From: Skermanella rosea | GTDB taxonomy: Bacteria; Pseudomonadota; Alphaproteobacteria; Azospirillales; Azospirillaceae | DNA: 64,000 bases | Direction of reading: 5' to 3' | Assembly: GCF_016806835.2 (NCBI RefSeq) | Contig: NZ_CP086112.1 | Span: forward strand, 142,001-206,000 | In this document: piece after piece, positions 1 to 64,000 of the stretch | How positions within the stretch are numbered: the stretch's first letter is position 1 | How the letters are laid out: each line of letters begins with the position of its first letter | Made by a program: the position numbers and the translations under genes | Notes under the pieces: generated by a model | Databases searched by the model: none | What the model was told of the DNA's origin: nothing | Seen by the model: the letters and a program-made list of their open reading frames with translations, nothing else

Positions 1-34
1 GGCGCCGGGGACGGGGAAAGCGGAAGGGGGGCAG

Positions 35-1273
35 GTGCGGACCAGGATCACGAAGCGGATCGTCGATGCGGCCCGGGCCGAGGGGGGCGGGCGGCTGCAC
101 GTCTACGACGACGTGGTGCAGGGATTCGGGCTGCGGGTGACGCCGGCCGGAGCAAAGAGCTACTTCGTGGAATACCGGCCCGGTGCGGGTGGCCGGAACG
201 CCCCGAAGCGCCGCATGACCATCGGCACCCACGGCGCTCCCTGGACTCCGGACACGGCCCGGAGCGAGGCGGTGCGCATCCTCGGACTGGTTCGGGCGGG
301 CCAGGACCCGGCGGCGGACCGCCAGCGGGAGCGCCTGGTCGAGCCGCTCACCGTCGCGACCCTGGCCGAACGCTACATCATCCAGCACTGCAAGGGCCGA
401 CAGCGCTCCTGGCGCGAAAGGGAGCGCGTGTTCAACCGCGACGTCCTGCCGCTCATCGGCCGCAAGTCCGTCGATCAGGTGAGCCGCGCGGACATCGAGG
501 CTGTCCTCGACTCGATCGGCCCGCAGGCCCCGACGATGAAGCGCCGCACCTTCGCCTATCTCCGCGCCTTCTGGAATTGGGCGGTGAGGAAGGAGTATAT
601 CTCGGCGTCACCCTGCGACAGGATCGACGGCGAACGCGAGGCGCCGCCGCGCGAGCGGGTCCTGACCGAGCCGGAACTGGTCGAGATCTGGACGGCGGCC
701 GGGACGATCGGATATCCATGGGGACCATTCACCAAGCTGCTGATCCTGACGGCCCAGCGCCGGTCGGAGGTCGCCGGCATGGCGTGGGCCGAGATCCACG
801 ATACCGACGACGGGCCGGTCTGGCGGATCCCCGGCGCGCGCGCCAAGAATGGCAAGCTCCACGTGGTGCCGCTGTCGCCCCAGGCGCTGGCGCTCCTGGC
901 GGACATCCCGCGGCAGGGGCCGCTGGTGTTCACGACCACCGGAAACACCCCCATCAGCGGCTTCAGCAAGGGGAAAGCCAGACTCGACCGGCTTATCCTG
1001 GCGGCCCGTGGGGACGGCGCGCAGCCCTTGGCCGAATGGACCATCCACGACCTTCGGCGAACCGCCACCACCGGGCTGGCGCGTCTCGGCGTGCGCGCCG
1101 AAGTGGCCGACAAGATCCTGAATCACCTGACCGGGACCATCAAGGGCGTCGCCGCTATCTATCAGCGCCATGACTATGTCCGCGAGGCGCGTGCCGCGCT
1201 CGAACTGTGGGGCCGGCACCTGGAGCAGGTGACAGGATCAAAGTCATCGATCAATACCGTTTGGTCCGGGTGA
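35..1273 (+). CDS. P4-type tyrosine recombinase / island integrase
   Basis: Site-specific tyrosine recombinase of the kind that integrates and excises genomic islands, usually at a tRNA 3' end. It has an N-terminal DUF4102-like arm-binding domain (roughly residues 1-95), a core-binding domain (about 110-200) and a C-terminal catalytic domain. Catalytic signature residues are visible: Arg in AQRRSEV near residue 245, HDLRR near 338-342, the second His in LNHLTG and the Tyr in IYQRHDY near 376. The start is GTG, preceded by the purine-rich stretch GGAAGGGGGGCAG. At 412 residues it is normal length and intact. Its position at the window edge fits an island boundary, but the attachment site would lie upstream, outside the window. 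Confidence 0.9.
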   Translation: MRTRITKRIVDAARAEGGGRLHVYDDVVQGFGLRVTPAGAKSYFVEYRPGAGGRNAPKRRMTIGTHGAPWTPDTARSEAVRILGLVRAGQDPAADRQRERLVEPLTVATLAERYIIQHCKGRQRSWRERERVFNRDVLPLIGRKSVDQVSRADIEAVLDSIGPQAPTMKRRTFAYLRAFWNWAVRKEYISASPCDRIDGEREAPPRERVLTEPELVEIWTAAGTIGYPWGPFTKLLILTAQRRSEVAGMAWAEIHDTDDGPVWRIPGARAKNGKLHVVPLSPQALALLADIPRQGPLVFTTTGNTPISGFSKGKARLDRLILAARGDGAQPLAEWTIHDLRRTATTGLARLGVRAEVADKILNHLTGTIKGVAAIYQRHDYVREARAALELWGRHLEQVTGSKSSINTVWSG

Positions 1274-1469
1274 GCAGGGCAGAAAAGCGGCGGTTCGACT
1301 AAGGGAATGGAGCGGGTATCCTCGAAGGAAGCTCTCACCGGCGACTTTCCAGTTTGGACATTTCAGTGACGCCGTCCCGCCGTATGCTTCCGGCAGGGCA
1401 TTTCGTCGGAACTGGAAATGTCGTCGGAACTGGAAATAGTGACGGCGCTGGCATGTTCATTGAAGCAAT
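1274..1469. other. Non-coding stretch with an 18-bp tandem repeat
   Basis: No convincing gene. Two tandem 18-bp units beginning TCGTCGGAACTGGAAAT lie at 1403-1438, and a partial inverted copy (GACTTTCCAGTTTGG) lies near 1343-1357. Repeats of this kind occur at the ends of IS21-family elements, so this may be an IS21 terminal remnant; that assignment is a guess. Confidence 0.4.
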
Positions 1470-1931
1470 CTATGGTGGACTTCTTTGTGTCGGAATGTGC
1501 GCCGCTTCGGTGGCCAATGTAGAGGATACTTCATACCTAATGTCGTCCATTACTTCATCTGGCAATAAAGGTCCGAGAACAGCTACACGTTTGCATTGTT
1601 CTACGCGGTCGGTCACCTCAAGATGCGCCTTATGAGACATTTCAATGGAGGAGCGGAGATTATAGCCAAGTTCCTCAAGTTCTCCCCTGCTCCACTTGAC
1701 CTCTGCAAGCAAGTGAGCATAGACTTCTGAGTAAACTAAGCTCAGGTATCGTGCTGCCCCTTCAAGTGAAGCAATGGAAACTGCATCAAGAATTTCCCTG
1801 CATTCTGTACAGCTTGGCAGATTGACAATAAGGTCTGCCCCGGCGTCGTCATCATTGACACCTGGCAGATAGCTATAAGGTGTTCTGATAAACGACCCAG
1901 CATAATCACTGCAAAAAATGCACTTTATCAT
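1470..1931 (-). CDS. Hypothetical protein with N-terminal two-CxxC zinc motif
   Basis: A 153-residue protein of unrecognised function. Near the N-terminus it has CIFC (residues 4-7) and, about 35 residues on, CTEC, an arrangement that commonly forms a zinc knuckle and is also seen at the front of HNH-like and zinc-ribbon proteins. No HNH catalytic histidines are evident. The rest looks mostly helical and charged. Base composition is clearly more AT-rich than the surrounding DNA, and the upstream 130 bp is also AT-rich, which points to recent transfer as island cargo. It is transcribed toward the integrase. Coding status rests on the open frame, the zinc motif and codon-level coherence; function is unknown. 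Confidence 0.55.
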   Translation of the reverse strand: MIKCIFCSDYAGSFIRTPYSYLPGVNDDDAGADLIVNLPSCTECREILDAVSIASLEGAARYLSLVYSEVYAHLLAEVKWSRGELEELGYNLRSSIEMSHKAHLEVTDRVEQCKRVAVLGPLLPDEVMDDIRYEVSSTLATEAAHIPTQRSPP

Positions 1932-2099
1932 GTTAAAGCCAGAGGCTAGTTATTGCGAAGACAGCATGCAGAATAACAATTAAATGACATGTACTGTCAA
2001 TATGAATCTAGTTGGATACATGTGATGCTGGATGATCAACCAATAGTCATATATTATTCTGAATTAATACGGGAAAGCAAGCTGTACTACGCTGGTTGT

Positions 2100-2270
2100 C
2101 GTAATTGAAATTCGTAGGTTCGAGACCTGATAAAGCAAATATGCTATCATGGTTGTGATGATGAGGGTTGCTTCGTGGTATCTGGCGAGTTTGTCATAGC
2201 TGGTGGCAACGTGGCCAAAGTCCTCGAGACGACAGGAGGCGGCTTCCACGGTCCAGCGGAACCTGAGGTG
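2100..2270 (-). pseudogene. IS5-family transposase C-terminal remnant
   Basis: On the minus strand the sequence reads FRWTVEAASCRLEDFGHVATS followed by YDKLARYHEATLIITT, which resembles the C-terminal end of IS5-family (IS427-like) transposases: the RW-VE catalytic Glu region, then the YDKLAR tail. The upstream part of the gene is missing because an IS3-type terminal sequence abuts it at 2264. Only about 50 codons remain, so it is a dead fragment. Confidence 0.6.
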
Positions 2271-2308
2271 GTTCCCGGAAATGAGACAGGTGGGTATGTG
2301 AGAGTCCT
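2264..2308 (+). repeat. IS3-family left terminal end (remnant)
   Basis: Begins TGAGGTGGTTCCCGGAAATG and matches the terminus of the IS3 element ending at 33009 (read from 33009 leftward) over about 45 bp with one visible mismatch. Only the terminal repeat survives here; no transposase follows. It abuts the IS5 remnant, so two broken elements meet at this point. Confidence 0.75.
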
Positions 2309-2404
2309 CTCTAAGTGAGGGTTCAGGATCAAGGCCTGACAGCGTGCTCGCAGCTTCTCAGTGATTTCATCTGGTGTCGTGTGTGCCTTATTCCTTTGTT
2401 CGAT

Positions 2405-2850
2405 CGGTTCAGACCACCCCTTCGCCCCGACCTGAGATCAACCGAGCGCTGCGCGCAGGAGTGGTCAAGTCGGTCAGCGTCAGGGTGTGCACGAAGCTGC
2501 CGACCGCGACATCCCCGCAATGCGCTACGAAGTCGGCCTCCATCCAGCCCGGCGCCGGATCTCTCCAGCCCTGGAACGTCCGTACCTTGACCTGCCGGCG
2601 TACCGCGTTCACCGCCGTGTGGCGGCGCCGACCCTGCGCCTGCTACCGGACATCGGGGAGCAGCCTGCCCGTCGTCGCCGCGCTCATCGCCAGCAGGCGC
2701 TCGCGAACCGCCGGCTCCAGGCACGAATGGTTATGGCGCTCCATCGCTTCAACTATCGTCGGCAGCGCCGACTTCTACCGCCTCCCACAGCACGATCAGC
2801 GCCTCCCGATAGATCCGCCGGGGCTCGCCGGGACCGCCGCCACAGCCGTA
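2405..2850 (-). pseudogene. Integrase-core (rve) transposase remnant
   Basis: Across shifting minus-strand frames the sequence keeps recognisable pieces of a DDE/rve-type transposase of the large integrase-core class: RIYREALIVLWEAV near 2780-2830, RLLAMSAATTGRLLPDV near 2640-2690, and VKVRTFQGWRDPAPGWMEAD then FVAHCGDVAVGSFVHTL at 2450-2590, where the first catalytic Asp is in MEAD. Stops and frameshifts break the gene and most of the catalytic domain is absent. It lies just upstream of the Dpd restriction genes. Confidence 0.6.
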
Positions 2851-3083
2851 TTGGATGCACCTAGCCAAAGGCAGCTAACTCGGCTAAGGCTCCAGCACTC
2901 AAATGTCGTAGAGTTTAACTTCCGTTTCTTAAGACGGCTATGCCATTCTCGGGAGCTGCAGGGGTGGCATGCAATCAATGAGAACTCGATCTGTCGGGTT
3001 AGTGGCGATCAGGCAATCAATCCTGAACACATGTGCTATGTATGAGAGCGGCGCTCGGAGCGCCACCTTGTGGGGCGGAAGCA
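2851..3083. other. Intergenic region upstream of dpdF
   Basis: About 230 bp with no gene that can be supported. It is the expected site of the promoter for the plus-strand dpdF-G-H operon, but no clear -35/-10 pair could be picked with confidence. Confidence 0.4.
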
Positions 3084-5621
3084 ATGGACGGTGGTTTTAA
3101 CGACGGGGCGTTCGCGCCAGAGGAATCTCTCGCCTCGAACAGTTGGCGCGAAAGTGCCCTTGCCCGGTGTCGGCATCGCTTGGAGCAGGCGCGCACGCCG
3201 GCCGATCGGCTGGCCCTAGTTCGCTCCCTTGTCCGCCTTTCGGGCGGGCGGGCGGGCGTGCTGCTGGGCAGCGAGGATGTTCGCCTTCTGAACCGCTTCG
3301 GCTTGGCGCCGACGCCGGATGGCGCGGTGCGCCTCGTTGAGGAGGACAATCCAGCTGTTCCTGAGGACTACTTTAAAGCTGAACGCCTGGACACGGCACG
3401 GCGCCGTCCGCGGCAGACGCTATCACCCGATGCCGTGCTTCGCCGCCAAACGCACCATCGGACCTATACCAATGCGGCCCAGAAGGCAGCTGTCCGTGCC
3501 ATGCTCACCCGACCGGACGGTTCCGGTCTCATGGTCAGCATGCCAACGGGGGCAGGCAAGAGCCTGCTTTTCCAGTTGGAGGCGCTTCGCCAACGCGTCG
3601 TTGATCCGGGCAGTTGTGTCGTGGTCATCACCCCGACGGTGTCGCTGGCCCTTGATCATGCCCGATCCCTCGCCACGATCCCTGGCCTGGAGGGCAGCCG
3701 CGCCATTACCGGTGAGTTGTCGCGGGCCGCGCGCCAGGATGTGCTTTGGGCGTTTCGCCGTGGGGAGGTCCCAGTCCTGCTGCTTTCTCCGGAGTTTGCC
3801 TTGGATGAGGCGCACAGCGCCCTTCTGGAAGCCGCGACACCGGCATCGAGTAAGAACCCGGAACTTGCCGGCCGGCTATGCGCTCTGTTCATCGACGAAG
3901 CCCACATCGTCGAGAGTTGGGGGCGCAGCTTCCGGCCAGACTTCCAGCGGTTGCCAGGTCTGGTCGCCCAACTGCGGTCAGTTTCGCCGCACCTGGGCGT
4001 GATCCTGCTGTCGGCGACATTGCCGCCCTCGGCCCGTCGGGTTCTGAGACAAGCCTATGGCTTCGCCGGTCCTTGGGTTGAGATCAATGCCCGGGCGCCG
4101 CGGTACGAGTTCGATATTGTCGTGAAGTCCTTCTCATCAGGTTCGGACCGCCTGGCAGCGTTGGAGGCTGTCATCGACCGGGCTCCTCGCCCAGTGATCG
4201 TCTACACCAGCTTGGCGAGTCGGCAGGATGACGACAAGGAACCCGAAGAGCCGCTCCGCTTATCGGCTGAGATGCTCTATGAGCACCTTAAGGGCAGAGG
4301 CTACGAGCGCATAGCGCTGTTCACCGGCAGCATTTCCGACAGTTCGGAGCGCCGACGCATCGTTGAGCAATGGGCGGCGGACGCGCTCGACGTAATCGTT
4401 GCGACCTCCGCGTTCGGCATGGGGGTGGACAAGGCCGACGTGCGCAGCGTCATCCACGCTTGTCTCCCAGAAAGCCCTGCCCGCTGGTACCAGGAGATCG
4501 GGCGGGCTTCGCGCGATGGGCACCAGGGCTTGGCAGCCTGCCTGTTCACGAACACGTCTGGGCACGGGCGCGACGACGTAAAAACCGCAATCTCGCAGGC
4601 AACCGGCTCCTGGTTGACGCGGGAGAAGGCGGAACCGCGGTGGCGGGCGCTCATCGAAAGCCGCAGCAATGTTCGCTGGGACAATGGCAACCAATGCATG
4701 ACACTCGATTTGGACTCGGTTCGTGAGGGATTGATCGTCTGCCAGCCCAATGACCATAACCGAGCCTGGAACATGAGCCTTCTCACTTTGCTGCAGCGGT
4801 CAGGGGCGCTCGAGGTTCTAGCCGTTGCCGGCGGAGAGGACGGCAGCGACAAAGCGCTTTGGGACGTGCGCATTCTCGATCCCCTCATTCTGGCTGAAGG
4901 ATCGTCTGCCTGGGATCGTATCGAGGCGGTGCGCAACCGCGAACTCGCCGTCGCTCGTGACGAGGTTCTGGCGTTCCGGGACATGATGGTCGACCCGGCC
5001 GAGGAGTGCTTCGTCCAGCGCGCATTTTCACTGATTGAGGAAGATGCGGGCCTCGATCTACCCGCCTGCGGCCGGTGCCCGGCCTGTCGGGCGCAGGACA
5101 TCGCGCCGCCGCGCGGGATCAAGTACCATGGATTGGAGTGCGAGATTTGGCCGGACGCCGACGCACGCTTGCCCCATTTGCCGGCGGGCGCGCTGTTGAT
5201 CGCGCCAGACGACCCGAGCTTCGAGCGCGGCCTTGGCCGACTGTTACAGCGCCTCGCACATGCCGGTGTTGAGCAGTTCCTGCTGCCGCAGTCCCTCATC
5301 GAATCGGCGGCCGACGCCCTCGTGAAATCGTCCGTCAGGCTGGGTCTTCTGCTCAGCCATGAGGAATGGCTCGGCGCACAAGCTGCGTTGGCTCCGCTCC
5401 CGACGGCGCTGCTGCTGCGGCCATATGAGGTTACGAACGCTCCCGCCCTCGCGGAAGCGCAGAGTTGGCGCAGGAGTGGGGCGAACAGGTCCCTCATCGG
5501 GGTCGCCAACCCGGACCTTATCATTGATGGCCGTCGCGCCGATCAGATCGTCTCACCTCTGGCCCCTTACGCTGAGGAGGCCCTAGCGGTCTTTGGCCCG
5601 CAGGGAAGGGAAGTCGCATGA
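3084..5621 (+). CDS. dpdF: DpdF-like RecQ/DEAH helicase
   Basis: Superfamily 2 helicase of the restriction part of the Dpd system, which acts against DNA lacking 7-deazaguanine marks. The chosen ATG at 3084 (845 residues) follows GGGGCGGAAGCA, a good ribosome site; the frame is open back to 3033 without one. Visible helicase motifs: MPTGAGKS (motif I, near residue 155), FIDEAHIVESWGRSFRPDF (DEAH plus a RecQ-like extension, near 270), LLSATLPPS (motif III) and ATSAFGMGVDKADVR with YQEIGRASRDG (motifs V/VI). A Cys cluster, CGRCPAC near residue 660, could bind zinc. First of a plus-strand operon; its stop overlaps the dpdG start by 4 bp (ATGA). The name rests on this architecture and on the dpdABC/queCDE operon nearby. 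Confidence 0.8.
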   Translation: MDGGFNDGAFAPEESLASNSWRESALARCRHRLEQARTPADRLALVRSLVRLSGGRAGVLLGSEDVRLLNRFGLAPTPDGAVRLVEEDNPAVPEDYFKAERLDTARRRPRQTLSPDAVLRRQTHHRTYTNAAQKAAVRAMLTRPDGSGLMVSMPTGAGKSLLFQLEALRQRVVDPGSCVVVITPTVSLALDHARSLATIPGLEGSRAITGELSRAARQDVLWAFRRGEVPVLLLSPEFALDEAHSALLEAATPASSKNPELAGRLCALFIDEAHIVESWGRSFRPDFQRLPGLVAQLRSVSPHLGVILLSATLPPSARRVLRQAYGFAGPWVEINARAPRYEFDIVVKSFSSGSDRLAALEAVIDRAPRPVIVYTSLASRQDDDKEPEEPLRLSAEMLYEHLKGRGYERIALFTGSISDSSERRRIVEQWAADALDVIVATSAFGMGVDKADVRSVIHACLPESPARWYQEIGRASRDGHQGLAACLFTNTSGHGRDDVKTAISQATGSWLTREKAEPRWRALIESRSNVRWDNGNQCMTLDLDSVREGLIVCQPNDHNRAWNMSLLTLLQRSGALEVLAVAGGEDGSDKALWDVRILDPLILAEGSSAWDRIEAVRNRELAVARDEVLAFRDMMVDPAEECFVQRAFSLIEEDAGLDLPACGRCPACRAQDIAPPRGIKYHGLECEIWPDADARLPHLPAGALLIAPDDPSFERGLGRLLQRLAHAGVEQFLLPQSLIESAADALVKSSVRLGLLLSHEEWLGAQAALAPLPTALLLRPYEVTNAPALAEAQSWRRSGANRSLIGVANPDLIIDGRRADQIVSPLAPYAEEALAVFGPQGREVA

Positions 5622-6511
5622 GCTTGTTGTCGTCTCCGCAAGGAACGCCCGAGCGCGTCTGGTCCTTGATCTCGCTCCTGGCCGCCAGTGGCGGCAGTCT
5701 GGAGCGCACGGCCGCCGCCGAGTGCCTCAACCCCGGCTTCACCGAGAACACGATTCAAATGCTGGAAAAACCTACGGCCTTCAGCCAGACCTTGGGAGCA
5801 GCAACGAGTCTTGACGCCGTCGAGACGGATCGCACCGACCTGCGCCTCCATCCCTCCTGCCCGACGGACAGCTATGCGGCCTTCTGCGACTGGGTGCACG
5901 CGCGACTGGTCAGCCTGGACAGTACGGAGAAGGACGCCGTCGTCCTGGAGACCTTCGCCTGGGTCGCTGTGGAGACGGATCGGCAGGGCTCATGCAATTG
6001 GCTTCATGACGCCACCAACGACGCGTTCGCCGACGCTGCCGATAAGGCACTTCCCCCCGGAAATGACGACGACGGAGACCGCCGAATCAACACGGTGAAG
6101 CTGGCCGCTTGGCGACGCTGGCTGCTCAGCCTGGGACTGGCGGTTCCACTGCCTATCGTTGGCGCTGCCGCCCACCCGTTGGTCGACAGCCGCGTCGCGC
6201 GTGTCGTCCGGTCGCTTGAAGGGCAGGCGGCTCAGGATCTCTCGGCCGACGCTTTCTTGACGCTGCTGGCCCCAAGGCTTCCCTACCTCGACGGCGGCCG
6301 CATGTTCCTGGAGACCGCGCGCCGCGTGGGCCATGCGCTGGCGCCGCGACGCCTTTCTCCCATCCTTAGTGCCACCTTGCGCAATCTTCACGACGACGGG
6401 CTTATCGAAATGCGACTGCAGGGCGACGCGGGAAATCTCATGCATCTGCACCAGGACCGGACGCACAAGGTCTCCTCGTTCAACTCCGTGGTTCTGACGG
6501 GAGCTGCCTGA
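5618..6511 (+). CDS. dpdG: DpdG-like protein
   Basis: A 297-residue protein with no catalytic motif that can be seen. It sits between the DpdF-like helicase (4-bp ATGA overlap upstream) and the DpdH-like ATPase (1-bp gap downstream), the place occupied by DpdG in known 7-deazaguanine restriction islands, and has about the expected size. The sequence looks largely helical, with winged-helix-like segments at both ends (for example LSPILSATLRNLHDDGLIEM near the C-terminus). Its role in the restriction complex is unknown for the family. The assignment is mainly from synteny. Confidence 0.65.
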   Translation: MSLLSSPQGTPERVWSLISLLAASGGSLERTAAAECLNPGFTENTIQMLEKPTAFSQTLGAATSLDAVETDRTDLRLHPSCPTDSYAAFCDWVHARLVSLDSTEKDAVVLETFAWVAVETDRQGSCNWLHDATNDAFADAADKALPPGNDDDGDRRINTVKLAAWRRWLLSLGLAVPLPIVGAAAHPLVDSRVARVVRSLEGQAAQDLSADAFLTLLAPRLPYLDGGRMFLETARRVGHALAPRRLSPILSATLRNLHDDGLIEMRLQGDAGNLMHLHQDRTHKVSSFNSVVLTGAA

Positions 6512-6512
6512 C

Positions 6513-9500
6513 ATGAGCGCCTTGCCGCATGAAGCGTGCTGGCGTGCCCAGGACGCCTCCGCCATTCTCAGCAACGAGGCCCTCGAAGGGCACGAGGGCA
6601 TCTTCCTCGCCACCCATTCGCCCATCCAGGGCTTCGACATCGCCGGCAGCCACGCGGGCGAGTTCCTTGGCCAGGACGAGCAGTCTGTTCTCAAAGCGCT
6701 CTCCGACCCGGCCCGGGAGCACGCGTTTTGCGTGGTGCAAGGCGAGCCCGGGTCCGGCAAGTCGCATCTGATCCGCTGGCTTCATGTGAACTGGTCCCAG
6801 CCGTCGGACATAAAGCTGCTGCTGCAACGTGCCGACGGCAGCCTCGAAGGAGCGCTCCGCCAGTTGCGCGACCGCCTGCCGCCGGAGTTTGCCGAACTCT
6901 TCAACAAGCTTGGCCAAACCCACCATGCCACGGTGCAAGGCCGGGCCAACAACTTCCTAAGCAATTTGGCCAATGCGCTCGATCCCGGGCACTTCGATCC
7001 ACCCCTAGAGGATGTTGACTGGTGTACCAGCCATCGGCCCGGTGAACTCATCGGCTCCATCAACGTCAAGCGCAACTGGAATGGCCCCGCCCGCATTCTG
7101 CGCCTGCTGGAAGGGCAGGGGTCAGGCGCCTCGGGCTCCCGGAATTCAGAGTCAGCCAGCTTCAATGTCTCCGATATGCGCGAGCTGGCCAACTGTTGCG
7201 CGGACCTGCGAACCTCCGGGCTTTTTCCCGCCACCCTCCGTCTCGCGACCAAGCTGAGGGAAGAAGCGCAGATCGTCGCCGCTCACCAGAACGCGGGTTG
7301 GAGCACGGCTGAGATCGAGCGGGATCTGAAAGACCAACTGCCCGTCAGCCTGCGCCTCATAGCCGCCCTCAACCGGCGCCGCAACGACGCGATCCAGAAT
7401 CTTCTCGGTGTGTCTGCCGAGGGGTTGAAGACGCTGTTCCGTCAGATCCGGACCGAGTTGACGAAGACGCCGGGCGTTCGCCTGGTGCTTCTGCTGGAGG
7501 ACATCACCAGTTGGGAAGGCATCGATGACAGCCTCATCGACGTGCTGGTGACGAACGCGCGTACCCGCGGTGCCGGCGGCGACGATGCGGGCAGCGACAT
7601 GTGCCCCCTCATCTCGGTCGTCGGCGTGACGCCGGCCTATTACCAGAAGCTGCATGGCAACTATCGCGGCCGCATCACCCACGAGGTGGTGCTGGGCCAG
7701 ACCAGCGGGGCGACTGACCTGCAGGACGTTGCGACGCTACGGGACCGGCAGGCCCGCCTCTCCTTTGCTGCCCGCTATCTGGCGGCGACGCGCGCCGGTA
7801 CGGAGGTGCTGGCGGTGTGGCGTCGGCAACGCTTCTCCGATCCCACGTTGCCCGCCCCCAACAGGTGTGATGGATGCCCGGTTCGCGAGGGATGCCATCG
7901 AACCTTCGGCGCCGATGCTAACGGATACGGCTACTTTCCCTTCACCGAGAAGGCTCTCGAGCGTCTGTTCTCCAGCCTGAACGACCGCGACAACGGGCTG
8001 ACTTGGAAGACGCCCCGCGGCATCTTGCAGGCGATCCTCAGCCCCAATCTCTCCCAGCCCGATGCACTGGCCGCGCGGCAGTTTCCGACGGCACTGCTCG
8101 AGACTAGGGCCTTGCCAATCGAGACACGCAAATTGTCGTCCCGCCTGGAGAAACTTGTCGAGGTGGGAGCCAGCGAAGCCGAACGGCCTCGCCTGCGACG
8201 GCTTCTGGCGTACTGGGGCAACCGTGAGCGCGCGGACACGATGCGTCTGGACGACGGGGCTCTCGCTTTTGCAGACGTGCCGCGGGGCGTGTTCGAGGCG
8301 TTTGGGCTCCCCTGGCTGGGCGAGGACCAAGCAACCGCCGAGAAGGCATCACGCCTACCGGCCGAACCGCAGGGGCCGCTCCTTCCCGACGAGCCACCGG
8401 TGTCCACGGATGCCATGGTCCTGCCTCTCGCCCCGACGGTCCGACCGTCCTCGCCGGTCACGCGACCGCTTGAGAGTCGCAACATCAAGGTCCAGGCTCC
8501 TCCGTCGAAGCGCAAGGCGCCGACGAAGAGCGAACTGGAGCGGTTGCGCGACCAGTTGCGGGTCTGGGGCGAGACGGGGGAGCTCGCCTCGCCATCGGAC
8601 TGGAACAAGATCCTTTATGAACTGGTCCGAGCCATCGATCCCCGCCGCGTCGGGCTGGATCCGGGGACCTTCAACCGCTTACTGACGCCGGAACAGGTCA
8701 AGTTCGAAGGCACCGGACCCGCTCAGCGCAACTACTTCAGTGTTCGCGCGGCGGATTGGGTGCGCGACGGCCTTGAGGCCTATTTGGCGTTGCGGCTCGA
8801 TCGTGAGTTGTCCACCCAGGATCTGGACTATCATCGGCGCAAGCTTTCCCTGGCCCTGCGGCGGCTGGAGGAGATGATCGGCGGCTATGCCGACCAGCGC
8901 TTGACGCGCCTGGAGAACGGCCAACGCTGGGCGCCGGCGGTCGCGCTCGGTCAGATACTTCTGGCTCGGGCCTGGCTGCGCGGCACGGTCGCTCCATCCG
9001 ACAGCCTTTCCAAACAAGTGCGGGCCATATTATCCGATGAACCGCAAGCCGAAAGCGATCCCGCTTCCCGCTGTAGTCGGTGGAGCGACTTCCTGAATCG
9101 CACCAAAGACCAGCACGCTAACTTTCGAAGCGTGTTGCGGGAGATGATGAGCTTGCCTCAAGGCGAGGCACGCAGCTTCGGGCTGGCCGACCTGTCGGTC
9201 ATTGCAGGCGCCGTTGAGCGGTTGCGCCGAACGCTTCGTTTCGATGAGGTTCCGGACGTCAAGGTCGATACTGCGGTCCCCGTATTCAACCGCGCGCGCG
9301 ACATCATCAGGGATACCGAGTTCTCGCTGAAGCCGATCATGCGATACGAGCGGGACCAAATCCGTGGCCGCGCTGAGGCGCTTTACGCTTATCTGCGTGG
9401 GCAGTCGATCGCAGCGCATTACGCACGTCTTGACCGGGCCATCGTCAGCGCGGCCGAGCAACTGCCGCATGCCGCTCCCGACCAGGTGCGCGGTTGGAAG

Positions 9501-9845
9501 CAGGCCTACGAGCGCCTCAAGCCGAAGCTCGAGGCGAAACTAGACGGCGGCGTTGAGGAACTGCTCTACACGCTGTCAGAGGCCGGATCCGGATTGCCGC
9601 CCAAGGATGTCGACCTGTTCGACTGGGTGCTGCGGGCGCCGGCTAAGGATCTGGACGACATGCGCGGCCTTGCCGACACCGGTGAGCGCACCGTGGCCAC
9701 TATGGTCGAGCATGTGCGGGACTGCGTCCGGGAGGCCGGTAAGGCGGTGCCGCTGGAGACCTTGAGAATGACTGGTCGTAGCATCAAGGCAGCCCTTCAT
9801 CCCACGGTGGTCTCGGGCCAGACAGAGGAGCCCGTCATCGGATGA
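6513..9845 (+). CDS. dpdH: DpdH-like large P-loop ATPase
   Basis: A 1110-residue ATPase, the third gene of the dpdF operon. A Walker A motif GEPGSGKSH lies at residues 77-85 after a stretch typical of STAND/AAA-like ATPases, and LVLLLEDI near residue 325 is a plausible Walker B. A compact Cys group (CDGCPVREGC, near 450) suggests a small zinc site. The middle is a Pro-rich linker (about 620-670) and the C-terminal 400 residues look helical without recognised motifs. The size, the position after dpdG and the ATGA overlap with the next gene all fit DpdH of Dpd islands. It probably powers or senses in the restriction complex; this is inference. Confidence 0.7.
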   Translation: MSALPHEACWRAQDASAILSNEALEGHEGIFLATHSPIQGFDIAGSHAGEFLGQDEQSVLKALSDPAREHAFCVVQGEPGSGKSHLIRWLHVNWSQPSDIKLLLQRADGSLEGALRQLRDRLPPEFAELFNKLGQTHHATVQGRANNFLSNLANALDPGHFDPPLEDVDWCTSHRPGELIGSINVKRNWNGPARILRLLEGQGSGASGSRNSESASFNVSDMRELANCCADLRTSGLFPATLRLATKLREEAQIVAAHQNAGWSTAEIERDLKDQLPVSLRLIAALNRRRNDAIQNLLGVSAEGLKTLFRQIRTELTKTPGVRLVLLLEDITSWEGIDDSLIDVLVTNARTRGAGGDDAGSDMCPLISVVGVTPAYYQKLHGNYRGRITHEVVLGQTSGATDLQDVATLRDRQARLSFAARYLAATRAGTEVLAVWRRQRFSDPTLPAPNRCDGCPVREGCHRTFGADANGYGYFPFTEKALERLFSSLNDRDNGLTWKTPRGILQAILSPNLSQPDALAARQFPTALLETRALPIETRKLSSRLEKLVEVGASEAERPRLRRLLAYWGNRERADTMRLDDGALAFADVPRGVFEAFGLPWLGEDQATAEKASRLPAEPQGPLLPDEPPVSTDAMVLPLAPTVRPSSPVTRPLESRNIKVQAPPSKRKAPTKSELERLRDQLRVWGETGELASPSDWNKILYELVRAIDPRRVGLDPGTFNRLLTPEQVKFEGTGPAQRNYFSVRAADWVRDGLEAYLALRLDRELSTQDLDYHRRKLSLALRRLEEMIGGYADQRLTRLENGQRWAPAVALGQILLARAWLRGTVAPSDSLSKQVRAILSDEPQAESDPASRCSRWSDFLNRTKDQHANFRSVLREMMSLPQGEARSFGLADLSVIAGAVERLRRTLRFDEVPDVKVDTAVPVFNRARDIIRDTEFSLKPIMRYERDQIRGRAEALYAYLRGQSIAAHYARLDRAIVSAAEQLPHAAPDQVRGWKQAYERLKPKLEAKLDGGVEELLYTLSEAGSGLPPKDVDLFDWVLRAPAKDLDDMRGLADTGERTVATMVEHVRDCVREAGKAVPLETLRMTGRSIKAALHPTVVSGQTEEPVIG

Positions 9846-10540
9846 CAGACGCCCTGATTGATCTTGAGGAGATGTTGCCTCAACTGCCCGCCGCAGTCGT
9901 CCAGCGCCGTATCGGCGAGGGGCTTGGACAGACTATCGAGGCGCTGCGGGATGCGTCGGCCTTGATCGAGCGGCTGACGGCGCTGTTTGCTGTCGCGGCT
10001 CTGACGCGTTTCGATGTGGATCCCGCTCAGAAGGACCTGCTTCACGATCTGGAATTCGCCGCCGAGGAGCTGGGTGGCCAGTTGATTAGCGCGGCGTCGG
10101 CGGACGATCTTCGCCTCGTCCGTGATAGCTACCGGCAGATGCAGCTCGATCTTGGCCGTCTGGAAGGGCAGGTCCGCCGGCATGCTCTCTCGGCTCTTCA
10201 GGCGGAGTTCAGGCCCCTAGACGTTATTGGGACTTTGCTGAAGAAGATCGATGGCGCCGCCCCACTCGGCCAGCGGCTGGTGACCCTTGCGGCGCAGGGT
10301 CTACAGCCAGTGCCCGGAGAGACGATGGCAGCGCTGTACCAGCGGATCCAGCGCATGCGCCGCTGCCGCGTCGCGCTCGACGCGGAACGCCAGTCCTTCA
10401 CGGAGGACGCGGAGGTCGACCGCTTCATCGACGCGCTCGCGGCGCAAAAAGCCACGTTGCGGCTGGTCACAGAGCGAGTGCGCAAGTGGCTGGACCAGCA
10501 TGGCGCTCTCGACCGCTTCGAATTGCGGGCCATCGGCTGA
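9842..10540 (+). CDS. Small helical Dpd-associated protein (possible DpdI)
   Basis: A 232-residue, almost Cys-free, strongly helical protein whose start overlaps the dpdH stop (ATGA), so translation is probably coupled. Long amphipathic stretches (roughly residues 65-125 and 165-225) are compatible with coiled coils. No enzyme motif is visible. It ends the plus-strand operon and faces the end of the big helicase gene only 16 bp away. Dpd islands carry a small uncharacterised gene called dpdI; this could be its equivalent, but I cannot confirm homology from the sequence alone. Confidence 0.6.
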   Translation: MTDALIDLEEMLPQLPAAVVQRRIGEGLGQTIEALRDASALIERLTALFAVAALTRFDVDPAQKDLLHDLEFAAEELGGQLISAASADDLRLVRDSYRQMQLDLGRLEGQVRRHALSALQAEFRPLDVIGTLLKKIDGAAPLGQRLVTLAAQGLQPVPGETMAALYQRIQRMRRCRVALDAERQSFTEDAEVDRFIDALAAQKATLRLVTERVRKWLDQHGALDRFELRAIG

Positions 10541-10556
10541 CAGGCGACGGCAGGTC

Positions 10557-13500
10557 TCAGCTCTGCAACAAGAACCGCTCCAGCAGCGAGCGGCTCGTCG
10601 AGGCCTCAGCCAAAGTCTCTGACATCAGATCGCTTGGCTGATGGACGCACGCCTGACAGCCGTCGACGCAGAGACGTGCGTGAAGGCGGTAGATCTGGTC
10701 GGCCAACCGCGCCTCGGGACTCAAAGACTCGTCCTGGGCGGCATCCTCAATATGCCCATAGGCGTGCAGCACGCGGTGGGCGAGGGAGCCCGGGCTGCCT
10801 TTGGCGTGGGAAACCGCCGCGCTCACCAGTTCCCAAGCCGACGGCGCGCGGCCCAGGCGAGCGGTCAAGCGTTCATCGGCCTGCTGCACCTCCATGGCGA
10901 GGTCGTAAAGGTCGAAGCGCTCGTCGCCCACGGCCTCGGCTCCAAACAGCAGCCGCAGGACCGCAGCGGGCGCTGGAACGCCAGGCGACATGCCCAGTTC
11001 GTGCGCAAGCCGTGCGAGGGCTTCATAGTCGTCAGGATCGATGGCCCGCCAAGCCGCGTGCTCGGTCTTGCGCTCCAGAAACCGACGGAGAACCTCGTCT
11101 TCGCGTGCGTTGGGACAGTCGGCAAGGAAGCCATTGTGCCAATGCTGCGCGGCTGTTTCCAGCCGATCGACGAATGTCCGGGTGGTCCCGTCGCCAAAGG
11201 CGCCAGCCTCACAGATGGTTATGGTCGGGTCGGCATCATCGCCAAACTGCATGGGCAATCTGACGTGCAATATGACTTGCCGCTCGTCGCCGAGCGCCGT
11301 CTGGCAGAAGGACTCTTTCATCCGCACCGCGAGCGCATGCAGAACGGCGGTCTTGAGGAAGCGCCTGAACTGGACCGGTTCGGCGACGGCCTGAACTGCG
11401 GTGCGCAGCAGGAGCTGGAATGGTTGGCCCGACAAAGCAGCCGCTACCCGCGCCACGCGGTCCGTGCTCAGGAGGGGGTGCTGGGACAGCAGCGACGCGC
11501 GGGTATCCTCGAGCAGAGCGGCCAGCCCGGCGGCGTCCCAGAACGCAAGCAGCCGGTTGAGCCTGACCTTCAGGTCCGGATCGTTGGCCGCGCTGACGAT
11601 CAGTTCGGCGCCGCGGCGGGCCTCATACAGACTGACCCCTGCCGCCTGGGCTTTGCTCTCGACCAGGTAGCGCAGCATCTGGGCGGCGTACCAACTCCTC
11701 TGGCCTGCGTCATCTTTCAGCCGTTCGATTTCCGCGGCGACGAAACGGCCCAGTCGCTGGTCATCTAGCGTCAGGCGGATGCCTTCGGTTTGCACATGAT
11801 ACCCGTGCAGCAGGGGTTGGTCCCTGTCGGGGCCGGTGAAAATCTGGGAATAGGTTTCCGGCCCTGCTTTTGGCCCCTCCAGTCGCACCTCGGCATCGGC
11901 GCCCCAGTAAACCCGGGCCAGGACCAAGCCGGTCGTCCTGTCCCCTCGTCCGTCGCCCAAGTAGACGTCCAGAGATGTCACCCAGGGTCGCATGGCCGGC
12001 ACCTCCAGGCCTCGCCCGCGCGCCACATCAACCTTTATGAGGGGAAAGCCTCGAAGGCTGCCACGGGAGTCGTGACGTACCAATCGCGCTTTGGGCGTGG
12101 TGGCGTCGGCTGCCTGCGGCGCCACGCTTGGCGTCGGCACCGCCCAATGGGACTGCCAGCTGACGCCGAACAGAAGGCCTAGCCGGTCGAAGCTCAGTTG
12201 CTTGGGTCGGAAGTAGCGCGGCGACAGGCCCGACAGCTGGGGGCGCGCTTCCTCTGGCAGGTGATTCAACCAAGCCGCGCCATCGTCGCCGATGGTCGCC
12301 CACTGCCCCGCCTCATAGTCCTGATCAGCGAACCAGGGTGCTTTCCCTTGGACCGGCGGACGCCAATGAACCTCCGTGGCGTCATACCGGCGGGTGGCAT
12401 TGCCGGGAGCCGCCAGCGGCAGGGCCAGCGAAATATCCTCTGGCTTGTCCAGGTCAGGGCCGCTCCTGACCCGCAGCTGCGGCAGGTTGATCACGTCGAA
12501 GAGCAGGTCCGGAATGAGATCGATGGCGTTGCGCACATCGCTGAGGAAGCGGATCGGCATTCCTTTTCGGGCTCGACCCATAGCCCATTGCCAAAGCGCC
12601 TCCAAGCTGTCGCGACCGAACTCCCGCCAAGGCTCCGGGCCAAAGATGCTTTCCACGAAGGATGCGGCATCCTGCAAGGCGGCCGCTGACGGCTGTCGGG
12701 GATCCAACGCGGTTCCGGTCCGCGTCTGGTGGCGGGCAAAGGCGTCCAGGACGGACGCGAGCATCTGGCCCTGCCGCACGAAATGATTGTCGGGATTGAG
12801 CGGAATGCCGAAGCCCGCCGGGCTGATCATCTGGCCGGGCTTGCGGAACCACCAGCTATCCCGGCTGGAATAGATGGAGAGGGTGACCGCTGTTATGGGT
12901 CGGTCGTTCTCGCCGCGGCCGCCGCGCCCCTTGCGCTGAATGAAGCTCGCCAAGTTGCGCGGCGCATAATGTTGGTAGACCAGCGTGATGTCGGGGTCGT
13001 CGTAGCCCACCTCAAGCGACGAGGTGGCGAAGACAATGTCCGCCTCCTTGATCTGCGCCTCGATGCTGCCCACCGCACCGGCGTGGACGGGCTGTTCCGC
13101 GACGCGCAGCGGCGCGCCGGCACACCGGCGACCGCGCGCCGACTGCTGGGCTTTGTCTTGAGCAGCGAAGATCCAGCACTCGCCATCGCGAAACGCGTCG
13201 CATCCATGGGGCTCGCCGCAGCAGGCGTCGCGGGGCACACCGGTGAGTGGATCGTCGGGATATTTACGCGTTCGATAGGCTGCGAGGCGGCGATGGGTCT
13301 CAGCGTCGTCGTATGCCGCGTGCAGGCGCCGAACCTTGTCGATGGAATCCAGGAAGACAAGGCTGCGGAAACCCCCCTCTCGCCCGGTGCGCCGTCGCAT
13401 GCCATGCGCGAGGCACATCAAAGCCTGGATGGTGGTGGACGCGCCCGCGATGTCCTGACCTCGGGACTCGACTTCCGGTTGGATGAAGTAGAAGTATTCC

Positions 13501-16500
13501 CGCCCCCGGGGGTTGGGTTCTCGCTCCTCGCACATGGGGGTGAGCAAGGATACGGTGTCGCGGTGCATGAGCCGGCCCCAGGCGCTGGCCGGGTCGCCAA
13601 GCGTAGCGCTCATACCGACGGCCAGCATGCGCCCGCCGCAATCGACATTGCGCTCGCATCGGGCGGCGAGGCGCCGAAGCGCCAGGCCGACCTGCGCGCC
13701 ATGGACGTGCGCGTAGAGGTGGATCTCGTCTGCCAGCAGCGCCCGCGGCGGCGCGAAGCCGAGTTCGTCACCGAACAGCCGGCCATAGCGGGTGTCGTGC
13801 ATCCATCGGTGCAGCGAATCGGTCGTCGGCAGGAACAGGGCGGGCGGCGCTCGCCTCAATCCGACCTTGGACCCGATCCAACCGCCGAATGACCAGCGGC
13901 ATGACGTGCAGAAGAGCTTGTCGGCCCCGTCCACGCCAGCGGCCTCACCGAGCAGCAGGGGTTCACCGCAATCGGGACAGGCAAAGAAGGGAAAGCTGAA
14001 GGTTCCGGAGCAGACGGCGGTCCAGCCGGCCTTTGTCTCCCACTCCTGCAGCCGATCGAAAGTCTCCGGAACAGCTGCCACTTGAAGGCCGAGTGTGACA
14101 GTGGGCATGCCCGGTTCCATCGCCAGGGCGGCTAGGTATTTGGCGAGGCGCTGGGCCTGGTTGGCGGCGAGTCGCACCCGTGGATAGGCCAGAATCGCCC
14201 GAACACCGCGAATGCCGCGCAGCCGGTCGGCGGCCGCCGCGGCGATGAGGGGCAGGCCAGCGGCCTCCGTCTTGCCAGAACCGGTATCCGCGGCGATCAC
14301 GAAGGCGTCCGGTCCGTCGCCGTTCCAGGCGCGCGACAAGGCGTCCAGGCTGCGCGCCTGGAAGCCTGCCAAACAGGCTTCCACTGACCATTGGCGCGCC
14401 AGAGCGCTTGAAAGGCCCTGCAGGGCTACGGCGTGAACTGGATCGACCCGTTCTGCGATGTCCGGGAAAGTCTTCAAAAGCTTGTGCCGTTTGCGCTCCG
14501 GCTTGTCGCGGTCGCGTACGAGTACCTTCAGGCTACGCACGAGGTAGGGACTTTTCTCCGCGCCGTCGCGGCGGAAGCGCTGCTTCAGGTATCGGGTTTC
14601 CCGCGCGAGTTCGGCCATGCGGCTGCGGATGCGGCCCTCGTCGGCCATCAAGAGCCATCCAGCCGCTTCCAGGCGGGCCAGGGACGCTGTCACGGTGGCG
14701 CGCGGCAGACCGGCCGCGTTGGCGACGCCCACAGACGATGTCCAGGCCTCCAAGATGCCGAAGTTGATGCGCTCCACCTCCAGGTCCTCAAGCGCGTTCA
14801 GCACCTGGAAGTCTGTGTCGGACAGGTCCGGGGCCGATTCCTCGGGTGTTGTCTCGGGCGCGTCGTCCTGGTCAACCCAGTTTATCAGAAGGTGGCCCTT
14901 GGCCGTCTTGTAGGCGAGCAGCCCCTCGTCTCGAAGTCGATCGAAGTGCGGGCGCAGCACATCCTCGCCGCTACCATCCATCCAGGCGAAGTGCTTGCGC
15001 ACGACGCCGTAAAGGGCTCCGGAGGTGCCCGATCTGGATTGTCGGATCGCTTCCTCGGCAAAGCGCCGGACATTCTCCAGTGTTGGGGGATGAACGGAAC
15101 GTGGCTGATCGAGGGGCCGGGCGACCCAGAAACGACCAGTCCTGCCGGGGCGCGACTCCAAAGCGATCCGCCCCAAGCCATGAAGCTCCGAAAGCGCTGG
15201 CAGCAAGTTGGCGTGCGTGGCCATCGCAGCCTGAAGCTTAGGCAGCGTCGCGTTGCCGTGCTCGGACGCCAGAGAGACCGACGCCACAGCCTGAAGCACA
15301 GCGTCCTGCCACGGGGTCAAGGTGGCGGCCGGCGCGGGAGCCGCGCTCATCGACGCGTCGACTGCCTGCAGCGGCGGTGCGCCGTCGAAGCCCATGACCC
15401 GGATCTGGGCAGGAAACCGCCCTCCCGCACCGTTGGGCAGCATCGCCTCGGCGAGGAGAGCGGCGTCGAAGGTGAACTCGCGCAGCAGTTCAGCCTTGTC
15501 CATCTGCTCCTGTTGGGTCGGCACCGCGTCCAGCAACCGGCGGCTCACCAGAACGATGAGCTTGGACCTTGCCCGGGTCACCGCGACATTGAGGCGCTCC
15601 GGCGCGAAGATAAAATCCGCTTCCGCGACGGCGAACTCGGCGTCGGCAACGCAGTAGGAGAGAATGATCGCGTCGCGCTCTTTGCCCTGAATGCGGTCCA
15701 CTGTCTCCACAAAGGCGCCTGACCGCATTGGTGCCGCCAGAGCATCGCGAATGGCGCTATTCTGCGCACGGTGCGGGCTCACGATGGCCATCCGCTCGCG
15801 CCACAAGCTAGGCTCGTCCCCCGGCATCAGCCGTGCCAAATGGCCTGCCAGCCGTGCGGCGACGGCAGCCTCGAACGCGTTGCTGGTGGCGGCCGGCGGG
15901 CCGTCATGCAGCACAACGACGATGGGATGGTCCGGATCGAGGCAGGCCATCTCCCAGTGTTCTAACCCGTCGCGCCACGTCTCCTTCAGCTCAAGGCGTT
16001 GCGTGGCCACCTCAGGCGCGGATCGATAGCGGCCGGGATAGAACTTGCGTTCCGGAAAGGCGGCCAGCGGCGCGTTCAGCCGAAAGGTTTCCTCCAGGGC
16101 GAACTCAGGCACCTGCGCCGACTTTAAGAAATTGTATAAGGAGCCGCCGAGCGCCCGGTTTTCCAGGGTCACGGACCGGCCGGCTCGGATGGGCGGCAAC
16201 TGCTTGTCGTCCCCTGCGACGATGAGACGGCCTCCATCCTTGAGGCCTCCCAGCGCCAAGAGCCCCTGACCCAGCACCAGCTGCGAGGCCTCATCGATGC
16301 AGACGAGGTCGAACAGTCCGGCCGTGAACCCGTCGGCGGTTCCCGAGTTCGGCCGGCTCAAGAGCTTGTAGAGAGTCCAGACCGAGGCACCCATTACCAC
16401 GGACTCCGGGGTGAGATCCTCGAGAGCCTGGTCGAGTTCTGCAGCGGCGGTGGACGGTCGTGGACGAACCAATGGCGAGAGGCCGGCTGCCGGCAGGTTT

Positions 16501-16898
16501 CCCAGAAAATGAGTGGCGAAGCTGTCGAGATCCGCCTTGCGGCCGCGGGCGGCGACACCGTCCAGAACGTTGCCGATGGCGTTTCGAGTGAAGGCGCTTA
16601 CGAACACGCGTGCGGGCAATCCAGCGGCGTGGCGCGCATGGATGTAGCCCAAGATGAGCCAGGAGAGCAGGTGGGTCTTGCCAGTCCCAGGAGGTCCCAA
16701 CACCAAGCCGGCGCGAGCCGTCGCCAGACCTCGCCAGGCGGCAATCTGGGCCGGACGCAATGGATGGTCCGCGCCGGCCGCAATCGCCGGCTCGGCGACG
16801 GTCTCAAGCCCGTCCATCCAAGTGTCGGCATCGCTGGTGGCGCCCGAGAACGCCTGAGGGTCGCGCAGGAACGAGAGAATGTGGTTCCGCAAGCTCAT
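10557..16898 (-). CDS. Double helicase: Upf1/DNA2-like SF1 fused to DpdJ-like SF2
   Basis: A 2113-residue protein. I place the start at the ATG ending at 16898 (MSLRNHILSF), which overlaps the upstream nuclease stop as ATGA; a longer frame to 17288 adds 130 residues of low-complexity out-of-frame sequence. Residues 45-460 form an SF1 helicase: GPPGTGKT 68-75, CIDEAS near 200-205, GDDKQLPP near 229-236, DRIQGKERD near 401 and NVAVTRARSK near 437. Winged-helix-like segments follow (about 530-760). Residues 820-1350 form an SF2 helicase: TGSGKT 872-877, zinc ribbon C974/C977/C997/C1000, ADEIH near 1057, GMSATL, and FIQRKGRGGRG as motif VI. The C-terminus carries a CVDGCQACVH Cys motif like DUF1998-type helicases. 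The SF2 half resembles DpdJ; the fusion is unusual. Confidence 0.8.
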   Translation of the reverse strand: MSLRNHILSFLRDPQAFSGATSDADTWMDGLETVAEPAIAAGADHPLRPAQIAAWRGLATARAGLVLGPPGTGKTHLLSWLILGYIHARHAAGLPARVFVSAFTRNAIGNVLDGVAARGRKADLDSFATHFLGNLPAAGLSPLVRPRPSTAAAELDQALEDLTPESVVMGASVWTLYKLLSRPNSGTADGFTAGLFDLVCIDEASQLVLGQGLLALGGLKDGGRLIVAGDDKQLPPIRAGRSVTLENRALGGSLYNFLKSAQVPEFALEETFRLNAPLAAFPERKFYPGRYRSAPEVATQRLELKETWRDGLEHWEMACLDPDHPIVVVLHDGPPAATSNAFEAAVAARLAGHLARLMPGDEPSLWRERMAIVSPHRAQNSAIRDALAAPMRSGAFVETVDRIQGKERDAIILSYCVADAEFAVAEADFIFAPERLNVAVTRARSKLIVLVSRRLLDAVPTQQEQMDKAELLREFTFDAALLAEAMLPNGAGGRFPAQIRVMGFDGAPPLQAVDASMSAAPAPAATLTPWQDAVLQAVASVSLASEHGNATLPKLQAAMATHANLLPALSELHGLGRIALESRPGRTGRFWVARPLDQPRSVHPPTLENVRRFAEEAIRQSRSGTSGALYGVVRKHFAWMDGSGEDVLRPHFDRLRDEGLLAYKTAKGHLLINWVDQDDAPETTPEESAPDLSDTDFQVLNALEDLEVERINFGILEAWTSSVGVANAAGLPRATVTASLARLEAAGWLLMADEGRIRSRMAELARETRYLKQRFRRDGAEKSPYLVRSLKVLVRDRDKPERKRHKLLKTFPDIAERVDPVHAVALQGLSSALARQWSVEACLAGFQARSLDALSRAWNGDGPDAFVIAADTGSGKTEAAGLPLIAAAAADRLRGIRGVRAILAYPRVRLAANQAQRLAKYLAALAMEPGMPTVTLGLQVAAVPETFDRLQEWETKAGWTAVCSGTFSFPFFACPDCGEPLLLGEAAGVDGADKLFCTSCRWSFGGWIGSKVGLRRAPPALFLPTTDSLHRWMHDTRYGRLFGDELGFAPPRALLADEIHLYAHVHGAQVGLALRRLAARCERNVDCGGRMLAVGMSATLGDPASAWGRLMHRDTVSLLTPMCEEREPNPRGREYFYFIQPEVESRGQDIAGASTTIQALMCLAHGMRRRTGREGGFRSLVFLDSIDKVRRLHAAYDDAETHRRLAAYRTRKYPDDPLTGVPRDACCGEPHGCDAFRDGECWIFAAQDKAQQSARGRRCAGAPLRVAEQPVHAGAVGSIEAQIKEADIVFATSSLEVGYDDPDITLVYQHYAPRNLASFIQRKGRGGRGENDRPITAVTLSIYSSRDSWWFRKPGQMISPAGFGIPLNPDNHFVRQGQMLASVLDAFARHQTRTGTALDPRQPSAAALQDAASFVESIFGPEPWREFGRDSLEALWQWAMGRARKGMPIRFLSDVRNAIDLIPDLLFDVINLPQLRVRSGPDLDKPEDISLALPLAAPGNATRRYDATEVHWRPPVQGKAPWFADQDYEAGQWATIGDDGAAWLNHLPEEARPQLSGLSPRYFRPKQLSFDRLGLLFGVSWQSHWAVPTPSVAPQAADATTPKARLVRHDSRGSLRGFPLIKVDVARGRGLEVPAMRPWVTSLDVYLGDGRGDRTTGLVLARVYWGADAEVRLEGPKAGPETYSQIFTGPDRDQPLLHGYHVQTEGIRLTLDDQRLGRFVAAEIERLKDDAGQRSWYAAQMLRYLVESKAQAAGVSLYEARRGAELIVSAANDPDLKVRLNRLLAFWDAAGLAALLEDTRASLLSQHPLLSTDRVARVAAALSGQPFQLLLRTAVQAVAEPVQFRRFLKTAVLHALAVRMKESFCQTALGDERQVILHVRLPMQFGDDADPTITICEAGAFGDGTTRTFVDRLETAAQHWHNGFLADCPNAREDEVLRRFLERKTEHAAWRAIDPDDYEALARLAHELGMSPGVPAPAAVLRLLFGAEAVGDERFDLYDLAMEVQQADERLTARLGRAPSAWELVSAAVSHAKGSPGSLAHRVLHAYGHIEDAAQDESLSPEARLADQIYRLHARLCVDGCQACVHQPSDLMSETLAEASTSRSLLERFLLQS

Positions 16899-19210
16899 TC
16901 CCTGTCGCTCCGCGCCAGATTGGACAAAAAGGCTGCGGCCTTGGCCGTGTTGACGTCGTTGAAGCCGCGATCGATGTACCAGCCAGGCTCCTTGCCGACC
17001 CGACGCAGCAAAGTCTGGAAAGCTGGACCTTCGAAAACCCTGCCCCAGACCTGGACTTGCAGCAGATCGCGCCGGTCCCTGAATGCCTCGTCGGGCGGCC
17101 TTAGCTGGCAGGCAAGGCTTTTCCATTGGGCAGGGTCTAGCCGAAGGTCCGGTGTGTCGTCGGTCAGGATGAGATCGATGTCGCCAGGCCCGAGATCGCT
17201 GTCCCGGCTTTCCTCGGGGACATGGAATTGCATGATGCGATACGGCCCATAGGGCCATTCCTTCTTCAGCGTCAGTCCCGCCAGACACCGCCCGGCGTCG
17301 CGGCGCCGCTGGGCGGGCTGTGCCAGGTTCACCAGCGCCTCCAGCAGGCCTGCGCGGTTCTCCAGCAGCTCGCAGGCGAGCAGGACATCCAGGTCCACGG
17401 CATTAAGAGGATCGAAACTGGCCTGGAAGCGGAATGGCTTCTTGGCCAACCGGAGAAGGGGTGATCCTGCCGCGGCTTGTCTCCTGTGCTCCGTCATGAT
17501 CCAGTTGATGACACCTTGCAGCGCGTCCAGGCGGGCGGAGACGTCCGCACGGATATCATCGATACTGGCAGCATCCGGACGGGCTTCCCGTAGCTTGCGA
17601 ATGACCTCGATCGGCAGCAGGGAGGAGAAGCGGCGGGCGAATTTAGGTGCAGGGCGGTAGGGATGACCAGGACCTTCGGCACAAAGCACGTCGCTGACCT
17701 GGCGCAGGTCATAGGCAACGCTGAGGGGAAGGGCCCATAGGTGCTCCACCACGCTTCGGACCGCGGTTGCTGGCAGATGATGCACGCCTCGAAATTCGGG
17801 CTCTGGTACGACCTCGTCGGGAGGAAACAGGCGCACGAGGTGCAACAGGCCGCTGCGTATCCGGGTATCGTTCAGATGCCGGCCAATGGCGCGCTGCAGA
17901 TTGACTGCCTCTGCCGGCTCGTAGAAGAAGATGTGGGCGTGAAGGCCATCGTCGCCGGCGGGACGCGCCGCGTTGGCGTGGTCGATGGCGTTCAGGTCCA
18001 TGATGAGGGCGCTCAGGACGGTGACCAGCGCGTCGGACTCATGGCGCAAGGACCCGGTCTGCGGTACCCGAATTACTTCGTTGCTGACCGCGCCGCCTTC
18101 GATCCGCCGGTAGCCGATCGCGGCGATGCGGCCATCGACGGGATCATGGTCGACGGACACCAACAGGCAGACATCGCATTGGGGCGGCATCAAGAACGTC
18201 TGCTGCTCTTCTGTCCGCAGCACCCGTGTTTCGGACAGCGATTTTGCTCGCGCCACCAGCAGCGGCGCGCGCCGACTCAGCGACCAGCCGACTCCCGGCG
18301 CCTTGGCCAAGCCTGTTGCCTTGGCGAGATCACCGACGGTGCGCACACCCAAATGCAGCAGCGCGCGCTTGCCTTCATGGCTCAGGCCCGGCACCGCGGA
18401 GACATCGCGGTCAAGGGGTTGCCGCACGGCTGAAACCGATGCCTCGCAATGCTCCAGGAACTTGCACTGCTCGCACTTGAAGTAGAGGTGGAAGAACGTC
18501 TCATCGATGCCGTGGCCAACCCGCTTTCGCGCAATGACCGGCAGCTGGTTTTGGCAGAAGTCGTCGACTAAGCGTAGGTAGGGGGCGAGGGCGAACTGAT
18601 CGACCTCCCAGGCATCGCCGTCCGCTGATCCATGCTCCGGTATGTGCCAGATCTCGCCATAGGGAGAGATCTCGGTTGTGAGCGGCGCGGTTACTGCCAT
18701 CTCTTTCAACAGCGCTTCCAGAACCCGCGCGTAGAAGGCGACCTGGGTCTTGTGGAAGGGGGTGGCCCGGCGCGTCGCCTTGATGTCGATGAGGGTGAAG
18801 ATCCTCTTGCCGCCCGGCCGGCTGGGTGCTTCCCGACGCACAAGGTCGGCCATATTGCGGGCAAGCTCCAACCCCGTGCCCTTGAGGAAATCCACCTCGC
18901 CGGAGGGGCGCAGGTTGACCTGGTGGGCGTACACGCGCTCAACTCGACCCCGTAGGAAGGCGGCCGTCTGCTGCTGATCGAGAACATCTTCGCCCGCGGA
19001 GGGCTTCAGGACGCCTTGCTCCCGATGCAAACGATCAATCACCCGGCGCTCAAAATCTTTGCCGAGCAGGGCCCAGCTGTCTTCCCGGGTGTCCTTGACG
19101 ATGGGAACGGCAGCTAGTTCGCCATCGGACAGCAGTTCGTACCGAGCCTTGCGTTCACAGCGATACTGAAACCAAGATTTAATCGTCGATGCGCTGAACC
19201 GCTTTGCCAT
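16895..19210 (-). CDS. TM0106-like RecB-family PD-(D/E)XK nuclease
   Basis: A 771-residue nuclease-like protein. The N-terminal part contains a PD-(D/E)XK core: acidic residues around residue 120-150, then LIDIKATR (the D...xK motif) and QVAFYARVLEALL (the QxxxY motif). A Cys cluster, CEQCKFLEHC, lies near residue 265-275, as in Cas4/RecB-type and TM0106-like nucleases. A helix-hairpin-helix-like stretch follows (VPGLSHEGKRALLHLGVRTV), then a long region with RNase H-like character. The stop overlaps the downstream double-helicase start by 4 bp, so the two are co-translated; TM0106-like nucleases are known partners of Upf1/DNA2-like helicases. It may be the nuclease effector of this Dpd variant, as no DpdK was seen. 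First gene of the minus-strand operon. Confidence 0.75.
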   Translation of the reverse strand: MAKRFSASTIKSWFQYRCERKARYELLSDGELAAVPIVKDTREDSWALLGKDFERRVIDRLHREQGVLKPSAGEDVLDQQQTAAFLRGRVERVYAHQVNLRPSGEVDFLKGTGLELARNMADLVRREAPSRPGGKRIFTLIDIKATRRATPFHKTQVAFYARVLEALLKEMAVTAPLTTEISPYGEIWHIPEHGSADGDAWEVDQFALAPYLRLVDDFCQNQLPVIARKRVGHGIDETFFHLYFKCEQCKFLEHCEASVSAVRQPLDRDVSAVPGLSHEGKRALLHLGVRTVGDLAKATGLAKAPGVGWSLSRRAPLLVARAKSLSETRVLRTEEQQTFLMPPQCDVCLLVSVDHDPVDGRIAAIGYRRIEGGAVSNEVIRVPQTGSLRHESDALVTVLSALIMDLNAIDHANAARPAGDDGLHAHIFFYEPAEAVNLQRAIGRHLNDTRIRSGLLHLVRLFPPDEVVPEPEFRGVHHLPATAVRSVVEHLWALPLSVAYDLRQVSDVLCAEGPGHPYRPAPKFARRFSSLLPIEVIRKLREARPDAASIDDIRADVSARLDALQGVINWIMTEHRRQAAAGSPLLRLAKKPFRFQASFDPLNAVDLDVLLACELLENRAGLLEALVNLAQPAQRRRDAGRCLAGLTLKKEWPYGPYRIMQFHVPEESRDSDLGPGDIDLILTDDTPDLRLDPAQWKSLACQLRPPDEAFRDRRDLLQVQVWGRVFEGPAFQTLLRRVGKEPGWYIDRGFNDVNTAKAAAFLSNLARSDRE

Positions 19211-19486
19211 TTACCACCGGTGCCCCTAGCTTCCCGTCAGGCGGGAAAGGTAAAGGGTTCCCGTGGCCATTGCACGTTGAAATTGGAGTTCCCCACGTGT
19301 TAGAGCTTCGTGCCTGAAATCCGTATCGCGGTTGTGTTTGAGCTGTCGGCGTGACTCAACGCTGTTGGAGGTGGATCATGGGTAAACTTGGCTAGATGGC
19401 AACGGATTAGGTTCATCCAAGTTTTGTGTTGGAGTGTTGCACGGAGGAAGAAGAGGCAAAGGAGCCCCCAGCCCCCGCGATTGATC
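19211..19486. other. Intergenic region with IS-end-like sequence
   Basis: No gene supported. The segment TTGGAGGTGGATCATG with upstream TGAGCTGT (19357-19380) also occurs at 52335-52370 ahead of an IS630-type reading frame, so a short IS630 5' end may be preserved here. The rest is probably the outer end of the neighbouring IS5-type element. Confidence 0.4.
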
Positions 19487-20453
19487 AGGCGACGCGGACG
19501 GAGTTCGGACGTCCAAGGTCGAGCATTCGGTTGAGGACCTGGGCGGCGATGGCGACCTCGGTGGTCCGGGCTTCGCCGGAATACGCACGCCAGCCCCTCA
19601 CCGATGACCTGCTTCCAGCGGGCGATCTGGCCCTCGACGCGTGCTCTTTCATTGTAACCGCTGTCGCGCTGCCAGGCCATTCGCCCTTTTCCGGCGATCG
19701 CCTGAATGTGGCCATCGCGCTGGGTGGGCTCGGCCTCCGCCGTGGCGCTGAGCACGGCATCGGCACGCGGTGGGATAACCACCGTCGCAGCTGGATGGCG
19801 CTCGTCCAGAGTGGTGTACACGCCAGTTCTGTCATAGCCGCCGTCGCCCAGGAAGAGCTCGACCGGGTCGGCAATCTGGTCGAGCAGGGGCTCGACCTGG
19901 GAGGCGTCATCGACGTCGCGGTCGGTCAGGATGGAAGCGACGATCCGGCCGCTCACCGCATCGAAGCCGATATGGAACTTGCGCCAGGAGCGCCGCTTGC
20001 TGGTGCCGTGTTTCTCGACCAGCCACTCACCCGGGCCGCTCAGCTTCAGGCCGGAACTGTCGACCATCAGGTGGATCGGTCCGCCGGTGGTCCGGGGCTG
20101 CGCCGGCAGCTGAGGCTCCGGGCCCGTCGGCTGAGAGTAGAGAAATTCGGCACCGGCAGGTCGAGGCCGAGCAACTGGAGGATCGAGCCGATCAGCCCTT
20201 CGGTCTGGCGCAGTGCCAGGTGGAACACAGCGCGCAATGTTAGAGCTGTCTTTATCGCGAGGTCCGAGTAGTGGGGTTGACCTCCCGGTGTCGTCCGCGG
20301 CGCCGCTTTCCAGGCGGTGATCGCCTCATCCGTAAACCACACAGTCAGACTACCCCGCCGCCGCAGCGCCTCGTTATACGCTGCCCAGTTCGTGACGCGT
20401 CGCTTCGGCCGCGGAATATGGTGGCGACGGTCGGCGTTGTATTTATGCGGCAT
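19487..20453 (-). pseudogene. IS5-family transposase, frameshifted
   Basis: DDE transposase broken into pieces. The N-terminal part (20453 down to about 20110) begins MPHKYNADRRHHIPRPKRRV and includes LTLRAVFHLALRQTEGLIGS. The catalytic part resumes in another frame from about 20067 with LMVDSSGLKLSGPGEWL, containing the first Asp, and FLGDGGYDRTGVY, containing the second. A second frameshift near 19600 moves the end, EVAIAAQVLNRMLDLGRPNS, to a third frame. At least two frameshifts therefore inactivate it. It lies between the Dpd restriction and modification halves and is one of the insertions that separated them. Confidence 0.8.
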
Positions 20454-21024
20454 AAAGGCCAGATCCTGAGCATCGAAACGGACTGTCTCCTACGTCACCC
20501 CGCCCATTCGTGCAACATCTATGGACGGCCCCCACCTTGCAAGGGTTTCGCGTGGCGTTCCGACATGGAAAGTCGGTTGCTGCCATCTATCCGGCCTCTT
20601 TGCGCAGCCCAGGCTGCCGGCCCTGATGAGATCCGCGGATCGGCACCCAATCACGCTGTCGAGCTGTTGCGCTCGCTGTTGCACGCGGGTTTGGCCGATC
20701 CCGGTCTGACCTGTCATGCCATCACGCTGTCAGTCGCCCTCGCAAACCGAAGGAGAGCCCGGTGCGCCACACTCAGCCCCCGTCGGAGCGGCGTGCAGCG
20801 GTGTTGTCTCACCCCTGTCTTCTTCCTGATCCCAACCTCTTTGTTCGATCGGCAGGACCACCTCTCCGTCCCGACCTGTCTTTTTCAGGAGCGCCGCGCG
20901 CAGCGACGGCAAGGCTGGCCCGCCAGGGCCACCGCCGCAGGCGGCTTGGCCTTGCCGGAGCGAGCACGGTGCTATTCTGCCGCTGGTCGGGACACCCGAT
21001 GCGATTGGCGCGCTCATGGCCGCC
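20454..21024. other. Gene-free region between IS5 remnant and IS110
   Basis: About 570 bp without a supported gene. It includes the 3' flank of the IS110 transposase, where IS1111-group elements carry their long non-coding end encoding the bridge RNA, but I could not define element ends. The stretch CTTTGTTCGATCGG and about 45 bp after it (20839-20900) resembles 2394-2450, at the 3' side of the integrase-core transposase remnant, so a piece of that element may lie here. Confidence 0.4.
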
Positions 21025-22053
21025 TTACGCCGCGGCTGGTTCGGTCGCCGCATCCGGCTTTCGGTAGTCCTCGCCGCGCGCCATCACGGCCCAGGCGATC
21101 CGCGCCAGCTTGTTGGCCAGCGCCACTACCGCGACGTTGACCGGCCGGCGCTTCAGCAAGCCGGCCAGCCACGGCGAGGTCTTGCCCTGCCAGCGCATCA
21201 CCGCCCGGGCGCCATGCACCAGCAGCCGACGCAGATAACCGTCTCCCGCCTTGGAGATGGAACCCAGGCGCTCCCTGCCGCCGCTCGAATTCTGACGAGG
21301 CACCAGGCCGAGCCACGCCGCCAGGTGACGGCCGGACGCGAAGATCGTGGCGTCGCCGACCGTCGCCGCCAGCGCCGTCGCGGTGATCGGACCAATGCCG
21401 GGAACCGTCATCAGCCGCTGGCACACCTTGCTTTCCCGCGCCTGCTCGGCCAACCGGGCGTCGAGTTCCTCGATCCGGCGTTCGGTGTCGCGCAGTTGGT
21501 CGACAAGACTCTGAAGAACGCTTCGTGCCAGAACGGGAACCCGGGTGTCCTCCAGGTCGGCCACCACGGCGGTCAGCTGCACGACCTTGCCGACGCCCTG
21601 GGGTGCGATGATGCCGAACTCGGCAAGGTGAGCGCGCAACGCGTTGATCAGTTGCGTCTTCTGGGCGACCAGCGTCTCGCGCACCCGGTGGATCGCCAGG
21701 GTGCTCTGCTGCTCCTCGCTCTTGACCGCGACGAACCGCATGCTCGGTCGCTGCACCGCCTCGCAGATCGCTTCGGCGTCGGCCCGGTCATTCTTCTGGC
21801 GCTTGACGTAGGGCTTGACGTACTGCGGCGCCATCAGCCGCACCGTATGGCCGAGCCGGGCGAGCTCTCTTGCCCAGAAGTGCGACCCGGCACAGGCCTT
21901 CATTCCGACCACGCACACGGGCAAGTTGGCGAAAAAAGCCAGCACCGCGTCCCGCCGCAGACGCTTCGTCACAACCACCTTGCCCTGGGCATCAACACCG
22001 TGAACCTGAAACACCGACTTCGCCAGATCGAGACCGATGAACGCTGCCGACAT
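21025..22053 (-). CDS. IS110-family transposase (DEDD), catalytic Glu replaced by Lys
   Basis: A 342-residue transposase of the IS110/IS1111 family, which uses an RNA-guided DEDD recombinase. The N-terminal RuvC-like domain has IGLDLAKS (Asp9) and KNDRADAEAICEA (the two late Asp residues). The family's conserved Glu in GMEA is here GMKA (Lys52, codon AAG), so the second acidic residue of the DEDD set is missing. The C-terminal Tnp_20 domain is intact: LMTVPGIGPITATALAATVG and RHLAAWLGLVPRQNSSGG, with the nucleophile Ser region. Full length without frameshifts, but the substitution suggests loss of activity. Inserted between the Dpd restriction and modification operons. Confidence 0.85.
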   Translation of the reverse strand: MSAAFIGLDLAKSVFQVHGVDAQGKVVVTKRLRRDAVLAFFANLPVCVVGMKACAGSHFWARELARLGHTVRLMAPQYVKPYVKRQKNDRADAEAICEAVQRPSMRFVAVKSEEQQSTLAIHRVRETLVAQKTQLINALRAHLAEFGIIAPQGVGKVVQLTAVVADLEDTRVPVLARSVLQSLVDQLRDTERRIEELDARLAEQARESKVCQRLMTVPGIGPITATALAATVGDATIFASGRHLAAWLGLVPRQNSSGGRERLGSISKAGDGYLRRLLVHGARAVMRWQGKTSPWLAGLLKRRPVNVAVVALANKLARIAWAVMARGEDYRKPDAATEPAAA

Positions 22054-22199
22054 CGCACACTCTCCGGGATGAAGGGAACCTATCCCTCATATGGCACTAA
22101 ACGTGCTTTGATACGGGGGACCGTCCATCTCATCACGCTGCCCTACCGCCGACCGTCTGACCTGTGAAGGGTATAGGGGGCAGGAGGTAATTCCTACCC

Positions 22200-22901
22200 T
22201 TACCTCAACGCGATGTAGCCATTCCATCCGCGCGCTCGCAACTCGCAGGCCGGGCATTCGCTGCAACCATAGCCCCAGGCATGGTGGTGAGTGCGATCGC
22301 CTTTGTAACAGGTGTGAGTCTGTTCGACTATGAGGTCGACCAGGTCAGCGCCGCCGATCTGGTCGGCCATAGCCCATGTACCAGCCTTGTCGATCCACAT
22401 GAGCGGCGTGTGCAGGACAAAGCGGTGATCCATGCCCAGGTTGAGCGTAACCTGCAGGGCTTTGAGCGTGTCGTCGCGACAGTCCGGATAGCCGGAGTAG
22501 TCGGTTTCGCACATGCCGCCTATCAGGTGCCTAATCCCTCGACGATAGGCCAGCGCCGAAGCAAAGGTGAAGAACAGCAGATTCCGGCCGGGTACGAAAG
22601 TGCTGGGCAGGCCATTTTCCTGAAACCGGATTTCGGCATCGCGGGTGAGTGCGGTGTCACTGACCTCTCCAAGCACCGAGAGGTTCAGCATGTGATCCTC
22701 TCCCAACCGTGATTTCCAATGCGGGAAACGGCTGACCAGTTCCTTCCTGAACTGGGTTCGGCACTCCAATTCCACCAGATGCCGCTGTCCATAGTTGAAG
22801 CCGACGGTTTCTACCCGCTTAAAGCGGTTGAGCGCCCAGGTCAGGCACGTAGCGGAATCCTGCCCGCCGGAGAAAAGCACCAACGCCACGTCATCGCTCA
22901 T
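22200..22901 (-). CDS. queC: QueC, 7-cyano-7-deazaguanine (preQ0) synthase
   Basis: ATP-dependent enzyme that converts 7-carboxy-7-deazaguanine to preQ0 using ammonia. The PP-loop SGGQDS lies at residues 11-16. The C-terminal zinc site is complete: C198, C213, C216 and C219 (CYKGD then [10 protein letters not shown]). Other family motifs are GFNYGQRH and VPGRNLLFF. At 233 residues it is normal length. Last gene of the seven-gene operon; its start directly abuts the queD stop. In this setting it feeds preQ0 to DpdA for DNA modification rather than (or as well as) tRNA queuosine. A genome copy for tRNA modification probably exists elsewhere, which I cannot see. Confidence 0.92.
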
Positions 22902-23282
22902 TTATTCCTCCTTTCCGTGATGACCGAAATAGGTGCATGCATCGCCGCTGCTGTCGCGGTAGACGGTGACCCGCGCTAGACCCGTCACGGACGGAGCCAG
23001 TCGCCGCCAAATCCACGCCGACAGGTTTTCCATTGTGGCGGGGCCCAATTCATCCACCTCATCGAGTAAACGGTGGTCGAGGGCATCCCGTGTATCGTCA
23101 AGCGAGCGTTCCAGTAGCCCAAGGTCGATGAGCATACCGGACACCGGATCGGGCACGCCGCGCACCACAACCTCCGCTCGATAGGAGTGGCCGTGAATGC
23201 GCCGGCTCGACTCAGTTTCGATTGCCCGGTCTAGTGTATGTGCGGCGTCGAAGCGGAATTGTTTCGAGAGTTCGAACATCAC
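22902..23282 (-). CDS. queD: QueD-like 6-carboxytetrahydropterin synthase, Cys-to-Ser variant
   Basis: Member of the PTPS/QueD family, which turns dihydroneopterin triphosphate into 6-carboxy-5,6,7,8-tetrahydropterin in preQ0 synthesis. Zinc ligands are present: His15 in FDAAH and His30/His32 in IHGHSY. In E. coli QueD the catalytic Cys lies four residues before the first His of HGH (CGRLHGH); here that position is Ser26 (SRRIHGH). The catalytic ALDH motif is present. At 126 residues it is typical length. The start overlaps the queE stop region as ATGA. The missing Cys could mean altered chemistry or that a distant QueD carries the flux; sequencing error is less likely, as the frame is clean. 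Confidence 0.88.
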   Translation of the reverse strand: MMFELSKQFRFDAAHTLDRAIETESSRRIHGHSYRAEVVVRGVPDPVSGMLIDLGLLERSLDDTRDALDHRLLDEVDELGPATMENLSAWIWRRLAPSVTGLARVTVYRDSSGDACTYFGHHGKEE

Positions 23283-23911
23283 GCGATCCCGATCACCTTG
23301 TGGGTTTGGAGGCTGAGGCGCCAGCGTGGGTGGTCTTTGCAGTACGCGACAGCCCGTGCCGTATTGGCTGGCTGTTCAGGGCCGTCCATCGGCTGAAGCC
23401 AGAAATGCCGGAATGGCAGGCGCTCGAGATCTCCCGGCGCAAGCCCCGCCTGGGGGTAGACAAGCTTGAGTTCGTGCCCGCGGCGGAGGGTCAAATCGGC
23501 GCCGGCCTTCGGACTGACACAGATCCAGTCCACCCCCGCTGGAGGCTCTAGGGTGCCATTGGTTTCGATTGCGATCTCAAAGCCGCAGGCATGGACCGCC
23601 GCGACCAGTGCCGCGTCCAGCTGCAGCAGGGGTTCACCGCCGGTGAAGACCACGTACCGGTGATCCTGCCCCTCCCCCCAGGTTCGGGCAATCGCTTCTG
23701 CAAGGTCTGATGCGGCCGGGAAGCGCCCGCCTCCATCTCCATTCATGCCCACGAAGTCAGTATCACAAAACTGGCAGATCGCACTTACCCGGTCCTGCTC
23801 ACGCCCAGACCACAGGTTACACCCGGTGAAGCGGCAGAATACCGCTGCGCGTCCTGTGTGGGCTCCTTCCCCCTGCAGTGTCTTGAAGAGTTCTTTGACG
23901 GCGTACGACAT
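23279..23911 (-). CDS. queE: QueE, 7-carboxy-7-deazaguanine synthase (radical SAM)
   Basis: Radical SAM enzyme forming 7-carboxy-7-deazaguanine from 6-carboxytetrahydropterin. The iron-sulfur Cys are C31, C46 and C49, spaced CX14CX2C instead of the usual CX3CX2C; this expanded spacing is known in a QueE subgroup typified by the Burkholderia multivorans enzyme. FTGGEPLLQ (SAM-binding GGE motif) and the ETNGT motif are present. At 210 residues it is full length. It lies 12 bp downstream of dpdB and overlaps queD by 4 bp, so it belongs to the same transcript. Confidence 0.93.
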   Translation of the reverse strand: MSYAVKELFKTLQGEGAHTGRAAVFCRFTGCNLWSGREQDRVSAICQFCDTDFVGMNGDGGGRFPAASDLAEAIARTWGEGQDHRYVVFTGGEPLLQLDAALVAAVHACGFEIAIETNGTLEPPAGVDWICVSPKAGADLTLRRGHELKLVYPQAGLAPGDLERLPFRHFWLQPMDGPEQPANTARAVAYCKDHPRWRLSLQTHKVIGIA

Positions 23912-23923
23912 GGCGCTTCTCCG

Positions 23924-25024
23924 TCAGACCGCGGCCGCATCAAGCAGCGGCGCTGGCCGGGGCGTCTTCCGCGACCGCATATCGGCTCGGACGATCGCCT
24001 GCAGGTAATGAGCTAGCGTCACGATGTCCTTGTTGAGGTTCTGGATCGCTTTCCAGTGGCGCACGTCGTCGTCGGCAAAGCGCCACTCCCCGGAACTCCA
24101 GGCGGTCCTACCCTGCAGACATCCCATCCCGGCAGCGAACTCGTCCCACTTTCGGGCGCCGTCCAGAATGGCCAAATGCTCCATGACATAGCCCATGGCG
24201 GAGATCCCGGCACCATGGACGAGGCGGGAGGTTCTTGGTTTATGATCGCGCCAATCGCCTGAGAAGACGATCTGAACGGCCCGATAGAAGTTGTTCACCA
24301 GGTCAAAGCAACGGCGCTCTCCGTCCGGCTCCCTGATAAACTCGCGCATGACTCCATCGTTCAGCGAGTTCATGATGACGCGCTGAATGGCCGTGTCACT
24401 GATCTCACCTTGAGGGTTGGTGTGCTGTTTGATCTGGCCGCGGAGGGACGAATCCTCACGATAGTTGAGTTGCGCGGTCAATTCCGCTGCCAGTGATCGA
24501 TTATCAAGTCGGTCAGGGAGTCCGCCCACGGTCGGGAGCAGTTCATAGATGAGGGATTTGGGCAGCGGGCGTGTGTTGTTGATCAGCACGAACTGGCGCC
24601 GCAACTCTGCCTCATCGCGGCAGACCAGCGCTGAGACGAAGACGCGAAAATCCTTATCCTTTACCTGGGCAAGTGCTGACAGACGCTGCTGGCCGTCGAC
24701 GACAAAGCCTGGCGGGCCGTCCGCCGTGTCGATCGTGACCCGACAGACTTGGTCGTCCACGCTCTCGACCTGGACGCCCCTGGTGAAGGCAACAACAATG
24801 GGGTTGGGCAGAACAGCGTCCGGCTTTTCCAGGTAATCCTTGATCTCGCGGATGTGGGAGGCGATCTGCGGTCGTTGAAAGCCGGAGAGCGTTCCCTCCG
24901 CACTCCGGGCCACGCGGTCGATCGTCGAAAAGCGAAGGATCTCTTCAGCCGTTGCCGCGAAGGAGACCACAATGTGGTCAGTACTCTGCGGCGCCTGGAT
25001 AGCCAAATAGGACATCTGGCTCAT
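23924..25024 (-). CDS. dpdB: DpdB (DGQHR-domain protein), copy 1
   Basis: ParB/DndB-like DGQHR-domain protein that works with DpdA to insert preQ0 into DNA. The signature is VVDGQQRLSAL with DGQQR at residues 110-114 (the fourth residue varies in the family), preceded by the family's FQR motif at 49-51 (GFQRPQ). FVLINNTRPLPKSLIYELLP matches the conserved region after the signature. 366 residues, intact. The start ATG overlaps the dpdA stop (ATGA); queE follows 12 bp downstream. A second, diverged DGQHR protein is encoded two genes upstream, so the operon has two DpdB paralogues flanking dpdA. Confidence 0.85.
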   Translation of the reverse strand: MSQMSYLAIQAPQSTDHIVVSFAATAEEILRFSTIDRVARSAEGTLSGFQRPQIASHIREIKDYLEKPDAVLPNPIVVAFTRGVQVESVDDQVCRVTIDTADGPPGFVVDGQQRLSALAQVKDKDFRVFVSALVCRDEAELRRQFVLINNTRPLPKSLIYELLPTVGGLPDRLDNRSLAAELTAQLNYREDSSLRGQIKQHTNPQGEISDTAIQRVIMNSLNDGVMREFIREPDGERRCFDLVNNFYRAVQIVFSGDWRDHKPRTSRLVHGAGISAMGYVMEHLAILDGARKWDEFAAGMGCLQGRTAWSSGEWRFADDDVRHWKAIQNLNKDIVTLAHYLQAIVRADMRSRKTPRPAPLLDAAAV

Positions 25025-26295
25025 GATGCTTCTCCGGATGGCGGCAGGTTGTCGATGAGGGATTTGTAGACACCCAGGTTATGGATACCGCGCCGGCGAT
25101 TTCTGTTGGCGGCCCGGAAGATCATCACTTCGATGGACAACGACCGGCAGATGCTACAGTCGCACCGCCTCCAGGGTTGCTCTTCGAGTGTGACGCGATA
25201 CTGCTTGGCCAGCGTCCGCATGGTGGTGCTGTCACGCACCTCCTCGAAGTGCTGTCCGACCGCAAACGGCGCATTGTAGGCGAGTACCGCCTCCAGCGTT
25301 TCATCGAGCGTCACCTGCCCCTTGTCATAGGCGCGCACGCTATCGAGGGCAGCGGCTTCCAATCGACTGAGATCTTCCGACCGAAAGGTGCCGGACTTGA
25401 TGTGCTTGAGAAGCTTCGTGTTCTCGAGCGCCTGCGGGATGCGGAGCGCGGTGTAGTAGCTCAATCCTTTGTCCCCGTTGGGCAGGTAATAGTTCTGCTT
25501 GGCATCCTTGAAGGCCCGGATCAGCGGCGAGCTGGTATCAAAGCTGGTGATTTTGAAGGGTGCGAAAAGCTTGATGTCATTTGCCTTAGCGAAACCGAGG
25601 ATGTGTATGCGGGTGTCTAGCGGGATGGCTTCCCGGATCGCTTGCAGGCAACTGCGTATCTGATCCGCCTTCAACGGCGCCATGCCACCAATGGCAAGAT
25701 AGTTGTAGCCCATCGTCGCTAGGCGCCGTGCGGCCTCGGCCATGCTGCCGGGAGACCAGCCCTGCACGACACCCATGGGGGTGAACCGATTGCTCATGTG
25801 CCGTGTGGCTTCGAGGAACTTTTGAGCATTGGTGAGAGTGACCTCGAACCGCTCGTGGGCTTTCGCTGAACCGCCCTCCATTCCCTTCAGGGTTAGATCG
25901 TAATCGAAGATGATATGATCAACGGAGCAACCGTGGGTAAAGCCGCAATCATCATAGAACTCCGCCATGTCATCCGGCGTGTAGGGAGGCACATCCTCAT
26001 TCGCGTAGGTGAAGGCGCCGCAATCCCCGAATATGTCGAACCGGGCTCGCTCGGGTTCATCAAGACGCAGAAAAACCCGTGCACCGGAACGCCGGAACCG
26101 CATTGCTTGGGACTCGGTGTACTTCGACTCCACGATGCCCCGTGACACCAGCATGCCGTCGTAGGGGGCCGTAGCAAGAAGCTCGTGTGGGTAGACATCG
26201 TCCCAGTAGGGCTTGCGGCCGATCCCGTTGCGATCCGCCTTGAAGTCGTATCGGGGATCCACAAGGTCCAGGCTGTCGGCGAAAATGAACTTCAT
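25021..26295 (-). CDS. dpdA: DpdA, DNA-guanine transglycosylase (TGT-like)
   Basis: TGT-superfamily enzyme that exchanges guanine in DNA for preQ0, the defining enzyme of 7-deazaguanine DNA modification. I take the start at the ATG at 26295 (MKFIFADS, 424 residues), which overlaps the upstream stop as ATGA; a longer frame to 26406 adds 37 unlikely residues inside the upstream gene. FGDCGAFTY (91-95 is DCGAF) corresponds to the TGT D-S-G-G-F catalytic region, IIFDYDLTL supplies a second Asp, and LAIGGM matches the TGT substrate loop. The TGT zinc site is conserved at C378, C380, C383 and H405. It lies centrally in the operon between the two dpdB genes. Confidence 0.92.
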   Translation of the reverse strand: MKFIFADSLDLVDPRYDFKADRNGIGRKPYWDDVYPHELLATAPYDGMLVSRGIVESKYTESQAMRFRRSGARVFLRLDEPERARFDIFGDCGAFTYANEDVPPYTPDDMAEFYDDCGFTHGCSVDHIIFDYDLTLKGMEGGSAKAHERFEVTLTNAQKFLEATRHMSNRFTPMGVVQGWSPGSMAEAARRLATMGYNYLAIGGMAPLKADQIRSCLQAIREAIPLDTRIHILGFAKANDIKLFAPFKITSFDTSSPLIRAFKDAKQNYYLPNGDKGLSYYTALRIPQALENTKLLKHIKSGTFRSEDLSRLEAAALDSVRAYDKGQVTLDETLEAVLAYNAPFAVGQHFEEVRDSTTMRTLAKQYRVTLEEQPWRRCDCSICRSLSIEVMIFRAANRNRRRGIHNLGVYKSLIDNLPPSGEAS

Positions 26296-27419
26296 CGCTG
26301 CGGCCTCGACAAGGCTCGGTCGAGACGGACCAGATGGTCCGTGAGCTTGGAGATATGCTGAGAAGTGCTTTGCACCTCGTTCCAGCGCCAGCCCAACCCT
26401 TCCCACACCCCATCGACCCAGCAGCAGTGTGGTGCCAGGCGAGCGAGCGAGTCGCGCACCTCCCTCTCCCCGTCGGGACTGCTGTCAGCCCGGACCATAA
26501 TCGGGTCCATCAAGGCTCCCATCGCCCGGATACCGGCGGAGTGCATGAGGCGGCTTTCCGTCGGTGGCTTTCCCCAGGCTTCGGGAAAAGTCTGCCGGAC
26601 GGCTGACCAGAACAGGACCAGTGCGCGGTACATGGCGTCAGCGTCAGAGTCCTGGGCTCCGCGGTATATGCTGAGCGCTCCCGTCGGGGCTCTAAGGTTT
26701 CCCTTGATGGCTTCTAGCAAGGCGGTATCCGTGATGACCGTCTCCACCTCATTGGTCTCCGACTCTCGCCGGATTAGGTGGTAGAACGGTGACTTCGGAT
26801 CTCGATTGAGCAGGTTGCACAACTCACTAGGCAATTTTCGCGCAGCGAGATCCCGCGGCAACAGCGCATTGACCTCTGGCAGCAACTCGTTGATGAGGCG
26901 CGTCGGTAGAGGCTTTGCCTTATTCACCAGGATGAACTGCTCGCGTTGCATTTCCAGGTCGGCGGAAACGAAGGCCACGACGGGAACCGGTATCCTAGAG
27001 TTGGTCGCGCGAGCCAGAGCCAGGGAACGCTGCTGACCATCAACGATCCAGGCGGCACGGCGTCCTTCCGGCCGGATCGGAATCGATAGGGTGCCGCTCT
27101 GGGCGATCTCAAGCATGCCGGTCGGTACAGGCCCTCTCGACTGCCGGAACACCACCTCCGGGGATAGTGCCAGGATGATTGCGTTGGGGAACAACACGGA
27201 ACCGGTTTCTAGAAACTCCACGATCGCATTGACGTGGCTCTTGATCTCTTTCCGCTGAAAGCCTTTCAGCGTCTCCGCCTCATCACGAGCAATACGGGAG
27301 ATATCGGCAATTCTTACAATGTCGGAGCCGTATAGAAAAAATGAATAAATCTCGATGTCTTTACCCTGGTAGGTTTTTAGCGCTCGGACCGTGATCGCGT
27401 CATCGTTGGTGCTCAACAT
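26292..27419 (-). CDS. DpdB paralogue (DGQHR-domain protein), copy 2
   Basis: Second DGQHR-domain protein of the operon, 375 residues. WIVDGQQRSLAL has DGQQR at 127-131; GFQRKE (53-58) and QFILVNKAKPLPTRLINELLP match the same motifs in copy 1, but the rest is clearly diverged, so this is an old duplication or a distinct subfamily rather than a recent copy. It overlaps dpdC by 7 bp upstream and dpdA by 4 bp downstream. Possible roles are a heteromeric partner of copy 1 in loading DpdA on DNA, or a separate ATP-dependent step; the sequence does not decide this. Confidence 0.82.
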   Translation of the reverse strand: MLSTNDDAITVRALKTYQGKDIEIYSFFLYGSDIVRIADISRIARDEAETLKGFQRKEIKSHVNAIVEFLETGSVLFPNAIILALSPEVVFRQSRGPVPTGMLEIAQSGTLSIPIRPEGRRAAWIVDGQQRSLALARATNSRIPVPVVAFVSADLEMQREQFILVNKAKPLPTRLINELLPEVNALLPRDLAARKLPSELCNLLNRDPKSPFYHLIRRESETNEVETVITDTALLEAIKGNLRAPTGALSIYRGAQDSDADAMYRALVLFWSAVRQTFPEAWGKPPTESRLMHSAGIRAMGALMDPIMVRADSSPDGEREVRDSLARLAPHCCWVDGVWEGLGWRWNEVQSTSQHISKLTDHLVRLDRALSRPQR

Positions 27420-28384
27420 GGCATAAGATTCCCCTGCCGCGTCTTGGCAACGGCATGAAACAAATTCTTGAAGCGCCCCTGCTCACAGGCAATGCCGAAC
27501 TCGTCACGCAGTTTACGCAACATCATGCCCGATCGCCCCTGGACCGCTTCCCAGTGCAGCAGAATGAGGTGCTGGATCTCTTCATCGGTCGCCGGAGCGC
27601 GGACTGGCCGTAGCGGGGCCTTGAACAGTGCGAGCCTGGCCCGAATCCGTGCCGCATCCTCATCGGGCGAATGCGGAGCGCGGGGATCGAACAGATTTCT
27701 GACAAAGTCAGCAAGGGCTCTTTGGGCGAAATCGCCGTCCGTGCCTGGATAGGCGTCTGGGTCGTTCAAGCGATTGTCATAGGGCATCAGGTACTGCCGC
27801 AGATCCGATGGCACAGTTTCGGGATCAATGCGCAGAAACAGTCTCAGTCGACCAGGATTCTGATCGGCCCAACTTATCAGATCGGAGCGCATCATGTGAA
27901 AGTAGGGCCCCGATAAAGCGACCAAGAGAGTTGAGGTCTCTAGAGAGTTGAGGGTCGTGCTGAAGTGACTCACTGCGCATAGTTGCCTCCACCATTCACT
28001 GACATTGCCGTCGGTTAATAGCGCACCAATAGAGTTGGGCATTCCGGGCGAAACTGTAGCCTCGTAAGCAGGGATCATGATCCCTGAGTCAACCAGACCA
28101 AGCCCTGCTGAAGCAACGAAGAGAGGCGCGTTCAGATGCGTGCTAACCCACTTGGCTTCTACGAAAGCGCGTCCACAGTAGAGATCTATGCCCCTCAGAG
28201 TGCGAGGTAGATTGCTTAATCGAGAGGCCCAAACTGTTGCAAGCTTGGTTACCGGCCCTGGCAGTGAACTACCGAGTGTCGCCTCGAGAGAAGGCTTGGC
28301 ACGTTTACGATTGGTGCAGTTCGTAACAACGATAGGGCACCCGCCCGAAGAGAAATGTCTGATTTCATTCATTGACTGCGTCAC
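27413..28384 (-). CDS. dpdC: DpdC-like YaaA/DUF328-related protein
   Basis: A 323-residue protein, first of the modification operon. It has features of the DUF328/YaaA-like and DUF6884-like fold seen in DpdC: an N-terminal VVTNCTNRKR (the CSKRK-like element), IDLYCGRAFVEAKW (the lYxG.f motif) and LFVASAGLGLVDSG (the lSAkyGLl motif). In characterised Dpd systems DpdC acts after DpdA/DpdB, converting preQ0 in DNA to the 7-amido form. The listed start is GTG at 28384; ATG at 28372 (MNEIRHF) is an equal alternative. It overlaps the next gene by 7 bp. The 5' flank is AT-rich and holds the likely operon promoter. Confidence 0.78.
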   Translation of the reverse strand: MTQSMNEIRHFSSGGCPIVVTNCTNRKRAKPSLEATLGSSLPGPVTKLATVWASRLSNLPRTLRGIDLYCGRAFVEAKWVSTHLNAPLFVASAGLGLVDSGIMIPAYEATVSPGMPNSIGALLTDGNVSEWWRQLCAVSHFSTTLNSLETSTLLVALSGPYFHMMRSDLISWADQNPGRLRLFLRIDPETVPSDLRQYLMPYDNRLNDPDAYPGTDGDFAQRALADFVRNLFDPRAPHSPDEDAARIRARLALFKAPLRPVRAPATDEEIQHLILLHWEAVQGRSGMMLRKLRDEFGIACEQGRFKNLFHAVAKTRQGNLMPC

Positions 28385-28414
28385 TTAAGTAGGATCAACC
28401 GATGCACAACGATC

Positions 28415-28443
28415 ACCATAACTGCTAATTCGATGAAAGCCAA
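28415..28443 (-). promoter_or_regulatory. Possible promoter of the dpd modification operon
   Basis: On the minus strand TTGGCT (28443-28438) and TATGGT (28420-28415) are separated by 17 bp in an AT-rich stretch, and the dpdC start lies about 30 bp downstream. It is the only reasonable sigma70-like pair seen in this gap; the match is moderate. Confidence 0.3.
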
Positions 28444-28544
28444 CAGCCGGAAAAACTGCATCAAAAATTTTCGGGCAGTTGGATCTGTTAGTGAAATACA
28501 GTTGGCTAAATTTGAGCTATGATGCACCGGATACAGTGAGACCT

Positions 28545-28615
28545 TTAGGCGCGAAACGCGAGGTGGTTTTCCGCCTGTCGCGCGGTGAGTTGCTCGACGT
28601 GGTCTCGCGGAGGAC
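28545..28615 (-). pseudogene. Truncated gene tail adjoining IS3 copy A
   Basis: On the minus strand, a frame entering from the IS3 end reads RDHVEQLTARQAENHLAFRA then a stop at 28545. It looks like the last 20 or so codons of a gene whose body was lost when IS3 copy A arrived or when flanking DNA was deleted. Too short to identify. Confidence 0.3.
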
Positions 28616-28654
28616 TGAACCGCACCGGGATTCCCGGAGGCCGATTTGGTTGAG

Positions 28655-29560
28655 TCACGCCGCCCTGGCGCCGTCCTCGGTTTGAGCATAGTAGCGTGCT
28701 TCGGCCTCGGCGGGTGGAATGTTGCCGATGGGTTCGAGCAGGCGCCGGTGGTTGAACCAGTTGACCCATTCCAAGGTGGCGAACTCGACGGCTTCCAAGT
28801 TGCGCCATGGCCCTCGGCGTCGGATCACCTCGGTCTTGTAGAGGCCGTTGATCGTCTCGGCCAAGGCGTTGTCATAGGAATCGCCGACGCTGCCGACCGA
28901 CGGCTCGACACCGGCCTCGGCCAAGTGCTCGGTGTAGCGAATGCTGACATATTGCGACCCGCGGTCGGAATGGTGGATGAGGCCGCTGCCTTTGGCCGGA
29001 CGGCGGTCGTGAAGCGCCTGCTCCAGGGCATCCAGGACAAATCCGGCGTGTGCGGTGCGCGAGACCCGCCAGCCGACAATCCGCCGGGCAAACGTGTCGA
29101 TGACGAAGGCCACGTAAACGAAGCCTTGCCATGTCGCCACAAACGTGAAATCCGCGACCCACAAGGCGTTCGGGCAGGACGCCTGGAACTGGCGGTTCAC
29201 CCGGTCGAGCGGACACGGTGCCGCCCGGTCGCTGATCGTCGTCCGCACCGTCTTGCCGCGTGTCACCCCCTTCAGCCCCATACGCCGCATCAGCCGGGCC
29301 ACTGTGCAACGCGCCACGTCAAGGCCTTCCCGCCGCAACTGCCGCCAGACCTTCCTGACCCCGTAGACCTGGAAGTTCCCGTCCCAGATCCGCCGGATAG
29401 CCACGCTGAGTTCCGCATCGCTTCGCCAGCGGGCCGGCGCCTTTGACGGGTCAGTCCGCAGGGCGGCATGGGCGTGATAAGTTGACGGGGCGATCGGCAG
29501 CACTTTGCAGATCGGCTCGACCCCGTGGACGGCGCGCTGCTCGTCGATGAAGGCGATCAT
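28655..29560 (-). CDS. IS3 orfB transposase (copy A)
   Basis: DDE transposase subunit of about 301 residues, from the ATG at 29560 ([20 protein letters not shown]). The frame is open farther upstream to 29794 but that part overlaps orfA and is not OrfB-like. The DDE triad is visible in [17 protein letters not shown] and [13 protein letters not shown], with the typical NALWV and YNHRRLL-like ends. Apparently intact and potentially active. Confidence 0.9.
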
Positions 29561-29886
29561 TTCCTGAACGGGCGGTCGAGCTCCGCCTGGGCAAAATACG
29601 CCGATGCCTTGCGAAGGATCTCGTTCGCCTGGCGCAGTTCCCGGACCTCGCGCTCCAGCGCCTTGATCCGCTCCTGCTCGTCCGTCGTCGGGCCGGGCCG
29701 TTTCCCCTGGTCGCGCTCGGCCTGCCGGACCCAGCCCCGCAGCGTCTCCGCCGTGCAGCCGATCTTCGCCGCGATCGAGCTGATCGCCGCCCACTGCGAC
29801 GCGTGCTCGCCTTCGTGATCGAACACCATCCGAACCGCGCGTTCGCGGATTTCAGGGGCGTACTTGGGTGATGCCTGTTTCGTCAT
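29557..29886 (-). CDS. IS3 orfA (copy A)
   Basis: A 109-residue helix-turn-helix OrfA ([20 protein letters not shown], then the [13 protein letters not shown] recognition helix) followed by a leucine-zipper-like tail, [20 protein letters not shown]. It ends in an ATGA overlap with orfB; IS3-family elements usually make the active OrfAB fusion by programmed -1 frameshifting here. Identical to the copy at 54763-55092. Confidence 0.9.
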
Positions 29887-29939
29887 GATGACCCCAGTCT
29901 CTCAAGAAATGGGGCCTCCGGTAAACCCGGCGCGGTTCA

Positions 29940-31151
29940 CTCTCCATCGTCTGGAATGCGCCGGTGAGACGATGCGCAATGCTCTCAACAGCCTGGCCGT
30001 GAGTGCCCCCGATTGGTTGCATCGGCTCAGTCCACCGGAGTGGCTGGAGCGTTATGGCCGACGGTTCGACGACTACCGTCTGCCCAAGGGCAAGGACGGA
30101 CGCCAAGCCTATGCCGAGCAGATCGGCGCCGATGGGCACGCGCTACTCGACGCCATCTACGCCCAGGAAACCGAGGCTTGGCTCCGGCAAATTCCGGCCC
30201 TTGAGATCATGCGGCAGGTCTGGGTCCAACAATTCTATCGGTCGGAAGGGGACATCCACTGGCGCACCGAAGCCGAGGGGGTGCCGCCGTCGGCCCTGTT
30301 CATCGCGTCGCCTTATGATCCCGAAGCGCATTTCGCCAAGAAACGCAGCACCTCCTGGGTCGGCTACAAGGTACATCTCACGGAAAGCTGCGAGGACAAC
30401 CAGCCTCACCTGATCACCCACGTGGAAACCACTGCTGCTCCTGTGGCCGACAGTGATGTGCTGGAGACGATACACGATGCTTTGGCCGCCGACGATCTGT
30501 TGCCGGCCGTGCATCTGACCGATACCGGCTATGTCGATGCCAAACGCCTGCTGTCCAGCCGCACCCGGTACGACGTTGACCTGCTGGGACCGACGCGCGG
30601 CGATTATCACCGCCGAGGGCGCGAGAACAAAGGCTTCGCCGCGCAGGACTTCACCATCGATTGGGAGCGACGCCAGGCGATCTGCCCGGCCGGGCAGACC
30701 AGTGCCAACTGGGTCCCGACGCAGGAACCCAGGGGCAAACCGGTCATCCGGGTCAACTTCGCCAGTTCGACCTGCAAGGCCTGTCCCCACCGCCTCGACT
30801 GTATCGACGCCGATGGTGTCAGGCGCACATTGACCCTGCAGGTGCCGGAGCTTCAGATCGCCTTGCAGGCAGCCCGGCATCGGGAGAAAACGGCAGAGTT
30901 CCGCGAACAGTACGGCAAACGGGCCGGTATCGAAGGGACAATCTCACAAGGCGTCAGGGCTTTCGATCTGCGGCGCTCGCGTTATATCGGGCAGGCCAAG
31001 ACGCATTTGCAGCATCTCCTGATCGCCGCCGCCATCGACCTGGGCCGCATCTATTGCTGGCTGGTCGGTGAACCGCGTGCTCAAACCCGCCAATCGGCAT
31101 TTACCGCCCTCATGATGCCCAAAGCCGCATAGGGAATTCGCCAGCGGTATC
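29940..31151 (+). pseudogene. IS1182-family transposase, 5'-truncated by IS3 copy A
   Basis: From 29940 the plus strand encodes about 395 residues matching the C-terminal two thirds of the intact IS1182 transposase at 46355-48025: RLECAGETMRN, SPPEWLERYGRRFDDYRLPK, YKVHLTESCEDNQPHLITHV, KRAGIEGTISQGVRAFDLRR. The first roughly 160 residues are missing, replaced by IS3 copy A. The element's 18-bp right inverted repeat, GAATTCGCCAGCGGTATC, is preserved at 31134-31151. Confidence 0.9.
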
Positions 31152-31189
31152 GGAAATGCGGATGGACCAAGCTTCATCCGCCCTTTACA
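31152..31189. repeat. ISL3-family left-end remnant
   Basis: A 38-bp stretch (ending GCTTCATCCGCCCTTTACA) that matches, reversed, the left terminal repeat of the ISL3 element at 46296-46335. It lies between the IS1182 right end and the serine recombinase remnant. An ISL3 element therefore inserted first and IS1182 then entered its terminal repeat, at the same base as in the 46.3-kb copy. Confidence 0.75.
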
Positions 31190-32185
31190 CAGGCCGACCG
31201 CGTTGGGCATCCTCGACCCTCGGAGATATGCTCAAGAACCCGGCCTACATGGGCGCCGCGGCGTTCGGCAAGACCCAGGCGGGACCCGCACCAGCCCGGC
31301 TCCGCCCCAGGCGCGGGGAGCCTGAGCACCCCAAGATCGACGGCGGCACCTACAACGCCCCTGCGCAAGACTGGGTGACGGTGCCCGTCCCGGCGATCGT
31401 CGACCCCGCGCTGTTCGAGGCGGTCCAGGCCCAGTTGGCCGAGAACCGCCTCCGCCACCGGCGAACGCCCGCTGGGCAGCGCCATCTGCTTCAGGGGTTG
31501 GTCGTCTGCAAGCTGTGCGGCTATGCCTACTACGGCAAGACAGTGTATCCGAGATCCCGCAGCGGCGAACGGCGCGAGTACCCGTACTACCGGTGCAGCG
31601 GTTCCGATGCGTATCGCTTCGGCGGGCAGCGCGTCTGCACGAACGCGCAGGTTCGCGCCGATCACCTGAATGCCGCCGTCTGGCGGGAGGTCGAGCGGCT
31701 GCTGAACGATCCGCACCGCCTGGCCGCCGAATATGAGCGCCGCCTCGACCAGGTACGGGATGGCGGCCCCGAGCAAATCGATCTGGCCGCTCTGGAAGCT
31801 CAAATGGCCAAGCTGAAGCGGGGTATCGACCGCCTGATCGACAGCTATGCCGAAGGGGTTATCGACAAGGGAGAGTTCGAGCCGCGCCTTGTCGGGTTCC
31901 GCCAACGCCTAGGCGGTTTGGAGGAACGCCGCCGAGCCTTGTTCGATCGAACTTCCCTGGAAACCACCCTGACGCTCCTGGTCGGACGGTTGGAGGACTT
32001 TGCTGGCCATGTCCGCAACAAGCTCGAAGCCTTCGACTGGCACCAGCGTCGTGACCTGATCCGCCTGCTGGTCAAGCGCGTGGAGATCGACCACACTGAC
32101 ATCACAGTCGTCTTCCGGGTCACACCCTTACCCGATGGGCATGATCCTGATAACAGCAGCCGGATTTTGCAAGATTGTCCGGGGC
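31190..32185 (+). pseudogene. Large serine recombinase, N-terminally truncated
   Basis: About 330 residues from the recombinase and zinc-ribbon regions of a large serine recombinase: TGRPRWASSTLGDMLKNPAY, MGAAAFGKT, the zinc-ribbon Cys pairs in LVVCKLCGYAYYG and RVCTNAQVRADHL, a coiled coil near 31750-31950, and the typical end VEIDHTDITVVFRV then RILQDC. The catalytic resolvase domain with the nucleophilic Ser is absent, removed where ISL3/IS1182 joined. At 32175-32185 the sequence runs into an IS3 fragment in the opposite orientation. The open frame continues to 32709 only as antisense of that IS. Confidence 0.85.
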
Positions 32186-32625
32186 GTCAACACGGCCCGC
32201 GAGTGCCAGTCCATGATCGCCACCAGGTAGATGAAGCCCTTGGCCATCGGGATGTAGGTCACGTCGCTGCACCACACCTGGTTGGCCCGGTCGATGGTCA
32301 GGCCGCCGAGCAGGTAGGGATACTTGGCGTGCTCGGGCGCCGCCTTGCTGGTATTGGGGCGCTGGTAGATGGCGACCAGTCCCATGAACCGCATCAGGCG
32401 CTGAACCCGCTTGCGGTTGACGGGGAAGCCCTGGGTGGCCAGCCACGCCGCCATGCGACGCGAGCCGTAGAAGGGCCGCGCCAGGTACTGGCGGTCGATC
32501 AGCTCCATCAGCCGGAGATCGTCGGCGCTGACCGGAGCCGGGCGGCGATAAACCGACGCCCGGCTGACGTCCAGCAACTGACATTGGCGGCGCACGGACA
32601 AGGTGGGATGCGCGTGGGCGATCAT
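32180..32625 (-). pseudogene. IS3 orfB, N-terminal half
   Basis: Encodes about 148 residues: SVRRQCQLLDVSRASVYRRP, PFYGSRRMAAWLATQGFPVN, and VWCSDVTYIPMAKGFIYLVA with the first catalytic Asp, ending at MDWHSRAVL where the natural continuation AWRLS is lost. A few junction-derived codons follow. The C-terminal half, beginning LAWRLSITMEAGF, lies at 55452 on the plus strand. Confidence 0.88.
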
Positions 32626-32645
32626 CGCGCGACGCTCGGCCCGGC

Positions 32646-32930
32646 CTACTTGCCGAGCCTCCTGGCCAAAAAATCGTTCTCGACCTTCAGCTGGCCGATC
32701 TGGCGGTAGAGTTCGCCGACCTGGGTTTCGCTGATCTTGTCATCGCGGTCGCTGCCGCTCTCGAACACGCCGGCCGCGCCGTCGAGCAGCGCCTTCTTCC
32801 AGGCATGGATCTGGCTGGGATGGACACCATACTCGCCGGCCAGTTCGCCGACCGTCCGGTCGCCCTTGATCGCCGCCAAGGCCACCTTCGCCTTGAACGT
32901 CGCGCTATGTTTCTGCCGTGACTGCTTCAC
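32646..32930 (-). CDS. IS3 orfA (split element)
   Basis: A 94-residue OrfA: MKQSRQKHSATFKAKVALAA, the helix-turn-helix TVGELAGEYGVHPSQIHAWK, and the C-terminal ETQVGELYRQIGQLKVENDF zipper. Complete in itself, but its partner orfB is truncated, so the element cannot move on its own. Confidence 0.88.
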   Translation of the reverse strand: MKQSRQKHSATFKAKVALAAIKGDRTVGELAGEYGVHPSQIHAWKKALLDGAAGVFESGSDRDDKISETQVGELYRQIGQLKVENDFLARRLGK

Positions 32931-33009
32931 TAACTGCTCCTGTTTCTAAGCCGCATATGGGAGCAGGACTCTCACATACCCACCTGTCTCATTTCCGGGA
33001 TCCACCTCA

Positions 33010-33371
33010 TTGTTCACGCCGCCTACCGGGTTGAACTTCAGGGCGACTCCCTGCGCAAACCCGCTCGCGGTGGCATCGCCCCTTCCGGCAGCGCCATCGA
33101 TCACCCCGCTTCCAACCTCGAGAAAACAAACGTAAAGTGAACTTACGTCAGACGCCCACGGCTGGCCCCGCCCCATGGGGCGGGGCCAGCCGTCGCCCTC
33201 GCGAAGTGCCTGCCATGGTTGAAGCGCAGGTGGCCGGATTGATGAAAATGCCGGTCGGATTCGTGAACATATGCACGCAGCATACCCTGCGCCATGTATT
33301 CCTCATGAATCGGTTAACCAGCATCACACTTCCGGAGATACGGGCACGCCAGACGGATTGAGAGGAAATCA
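33010..33371. other. Gap with protein fragment and a perfect palindrome
   Basis: No complete gene. At 33012-33130 the minus strand reads EVGSGVIDGAAGRGDATASG then FAQGVALKFNPVGGVNN, which looks like the inside of a secreted or repeat-rich protein cut by the IS3 end at 33009; its identity is unknown. A 36-bp palindrome follows at 33158-33193. The last 150 bp is the 5' flank of the small gene at 33372. Confidence 0.4.
33158..33193. repeat. 36-bp perfect palindrome
   Basis: ACGGCTGGCCCCGCCCCA followed by its exact reverse complement, with no spacer. As RNA it would form a very stable hairpin in either direction. There is no T-run after it on either strand, so a simple intrinsic terminator is not clear; a bidirectional attenuator, protein-binding site or element end are alternatives. 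Confidence 0.9.
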
Positions 33372-33830
33372 ATGCCTCAGATCATTCAACACATCGACCG
33401 GATCGCACGTCAGAAGCAGCGTGACGTTCTGATGATCGTATTCGGCATTGACGACAATATAAACGAAGAATTTATTGATTATTACGAGACGGATATATGG
33501 AGTAGTATTACAGCATGGCTGGATGAGCAAAAATTCTTGTGGGTCCCATGTGCTGGATTTGCCTTAGAGAACAGCATGGATTCATGTAGTGGTCAAATAT
33601 ATGTAGATATTCCATACGATGAACAGAATGCGGATTACAGAAAGTTGAAGGAGTATTTCGAAAAACCCGATGGAACGATGCGGATGCTGGGCGTCTCACT
33701 GCGTTATCTGCCACTCAGCGTCGCAATGCGGTCGTGTCCGAAGGTTGGTAGGAAATTGTCTGGCGGCGTAATCTCCTGAAGGTGAAGAACCCACACCGGC
33801 GGTCTGGCCACCGCCGCAGGAGATCACGCC

Positions 33831-35051
33831 ATGGAGAAGACTACATCCAACGACGCCGCGGTTCCATTGCTGGGCGACGACTGGTTCGATCCGTTGGAAG
33901 CCGGTGTGCGCCAGCGGATCCGCTCGTTCATCGAGGCGATGCTGGAGAGCGAGCTGGACGCGGCGCTGAACCGCGGGCGTTATGAGCGCGCCGGGCCACG
34001 CCAGGGGCATCGCCACGGCCATCGTGACCGACAGGTCCTCGGCACATTCGGCCCGACCACCGTGTCGGTTCCGCGCGCCCGGTTGGCCGGGGCCGACGGC
34101 ACGACCCGGGAATGGCGCAACCGGACGCTGCCGGCCTACAAGCGACTGACCAGGCAGGCCGAGGCGCTGATCGCCGGGACCTACCTGGCGGGCACCAACA
34201 CCCGCCGGGTCCGCCGCGCCCTGGGAGCGCTGTTCGGCGGGGCGGTCGGCAAGGACACCGTCAGCCGGGCCTGGCGCAAGGTCCAGGGCGACTGGGAAGC
34301 CTGGCAGAAGCGGGATCTGTCGCAGGACGACATCGTGCGCATCATACTGGATGGCACCGTGGTCAAGGTCCGGCTGGACAAACGGGCCACCGGCATCTCG
34401 GTGCTGGTGGCACTCGGTGTCCGGCGCGACGGCCAGAAGGTGCTTCTCGGCCTGCGCAATATGGGCGGCGAGAGCGAAGCCGCGTGGCGGGCCTTCCTGG
34501 ATGATCTGGTCGCCCGCAAGCTCGCCACGCCGGACCTGCTGATCATCGACGGCGCCCCGGGCCTGGAGGCGGCCCTGAGCGCCCTCTGGCCGGACGTGCC
34601 GCGGCAACGCTGCACAGTCCACAAGCATAGGAATCTCGTGGCCCACGCGCCCAAGAAGCTGCACGAAGAGATCAGCACCGACTACACCGACATGATCTAC
34701 GCCAGGACGGTGAAGGATGTCGAAGCCCGGCGGAAGGCGTTCGTGCGAAAGTGGCGGCTGAAGTGCCCAGCGGTCGCCGCCAGCCTTGAGGAGGCAGGTG
34801 CCAACCTGTTCACCTTCCTGCTCTACCCGCCCGACCAGTGGAAGTCGATCCGGACGACCAACGCCATCGAGCGGTTGCACGAGGAGTTCAAGCGCCGGAT
34901 CAAGACGCAGTGCCTGCTGCCGTGTGCCGAGACCGCCTGCATGCTGTTCTGGGCCCTGCTCGCCAGCGGCCAGATCACCCTACGCCGCGTTGACGGTTGG
35001 GACACCCTGCACGTCGCTCCCGCCGACCAGCCGCTTGACCTCGCCGCCTGA
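33831..35051 (+). CDS. IS256-family transposase
   Basis: A 406-residue Mutator-type DDE transposase. The Asp residues are visible in IILDGTVVKVRLDK and LLIIDGAPGLEAAL, and the Glu in TTNAIERLHEEFKRRIK; the RCTVHKHRNLVAHAPKK region between them is typical of the family. Complete and without frameshift. It ends within the first copy of the 320-bp duplication. Its element disrupts the small gene at 33372. Confidence 0.93.
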   Translation: MEKTTSNDAAVPLLGDDWFDPLEAGVRQRIRSFIEAMLESELDAALNRGRYERAGPRQGHRHGHRDRQVLGTFGPTTVSVPRARLAGADGTTREWRNRTLPAYKRLTRQAEALIAGTYLAGTNTRRVRRALGALFGGAVGKDTVSRAWRKVQGDWEAWQKRDLSQDDIVRIILDGTVVKVRLDKRATGISVLVALGVRRDGQKVLLGLRNMGGESEAAWRAFLDDLVARKLATPDLLIIDGAPGLEAALSALWPDVPRQRCTVHKHRNLVAHAPKKLHEEISTDYTDMIYARTVKDVEARRKAFVRKWRLKCPAVAASLEEAGANLFTFLLYPPDQWKSIRTTNAIERLHEEFKRRIKTQCLLPCAETACMLFWALLASGQITLRRVDGWDTLHVAPADQPLDLAA

Positions 35052-35436
35052 TCCGACGACCCTGAAGCTCAGGAGAATGCGCCCTCAGCAATTCCTACCA
35101 ACCTTCGGACACGACCGGTGCCAACCTGTTCACCTTCCTGCTCTACCCGCCCGACCAGTGGAAGTCGATCCGGACGACCAACGCCATCGAGCGGTTGCAC
35201 GAGGAGTTCAAGCGCCGGATCAAGACGCAGTGCCTGCTGCCGTGTGCCGAGACCGCCTGCATGCTGTTCTGGGCCCTGCTCGCCAGCGGCCAGATCACCC
35301 TACGCCGCGTTGACGGTTGGGACACCCTGCACGTCGCTCCCGCCGACCAGCCGCTTGACCTCGCCGCCTGATCCGACGACCCTGAAGCTCAGGAGAATGC
35401 GCCCTCAGCAATTCCTACCAACCTTCGGACACGACC
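34797..35436 (+). repeat. Tandem 320-bp duplication inside IS256
   Basis: Positions 34797-35116 and 35117-35436 appear identical, beginning GGTGCCAACCTGTTC and ending CACGACC. The repeat carries the last 85 or so transposase codons plus the right terminal repeat, so the element now has two right ends in tandem. Confidence 0.92.
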
Positions 35437-35572
35437 CGCAATGCGGAATGCCCACCACGACGAACCGGGCTTTTGGGAAAGATGGGCGAAAGACTTCTGA
35501 GCCGACCAAGCTTCCTGCAGGTATTGGCCCTCTGTCCAGATGCAGCAAGATCCCTTCCATCAACTTCGGTGG

Positions 35573-36532
35573 TTAGGCACGGGCGAAGGCTTGCAGACCG
35601 CGTTTGATGAGGCGCGGTATCGCCCCCAACCAAGCAATAGGGCCGATCGTCCGAACCAGAATACTGTTGTTGTGGACATAATCCTTGAACCACTTCCGTC
35701 CCCGGCGATTTCTCGATCCGCCGCTCGGATGGGGGTAGTGGAGGATAATTGCGTCTCCCACATACAACCCGTTACGCCCCATACGCGCGAAACGGTAGCC
35801 AAGTTCGAGACCATAGCCCCAAGCATTGCCCTTAAACCGCGCATCGAATCCGTTCATCTGCTGGAAATCGTCCACGCGTATAGCGAAGTTGCCCTCCATT
35901 GGCGCGTTGATGACGGCGCGTCCAGGAAGGCAGAAATTGGCGAAGACCATCCCTGCCGAGGTCGTCCAGCCGATGATGCGGCCGCCGATCCGCCGCGAGC
36001 GCGGAACGAACAGGCCGAGGGACATTTCGGCTGTGATGCGCAAAATTTCGGAAACCGCGGTGCGCCCCTGCACGACATTTACTTCGCGCCCGCAGGTATA
36101 AGCAACGTCAGGAGAAGACAGCAGCCCAGATACGTGCCCCTCAAGCCATCCAGGACAGGGAAGCGCATCATCGTCGAGCAGGAGGATAACCTCAGCATCT
36201 GTTTCCTGAATTGCCGCATTCAGAGCATCGACCACGCCTGGCTGGACGCGATGGCTCACCTTTATACGCTCATGCTGGTCGATGAATATCGCGAAGTCGC
36301 CAGATGGAGCTTCTCCTTGTATGGCTAGCCTGAGTGCTATGTCGGGATAGAGCCCACACACGAAGCGCACGGTTTGGAAAAGACGGTTGAGACGGTTGTA
36401 GCTTGGTATGATGATTTCACAGCGTACGCTAACCAGCTCAATTGCTTCCGATGCCGGTGTTTCTCGCAACATTCTACCCTTGTCTTGCTTCGCACAACGC
36501 CGTTCCAATGCATTCAAGCAGATGAAACGCAT
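35573..36532 (-). CDS. Family 2 glycosyltransferase
   Basis: Inverting sugar transferase of the GT-A fold, cytoplasmic or membrane-associated, likely adding a sugar to the lipid-linked EPS repeat. CEIIIPSYNRLNRLFQTV is the N-terminal nucleotide-binding strand, LLLDDDALPCPGW holds the D-x-D metal site, and GMVFANFCLPGRAVINAP with GNAWGYGLELGYRF matches the acceptor side. About 319 residues from the first ATG; a start at MLRETPASEAIELV, 20 codons in, is also possible and removes an atypical leader. Last gene of the minus-strand EPS cluster, 136 bp after the GH16 gene. Confidence 0.85.
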   Translation of the reverse strand: MRFICLNALERRCAKQDKGRMLRETPASEAIELVSVRCEIIIPSYNRLNRLFQTVRFVCGLYPDIALRLAIQGEAPSGDFAIFIDQHERIKVSHRVQPGVVDALNAAIQETDAEVILLLDDDALPCPGWLEGHVSGLLSSPDVAYTCGREVNVVQGRTAVSEILRITAEMSLGLFVPRSRRIGGRIIGWTTSAGMVFANFCLPGRAVINAPMEGNFAIRVDDFQQMNGFDARFKGNAWGYGLELGYRFARMGRNGLYVGDAIILHYPHPSGGSRNRRGRKWFKDYVHNNSILVRTIGPIAWLGAIPRLIKRGLQAFARA

Positions 36533-36668
36533 GGTAACATATGACCCGTAGCGAAGGCGTTCTCTTTAGGATTGATATTGTTGTTAGATGCCAGGGAAAT
36601 TTAATCGCCGTGACGGCTTTTCTGTGCCACAAGGCTTTTGCCGGCTTGACAAATCTTTGATGTTACCT

Positions 36669-37535
36669 CTACTGGTTGAGTGAGCGATTGAGAAGTTGAT
36701 AGGCCCGTACGTAATCAACTTCCATGCGCACGGGAAACGGGGTTGAAGCATCCGGCTCACCCGGCCAGTTTCCACCCACAGCGAGGTTCACCATCATAAA
36801 CATCGGAACATCGCAAAAGTTGCGGACATCGTAAGTTTGATCGCCGTCAATATGCCATATGATGGATTCCGGAGTCCATTGCAGACCATAGGTGTGGAAT
36901 CCATCAGTGGTTTCTGTTCCGGAGTGAGTGTGGCTGCTGCGGGTACCATCGGGCCGATGTACTGTCTGGTAGATAACATCTGTTTGGTGCCCGAGTACTT
37001 CAACTATATCGATTTCGGAGTTCCCGTGATCGCCCACGCCCACAAGCCAGAATGCCGGCCACAGCCCGCGTCCACGGGGCATGCGGGCTGATATCTCAAA
37101 ATAGCCGTAGGTCTGCGTGTGGATGCTTGCAAGCAGGCCGGAGGTGTACGGACGTCCTCCGAGGAACTGCTTGAAGGCAGGTGTCGAAGACTTCGCCTCG
37201 ATGGCAAGGATGCCATTCTGGATCGAAAATGGATCGACTCCGAGAGCTTGATCAGCCGTCCCAGCATACGCTGCATCCACATAGGTCTGAAGTTCGTTGT
37301 TTCCGGTCAGAGTGCGCAGGCCTCCCCAACGCTCAACGTTTGTGGTCCAGGCGGCGTTTGGGAACCTCACCGTTGCATCGGAAAATTCATCCGCGAACGT
37401 GATCTGATATGCCCCGGCAGAAAGCTGGAGGATACCTGGTGCCGCGGCGGCGATACCGGAAGAGGGCAAAATAGATGCGAGAGTGCCGCCTGCCGCTATG
37501 TGGAGAAACCCCCTGCGGTTGATCGGTGTCACCAC
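36669..37535 (-). CDS. Tat-exported family 16 glycoside hydrolase
   Basis: Endo-beta-glucanase-like enzyme expected to cut EPS chains outside the cytoplasm. I prefer the GTG at 37535, which has GGAGGA just upstream and puts the twin-arginine signal INRRGFLHIAAGG at residues 5-17 (288 residues). The frame is open to a GTG at 37628 that overlaps the upstream gene stop, but that adds a 31-residue leader unlike a signal peptide. The GH16 catalytic signature is EIDIVE (E174, D176, E179); WPAFWLVG and the C-terminal MFMMVNLAVGGNWPG then VDYVRAY motifs are typical. Such hydrolases in rhizobial EPS loci control polymer length. It follows the polymerase gene. Confidence 0.88.
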   Translation of the reverse strand: MVTPINRRGFLHIAAGGTLASILPSSGIAAAAPGILQLSAGAYQITFADEFSDATVRFPNAAWTTNVERWGGLRTLTGNNELQTYVDAAYAGTADQALGVDPFSIQNGILAIEAKSSTPAFKQFLGGRPYTSGLLASIHTQTYGYFEISARMPRGRGLWPAFWLVGVGDHGNSEIDIVEVLGHQTDVIYQTVHRPDGTRSSHTHSGTETTDGFHTYGLQWTPESIIWHIDGDQTYDVRNFCDVPMFMMVNLAVGGNWPGEPDASTPFPVRMEVDYVRAYQLLNRSLNQ

Positions 37536-37624
37536 TGTGTCCTCCGATATCGGATTCAACGTCACGTCCGACGACGGGAGAGGTTTTGGCACGCCCAGGC
37601 ATCGCGGAGATCGAGACAACCACC

Positions 37625-38932
37625 TCACTGGATGAGCTCGGCATCGCGGGATGCGGTTAAGAGCGCGCAGGCGGCCCAGAGCAGCCCAAAGAGAAGCCAG
37701 ATGTTGCCTGTCGCGAAGGAGAAACCGGCGACGGCGTCGACGGCGAGAGCGATCATCACCGCCAATGAAAGCGCCTCGCTGATGCCATTAAGCGCGGGTA
37801 TTGGCCGATGCCGGCCGAGGGCGGCCATTGCACCCGGCGCCAGAAGAGATGCCGTAAAGGCGAAGAAGGCCAAAGCGCCGAAAACGCCGACATTAGAAAG
37901 CAGTTTAAAACCAAGATCCCAAGAGTTGACTGCTCCCCATCCATTGCCGATCCATGGCGCCTCTGCAAACCCGATCATACCGTCCATGACAGAGCTGAAG
38001 CGCTCCATGAACGAGCCGCCCGAGGATTTGCCAATAGTCATCACGTAAATTGCTCCCGCCAAATTAGGAATAATCAGAAGTGCCAAAGAGCCAATGATGG
38101 CGCCAACCGGAATCGCGGCCAGCGCGGTGCGCGGTAGACGCACGACAACATAAAGAAATAGTAGGGAAAGTCCGAAGTAAGCGGTGCTCGACGTGCATAG
38201 TACCAGCACTGCGATGTAAACGGCAGCCAAACTTCGCAATGGTAGGCGTCGCTCCCCAATGTTAGTTTGCATAAGCCCCAAAGCTACGGCCAAAGCGGAG
38301 AGGAGCTGACGTGCCAGGAACGAAGGTTCGACGGCCACGGAGCTAACCCGTGGCATCGCATACTCTTCGATTACCTGATCGAAGAAAGTCGCGGACTCGC
38401 TGACGCTATTGTTGAACAGCCAATCCGGATAAGGAATGGCGGTATTGAAGCAGATAAACTGGAAAATCGCCCAGCATGACACGAAGAGGTTAGACCATAA
38501 GAACCAGGAGATGCCGTCTATAAGGATCCTGCGGTTAGCGGCGACCCGAGAGACAACGAAAGAGGTAGAAAGCCCGAACAGGAGATAAGCAGTTTGGGTG
38601 AGATGATAGAGACTCAAACGTCCTTGGAGAATCGGTACATAGAGAGAGGTCAGGACTGCAATGGCGAACAGAGCGAGCCATACGGTGGAAATATCTCCAC
38701 CGGGACGCGATGGAGCCTCGGTCAAGGACGGCCAGAAGGTCCAGCGAATTAGCAGAAGCGCCCCCAAAACATGGTAGGATTGCAGGCCAAAAGAAATTGA
38801 CTCTATATTGAGCACGGCCGTTGCTGAGAACGGAACGCTTGCAACTAACGCGGGCACAAGCCAATCTGGTCGAAATAAAAACAGGTAGATGGAAAATGGT
38901 ATCACGGCAAGGCCGACAAGTGTGGGAGTCAT
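37625..38932 (-). CDS. Wzy/O-antigen-ligase-like EPS polymerase
   Basis: A 435-residue integral membrane protein with about 10-12 hydrophobic segments (for example IPFSIYLFLF, LVPALVASVPF, AYLLFGLSTSFVV, YIAVLVLCTSSTAYFGLSLL) and a large loop before the last third, the layout of Wzy polymerases and O-antigen ligases. It probably joins lipid-linked repeats in the periplasm. A loop Arg-rich stretch and GNGWGAVNSW near 37930 resemble family positions, but sequence conservation is low, so polymerase and ligase cannot be told apart. Downstream, the GH16 frame overlaps it. Confidence 0.75.
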   Translation of the reverse strand: MTPTLVGLAVIPFSIYLFLFRPDWLVPALVASVPFSATAVLNIESISFGLQSYHVLGALLLIRWTFWPSLTEAPSRPGGDISTVWLALFAIAVLTSLYVPILQGRLSLYHLTQTAYLLFGLSTSFVVSRVAANRRILIDGISWFLWSNLFVSCWAIFQFICFNTAIPYPDWLFNNSVSESATFFDQVIEEYAMPRVSSVAVEPSFLARQLLSALAVALGLMQTNIGERRLPLRSLAAVYIAVLVLCTSSTAYFGLSLLFLYVVVRLPRTALAAIPVGAIIGSLALLIIPNLAGAIYVMTIGKSSGGSFMERFSSVMDGMIGFAEAPWIGNGWGAVNSWDLGFKLLSNVGVFGALAFFAFTASLLAPGAMAALGRHRPIPALNGISEALSLAVMIALAVDAVAGFSFATGNIWLLFGLLWAACALLTASRDAELIQ

Positions 38933-39027
38933 GGGATACCGGAGAGCGTTGACAATAAAGTAGCGAAAATAGCAGGCACGACTGAGGAGTAGAGTGATGC
39001 ATAAGGATCAGCCACCATAGCATACAT

Positions 39028-39108
39028 GCGCAGATCGCGGCAGTCTGAACCTGGCAGGCGCTCCACTTATCCGCTAACAAAGCTGATCAGACAAACAAAG
39101 CCACTTCA
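39028..39108. repeat. IS3 right-end remnant inside the EPS operon
   Basis: GCAGATCGCGGCAGTCTGAA through CCACTTCA matches the end of the IS3 element at 55827-55907 with scattered differences, including the terminal repeat. It is a decayed scar, about 80 bp, between the kinase and polymerase genes; no transposase is left. No other gene is seen in 38933-39115. Confidence 0.75.
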
Positions 39109-39115
39109 GTCGAGC

Positions 39116-41392
39116 TCATTTGAAATATGCCTTTGCCGAGCCGTAATACTGGCCGGAATCGCCGAAGCGGTACTGAGCATAGCGGCGCACATTAACCATT
39201 GACAGCGCGACTACCGGGATTGTGCCCGTCATGGAAACGGTATCCTGGAGCATCTGTGTGACCACCGAACGTCGAGTCTGACCCCATCGAACCAGATAAA
39301 GCGTCCGGTCAGCGATGAAAGACAGGCTTGCGGCATCGGCGCTGACGGATGCTGGAGCGGTGTCTACGATCACCAGATCGTAAAGGTCGCAGAGTTGATT
39401 GAGGCCAGCTCTCATGGCTGAGGACGATAAAACGTCGCTTGGATTGGGGACAGGCCTGCCAGATGTCAGGATGTCAACACCCGACGCGAGACCGGTTCGC
39501 AGAACGCCTTCAAGTTCGTAGGTGCCGGAGAGCCAATCGGAAAGGCCGGGGCCGCATTGAACGCCCATCAGGTTATGTATCTGCGGCCGGCGCAGATCCG
39601 CGTCCACCAAACACACTTTGCGACCGAAGCTGGCGAGCAATAAGGCGAGCGAGGTCGCCACTGTCGTTTTCCCTTCGTTCGGCACAGATGAGGTAACTAT
39701 TAGTGACTTCGGCGCTTGGCCGTCGACGATGGCATCATGAATGGTTCGGCCATAGACGGTGTAGAGCGCTTCTGCATAGGCGGAGCGTGGGCTGTCGAGC
39801 ACGAACTGGTGAGGGCGAGTGCGCCGAAACAGAGATGTTCGGTTGACGATCGGAACAATTCCAACGGTCCGGACACCAGTGAGCCGCTCGATCTGCTGAC
39901 GTCCGCGAAAGCCTTGGTCAAGTTGCTCCAGGAGAAAAGCCGCTAATAAACCGCAGGATGCAGACAGGACCAGCGTGAGCGCCATGACGACGGGCACGTT
40001 TGGAATAGTGGGCTCGGCCGGAATATCGGCAGGCGAGACAATCTTCGCGTCGGCGTTCGCGAGAGACCCCTCCATGCCGGTTTCCTTGTCACGCGTCAGG
40101 AACATCTCATAGATGGTGCGATTCACGTTTGCTTCGCGCTCTAGAGCTTCCAACCCGACGCGGCGCCGATTCATCTCATTGACTTCTTCCCTCATCGACT
40201 GAAGGCGCTGCTTCAAAGCCTCCTCACGGTCTTGCGCCGTTGCCACCTCCGCCTGTAGGCTAGCAGCGATTCGTTGGATTTCGGCGCCGATCATGGAGTT
40301 GATTTCTGCGGCCTGCGCGCGCAGTTCTATGATTTCAGGATGACGGCTGCCGCGCGTGCGTTCTGCCGCTGCCCTGCGCCTATCAACATCAGTCATTTGC
40401 TCACGCAGATGTTGCACGACTGGTGAAGAGAGGACTTCTGGGGCATGCTCCAGGCGCCTGTCAGTGGCTACCCTGCGAACCCGCTCGTAATGCGCCTCCG
40501 CCTTGATCCTGTCACCTTGCGCCTTAACCAGCTGCGAGCTGACATCGGAGATCTGTTCAAGGACCAGGGTGACATCGCGTCCACCGGGCACCAATCCGGC
40601 CTCTTCACGAAACCGCTCCTTGGCTCGCTCCGCGGCATCGAGACTCTCGCGCAAGGTAGCGAGCTGGCTAGAAATCCATAGGTTCGCTTTGCGGGTTTCC
40701 TCAGATTTCTCGTTCATGCGGCCGTCGATGTAGGAGCGCACGATTAGGTTCGGCACGTCAGCCGCAAGTTGGGGATCTTGCGAAAGAAACGATATCTCCA
40801 GGACACGCGACTTGCCAATAGGATGCACACTAAGGCGTTTGCGGAACTGTTCAATAACTTTGGAGAGTTCGTTGCCTGGACGTTCACGGGGTTCTTCAGG
40901 CGTATTTGACCAGTTCCTGTCGTTAGATATTGCGCCGAGGGCGGTGCGCATGGAGTCGGCTGCCCAGCCAATCACTCCCTGAATACCCGACGGTGTGCCT
41001 AGCTCTTTGTTGAATTCCGGAAGTGCCGCGAGGTTCAACTCCTCAACGACGAGGCGGCTCAACGAGCGTGAGAGGAGGACCTGCAACTCGGTCTCGACGA
41101 CATCCGGCGAACGCCCGAGTGATCCGACAACCTCTTGTATCCCAACGATCTGGCGCTCGGGAGGGGACAGCATGAGCGTCGCCGACGACATGTATTGCGG
41201 CGTCATGAGTAAGCAGGCGAGTGCACCTAGTACCACGGGTACGGCAATGAACGTGGCGATCGTCAGCTTGCGCCGCCGAACAACATCTAACAACCCCACA
41301 ACACTCCCGCCTTCTGATGCATTCTGCGATGCCACGGAATGCAAAGGATCCGTATTGTGGAACACAGTGCTGCCGTCGACATTGTCAACCAT
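39116..41392 (-). CDS. EPS tyrosine autokinase / chain-length regulator (Wzc-like)
   Basis: Inner-membrane polysaccharide co-polymerase fused to a BY-kinase; controls EPS chain length and export. The start at 41392 (MVDNVDGS, 758 residues) has GGAAGGA six bases upstream; an open frame to 41533 adds 47 unlikely residues. A first membrane helix (about residues 35-55) precedes a Wzz domain, a long periplasmic coiled coil (about 200-430) and a second membrane helix near 470. The kinase has SSVPNEGKTT (Walker A, near 567), LVDADLRRP (Walker A', near 594) and VIVDTAPAS (Walker B, near 675). The tail is Tyr-rich (YAQYRFGDSGQYYGSAKAYF), the site of autophosphorylation. Confidence 0.88.
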   Translation of the reverse strand: MVDNVDGSTVFHNTDPLHSVASQNASEGGSVVGLLDVVRRRKLTIATFIAVPVVLGALACLLMTPQYMSSATLMLSPPERQIVGIQEVVGSLGRSPDVVETELQVLLSRSLSRLVVEELNLAALPEFNKELGTPSGIQGVIGWAADSMRTALGAISNDRNWSNTPEEPRERPGNELSKVIEQFRKRLSVHPIGKSRVLEISFLSQDPQLAADVPNLIVRSYIDGRMNEKSEETRKANLWISSQLATLRESLDAAERAKERFREEAGLVPGGRDVTLVLEQISDVSSQLVKAQGDRIKAEAHYERVRRVATDRRLEHAPEVLSSPVVQHLREQMTDVDRRRAAAERTRGSRHPEIIELRAQAAEINSMIGAEIQRIAASLQAEVATAQDREEALKQRLQSMREEVNEMNRRRVGLEALEREANVNRTIYEMFLTRDKETGMEGSLANADAKIVSPADIPAEPTIPNVPVVMALTLVLSASCGLLAAFLLEQLDQGFRGRQQIERLTGVRTVGIVPIVNRTSLFRRTRPHQFVLDSPRSAYAEALYTVYGRTIHDAIVDGQAPKSLIVTSSVPNEGKTTVATSLALLLASFGRKVCLVDADLRRPQIHNLMGVQCGPGLSDWLSGTYELEGVLRTGLASGVDILTSGRPVPNPSDVLSSSAMRAGLNQLCDLYDLVIVDTAPASVSADAASLSFIADRTLYLVRWGQTRRSVVTQMLQDTVSMTGTIPVVALSMVNVRRYAQYRFGDSGQYYGSAKAYFK

Positions 41393-41567
41393 GCTTGGTC
41401 CTTCCATTCGTCTTTTTCGATGACCCATTGGTGGCTGGCCTTTTGGGGAAAAAATGACAACCAAGCGCAGCCACGAATGCTGGCCGGCAACCATAGTTAC
41501 ATAGAACCCGTTAGCGATGCCCCCTCGGTGCACATAGATGGAGTGGACAGCCTATCCTACTTCAATA

Positions 41568-43019
41568 TCATTTTATCAGGTCCTCCGCTATAGTACCGGC
41601 GCGCCAGATCCTTATAAGCTCGACTAAGTTAGATCGCCCAAGAAGAACTACAGCTGCCCCATAAACCAGCACACCCATTACGATAACGATAAGGTTTGCC
41701 ATTATAAGGTCGAAATGTTTCCTCGCGATTTCCTGCAAGGGCAGTATCACGAGGATCATAACTGCTGTGCAGATGACTGCGGGCATATAGGCCCGGGCGG
41801 CGCGTCCGCCGGCACCGCCCGTCACGGCGGCGCATATTGGGAGAACCAGGATGCCACGTCCCGCGAGAGCCCAGGCGACCGTCGAGAGCCCCAGCGGCAC
41901 TGTCACCGATATCAGCAAGACATCTAGAGTGGCGACGGCAGAAACCATAGCGAGGTTGACGAACGAGTGTCCCGAGGCGCGCAGGAAGATACTATGGATA
42001 TGGAGCACCATCATGCCAGCCCCTGCGATCGCGAGCGGCGGCAGAATTTCGGACGACGACTTCCAATGCTCCCCGAAAAAAGCGGTGACGAAATCCGGTC
42101 CGACGAGAGCCAAGCCGCAAAAGGCGGGGAACGACAGCAGGGTGGAAAAGCAGAGGAAGTGGACGAAGGCAGCTTGGAGCCTTTCCTGTTCGGTTTGCAT
42201 TCGGCTCATTATGGCCAAGACCGCCTTGCCATTTCCTTCAGCCAGCAAATCAACAAACATACGTACAATCCGTGTGGCCACCGTGTAATAGCCGAGCGCT
42301 GCCGGCCCTAGAACGATTCCAAGGATAAGGCGGTCGGCGCCCTCCCGTGCGAAGAAGAACAGGCGCGCCCCAGTCGCTCCCGTCCAGTATCGCAAAAGGT
42401 CCCGCCCGGCGCGCCACTCGAACCGGAACCGCGGACGCCAATCGCCAATGAGCCAGAAGAGAATGGCACAGATCGAAGTTTCCACGATTTGATTGGCAAC
42501 CAGACTCCAGATGCCCCAACCGCCTATGGCCATTGCCACCGCAATGCATCCGGCAACCCCCTGTCCGGTCATCCAGATCTTAGCGGGTGTGCGGAAATTG
42601 AGACGACGCTGGAAAAGCGCAACTTGAACGTTGCACAGCGCTCCTATAAACGGAGCCGGAGCAAGCAGCCGAACCAGGTCCGCAATGTCGGGCGCGCCGA
42701 TCGCCGCCGCGATTAGATCGGCGCTCAGTGCCATAACACAGCCGAGTGCCGCTGCCAACGCCAAGTTGAGCCAGAAGGCGGCATCAAGATGTTCAGCCCG
42801 CAGACAATCGCGCTGCACGAGCGTTTCCGTTACCGCGCGGTCAACGAAGACGCCGGCAAAGGTCTGCACCGCGAGGGCAAAGGCGAACAGGCCAATGTCG
42901 GCCGGAGTTAGAAGTCGGGTCAACGCAAGAAAGAACACGAGGGACAGCGCGTGCCGCCCCATCGCTTCCGCAGTTGACCAGGTAATGGCACTTCTGCCGG
43001 AAAGCGGAGTCGCGATCAT
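41568..43019 (-). CDS. Wzx-type oligosaccharide flippase
   Basis: A 483-residue protein of the MATE/MOP polysaccharide flippase superfamily with about 12-14 membrane segments. It should move undecaprenyl-linked EPS repeats across the inner membrane. The start, MIATPLSGRSAITWSTAEAM, and TRLLTPADIGLFAFALAVQT near residue 35-55 are typical of lipopolysaccharide flippases (the LTPADfG motif). Lies 44 bp downstream of the epimerase gene and about 175 bp upstream of the kinase start. Confidence 0.85.
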   Translation of the reverse strand: MIATPLSGRSAITWSTAEAMGRHALSLVFFLALTRLLTPADIGLFAFALAVQTFAGVFVDRAVTETLVQRDCLRAEHLDAAFWLNLALAAALGCVMALSADLIAAAIGAPDIADLVRLLAPAPFIGALCNVQVALFQRRLNFRTPAKIWMTGQGVAGCIAVAMAIGGWGIWSLVANQIVETSICAILFWLIGDWRPRFRFEWRAGRDLLRYWTGATGARLFFFAREGADRLILGIVLGPAALGYYTVATRIVRMFVDLLAEGNGKAVLAIMSRMQTEQERLQAAFVHFLCFSTLLSFPAFCGLALVGPDFVTAFFGEHWKSSSEILPPLAIAGAGMMVLHIHSIFLRASGHSFVNLAMVSAVATLDVLLISVTVPLGLSTVAWALAGRGILVLPICAAVTGGAGGRAARAYMPAVICTAVMILVILPLQEIARKHFDLIMANLIVIVMGVLVYGAAVVLLGRSNLVELIRIWRAGTIAEDLIK

Positions 43020-43063
43020 CTATCAGTTCATCCGGCATTCTTTAGGTAGGGCAGGCGCCCACC

Positions 43064-44008
43064 TCACGTAACCGGCGCTTTTATATACCCTTCGATTTCG
43101 AGAAGGCGGCGCAGCCCATCTTCAAGCTGGATCTGCGGACGCCAGCCGAGGATCTCTCGTGTCGACGTACAATCTGGTGTCAAAGTGGCGCGGTCAAAGC
43201 GCCGAAAACGGGCCTTATCCTCGATAATTGGACGGTCTAGTCCAGCCCCGCGCATCAGAAATTCAACCACGTTCCTTACCGCAATCGGCCGTTCCGTGCC
43301 AAGATTAAAGGTGCTATGGGTTCCCGTATCGCGCTTCAGGGCAGCCCGAAACGCGCTCACCACGTCACAGACGTGGATGAAGTCCCGCATCGCGCCGAGA
43401 TATCCCATATGGAGGGGCGCGGTGTCGGACTCGCGAAAGCGCTTCAGGATGTCGGGAATGACGTGCGGGTTAGTTTCCCGCGGTCCGTAGACGTTGGCGA
43501 GCCGGAAGCTGACGGCGGACTCTGCCGCGCCCACTGTTGTTGCATAGCGGATCAGGTCTTCGCTCAGTGACTTCGTCAACCCATAAACATTCGACGGCCG
43601 GGGTTGATCTCCAACCCTGTGGGTGTGGTCGGTAGCCTCGTAGACATCCATCGTCGAAGCGAACAGCAGTTTACGGGTCGACCTGCGTGTCAGCGCCTCT
43701 ACAAGTGTGTGCGTCGCGCCGGTGTTGATGGCGAAGGTACGGCCGGGATTCTCCATACAATAGGGGATGAAATGGATGGCGCAGAGATGGACCACTGCGT
43801 CCGGCGCGAAGCCCTCGATGATGGCGTGAACATCCTCCACGTTGGCTCGCCCCAAATCCATCTCAACGCAGGCTGCTTCCTGCGGAATGTGTTCACGGCG
43901 GCCAGTAAAGAAATTATCGATGATCAGCAATTCGTGTCCGTCAGCGGTGAGAGTCTCGCACAAATGGCTTCCAATAAATCCGGCGCCGCCGGTAATGAGG
44001 ATCTTCAC
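43064..44008 (-). CDS. NAD-dependent sugar epimerase/dehydratase
   Basis: Extended short-chain dehydrogenase making an NDP-sugar for EPS. The start is GTG at 44008 ([15 protein letters not shown]), overlapping the upstream GT4 stop as GTGA; a frame to 44044 adds 12 residues. Rossmann motif TGGAGFIG (residues 5-12), [16 protein letters not shown], the catalytic NVYGLTK (YxxxK) and [10 protein letters not shown] are all present. About 314 residues. The substrate cannot be told from sequence; UDP-glucose/galactose 4-epimerase-like and GDP-mannose-type enzymes share these motifs. Confidence 0.87.
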
Positions 44009-45111
44009 GCGAGCACTCCATTGAACTGGATGGGTTGAAAACAAAGCTCAAGTCGGCTGATCAGACATCCCCAATCGAGCGATTCTGCGCCTGAAAGGCC
44101 CCGCGTGGAAAGATGTTCCCATTGCGCGAGGGCGTCGTTAATCCCCTGCGCAAGCGCCTGAACGTTGGGCTCAGTCACCAATCCGCAGCCGTAATCGCGT
44201 ACGACAGAGCAGGTTCCGTTTCCGGGGTGGTCGACAGTGACCAGAGGCAACCCCGAGGCCATTGCCTCGGCAGCCACGCGCGGAAAGCCTTCACGACGGC
44301 TGGGCAGCACAAGGATCTCAGCCTTTGACAGCAGATCGATCTTCTCGCTTTCGCTGACACTGCCGAGAACATGGATGACGTCGGCCCAGGACGACTCAGA
44401 GGCTCTCGCTTGGACCTCGGTCAGCGATGGTCCATTGCCGGCGATTGTCAGTACCCCGCCGAATCCCTGCGTTTTGAGCCTTTCAAAAGCCTCGATCAGC
44501 AGCGGAACGTCCTTGTGTGGCGCGAGTCGACCGAGATACAGAAGCCCATTGCGGCGAACTCGGGCTTCACTCCGATAGGCGCTGAAGCTGATCCCGCTGG
44601 GCATAACGAGAGTGTCGCGCCCAGAGGCGGCGCCGATGAACCGTGAAACCGCACCGCTTACCCCCATGTTCTGACCAACTATGCGAGGCAACAGCGCTTG
44701 CGCCCACGAGTAAGGCGGCTTTTCGCGAACTTCGCACCAGTCCAGGAATGCCCGACTCCTATGCGTGCCCGGCAGGGTCAAAACATGGAGGAACGGCCAC
44801 TGATTCATGATGATGGTGTCGAACCGGTTCTCCTTGAGCACTCGTCGTGTCCATAAAGCGTAACGGAGGATGGCGGTCCAGTTGCGCTTCATTGCCGGAA
44901 TGCGCGGTTTAGTGTATCCATCGATGCAGGGGTGACGATGGATATGGATATTGTCGACTATTTCCGTTGAAGCCAAGTCGCGCTGATGGCCGATACAAAA
45001 CACCTCGACGACGTGGCCTCGCAGGGTTAGCTCTCGTGCCATTTCCGCGAAACGGATCTCTTGTCCGCCCACACTCGGAGCATAAAGTTCAGTTAGAATG
45101 GCGATGCGCAT
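44005..45111 (-). CDS. Family 4 glycosyltransferase
   Basis: Retaining GT-B glycosyltransferase of 368 residues. The N-terminal [20 protein letters not shown] is the usual GT4 start with the Gly-rich loop. The C-terminal Rossmann domain has [20 protein letters not shown] and the EX7E-type region [20 protein letters not shown] with the two Glu. Likely adds an early sugar to the lipid carrier after the sugar transferase. 65 bp separate it from the sugar transferase; it overlaps the epimerase by 4 bp. Confidence 0.9.
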
Positions 45112-45176
45112 ACTTCCTCTCCTAAAATACCACGGGGTGCGCCCCAGGTATTTACTTTAATAAATAATAAAATTCT

Positions 45177-45947
45177 TTAGTATGCGCCTCGTCCGATGAG
45201 TACAGCATTGACAGTTCGCAGTAAGATGAGCAAATCCTTGCGAAGGCTTCGAGTTCGCACATATTCCAGCTCTATTTCCATGCGCTTCGACAAAGTTATC
45301 TCGTTTCTTCCTGAGACTTGCCAAAGGCCAGTCAACCCGGGGGATACTGAAAGCAATTCGGCGGCCGCCGCACCATAGAGATCTATCTCTTCCGCAGTGA
45401 CTGGTCGTGGACCAACCATGCTCATCTCTCCACGGATGACATTGATGAGTTGCGGGAGCTCATCCAAGCTGGAGCGGCGTAGAAAGCGTCCAAAGGTTGT
45501 GATTCTGGGATCATCGCGCAGCTTGCGAGTCTCTCTCCATTCCTCCCGGCTCTTTGAACAAACACGTAGACGTTCGGCAAGCGCCTCCTCGGCATTCGGA
45601 ATCATAGTCCTGAACTTTAAACATGAAAAAGTTCTTCCTCCCTGCCCAACTCGTTCATGCTGATAGATGATCTCCCGTCCACTGCATCTGACTACTAGGG
45701 CGGTCAGAACTAAGAGCGGCCCAAGCGCGACGAGAAGCATGGAAGCGCAACCCAGATCGAGCAGGCGCTTTGCTTTCAGTCGGGCAAACCTTGGGAGAAA
45801 ATCCGGAACGATCCAATCAAATGCAGTGCTATTCTGCCTTAATGTATCGGAAGGCTTAACGCTGCAGCCGTAATAATCTCTGCTCAGATCGAAACTTTTT
45901 TCTAGAATTTCTAGACTGCTGTTCCGGGCATTATGGCTTTTGTACAT
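45177..45947 (-). CDS. Undecaprenyl-phosphate sugar-1-phosphate transferase
   Basis: Initiating enzyme of EPS repeat assembly (ExoY/WbaP-type, short form, 256 residues): transfers a sugar phosphate to undecaprenyl phosphate at the inner membrane. RLLDLGCASMLLVALGPLLV is the single membrane hairpin; GREIIYQHERVGQGGRTFSC, FRTM, DDPRITTFGRFLRRSSLDEL and MSMVGPRPV are the family's conserved blocks, including the Asp-Pro motif and catalytic Asp/Glu. First gene of the minus-strand EPS operon. Confidence 0.92.
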   Translation of the reverse strand: MYKSHNARNSSLEILEKSFDLSRDYYGCSVKPSDTLRQNSTAFDWIVPDFLPRFARLKAKRLLDLGCASMLLVALGPLLVLTALVVRCSGREIIYQHERVGQGGRTFSCLKFRTMIPNAEEALAERLRVCSKSREEWRETRKLRDDPRITTFGRFLRRSSLDELPQLINVIRGEMSMVGPRPVTAEEIDLYGAAAAELLSVSPGLTGLWQVSGRNEITLSKRMEIELEYVRTRSLRKDLLILLRTVNAVLIGRGAY

Positions 45948-46295
45948 TGAGGCTGCCTATTCTTTACTTGGAAGAATCCTGGCTGAGCAAATTCCACGCG
46001 AATTTATTTGCAATGCACTCCGATGCGCAACGTCAATTACGTGGTAATAAACAAATTTCTTGGAACATTTGGAGAAAAATGCTCGTGAGCCACGCTTTGT
46101 GGGTCGAAAATCAGGGTAGGAAGAGCGTCAATCAGGGGACAGGAGTTTCTAGAGCGGCGAGCGTGAAACCGGAATCTAGAGGGTTCTCGGATGTCCCGCG
46201 GACGCTTCGGGCACGGCAGCGGCTTGGCGTGCGGGACATCCGAGAAGCCGGATTGAACTGAACCGCGGTTCAGGAGGCCTGCATTATGGGGATAG
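45948..46295. other. EPS operon upstream region
   Basis: About 350 bp between the first EPS gene and the ISL3 left end, with no supported gene. The stretch near the sugar transferase (45948-46080) is AT-rich and should hold the EPS promoter. A 16-bp inverted repeat lies farther out at 46184-46246. Confidence 0.5.
46184..46246. repeat. 16-bp perfect inverted repeat upstream of EPS operon
   Basis: TTCTCGGATGTCCCGC (46184-46199) and its exact reverse complement (46231-46246), separated by 31 bp. Could be a regulator-binding pair, a long hairpin or the ends of a tiny element. Confidence 0.8.
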
Positions 46296-46335
46296 TATGT
46301 AAAGGGCGGATGAAGCTTGGCCCTTCCGCATTCTC

Positions 46336-48117
46336 GATACCGCTGGCGAATTCTCTATGCGGTTTCAGGCATCATAAGGGCGGTGAATGCCGATCGGCGA
46401 GTTTGGGCGCGCGGTTCATCGATGAGCCAGCAATAGATGCGGCTCAGGTCAATGGCGGCGGCGATCAGGAGATGCTGCAAATGGGTTTTCGCCAATCCGA
46501 TATACCGCGAGCGTCGCAGGTCGAAGGCTCTGACGGCCTGTGAGATCGTCCCTTCGATGCCGGCCCGCTTGCCATACTGTTTGCGGAACTCCGCTGTTTT
46601 CTCCCGTTGCCGGGCTACCTGCAGGGCGATCTGAAGCTCCGGCATCTGCAGGGTCAATGTGCGCCGGACACCATCGGCGTCGATACAGTCAAGGCGATGA
46701 GGACAGATCCTGCAGGTTGAACTGGCAAAATTAACCCGGATCACCGGTTTGCCTCTGGGTTCCTGCATCGGAAACCAATTGGCACTAGTCTGCCCGGCCG
46801 GGCAGATCACCTGGCGCCGCTCCCAGTCGATGGTGAAGTCCTGCGCGGCAAAGCCTTTGTTCTCGCGCCCTCGGCGGTGATAATCGCCGCGCGTCGGTCC
46901 CAGCAGGTCAATGTCATACCGGGTGCGGCTGGACAGCAGGCGTTTGGCATCGACATAGCCGGTATCGGTCAGATGCACCGCCGGCAACAGGTTATCTGCG
47001 GCCAAGGCATCGTGGATCGGCTCAAGAGCATCGCTGTCAGCCACCGGTGCGGCAGTGGTCTCCACGTGGGTGATCAGGTGAGGCTGGTCGTCCTCGCAGC
47101 TCTCTGTGAGATGCACCTTGTAACCAATCCAGGAAATGCTGCGTTTTTTGGCGAGATGCGCTTCGGGATCATAAGGCGACGCGATGAACAGCGCCGACGG
47201 CGGCACCCCCTCCGCTTCGGTGCGCCAGTGGATGTCCGCCTCTGAGCGGTAGAATTGCTGGACCCAAACCTGCCGCATGATTTCAACGGCCGGAATGTGG
47301 CGGAGCCAGGGCTCGGTTTCGTAGGCATAGATGGCGTCGAGCAGCGCGTGCCCATCGGCGCCGATCTGCTCCGCATAGGCCTGGCGTTCATCCCTGCTCT
47401 TGGGCAGACGGTAGTCGTCGAACCGTCGGCCATAGCGCTCCAGCCACTCTGGTGGGCTGAGCCGACGCAGCCAATCGGGAGCACTCACGGCCAGGCTGTC
47501 GAGAGCATGCCGCATCGTTTCGCCGGCGCAGTCCAGACGATAGAGAGCTCGGATCATGCCAAGCACGTGCGTCGAGTCGGTTCGCTGACGCCCACGCGCC
47601 GCCAGCCATTTCCGCGCCCGGCACAAGTCCAGGATGGCATCAAGCAGGCGGCGCTCGGCCGAGCCTTCCACCAAACGGGTGCGGAACTCGCTCAGCACTG
47701 TGCTGTCGAAGCCGGGATCGCTCAATTCGAGTCCCAGCAGATACTTCCAGTCGATCCGGCTACGGACAGCCTCCGCCGCCTGGCGGTCCGACAAGCCATC
47801 GGCGAACTGCATGACGACTACCAGGGCCAGGCGCCAGGGCGCCTCGGCGGGCTGACCGCGGCTGGGATAAAGACCCACAAACATCTCATCGCTGTAGATC
47901 GTCCCCAACTCATCGCGCAGACTGAGCCAGGCATTGCCCTTGGGAAAGGCCGCCCTGGCTATCCGGACAGTCTCCTCAGGAACCGGGGCCATTTCCTTCG
48001 GCTGCAGCGACATCGAAGCCTCCACAGGCTATTCTCCAGAGCCAATACTTGGGTTTCCTATACGATCACTCCAACTGCCGGCCAAATGAAGCGCCTACGG
48101 AATTCGCCAGCGGTATC
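46336..48117 (-). mobile_element. IS1182-family element
   Basis: A 1782-bp element bounded by perfect 18-bp inverted repeats GATACCGCTGGCGAATTC (46336-46353) and its complement (48100-48117). It is flanked by the 6-bp direct repeat ATTCTC (46330-46335 and 48118-48123), a target duplication. Inserted in the left end of the ISL3 element. Confidence 0.93.
46355..48025 (-). CDS. IS1182-family transposase
   Basis: A 556-residue DDE transposase. N-terminal DUF772 region: FPKGNAWLSLRDELGTIYSD, VVVMQFADGLSDRQAAEAVR, DPGFDSTVLSEFRTRL. Catalytic positions are suggested by RQRTDSTHVLGMIR (Asp), LTDTGYVDAKRLLSS (Asp) and KRAGIEGTISQAVRAFDLRR (Glu). A Cys set (CRICPHRLDC) precedes the last part. Full length and uninterrupted; the truncated sister copy is at 29940-31151. 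Confidence 0.93.
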   Translation of the reverse strand: MEASMSLQPKEMAPVPEETVRIARAAFPKGNAWLSLRDELGTIYSDEMFVGLYPSRGQPAEAPWRLALVVVMQFADGLSDRQAAEAVRSRIDWKYLLGLELSDPGFDSTVLSEFRTRLVEGSAERRLLDAILDLCRARKWLAARGRQRTDSTHVLGMIRALYRLDCAGETMRHALDSLAVSAPDWLRRLSPPEWLERYGRRFDDYRLPKSRDERQAYAEQIGADGHALLDAIYAYETEPWLRHIPAVEIMRQVWVQQFYRSEADIHWRTEAEGVPPSALFIASPYDPEAHLAKKRSISWIGYKVHLTESCEDDQPHLITHVETTAAPVADSDALEPIHDALAADNLLPAVHLTDTGYVDAKRLLSSRTRYDIDLLGPTRGDYHRRGRENKGFAAQDFTIDWERRQVICPAGQTSANWFPMQEPRGKPVIRVNFASSTCRICPHRLDCIDADGVRRTLTLQMPELQIALQVARQREKTAEFRKQYGKRAGIEGTISQAVRAFDLRRSRYIGLAKTHLQHLLIAAAIDLSRIYCWLIDEPRAQTRRSAFTALMMPETA

Positions 48118-48167
48118 ATTCTCGGTGCAACGGGTCAGCTGAGCGGACGGATTTGATCGCGCCAGCA

Positions 48168-49790
48168 TCACGCTGCCTCGAGAACGCGATGGCGCAGCAG
48201 GTCAAATCCGGCACGCCCGCACATGGTGCGCTTGATTGTCTTCAAGTGGCAGATCTGCCCTTCCACCGGTCCGGTACTCCAGGACAGCGACAAGGCGGCC
48301 CGAACCGCGGCCAGGTCACGCCTCAGTCCGCCGACAAATCCGGCAAAGGTCGTCTTCTCAGCTGCGACAAGCCAGTCATCCAGTCGCTCCTCCTGCTGCT
48401 GGCGGATCATTGCGCGGAACTCCCTGGCCAGATCGATGAGGTGGGCGAGTTCAGCGGAACCGGCGATCAGGGCATCGACGAATCTCCGCTCCGTTTCGTC
48501 GATCTCGTCAGCATCGGCGACAACCAGCCAGGCCGCCCGCCGGCCGCTCGGAGTCTTCCACGCCGGTGCCGATCCGGCAGACTTAGGTGTGGCAGCTCGC
48601 AGCCGGCGGAGCCAGTCCCGCACGGTGCTCGCTCCGCCGGTAAAGCCACGCTCGCGGAGTTCTCGCCAGAGCCGAACCCCATTGTGGCAGCCTTCGTCCC
48701 AGCGCCGGCGCAGATAGTCGCCATGAACATCGACCGTGCTGTCTCCGGACGGCTGCTGCCAGCTCGGCAGCCGTCCGGCTTTCAACCAGTCGTGTACCGT
48801 GCCTCGGTCCAGACCGAGAGTGCGGGCGATCCGGCTCCTGGACCAGCCTTTCGCATCCAGGGCGACCACCTCGTCGAAACGAGCCTGCCGTGCTGCCCGC
48901 TTATCCAGGCTGTGCTGCTGACGCGTCGTTGGGGGTTTGGGTAAGACGATGGAAACTGGCGGACTTGCTGGTTTCACGGGTACTGGATCCGGTAACGCCA
49001 GAGCTGTGGCAGCCTTTGCGGCAGCGCGGATACCCCGATGGTGACGGTTGAGAGCGTTGCCCACGGCATCGCCCAGATTGCGCAGCAGGTGGAACCGGTC
49101 GGCAACCTGGATCGCCTGCGGAGCGCCGGTGCGAACGCCGTCGGCAAAGGCACCGGCCCGGTCGCGGGCGACGATCTCAACGCCGGGATGATCCTTCAGC
49201 CAGGCGGCGACGGTCTCAGCCGTGCGGTCGGGCAGCAGCTCGATCGGCCGGTTGGCACGCTCGAGATCAACGATAATGGCGCCGTAGCGCCTGCCACGGC
49301 GCCAGGCCCAGTCATCGATACCGATGACGCGCGCCGGCAGCGCCGGTTCGACCGGAACGGCCCGGATCAGACGCAGCAGGGTGTCGCCGCTGACCGGCAT
49401 GGCGAGCCGGCTCGCCAGGCGGGAGCCCAGTTCGCCGCCCGCACCCAGCGCCAGGGAACGCTGGACGTCGGCGAGCCGGATGGTGCGCCGTTTGCGATCC
49501 GGCACCGCCGCGGACAGGCGCTCGGCGAAGATCCGGCGCGGGCAGTCCGATTGGAGGCAGCAGAAGCGGCGGATCTGGAGGGACAGTGAGACGATGCGGC
49601 CCATCAGGGGAAGGTCGGCGACACGGCGGATGTAGCGGCCGTGAACCCGTCCCGACGGCATGGCGCACATCGAACAGCAGGCGGTCAGGTCAGCCGATCG
49701 GGCATGCACGGTGACGAGCCCGGAATTGACCTCGACACGGTCAACGACGATCCCGTCCGGCAACAGGGACAACAGGGGTTCGGTGATCAA
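48168..49790 (-). CDS. ISL3-family transposase
   Basis: A 540-residue transposase. N-terminal zinc-binding region with CCSMC and FCCLQSDCPRRIF, followed by the ISL3 catalytic core: VIGIDDWAWRRGRRYGAIIV, VARDRAGAFADG and the VADRFHLLRNLGDAVGNAL block. A helix-turn-helix insert (KGWSRSRIARTLGLDRGTVH) lies in the middle, typical of the long ISL3 forms. The end includes SWSTGPVEGQICHLKTIKRT with the late Glu. Intact, although IS1182 sits in the left terminus. Confidence 0.93.
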   Translation of the reverse strand: MITEPLLSLLPDGIVVDRVEVNSGLVTVHARSADLTACCSMCAMPSGRVHGRYIRRVADLPLMGRIVSLSLQIRRFCCLQSDCPRRIFAERLSAAVPDRKRRTIRLADVQRSLALGAGGELGSRLASRLAMPVSGDTLLRLIRAVPVEPALPARVIGIDDWAWRRGRRYGAIIVDLERANRPIELLPDRTAETVAAWLKDHPGVEIVARDRAGAFADGVRTGAPQAIQVADRFHLLRNLGDAVGNALNRHHRGIRAAAKAATALALPDPVPVKPASPPVSIVLPKPPTTRQQHSLDKRAARQARFDEVVALDAKGWSRSRIARTLGLDRGTVHDWLKAGRLPSWQQPSGDSTVDVHGDYLRRRWDEGCHNGVRLWRELRERGFTGGASTVRDWLRRLRAATPKSAGSAPAWKTPSGRRAAWLVVADADEIDETERRFVDALIAGSAELAHLIDLAREFRAMIRQQQEERLDDWLVAAEKTTFAGFVGGLRRDLAAVRAALSLSWSTGPVEGQICHLKTIKRTMCGRAGFDLLRHRVLEAA

Positions 49791-50145
49791 GAGCGATACA
49801 GGTTGAGAGGGAGCTGATGCCCTTTATGTGAGCATCCCAGCAGCTCTCCGCATCAAGCTCCACCGAGTTTGCGGAAGGGCCAGTATTCACCCGGCACTTA
49901 CATAGTACGCTTTGCGGGTGGCTGGCGGCAGGCGGAAGGGCCGGGCATGGCGGCCGATCGGGCGCGTGGGCCGGCGCAATGGACCGACGAACGGACGGGA
50001 CGGACCGGCGCGTGACGGTGCCGGTGGCGGCTGGAGGGCCTGCCCCGGCGTTCAGGGTGGTCCCCGGCGCACCGGTCCGCTTTCCCGAGGCGGTCGGGCG
50101 GCACAGGCTTGGCCGATGATCCGGTGGGGCAGAGGGCGAGGACGG

Positions 50146-51339
50146 TCATGACGTGTCGGGCCAGGGCGGCGGGCTTGGCCGCGCGGGGCGGGCCAGGACG
50201 CCCAGGGGCATCATCGGGCCGGCGCAGCACGGGCAGACGTCGAGCGAGCGTCCGGTCAGCCGGCGGTAGCGCTCGCGGTAGTCGTCCGCCGGATGGGCCG
50301 GCTCGGGCGGCGGGGCCGCGAGCAGCCGGCGGCACAGCGCCAGCTTGTCGGCGCGATGGCCGTTGGCCAGGAAGCCGAAGTGGCGGATGCGGTGGAACCC
50401 GGCCGGCAGGACGTGGAGCAGGAAACGCCGGATGAACTCGCCGGCCTCCAGGCTCATCACCTTGGCCTTGGCGTGGCGCCGGTAGTCCTTCCAGCGGAAG
50501 CGGACCCGGCCGTCCTCGAGGTCGAGCAGGCGGCTGTTGGTCAGGGCGACGCGGTGGGTGTAGCGGCCGAGGTAGGCCAGGACCTGCTCGGGGCCGCCGA
50601 ACGGCGGCTTGGCGTAGACCACCCATTCGGCCTGGCGCAACGGCGCGAGGTGGCGGGCGAAGGCATCCGGGTCGGCCAACCCGGCCAGATCAGAGAAGAA
50701 GCGCAGCGTCCCGGCCGCGAACGCGGCGTCGAGCCGCTCCAGGAAGAGCCGGCGGAACAGCCGGGACATGACCCGCACCGGCAGGAAGAAGCCGGGCCGG
50801 CAGGCGACCCACCGGCCGCCGCCGGGGGCCGGGCCACCGCCCGGCACGATGCAGTGGACGTGAGGGTGGTGCTGCAGGGCCTGCCCCCAGGTGTGCAGCA
50901 CGGCGATGCCGCCGACCTCGGCGCCCAGGTGCCTCGGGTCGGCCGCCAGGGTGCGCAGCGTCTCGGCCGCCGCCCGGAACAGGATGGCGTAGACCACCGC
51001 CTTGTTCTGGAAGGCGATCTCGGCGACCGGCGCGGGCACGGTGAAGACGACGTGGAAGTACGGCACCGGCAGCAGGTCGGCCTGGCGGTCCTCCAGCCAC
51101 TGGGCGCGCGCCAAGCCCTGGCACTTCGGGCAGTGCCGGTTGCGGCACGAGTTGTAGGCGACGCGGACGTGGCCGCACCGCCCGCAGCCCTCGACGTGGC
51201 CGCCCAGCGCCGCGGTCCGGCACGCCTCGATGGCGGCCATGACCCGGCCCTGGTCGCCGCTCACGTGGCCGGCGTGGGCGGCGCGCCAGTCGGCGCCGTG
51301 GCGGCGGAAGATGTCCGCCACCTCCAGCGGGGCGGCCAC
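50146..51339 (-). CDS. IS91-family HUH transposase
   Basis: A 397-residue rolling-circle transposase. An N-terminal zinc-binding domain (CGRCGHVRVAYNSCRNRHC then CQ) precedes the HUH motif HHPHVHCIVPGGG, in which the histidines bind the metal. The catalytic Tyr is expected in YLGRYTHRVALTNSRLL. The C-terminal CPCC is a second Cys pair. Appears intact. Confidence 0.93.
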   Translation of the reverse strand: MAAPLEVADIFRRHGADWRAAHAGHVSGDQGRVMAAIEACRTAALGGHVEGCGRCGHVRVAYNSCRNRHCPKCQGLARAQWLEDRQADLLPVPYFHVVFTVPAPVAEIAFQNKAVVYAILFRAAAETLRTLAADPRHLGAEVGGIAVLHTWGQALQHHPHVHCIVPGGGPAPGGGRWVACRPGFFLPVRVMSRLFRRLFLERLDAAFAAGTLRFFSDLAGLADPDAFARHLAPLRQAEWVVYAKPPFGGPEQVLAYLGRYTHRVALTNSRLLDLEDGRVRFRWKDYRRHAKAKVMSLEAGEFIRRFLLHVLPAGFHRIRHFGFLANGHRADKLALCRRLLAAPPPEPAHPADDYRERYRRLTGRSLDVCPCCAGPMMPLGVLARPARPSPPPWPDTS

Positions 51340-51342
51340 CGC

Positions 51343-52203
51343 TCAGCCCGGCGGCACGACCTCCAGGCGCAGGCGGTCGAGCGGGCTGGCCGTCTTCTGG
51401 ATCGTGCTGCTGGAGACCTGGGTGTAACGCGCGGTCGTCGAGATGTTGGTGTGCCCGAGCAGCACCTGGATGATGCGGATGTCGGCGCCGCCCTCGAGCA
51501 GGTGGGTGGCGAAGCTGTGGCGCAGGGTGTGGACGGTGACGCGCTTGGCCAGCCCGGCGGCCTCGCGCGCCGAGCGGCAGGCGGCGTGGAGCACCGTCTG
51601 GTCGATCGGGCGGTCCTGGTCGCGCCCCGGGAACAGCCAGTGGCACGGCTTGGCCAGGCGCCAGTAGGTGCGCAGGATGGCGAGCAGTTGGGCCGACAGC
51701 ATGACGTAGCGGTCCTTGCGCCCCTTGCCCTGCTCGACGCGGATCAGCATGCGCGCGCTGTCGATGTCGGCGACCTTGAGGGCGACCACCTCGGAGACCC
51801 GCAGCCCGGCGGCATAGGCGGTGGTCAGGGCGGTCCGGCTCTTCAGGCTGGGCACCGCCTCCAGGAAGCGGACGACCTCGTCGGTGCTGAGCACGACCGG
51901 CAGCCGACGCGGTTCGCGGGCGTAGGCGATGCGCTCCGGGATCTCCGGGCGGCCCAGCGTCACGCCGTAGAAGAAGCGCAGGGCGGCCACCGTCTGGTTC
52001 AGCGTCGCCCATGCAACACCCTGGGCCGCCAGATGGATCTGGTAGGTCCGGACATCCTCCAGGTCGAGGCGGTCGGGCGACCGGCCGAAGAAACGGCTGA
52101 ACTTGGAAACCGCGTGGAGGTAGGATTGCTGGGTCGCCGGCGACAGGTTGCGGAGCGTCATGTCCTCGACCATCCGGCGGCGCAGGGGGCTCATCTCGGC
52201 CAT
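51343..52203 (-). CDS. Tyrosine recombinase of the IS91 element
   Basis: A 286-residue XerC/D-like recombinase. SAM-like core-binding domain (about 15-100: LSPATQQSYLHAVSKFSRFF), then the catalytic residues Arg in AAGLRVSEVVAL, Lys in GKGRKDR, HTLRHSFATHL (HxxR), GHTNISTTARYTQV (His and nucleophilic Tyr). Many proteobacterial IS91 elements carry such a gene upstream of the transposase; its role in transposition is not settled. Intact. Confidence 0.92.
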   Translation of the reverse strand: MAEMSPLRRRMVEDMTLRNLSPATQQSYLHAVSKFSRFFGRSPDRLDLEDVRTYQIHLAAQGVAWATLNQTVAALRFFYGVTLGRPEIPERIAYAREPRRLPVVLSTDEVVRFLEAVPSLKSRTALTTAYAAGLRVSEVVALKVADIDSARMLIRVEQGKGRKDRYVMLSAQLLAILRTYWRLAKPCHWLFPGRDQDRPIDQTVLHAACRSAREAAGLAKRVTVHTLRHSFATHLLEGGADIRIIQVLLGHTNISTTARYTQVSSSTIQKTASPLDRLRLEVVPPG

Positions 52204-52290
52204 CTGGGGATCTCCTGCTGTGAGAGGTGGGCTTCGACAACCGCATCCTCTCAGGCAGGAGGCTCTCCGACACTTACCCCATTCGCCGAA

Positions 52291-52518
52291 TACCGCGGCA
52301 GCGGTTTAGTTCAATCGATCTTGCGCTCTGGGCTGAGCTGTGATTCATCGTTATTGGAGGTGGATCATGAGGCAGGGCTATTGGTCGGATCTTCGTACCC
52401 GGATTATCGGAGCGATCAAGACCGGGAGTTGATGTCGAGCGGCGGTTCGGCGTCAGCGCGAGCACGAGCATCCGGCTGGCGCAACGGAAGGCCGCGACCG
52501 GCTCGCTGGAGCCGGCGG
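52291..52518 (+). pseudogene. IS630-family transposase N-terminal remnant
   Basis: After TTGGAGGTGGATC the ATG at 52367 opens MRQGYWSDLRTRIIGAIKTG, hits a stop, and resumes one frame over as ERRFGVSASTSIRLAQRKAA then TGSLEPAG, the helix-turn-helix start of IS630 transposases. It ends where IS256-type sequence begins, so it is frameshifted and truncated. Confidence 0.7.
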
Positions 52519-52712
52519 GGGACTATCGGGAATTTCGTGCTTGGCGGGGTTATCCTGAAACAGAAGGAGACCCTGAATGGCCCGACGCGAAGATCCTGTT
52601 GTTCCCGACGCGATCCTTGACCAACTGTTGGCTGGAGCCGATGCGAAGACGGCATTCGACTAGAACGGCTTGCTCGACCGGCTGAAGAAGGCGGTGACGG
52701 AGCGAGCGCTGA
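52519..52712 (+). pseudogene. IS256-type transposase 5' fragment
   Basis: ATG at 52577 after GAAACAGAAGGAGACCCTGA begins MARREDPVVPDAILDQLLAG then ADAKTAFD, a stop codon, and NGLLDRLKKAVTERAL in the same frame. This is the N-terminus of IS256-family transposases of the MARR-type group, with a nonsense codon, cut off after about 45 codons. The left flank probably contains the element's terminal repeat. Confidence 0.7.
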
Positions 52713-52719
52713 TGGCTGC

Positions 52720-53772
52720 GCGTCCTGAACGAGTTGAAGAACCGATGATGTTGGTGCAGGCCAAGGAGCGACGTAATTCCTTGGGCAGGCCCAGGCGGAC
52801 GACACACAGGATCTCATCCAGGCCCTCCAGGATGGTGGCGGTGATACCGGGCCACTCCTTGTCCAGCCGCCGCGCCAGGTTCCGGATCAGCTGCTCGGCC
52901 CGGACGGCATCCTCCATCTCCCAGGCCTGCCGGAGAGCCTTGCGCACCGTGGCGTGCGCCTCCCTGGGCAGACGCTCGGCGATGTTCCTGGCCTTGTGAA
53001 CCTGGCAGCGCTGGATCGGCGTGTTCCTGCCAAAGGTGCGGCGGATCGCCTTGGACAGGGCCCTGGCGCCGTCGATGATGAACAGCCGCACCACCGCCGG
53101 GTCGAGGCCGCGCTCGACCAGGTTGTCGAGCAGCGCCTGAACCGTGGCGGCATTTTCGGTGGCCCCCTCAACCAGCCCCAGCGGGTGCTTCTCGCCCGTG
53201 GCATCGATGCCGACCGCCGCGACCAGGATCAGGTCCTCCTGGACGTGCAGGCCGTCGATCTGGATCGCCAGCAGGTCCAGAGACGACAGGTCGCTTGCCA
53301 GCCAGTCCTTCAGCTTCGCGCTCGACAGCGCCACGAACTTGCGCGACACCGCCGACTTCGAGGTGCCGTCGCCCCGGGCCGAGGCGACATCGCCATCGGG
53401 CAGGCGAACCGAGCGCCGGAACCGCCGGGTCGAGACGTTGATCAGCATCTGGTTCATCGCCCAGCGGCCCAGCCAGTCCTCGCGCTGGCCCGCGGCGAGG
53501 CTGGGAAGCTCCAGCTCCTGCTGGCCATCCGGCGTCCGAACCCGCGGCCGGTCGATGTCGACCCGGCCGCCATGAAAAGCCACCGGGCTCCTGGCCTTTC
53601 CCCAGCGGCGACCCTGCCGGTCCTCATGGCGCTGGTGGCGCTCGCCGCACAGATCGGCGGCCTCTTCCTCCAGAAGATCCTGGAACGCTTCGATCCCCGC
53701 CAGCAGACAGAAATTCTCAAAGCTGCTCCGAACCTCCTGGAAGGCCGCCTTGGCAGCGTGACAGGATGACAT
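52720..53772 (-). pseudogene. IS256-type transposase, C-terminally truncated
   Basis: About 345 residues of a Mutator-type transposase starting at ATG 53772 (MSSCHAAKAAFQEVRSSFEN). The two Asp residues are in LLAIQIDGLHVQED and LFIIDGARALSKAI, and RCQVHKARNIAERLP is typical. The sequence ends at LACTNII, exactly where the family's catalytic Glu motif (TNxIE) should follow; instead it runs into the inverted 5' fragment of another IS256. It lacks the Glu and is not expected to be active. The open frame upstream to 53895 is IS3-derived. Confidence 0.85.
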
Positions 53773-53860
53773 GGCTAGCCTCGGGCTTCTGTGACGGCGA
53801 GGTCGGTGTCGTCGGTCGCCTTGAACCGCACCGGGATTCCCGGAGGCCGATTTGGTTGAT

Positions 53861-54766
53861 TCACGCCGCCCTGGCGCCGTCCTCGGTTTGAGCATAGTAG
53901 CGTGCTTCGGCCTCGGCGGGTGGAATGTTGCCGATGGGTTCGAGCAGGCGCCGGTGGTTGAACCAGTTGACCCATTCCAAGGTGGCGAACTCGACGGCTT
54001 CCAAGTTGCGCCATGGCCCTCGGCGTCGGATCACCTCGGTCTTGTAGAGGCCGTTGATCGTCTCGGCCAAGGCGTTGTCATAGGAATCGCCGACGCTGCC
54101 GACCGACGGCTCGACACCGGCCTCGGCCAAGTGCTCGGTGTAGCGAATGCTGACATATTGCGACCCGCGGTCGGAATGGTGGATGAGGCCGCTGCCTTTG
54201 GCCGGACGGCGGTCGTGAAGCGCCTGCTCCAGGGCATCCAGGACAAATCCGGCGTGTGCGGTGCGCGAGACCCGCCAGCCGACAATCCGCCGGGCAAACG
54301 TGTCGATGACGAAGGCCACGTAAACGAAGCCTTGCCATGTCGCCACAAACGTGAAATCCGCGACCCACAAGGCGTTCGGGCAGGACGCCTGGAACTGGCG
54401 GTTCACCCGGTCGAGCGGACACGGTGCCGCCCGGTCGCTGATCGTCGTCCGCACCGTCTTGCCGCGTGTCACCCCCTTCAGCCCCATACGCCGCATCAGC
54501 CGGGCCACTGTGCAACGCGCCACGTCAAGGCCTTCCCGCCGCAACTGCCGCCAGACCTTCCTGACCCCGTAGACCTGGAAGTTCCCGTCCCAGATCCGCC
54601 GGATAGCCACGCTGAGTTCCGCATCGCTTCGCCAGCGGGCCGGCGCCTTTGACGGGTCAGTCCGCAGGGCGGCATGGGCGTGATAAGTTGACGGGGCGAT
54701 CGGCAGCACTTTGCAGATCGGCTCGACCCCGTGGACGGCGCGCTGCTCGTCGATGAAGGCGATCAT
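53861..54766 (-). CDS. IS3 orfB transposase (copy B)
   Basis: About 301-residue DDE subunit from ATG 54766, the same sequence as copy A, with the Asp-Asp-Glu motifs [17 protein letters not shown] and [13 protein letters not shown]. Intact; probably expressed as OrfAB by frameshifting. Confidence 0.9.
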
Positions 54767-55092
54767 TTCCTGAACGGGCGGTCGAGCTCCGCCTGGGCAA
54801 AATACGCCGATGCCTTGCGAAGGATCTCGTTCGCCTGGCGCAGTTCCCGGACCTCGCGCTCCAGCGCCTTGATCCGCTCCTGCTCGTCCGTCGTCGGGCC
54901 GGGCCGTTTCCCCTGGTCGCGCTCGGCCTGCCGGACCCAGCCCCGCAGCGTCTCCGCCGTGCAGCCGATCTTCGCCGCGATCGAGCTGATCGCCGCCCAC
55001 TGCGACGCGTGCTCGCCTTCGTGATCGAACACCATCCGAACCGCGCGTTCGCGGATTTCAGGGGCGTACTTGGGTGATGCCTGTTTCGTCAT
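54763..55092 (-). CDS. IS3 orfA (copy B)
   Basis: 109-residue OrfA, the same sequence as the copy at 29557-29886: an N-terminal helix-turn-helix and a leucine-zipper tail. ATGA overlap with orfB. Confidence 0.9.
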
Positions 55093-55299
55093 GATGACCC
55101 CAGTCTCTCAAGAAATGGGGCCTCCGGTAAACCCGGCGCGGTTCACCTCATCCGGTGCGCAGGAGATCGGTTGGCGGCGTTGCTGCCGGATCGGTGTCAC
55201 GTATTCGTAGGACTGAGCCAACACGCAGCCACTCAGCCGGGTCGTCTCGAAATGCACCCGGATCCTGACTTGGGGGCGATCTTGCGCGCGGCGTCCCAT

Positions 55300-55450
55300 C
55301 GGCGCCTCCGCTCCTCGGCCATCTGACGGCGGACAGCCGATCCCATATTAACGGCGCCGCCGCGTAACCGTCACCCTCCTCCGCGCGGAAGAGGGCGATC
55401 AAATACGACAAAGGGCTCAAAGGGCAGTTTTGCAATTCTGTCCGGGGCGC
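55300..55450. other. Junction region before the split IS3 half
   Basis: No complete gene. On the plus strand, 55366-55450 reads VTVTLLRAEEGDQIRQRAQR then AVLQFCPGR, whose end resembles the RILQDCPGR end of the serine recombinase at 32160-32185. Both junctions share TGTCCGGGGCG (32175-32185 and 55439-55449) directly before the IS3 halves. Confidence 0.35.
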
Positions 55451-55907
55451 GCTGGCCTGGCGGTTGTCGATCACGATGGAGGCCGGGTTCTGCGTCGAGG
55501 CGGTTAAGGAAGCCATGGCCCGCCATGGTAAACCGGAGATCTTCAACACCGATCAGGGCGGCCAGTTCACCAGCACGGTGTTCACCGGCCTGCTGACCGA
55601 CAACGCTATCGCCATCAGCATGGATGGTCGTGGCGCATGGCGCGACAATGTGTTCGTGGAGCGACTCTGGCGCTCCGTAAAATATGAAGAAATATACTTG
55701 CGCGCCTACGACACAGTAGCCGAGGCGCGAAATTCGCTCGCCAGTTACTTCAGCTTTTATAACGCCCGCAGACCACATTCCAGCCTTGGCCGGCAAACAC
55801 CCGATCAGGCCTATTTCACCCCGCTTCCGCAGATCGCGGCAGCCTGAACCCGGCAGGCGCTCAATTTATCCGCCGAAAAACCCGTTCAGACAAACGGAGC
55901 CACCTCA
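55450..55907 (+). mobile_element. IS3-family element, right half only
   Basis: Carries the C-terminal half of orfB and the right terminal repeat (…GGAGCCACCTCA at 55896-55907; reversed TGAGGTGGCTCC). The left half of the same kind of element is at 32180-33009. Together they would make about 1.28 kb, a normal IS3 length. Confidence 0.85.
55452..55847 (+). pseudogene. IS3 orfB, C-terminal half
   Basis: Reads LAWRLSITMEAGFCVEAVKE, then KPEIFNTDQGGQFTSTVF with the second catalytic Asp, GAWRDNVFVERLWRSVKYEE with the Glu, and ends SSLGRQTPDQAYF and PQIAAA. It begins exactly where the N-terminal half at 32180 breaks off. The first catalytic Asp is missing here, so it is inactive alone. Confidence 0.88.
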
Positions 55908-55937
55908 CTGCTCACTGATCGCTTGGATCCGCCCACC

Positions 55938-57719
55938 TCACATGATGTCGTACTGTCCGACGGCGGAAAAGTAGGACGCATCACTGTCCACACTCAGAGT
56001 GCCGTTCCAATACATGGCGGACTGGCCAGCGATGACGTCACGATCGTCCAGAGCCCCTCTGTCATAGCTAACATTGTCATCGCCGGGCGCGACGAGGTGA
56101 CCATTTATTGTGATGTCATGGATATAGAGATTGCGGTCCTGACCATTGATCATGATATCGTTAACGAACTGCACCTGTACCTTGTGGGGATGCTCCGTGC
56201 TCACTTTAGCGGTGTAGGTGTAAACATTGGCCGATGCTCCAGCGGTGCCTTCGCCCATTTCCTTTCCATCGATCAATAATTTGAAGTGAGCGTTACAATC
56301 GTCAACAGAGGTGCCATAGGCATTAATTGTAATCACCACAGGTATATGGGACGGAACAGTTGCCGTGCCTGGTTCGGATGTGACTGGCACCCATTGGGAA
56401 TGGAATTGTTTAGCGGTTAGTGAGGAAGACTGAACATTAAGAAACTTCAGCGTTTCGCCATCAATTGTGAGCAGGGTGTCCGAGCCTTCTTGGGTCATCT
56501 GCGCCTCTAAAGCAGCGAAGCCAGCCAATTCATAGCCTTCGAGTCGCACAACGTCGTTCAAGCGAAAATCACGGATAACGTCGCCCGCTTGCCCCTTCCT
56601 AACAATGAAGGTGTCCGCACCGCCGCCGCCTATGAGGATATCACTTCCAGGGCCTCCATCGATTACATTAGCTTGGGCGTTGCCCTTGATGCGATCACTG
56701 AAGACAGACCCCGTCACGTTCTCTATGCTGACAAAAAAATCACCTTCGGCATGCCCTCCCATCGCCACCTTGGCCTGCAGATCCACTGAAACGGCTCCTG
56801 TAGATCCAGTGTAGCTGACAGTATCTATGCCGACTCCACCATCAAGGATATCGCCGCCCATGCCTCCAATCAACAAATCGTTGCCGGCCTTACCTGACAG
56901 CCGATCAGCGCCCGTACTGCCGACGAGCGTGTTGCTTCCCGCTGTGCCGATGCGGGTGACGGGCTCGACGAGAATGCTCTCATAGGCGCGCACATAATCG
57001 ATCCTCATTTCCGCAGGGAATACCGTGGATTGGTCTGGATTACCTCCCCAGTTGCCTCCAACAGCCAGATTGAGGAGCATGTACATTGGAACATCTACAA
57101 AATTGGGCTGTCGGAAGGTCGTCGCACCATCGACATACCAAACGATCTCGTCGGGCGTCCATTCAAGACCATAGGTATGAAAGCCCTTTGCCGTGTCGAT
57201 TCCATAGTAGCTGGTTCCTACCTTCGGCGAATTGGGGCGATGAACCGTTTGATAGATGCGCGTTGTATCATCGCCGAGAACTTCGAAAACGTCGATCTCC
57301 CTGTTCCCGTAGTTACCGTCACCGACGAGCCAGAATGCAGGCCATAATCCCTTACCAACCGGAAGTTCTGCTCGAATTTCAAAGTAGCCATAGGTCTGGA
57401 TATGAGAGCTGGTGAGTAATCCAGAAGTGTAGGGCATCCCATTCAGATCCATCTTCAACGCCGCCGACGTCGGCTTAGCTTCAATGGTCAAAATGCCGCC
57501 TGATACGTTAAATGGGTTTACCCCCAACAGCTGCCCAGAGCTCCCTCTATACGTCGGGTCTACGTAGATCTGACGTTCCTGGTTTCCTTGTAATGTTCGC
57601 AATCCCCCCCACTGAAAAAAATTAGTATTCCAAGAAATGCTTGGGAAGCTTGCATTTTTATTGTTGAATTCGTCGGAGAAAGCAATTCTATAGCCATCTA
57701 GACTCTTGATAATCATCAA
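55938..57719 (-). CDS. GH16 glucanase with RTX repeats and carbohydrate-binding module
   Basis: A 593-residue secreted polysaccharide hydrolase. The GH16 domain (about 5-255) has EIDVFE (E141, D143, E146), WPAFWLVGDG and MYMLLNLAVGGNWGG. It is followed by Ca-binding RTX nonapeptides: GADRLSGKAGNDLLIGGMGG near 270-290 and GGPGSDILIGGGGADTF near 355-372. The C-terminal part (about 455-545, VVITINAYGTSVDDCNAHF... NLYIHDITINGHLV) looks like a calcium-dependent CBM36/60-type module. There is no N-terminal signal peptide, so export is probably by a type I system, as for rhizobial ExsH; none is encoded in the window. The catalytic domain is related to the Tat-exported GH16 at 36669. Confidence 0.88.
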   Translation of the reverse strand: MMIIKSLDGYRIAFSDEFNNKNASFPSISWNTNFFQWGGLRTLQGNQERQIYVDPTYRGSSGQLLGVNPFNVSGGILTIEAKPTSAALKMDLNGMPYTSGLLTSSHIQTYGYFEIRAELPVGKGLWPAFWLVGDGNYGNREIDVFEVLGDDTTRIYQTVHRPNSPKVGTSYYGIDTAKGFHTYGLEWTPDEIVWYVDGATTFRQPNFVDVPMYMLLNLAVGGNWGGNPDQSTVFPAEMRIDYVRAYESILVEPVTRIGTAGSNTLVGSTGADRLSGKAGNDLLIGGMGGDILDGGVGIDTVSYTGSTGAVSVDLQAKVAMGGHAEGDFFVSIENVTGSVFSDRIKGNAQANVIDGGPGSDILIGGGGADTFIVRKGQAGDVIRDFRLNDVVRLEGYELAGFAALEAQMTQEGSDTLLTIDGETLKFLNVQSSSLTAKQFHSQWVPVTSEPGTATVPSHIPVVITINAYGTSVDDCNAHFKLLIDGKEMGEGTAGASANVYTYTAKVSTEHPHKVQVQFVNDIMINGQDRNLYIHDITINGHLVAPGDDNVSYDRGALDDRDVIAGQSAMYWNGTLSVDSDASYFSAVGQYDIM

Positions 57720-57973
57720 GCTTCTCTTTGCGCTTGTGGGTCAATACAATAATGATTGACTACAACTGACTACTAAAAGGTAAAAAAGGGCAATTATCTA
57801 AAAAAGCTCTATGTTTGCGGTGCGGCACTGCGAGTGCGGCTTGGTCAATGTGCCGTCGCTATGCCAGTCTCCCTTGATTTGGCGTAATTGCTTGTATGGG
57901 GTTTTTGGTGTCAAGCCGGTAATCGTTGTCGGGCTCCGTCAGTTCGGTTGCGCTACAGGGCTGGTCGCCGGGT

Positions 57974-58103
57974 CAAGAGCGCGCCCGGTCGGCGCGTCAG
58001 CGCCGAGTGGTGCGGCGCGCTCTTGAGGCGGACGCCGGCCCGGAACACGCTGCTGTCTGCTCCGAAAGCCCATCGGCTTTCGGAGCTGCCTCGCGGCGAG
58101 CAG
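57974..58103 (+). ncRNA. Candidate structured RNA
   Basis: Nested hairpins: an outer 12-bp stem CAAGAGCGCGCC / GGCGCGCTCTTG (57974-57985 with 58014-58025) encloses TCGGCG-cgtcag-CGCCGA. Then comes an 11-bp stem CTCCGAAAGCC / GGCTTTCGGAG with a CATC loop (58060-58085). A terminator follows directly. The arrangement suits a small RNA or leader ending near 58110, plus strand; the 5' end is not defined and no family is recognised. Confidence 0.4.
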
Positions 58104-58110
58104 TTTTTTT
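58085..58110 (+). terminator. Rho-independent terminator
   Basis: CTGCCTCGCGGCGAGCAG forms a short GC-rich stem with a CGG loop and is followed by seven T (58104-58110). It comes right after the 11-bp hairpin at 58060-58085. Works on the plus strand. Confidence 0.6.
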
Positions 58111-58462
58111 ACTGTCGGTCCGAGGGGAGCCCGCCATCGGGCGCGGATCATCGCGCCGCAACCTTGTATCCGGTGGGCCTCGATGGACCCGAACCATGAT
58201 GCAGCCATGCGCATCGGGGCGAAGCTCCGGGGCGGCGGACCCATTCTCAACGGTCGGCACTATGGCCATGCAGTTACGCGGGACCCCGCCACCTCGGATC
58301 CTGACCAGCGCTCCGTCACGTCAGGCCGACGGAACGCTGAACTTCTCCGGTCCGCTCGACATCGACGGTCATGCTGCCGGACGCAGGACAACGCCCTCCG
58401 GCACCGTCCCGGTCGTGGCAAACTGACCTTGCCCCGCCAGACCGGACCAGTGGCAACGTTTG

Positions 58463-59350
58463 TCATGCAGCCGCTTGGATCAGCATTTCCGCATGAGCCT
58501 GGGCCGGCGTCCTGTAGTCGATCCCGGAATGGCGGCGTTTCCTGTTGTAGAAGATTTCGATGTATTCGAACAGCGCCGCCTTGGCCTCGGCACGGGTGCG
58601 GAACTGCGTTCGATGAACCAGCTCGGTCTTGATCGAGCTGAAGAACGATTCCATCGGTGCATTGTCGTAGCAGTCGCCCTTGCGGCTCATGGATGCCTTG
58701 ATGCCGTAGCGGTCGAGGATCTTCCGGTACGGTCCACAGGCGTATTGGACGCCGCGGTCGGAATGATGAATGAGGTCTCGGGGCGGTGTGCGATGCTGGA
58801 TCGCCATCATCAGGGCATTCTCGCACAGCGAACTCCTCAGGTGATCGGCCATACTCCAGCCGACGATCTCGCGGGTCGCCATGTCCTTGACGGCGGCCAG
58901 GTACAGCCAACCCTCGTCAGTCGGAATGTAGGTCACGTCGGCCAGCCAGATCGTGTTTGGGCGATCAGCCTCGAAGGCACGCTGGAGCAGGTTCGGGGCG
59001 ATGCCATAGCCATGCCGGCTGTCGGTCGTGATCGGCGGCCGCTTCCTGCGCCGGGGTGGCCGAATGGCGTTCTCCCGCATCAGCCGGGCGACCCGCTTGC
59101 GGGCGATGCGGACGCCGTTGGCTTGCAGTTCGGCATGGACGCGCGGAGCCCCATAGCGCTCGCCGCTGTCCTGGAAAATGCCGCGGATTTGGCCGACGAG
59201 GTCGGCTTCGGTGCGGCTCTTCGCCGCTCTGGCCTGATCGCCGGCCTGCCAGTCATGGAACCAGCTGCGCGCCACGCCCAGAACAGCGCACAGCAGGCGG
59301 ATCGAATAGGTGGCGCCGTGGGCGGAGATGAAGGCGAGCTTCGCTTTCAT
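58463..59350 (-). CDS. IS3 orfB transposase (third element)
   Basis: About 295 residues from ATG 59350 (MKAKLAFISAHGATYSIRLL). The DDE triad is in IWLADVTYIPTDEG, HHSDRGVQYACG and DNAPMESFFSSIKTELVH; YNRKRRHSGIDYRTPAQAH is the usual end. Intact. Confidence 0.92.
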   Translation of the reverse strand: MKAKLAFISAHGATYSIRLLCAVLGVARSWFHDWQAGDQARAAKSRTEADLVGQIRGIFQDSGERYGAPRVHAELQANGVRIARKRVARLMRENAIRPPRRRKRPPITTDSRHGYGIAPNLLQRAFEADRPNTIWLADVTYIPTDEGWLYLAAVKDMATREIVGWSMADHLRSSLCENALMMAIQHRTPPRDLIHHSDRGVQYACGPYRKILDRYGIKASMSRKGDCYDNAPMESFFSSIKTELVHRTQFRTRAEAKAALFEYIEIFYNRKRRHSGIDYRTPAQAHAEMLIQAAA

Positions 59351-59646
59351 GCTTTCTCCGCCCACCTGGCGAAAAAAGCTGAGGCTTTCCGCAGGATCTC
59401 GTTCTCTTCCTGGAGCCGCTTGTTGTCGCGGCGCAGCTGCTGCAGTTCGGACGTTTCCGCCCGGCGTCGCGCGACCGCCTCCGCCGATCCGGCGGCCTGC
59501 TGTTCCAGACGCCAGGTCTTCACCTGTGTCGCCGCGACACCGAGTGCCTGGGCAACACTGCTGAGCGTCTCGCCGGGTTCATCCAGCCGGGCAACCGCCG
59601 CTGCCTTGAACTCCGCCGTGTACCGGCGACGCGTCTTCTTCGTCAT
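59347..59646 (-). CDS. IS3 orfA (third element)
   Basis: About 99 residues from ATG 59646 (MTKKTRRRYTAEFKAAAVAR); the frame is open 11 codons farther. The helix-turn-helix LSSVAQALGVAATQVKTWRL is followed by a zipper [24 protein letters not shown] overlap with orfB. Confidence 0.9.
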   Translation of the reverse strand: MTKKTRRRYTAEFKAAAVARLDEPGETLSSVAQALGVAATQVKTWRLEQQAAGSAEAVARRRAETSELQQLRRDNKRLQEENEILRKASAFFARWAEKA

Positions 59647-59703
59647 AACCTTCCTCCAGGTGGTTCGTAAGCTTACCACCTGGTCCGGTCTGGCGGGGCA
59701 AGG

Positions 59704-61242
59704 TCACCCGTCGCCGAACCATTCATCCGGACCGGGATAGAGGATCGCCGCCAGCTGCACGGGCCGCGTCCCGTCGGGGCTTCGGATCGCGTCCCTGTAA
59801 GCGTGCATCTTGTCGATGTCCTCCTTCTTGGGACGGCCATCCCCGCAGGGAGTCCCGGCGTCACCGGACAGCTTGTATTTCGGATCGAAGATGAACAGGG
59901 ACCGCTTTCCCTGCTTCTGGACTTCAATGGTGATGTCGGGAATTTGATCATAGCTGACGCTGCGGAACCCGGAAGCACCCCGGCGCGGGAACGTCCGCTG
60001 CGGCGTCAGTGTCACAATTCGCCCATCGGTAGCCTGGAGGACCAAAGCCGGCTCGCCGTTCGGCAGGAGCTTGACCAGCCCACTTTCCAAAGGAGAGTGG
60101 AGCCTCTGCCTTGTCACGTGCATGCCCTCCTGACCTGCGGCGTCAAGCAGGGCGGCAATCAGGGTAAGGATGCCCCATGCCTCGTACAGGAAAGGAACGC
60201 TCTCCACAGGGGCGTCGAGAGCGGGATGGGACACCTGAACGCCGGCGGATCGCCGGAATGCCAGGAAGCCCTCCAGCCCGGCCCTGTATACCGGCCTTCT
60301 GAGAAGGACCATTGTCAGGCGCGTGGGTGGGGAGGTCAGGCGACCCGCGCCGTTCAGGAACGATGCGGCATGACGGGCCCGCGCGAAGCCTGCCGCCAGC
60401 GTATCCAGGTGCTCGGAGATCCCGGGATCGATCGACGGGGACGCTGCGATCCAGCGACTGACTCTCCGCAGGCGCAGGTGGACCTGGTCCCGGAAAGTCC
60501 GCAGGAGTCGGTTCTCAAAGGTGTTGAAGTCGTACTCGACCCGGGAATCTACGACTTTCAGCGGACGCCGGTCCGCCGAGATGTTGGCGGCTCTGCGGAA
60601 AGCTGCCGGCAGGTCCGCCGGCGACGGTCGGCGGGCTCGCTCCGCGGGCACCCAGGGCCGGAAATCGGCCAGCACCGCATGGGGATCACGGGCTGCCTCA
60701 TGGAGGATCCTGATGATGCCGGGGCGTTCGCCGTCACCTTCAAGAGCCCGGCGCACATGCTCGATCTCCTGAGCCAGGGTGACCATCCGCGGCGGGCGCC
60801 ATGCCAGCCCTGCGTAGGCGCCGAGCCGGTCGAGGGAGAGGGCGATGGAGGCCGGCAGACCGCATTCCAGATCATCGAGCATCGCAGCGAACGAGGCGCC
60901 GTCGATTTTGGCGGGTCTTATCCGGAGCAGGCGCGACCAGTGTTCAGCCCTCAGGCGGATTTCCAGAAGCCAGCAGCCGGAGGGAGCACGATCCCAGGAT
61001 GCGGCGATCCGCTCCTCGCCCCCGGACAGTTCCAGGCGGACCGGCATCGGGCGGCCATTCAGAGTTACCCGGACCGAATGCCATTCCGCTGCTGCGATTC
61101 CCTGCAGGAGAATAGTCGCCGGCTCCCATTCCCGCGGTTCATCCGCTGAAACGCCTGCAAAGGTGCGGAACCGAATGTCGGGGGCGAACGCAGCCGCATG
61201 CTCAGAAGAAGGATACGAAGCCATGTGCCTGGTATCCTTCAT
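59704..61242 (-). pseudogene. McrC-like DUF2357 nuclease, probably truncated by IS3
   Basis: 512 residues of a McrC/DUF2357-type protein, the nuclease partner of the McrB-like AAA+ upstream. DUF2357 region: LECGLPASIALSLDRLGAYA and YDFNTFENRLLRTFRDQVHL. The PD-(D/E)XK core near the end shows DITIEVQKQGKRSLFIFDPK then YKL (the D...D-xK pattern) and KKEDIDKMHAYRDAI (QxxxY-like). The frame ends at YPGPDEWFGDG with a stop inside the terminal repeat of the IS3 element (59704-59706), so the natural C-terminus is probably lost; catalytic residues remain. Start at 61242 or at ATG 61224 (MASYPSSEH). It overlaps mcrB by about 20-40 bp. Confidence 0.75.
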
Positions 61243-62734
61243 ATATCAGGCGCGCCCGATCCCTGCTCAGCGGAAGGTCGTCACCGCATGCTTCCATCAG
61301 CCGCATGAGGGCATCGCCGACCCGGCTGTCGTTGCCCTTGATCTTCGGGAGAATCTTCTGGAGCACCTGTTCGTCAAGCGCCTCGGGCCAGGCGACACCG
61401 AGTTCCGATGATCTCCTGATGTAAGCGCCGATGTCATCGAGCACTCGGAAGGCGAAAGGAGCGACATGGGCAACGGCGTCCCACACGGCCATGAGCCTGG
61501 CGCTGTGGGCGGAGTTTCCCAGGTGCTGCACAAGCGCCTCCCGCGGACTGCCCAATTCTATCAGTTGTGCGCGGTCGAAGACCTTATCCGCGAATCCATG
61601 TGTGGTTTCATCGACGTTGACGGTCCCCACGAACAGCAGGTTAGGAGGGAGCATCACTGACCTTCCGGGAGCGACCTCGATTTCCACTTCACCGCTGCTG
61701 CTGCGCTTTCGCAGTTCCATAGCCGACAGAAACCGGGCGAAGTAGTGCTCGACCCTTGCCAGGTTCATTTCGTCGAGGATCAGGTGGAAGGGGCGTCCAG
61801 TCCGTCCCTGTTCCCGTGCCTCGCGCCAGTCGCGTGCAGCTTCATCGAGGAAGAGGGAGAACGCCGTGGCATGGAACGCGCCGTCCAGCGGGTTCAGATA
61901 GCCGAGCAGATCCTCATTGGATGTCCAGTTCGGGGCGACGGGAACCACGAGGTGCCGTGCGCCGGAATGGTGAGCATACAGTTCGGCCAGCCAAGTCTTC
62001 CCCGTACCGCTGACACCGGCAAGGATGACAAACCCGCGGGACTTGAGAGCAATGTGGTATCGCCTGACCACTGCTTCGGGAAGGCGCAGGCCAGCGCTCG
62101 TGATACGGGCGAAAAGGTCAGGGAACGAGGGTTCCGGCAGCGTTTCTGTGCGGCTCTCCTCCATCATCAGGCTTTCGATGATGTCCCTGCGGACTTCGCA
62201 TATTTCCTGAAACCGCCAGCCGGGGGATCCGCCCGACTTCTTCGGCAGGGTTCCGGTCCACCAGCGGACGCCGATGCGGTGGCGGAACTTGGCTGTGGGC
62301 TCGGCCGTGTAGCCGCTCTCGACCAGGCCGACCGCAAACACGACGCCCGCATCATCGCCGGCAACTACGACGTCCCCCGGCCGCAAGGAAGAGAAAAGTC
62401 GCAGTTCGCGAATGCGGGAGTTCCACTGATGTCCGCCTTGTGTCGTCAGGGCATTGGCCAGCCCATCGAGCCCTGCATGAGCGGAAATGTCGGCCAGGGG
62501 AGCAGCAATGGCGGCGACGGATCCAGCAAGCCACTCATTCATGCCGGTCGTGGGCGGCCTAATCCGGACCACGAGGCATCGGGAAGCGGGATCGACCGCC
62601 GACAGAAGTTCGGCAGCGATCGACGGATGGTTGGTTTGCAGCATTGAGGTTCTTGAGAAGCATTCCGGGATAAGTTTTCGGCGCATGGGCATCCGCGATG
62701 CGCCTGCTGAAGTTCCAGGAAGCATAAAGAGCAA
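61202..62734 (-). CDS. McrB-like AAA+ GTPase/ATPase
   Basis: 510 residues from the first ATG; 480 if it starts at MLQTNHPSIAAELL (62644), which looks more natural. The N-terminal 200 residues contain a beta-rich segment, FSSLRPGDVVVAGDDAGVVF AVGLVESG, of PUA/EVE-like appearance that may read modified bases. AAA+ motifs: ILAGVSGTGKTWLAEL (Walker A, near 240), FHLILDEMNLARVEHYFARF (Walker B with the McrB DEMNLAR signature), LLFVGTVNVDETTHGFADKV (sensor 1) and FDRAQLIEL. Family members use GTP or ATP to translocate DNA and activate the McrC nuclease on modified DNA. First gene of a two-gene operon; AT-rich promoter region at 62735-62830. Confidence 0.85.
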   Translation of the reverse strand: MLFMLPGTSAGASRMPMRRKLIPECFSRTSMLQTNHPSIAAELLSAVDPASRCLVVRIRPPTTGMNEWLAGSVAAIAAPLADISAHAGLDGLANALTTQGGHQWNSRIRELRLFSSLRPGDVVVAGDDAGVVFAVGLVESGYTAEPTAKFRHRIGVRWWTGTLPKKSGGSPGWRFQEICEVRRDIIESLMMEESRTETLPEPSFPDLFARITSAGLRLPEAVVRRYHIALKSRGFVILAGVSGTGKTWLAELYAHHSGARHLVVPVAPNWTSNEDLLGYLNPLDGAFHATAFSLFLDEAARDWREAREQGRTGRPFHLILDEMNLARVEHYFARFLSAMELRKRSSSGEVEIEVAPGRSVMLPPNLLFVGTVNVDETTHGFADKVFDRAQLIELGSPREALVQHLGNSAHSARLMAVWDAVAHVAPFAFRVLDDIGAYIRRSSELGVAWPEALDEQVLQKILPKIKGNDSRVGDALMRLMEACGDDLPLSRDRARLIYEGYQAHGFVSFF

Positions 62735-62873
62735 TGGATGACCAACAGCTTAATTTCCTTAGGCGAATACCGCCCGATCGTTTCTCAGCCACGAAAATAG
62801 ACCGTAGAAACAAAATGTAGTACATTTTAGGGGCATTTCGGGTGAATGATAAATTGTACCGGTTGCAGCCAAC
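62735..62873. other. Intergenic region, mcrB promoter side
   Basis: 139 bp, AT-rich compared with both neighbours, between the prfH stop and the mcrB start. All genes here run on the minus strand. Holds the likely mcrB promoter; no specific box is called. Confidence 0.4.
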
Positions 62874-63497
62874 TCACGGCGCCCGCCGCGTGAAGCGCTC
62901 GCCCACGTAGATCCGCACCGGGTTGCCGCGTTCCAGCGCGTCGTGGCGGGACCAGCGCTCGCGCCCGGCGGCCCGGTCGGCCTCGCGTTTCAGCCCGTCC
63001 AGCGCCGCGGCCAGCCGCGCCGATGCCAGCGCGCGGTTGCGGTGCTGGCTGCGCTCCTCGCGGGCGAGCGCCACCGTCCCGGTCGGCAGGTGCGTGATCC
63101 GGACCGCCGACTCGGTCGTGTTCACGTGCTGGCCGCCGGGACCGGACGATCGCAGGGTCTCGATCCGGAGATCCCGGTCGCTGAGATCCGGGGACGGGGG
63201 CGGCGGCGAGAGCCTGGAGACTCCGACGAACCAGTTCTTGCGTCCCCAGCCCGGCCGGAGCGGGCTCGGACAGATCCACTGGACGGTGCCCTCCCAGGAG
63301 CGCGCCAGGGTCTCGGCGCCGTCTCCCCGCAGCGCGACGAGCGCCGACATCAGGCCGTGCGGCGCCGTCTCCGCCCCGATCACCTCGGCCGCGACGCCGG
63401 CCTCGGCGGCCTCGGCGAGCAGGATCCTGGACAGGCCCGCCACCGCCATCCGGCACTCGGCCGGCCCCCGCCCGGCCGTCAGCAGCAGCCAGGTCAT
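62874..63497 (-). CDS. prfH: Peptide chain release factor H (PrfH)
   Basis: 207-residue release-factor homologue, from ATG 63497 ([20 protein letters not shown]). The GGQ motif responsible for peptidyl-tRNA hydrolysis is in [19 protein letters not shown] (GGQ at residues 121-123), followed by the Arg-rich tail. There is no stop-codon recognition domain. PrfH releases nascent chains from ribosomes whose RNA has been cut, and is paired with RtcB, which religates it. It overlaps the rtcB stop as ATGA, so both are co-translated. The longer frame to 63953 is antisense-like and lies within rtcB. Confidence 0.92.
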
Positions 63498-64000
63498 CGC
63501 CGCCGCCCGGCGTCGCGGGCCTCCCGGCGCTCCCGCTTCCAGCCGCCGCGGTTCCCGCGGGTCTCGTCGCTGGCACCCTGCGAGGTCTTGAACGTGACCA
63601 CCGGCCGGAACGCAGCGATGACGGAGACCAGGCCCGCCGCCTCGAGGTCGCCGACCACCGAGGAAGCGTCCTTGTAGCATTCCGGGGCCTCCTCCCAGAG
63701 CAGCAGCTCGTCGCCGCAGACGACGCGCCCGCCGAACGGGTTGCGCTCCAGGTCCTCGCGCCGGTAGAGGCCCTTGAGCTTGCCTTTCGCCTCGTGGCGG
63801 GCGAGCTTGCGGCCCGCCCCGTGCGCCAGCGACCGCAGCGCATCCTCCCGGCCCGGGTCCGGCCGGACCAGGAAGCTGAGGTCGCCGCGCGAGCCCGGGA
63901 TGACCACCGGCCCCCGGTCCGCCGGGGCGGCTCCCTTGCGGTGAAGCCAGCACGCGCAGCCGTCGATCAGCGCCGCCGTCACGCTGTTGTGGCAGACGTC
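63494..64000 (-). CDS. rtcB: RNA ligase RtcB, C-terminal part (runs off window)
   Basis: About 168 C-terminal residues of a 3'-phosphate/2',3'-cyclic phosphate RNA ligase; the 5' part lies beyond 64000, where the frame stays open. Visible motifs: CHNSVTA at the edge, [38 protein letters not shown] (the guanylylation-site His region) and [15 protein letters not shown] near the end. A methionine inside (63982) is not the true start. Paired with prfH downstream, which marks it as the RtcB2-type repair ligase of damaged ribosomes rather than a tRNA-splicing ligase. Confidence 0.93.

What the first reader, a model, noticed from the sequence alone, without database searches (positions are those of the whole stretch)
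23924..27419. Two diverged DpdB paralogues flank dpdA in one operon
Both carry DGQQR (not DGQHR) plus the same FQR and N-x-x-PLP-LI-ELLP blocks, but otherwise differ widely. Typical dpd loci are described with one dpdB. Two copies suggest a heteromer, separate sequence specificities, or one working in restriction.
Basis: partly seen in the sequence, partly recalled or inferred. Interest (0 to 1): 0.65.

Follow-up and report, generated by a model that had tools for sequence, protein, structure and literature searches.

The report
Ancient DpdB pair flanking dpdA
The locus makes a modified guanine in the bacterium's own DNA as a defence marker, and it carries two different copies of one helper protein; this turns out to be the normal arrangement in most of its relatives, though why two are needed is still unknown.

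Summary
In detail: two DpdB proteins (B1 26292-27419, B2 23924-25024, minus strand, 30% identical) flank dpdA inside dpdC-B1-dpdA-B2-queE-queD-queC. The suggestion that this is unusual is not. Of the 80 closest named dpdA loci, 76 carry B1 upstream and B2 downstream, and NCBI annotates "dbpB" twice on several plasmids. B1 and B2 are two ancient, separately conserved orthologous lineages across Alpha-, Beta- and Gammaproteobacteria, both under strong purifying selection (dN/dS 0.02-0.09). Single-DpdB loci are another lineage (E. coli/Enterobacter type). DGQQR is the norm in every DpdB examined, not a peculiarity. A 2025 preprint already reports dpdB as the dpd gene with the most extra copies. 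What may be new is a division of labour: B2 distances follow DpdA closely, B1 distances follow B2 and not DpdA once B2 is allowed for, and each copy has kept a complementary set of ancestral residues. The best reading is a ParB/sulfiredoxin-fold NTPase pair serving DpdA, probably a B1:B2 heteromer with B2 contacting DpdA. The physical heteromer is inferred, not shown.

The parts
27413..28384 (-). dpdC (dPreQ0 to dADG hydrolase family)
   Evidence: PADLOC DpdC PDLC02815 282 bits, nearly full length; stop overlaps the B1 start
26292..27419 (-). dpdB1 (upstream DpdB paralogue)
   Evidence: NF041060 458.9 bits; falls in the B1 clade, 89 rows, support 100
25021..26295 (-). dpdA, DNA-guanine transglycosylase (start ATG 26295, ATGA overlap with the B1 stop)
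   Evidence: NF041059 536.7 bits; PDB 7UI4 homologue E 1e-95; start junction read
23924..25024 (-). dpdB2 (downstream DpdB paralogue; start overlaps the dpdA stop as ATGA)
   Evidence: NF041060 385.1 bits; falls in the B2 clade, support 100; junction read
23279..23911 (-). queE
   Evidence: TIGR04508 352.6 bits
22902..23282 (-). queD-like (PTPS family)
   Evidence: PF01242 103.6 bits; TIGR03367 69.9 bits, below cut-off
22200..22901 (-). queC
   Evidence: PF06508 230 bits; TIGR00364 202.4 bits
10557..16898 (-). dpdJ, long variant (restriction module; start inferred from the PADLOC alignment)
   Evidence: PADLOC PDLC02895 2290.8 bits from residue 131 of the 2243-aa ORF; NF041067 310.5 bits, below cut-off
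3033..5621 (+). dpdF (restriction module)
   Evidence: PADLOC PDLC02862 728.8 bits; NF041063 445.8 bits, below cut-off 550
5618..6511 (+). probable dpdG
   Evidence: NF041064 44.3 bits over full length, below cut-off 80
6513..9845 (+). dpdH (restriction module)
   Evidence: PADLOC PDLC02884 1056.9 bits

Best explanation
Shown: the locus is a dpd (7-deazaguanine DNA modification) island of the common proteobacterial two-DpdB type, dpdC-dpdB1-dpdA-dpdB2-queEDC. B1 and B2 are two ancient lineages kept together, one on each side of dpdA and both under purifying selection. Inferred mechanism: both are ParB/sulfiredoxin-fold NTPases that help DpdA exchange guanine for preQ0 in DNA, before DpdC hydrolyses dPreQ0 to dADG. 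B2 is the direct partner of DpdA and the positional counterpart of the single DpdB of E. coli. B1 pairs mainly with B2, as a heteromeric ParB-like NTP-gated DNA clamp or loader. They therefore work as one B1:B2 unit rather than as two independent DpdBs.
For: 76/80 named dpdA loci have B1 and B2 flanking dpdA. Separate samples of whole genomes agree: two copies over the cut-off in 6 genomes, one in 2, and one cut at a contig edge. B1 forms one clade (100/99) and B2 one clade (100/100), each with Alpha-, Beta- and Gammaproteobacteria. Within-operon B1/B2 identity is 27-36%, against about 55% within each lineage. dN/dS is 0.02-0.09 for both copies in close pairs. A 4-nt B1/dpdA overlap occurs in 74 of 87 loci. 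The B2 N-domain matches ParB, PadC, Noc and sulfiredoxin (Z about 8, rmsd 2.4-2.8 over about 95 residues for the ParB-type chains); the top B1 matches are also ParB/Noc/KorB (Z about 6). Forty-seven residues shared with single DpdBs are kept in both copies, ten are kept only in B1 and ten only in B2. Distance correlations: B2-DpdA r 0.92-0.94; partial B2,A|B1 0.79-0.81; partial B1,B2|A 0.54-0.61; partial B1,A|B2 about 0 (-0.10 to -0.04); the pattern holds after dereplication and bootstrap. B2 without B1 occurs beside an intact dpdA (L068, L071), whereas the only B1-without-B2 locus has a truncated DpdA (L080).
Against: No physical interaction, ATPase activity or DNA modification was measured. 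Distance correlations do not prove contact: co-inheritance plus unequal noise could give much of the pattern. The B1 model is less certain (pLDDT 85, low at residues 41-60 and 161-190), and ParB matches at Z 6-8 are within the range the tool warns may be only a common arrangement. Loci with dpdA and no DpdB exist (L008, L011, L078), and DpdB is called dispensable in some clusters (PMC12839542). Single-B enterobacterial loci show that two copies are not needed in general. The 80 loci are the nearest of 251 relatives, so they describe this lineage, not all dpd systems.
Confidence: 0.5

Rival explanations
1. B1 and B2 work separately, each as its own homomer with DpdA, giving two target-site specificities.
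For: Both keep the full set of invariant core residues including DGQQR and both are strongly conserved, as two working enzymes would be.
Against: B1 distances do not follow DpdA once B2 is allowed for. Homomers able to work alone would be expected to be lost independently more often, yet only 3 of 80 loci have one without the other.
Confidence: 0.15
2. B1 is a regulatory subunit that limits or controls DpdA-B2, as DndB is proposed to do in phosphorothioation systems.
For: B1 has lost residues kept by B2 and the single DpdBs (K156, T202, P204, G206, G271 in B2 numbering). DndB, a ParB-superfamily relative, is proposed to be a negative regulator (PMC12839542). B1 is missing in L068 beside an intact dpdA and B2.
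Against: B1 still keeps DGQQR, GFQR and 47 shared core residues. A negative regulator should be lost often, and it is not.
Confidence: 0.17
3. One copy serves the restriction module.
For: Further DGQHR-domain proteins (51-79 bits to DpdB, far below its cut-off) lie 3-8 kb from dpdA in several loci.
Against: Both copies lie inside the synthesis operon. B1+B2 are kept in 5 of 42 genomes with no DpdJ hit of canonical or long type. Co-variation is with DpdA and with each other.
Confidence: 0.07
4. A recent redundant duplication or assembly artefact.
For: None found.
Against: 30% identity, separate clades of at least 85 rows each, low dN/dS in both copies, and the same order in independent complete plasmids.
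Confidence: 0.01

Closest known systems
Two-dpdB dpd islands of Alpha-, Beta- and Gammaproteobacteria (e.g. Agrobacterium vitis CP146243, Sinorhizobium americanum NZ_CP013053, Comamonas testosteroni ATCC 11996)
   Same: Same order dpdC-B1-dpdA-B2; preQ0 genes (queC, mostly with queE/queD) follow in most
   Different: Nothing essential; this copy has an IS110 after queC and an IS3 just upstream of dpdC, and the long DpdJ variant
Single-dpdB dpd island (E. coli ATCC 8739, Enterobacter pPOL9A; Salmonella Montevideo type)
   Same: dpdC-dpdA-dpdB order, same protein families, restriction genes dpdD/G/H/J/K nearby
   Different: One DpdB, after dpdA; it sits between the B1 and B2 lineages in the tree; no queE/D/C next to it in the retrieved E. 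coli and Enterobacter stretches
DndB / DGQHR proteins of Dnd phosphorothioation systems
   Same: Pfam DndB superfamily (PF14072) and DGQHR domain (TIGR03187)
   Different: Family signature DGQQR; no match to the DndB equivalog TIGR03233; partner is dpdA, not the dnd genes
ParB/Noc/PadC CTPases and sulfiredoxin
   Same: N-terminal fold (B2 Z about 8, B1 Z about 6)
   Different: C-terminal helical domain had no convincing match; partner and role differ

Membership tests
DpdB (NCBIfam NF041060) | Score above the curated cut-off of 300 bits over full length | tested here: met
   B1 458.9 bits, 1-352/352; B2 385.1 bits, 2-352/352
DpdB (NCBIfam NF041060) | Encoded beside dpdA in a dpd synthesis operon | tested here: met
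   dpdA between them, dpdC and queE/D/C adjacent
DpdB (NCBIfam NF041060) | DGQ-R motif and invariant core residues | tested here: met
   DGQQR in every B1, B2 and single copy examined; 47 shared near-invariant positions
DpdB (NCBIfam NF041060) | ParB/Srx-type nucleotide-binding fold | tested here: inconclusive
   Predicted models match ParB/Noc/PadC/Srx at Z about 8 (B2) and about 6 (B1), a range in which the tool warns of common arrangements
DpdB (NCBIfam NF041060) | ATPase activity and requirement for dPreQ0 insertion in DNA | not testable with these tools
   Needs biochemistry
DndB (phosphorothioation) | Match to the DndB equivalog TIGR03233 | tested here: not met
   Not among the hits of B1 or B2 at E 0.001; a cyanobacterial protein annotated DndB does match it, below its cut-off
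Two-DpdB dpd synthesis operon | B1 directly upstream and B2 directly downstream of dpdA, from the two separate clades | tested here: met
   Order; clade placement of both window proteins
B1:B2 heteromer | Physical association of B1 with B2 | not testable with these tools
   Only indirect: distance correlations and residue retention; no complex prediction was available

The most novel reading that the evidence does not exclude
The proteobacterial dpd system uses an obligate heteromeric ParB-like NTPase, with B2 docking on DpdA and B1 completing the B2 sites, so that the single DpdB of E. coli/Salmonella and the B1:B2 pair are two architectures of the same DNA-deazaguanine insertion machine.
Probability: 0.42. 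Interest if true: 0.45.

Novelty: new member of a known kind. Interest (0 to 1): 0.27.

Why it matters
The duplication itself is ordinary, but separating DpdB into B1 and B2 lineages is useful. Annotation gives both the same name, and the role of DpdB, described as an ATPase that is dispensable in some clusters (PMC12839542), is unclear. The split predicts which copy binds DpdA, and work on single-DpdB systems may miss what B1 does.

Tried and rejected
Looked for solved DpdB relatives by sequence: none convincing. Tried to root the DpdB tree with distant DGQHR proteins: the root was unresolved (support 37), so whether the duplication predates the single-copy lineages is open. A viral-contig scan with an enterobacterial DpdA found nothing. 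Key dpd papers (PNAS 2016, Mol Microbiol 2018, NAR 2023) were not held under the identifiers I tried. Considered and rejected: recent duplication, assembly artefact, and DGQQR as a special motif. The PDB fold search had no Foldseek match below E 0.001 for either model. The C-terminal helical domains had no convincing match, but they were not modelled alone.

Full report
Observation. Two DpdB genes flank dpdA on the minus strand. Transcribed order: dpdC 28384-27413, dpdB1 27419-26292, dpdA 26295-25021, dpdB2 25024-23924, queE 23911-23279, queD-like 23282-22902, queC 22901-22200. Both DpdBs pass the curated NF041060 cut-off and dpdA passes NF041059; dpdC is recognised by PADLOC. B1 and B2 align end to end at 30% identity. 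The junctions show 4-nt ATGA overlaps between the B1 stop and the dpdA start, and between the dpdA stop and the B2 start; dpdC also overlaps B1. The restriction side (DpdF, probable DpdG, DpdH, long DpdJ) is at 3-17 kb.

Is it unusual? No. tblastn with DpdA against plasmids found relatives whose records annotate 'dbpB' on both sides of dpdA (Agrobacterium, Sinorhizobium, Caulobacter, Methylobacterium, Bradyrhizobium). A scan of 84,980 species genomes with a DpdA alignment gave 251 relatives, of which the best 80 were kept. A DpdB profile on their flanks found B1 and B2 flanking dpdA in 76 of 80: 73 plain, two with a third DpdB, and one with B2 split in two frames. The exceptions are L068 and L071 (B2 only), L080 (B1 only, with DpdA truncated) and L078 (none). 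Separate samples of whole genomes found two copies over the cut-off in six genomes (window, G009, G020, G023, G547, G1257), one in G026 and G616, and one at a contig edge in G056. Single-copy loci are the enterobacterial type, including 159 of 5,426 E. coli genomes. [quoted passage not shown]

Evolution. In a tree of 185 DpdBs, B1 is one clade with full support; B2 is another that also holds two third copies, two B2-only loci and one orphan. Each has Alpha-, Beta- and Gammaproteobacteria. A careful tree of 38 rows agrees (B1 100/99, B2 100/100), with enterobacterial and actinobacterial single DpdBs between the two. The root is not resolved. Within-operon identity of B1 to B2 is 27-36%, whereas median within-lineage identity is about 55%. 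dN/dS is 0.02-0.09 for both in close pairs, and the B1/dpdA 4-nt overlap is kept in 74 of 87 loci.

Residues and fold. DGQQR is universal in the set. Where single DpdBs (one enterobacterial, two actinobacterial) agree, 47 residues are kept in both copies, ten only in B1 (for example E58, P114, P197, D305) and ten only in B2 (for example K156, T202, P204, G206, G271), a balanced, complementary pattern. AlphaFold2 models (B2 pLDDT 92.9; B1 85.2) have ParB, Noc, PadC or sulfiredoxin structures as their best matches. These Z values (6-8) are supportive, not conclusive.

Co-variation. Across 78-86 operons, B2 distances follow DpdA (r 0.92-0.94) far better than B1 distances do (0.76-0.81). With B2 held constant, B1 and DpdA are uncorrelated (-0.10 to -0.04), while B1 and B2 stay correlated with DpdA held constant (0.54-0.61). 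This survives dereplication to 31 loci and a bootstrap over loci. Because dpdA lies between B1 and B2, simple linkage does not predict a B1-B2 tie stronger than the B1-DpdA tie. It is still correlational: distances share a common cassette history and unequal noise can mimic part of it; in particular, a B2 alignment that measures the shared history with the least noise would give a similar pattern.

Restriction role. In 42 genomes carrying such loci, 25 have a canonical DpdJ and 12 the long variant seen here, while 5 (with L042, L081, L087, L088, L092) have no DpdJ hit of either type (my count). The pair is thus kept without DpdJ, which argues for a role in synthesis; other restriction genes were not searched in those five.

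Mechanism (shown / inferred). Shown: pairing, conservation, two lineages, co-variation. Stated for dpd systems in the literature held: DpdA is the transglycosylase-family enzyme of preQ0 insertion, DpdB is a ParB-like ATPase, DpdC hydrolyses dPreQ0 to dADG, and DpdB may be dispensable in some clusters (PMC12839542). Inferred: B2 docks on DpdA, and B1 joins B2 as a heteromeric NTPase. Rivals are separate specificities, B1 as a regulator, or a restriction role.

Verdict. The B1/B2 division of labour is a testable hypothesis of moderate interest.

Noticed in passing
L098:6696-7775 and L103:6716-7822 (minus): Two Pseudomonas loci carry a third DpdB (342 bits to NF041060 in L098), transcribed divergently from dpdC and branching with the B2 lineage.
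   Followed up: partly
L156, L157, L158 around 9000-10100: DpdB genes with no dpdA next to them on Nonomuraea, Euzebya and Variovorax plasmids; near a cytosine methyltransferase gene in Euzebya, and directly after a type I-E cas operon in Variovorax.
   Followed up: no
window 10557-16898 and genomes: A long DpdJ variant (frames of 2122-2281 aa) that scores only about 290-315 bits on NF041067 (cut-off 800) occurs in 12 of 42 two-DpdB genomes; NCBI's model does not name it.
   Followed up: partly
window 16895-19210 (minus): ORF directly upstream of dpdJ with a weak match to TM0106-family RecB-like nucleases (TIGR03491, 46.8 bits, below cut-off), no Pfam or PADLOC hit: a possible unnamed effector of the restriction side.
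   Followed up: no
window 28655-29794 and 53861-55000 (minus): Two IS3 transposase ORFs of the same length and same Pfam scores; the first ends about 270 bases upstream of the dpdC start and may have altered the operon's promoter.
   Followed up: no
L008, L011, L078: Acetobacter and Methylorubrum loci with dpdC-dpdA and no DpdB within about 9 kb (shorter upstream in L078).
   Followed up: partly
L088:14930-16153, L092:7027-8313, L077:14477-15709: A separate DGQHR-domain protein (67-79 bits to DpdB, below cut-off) downstream of betaproteobacterial dpd operons, forming its own group.
   Followed up: partly
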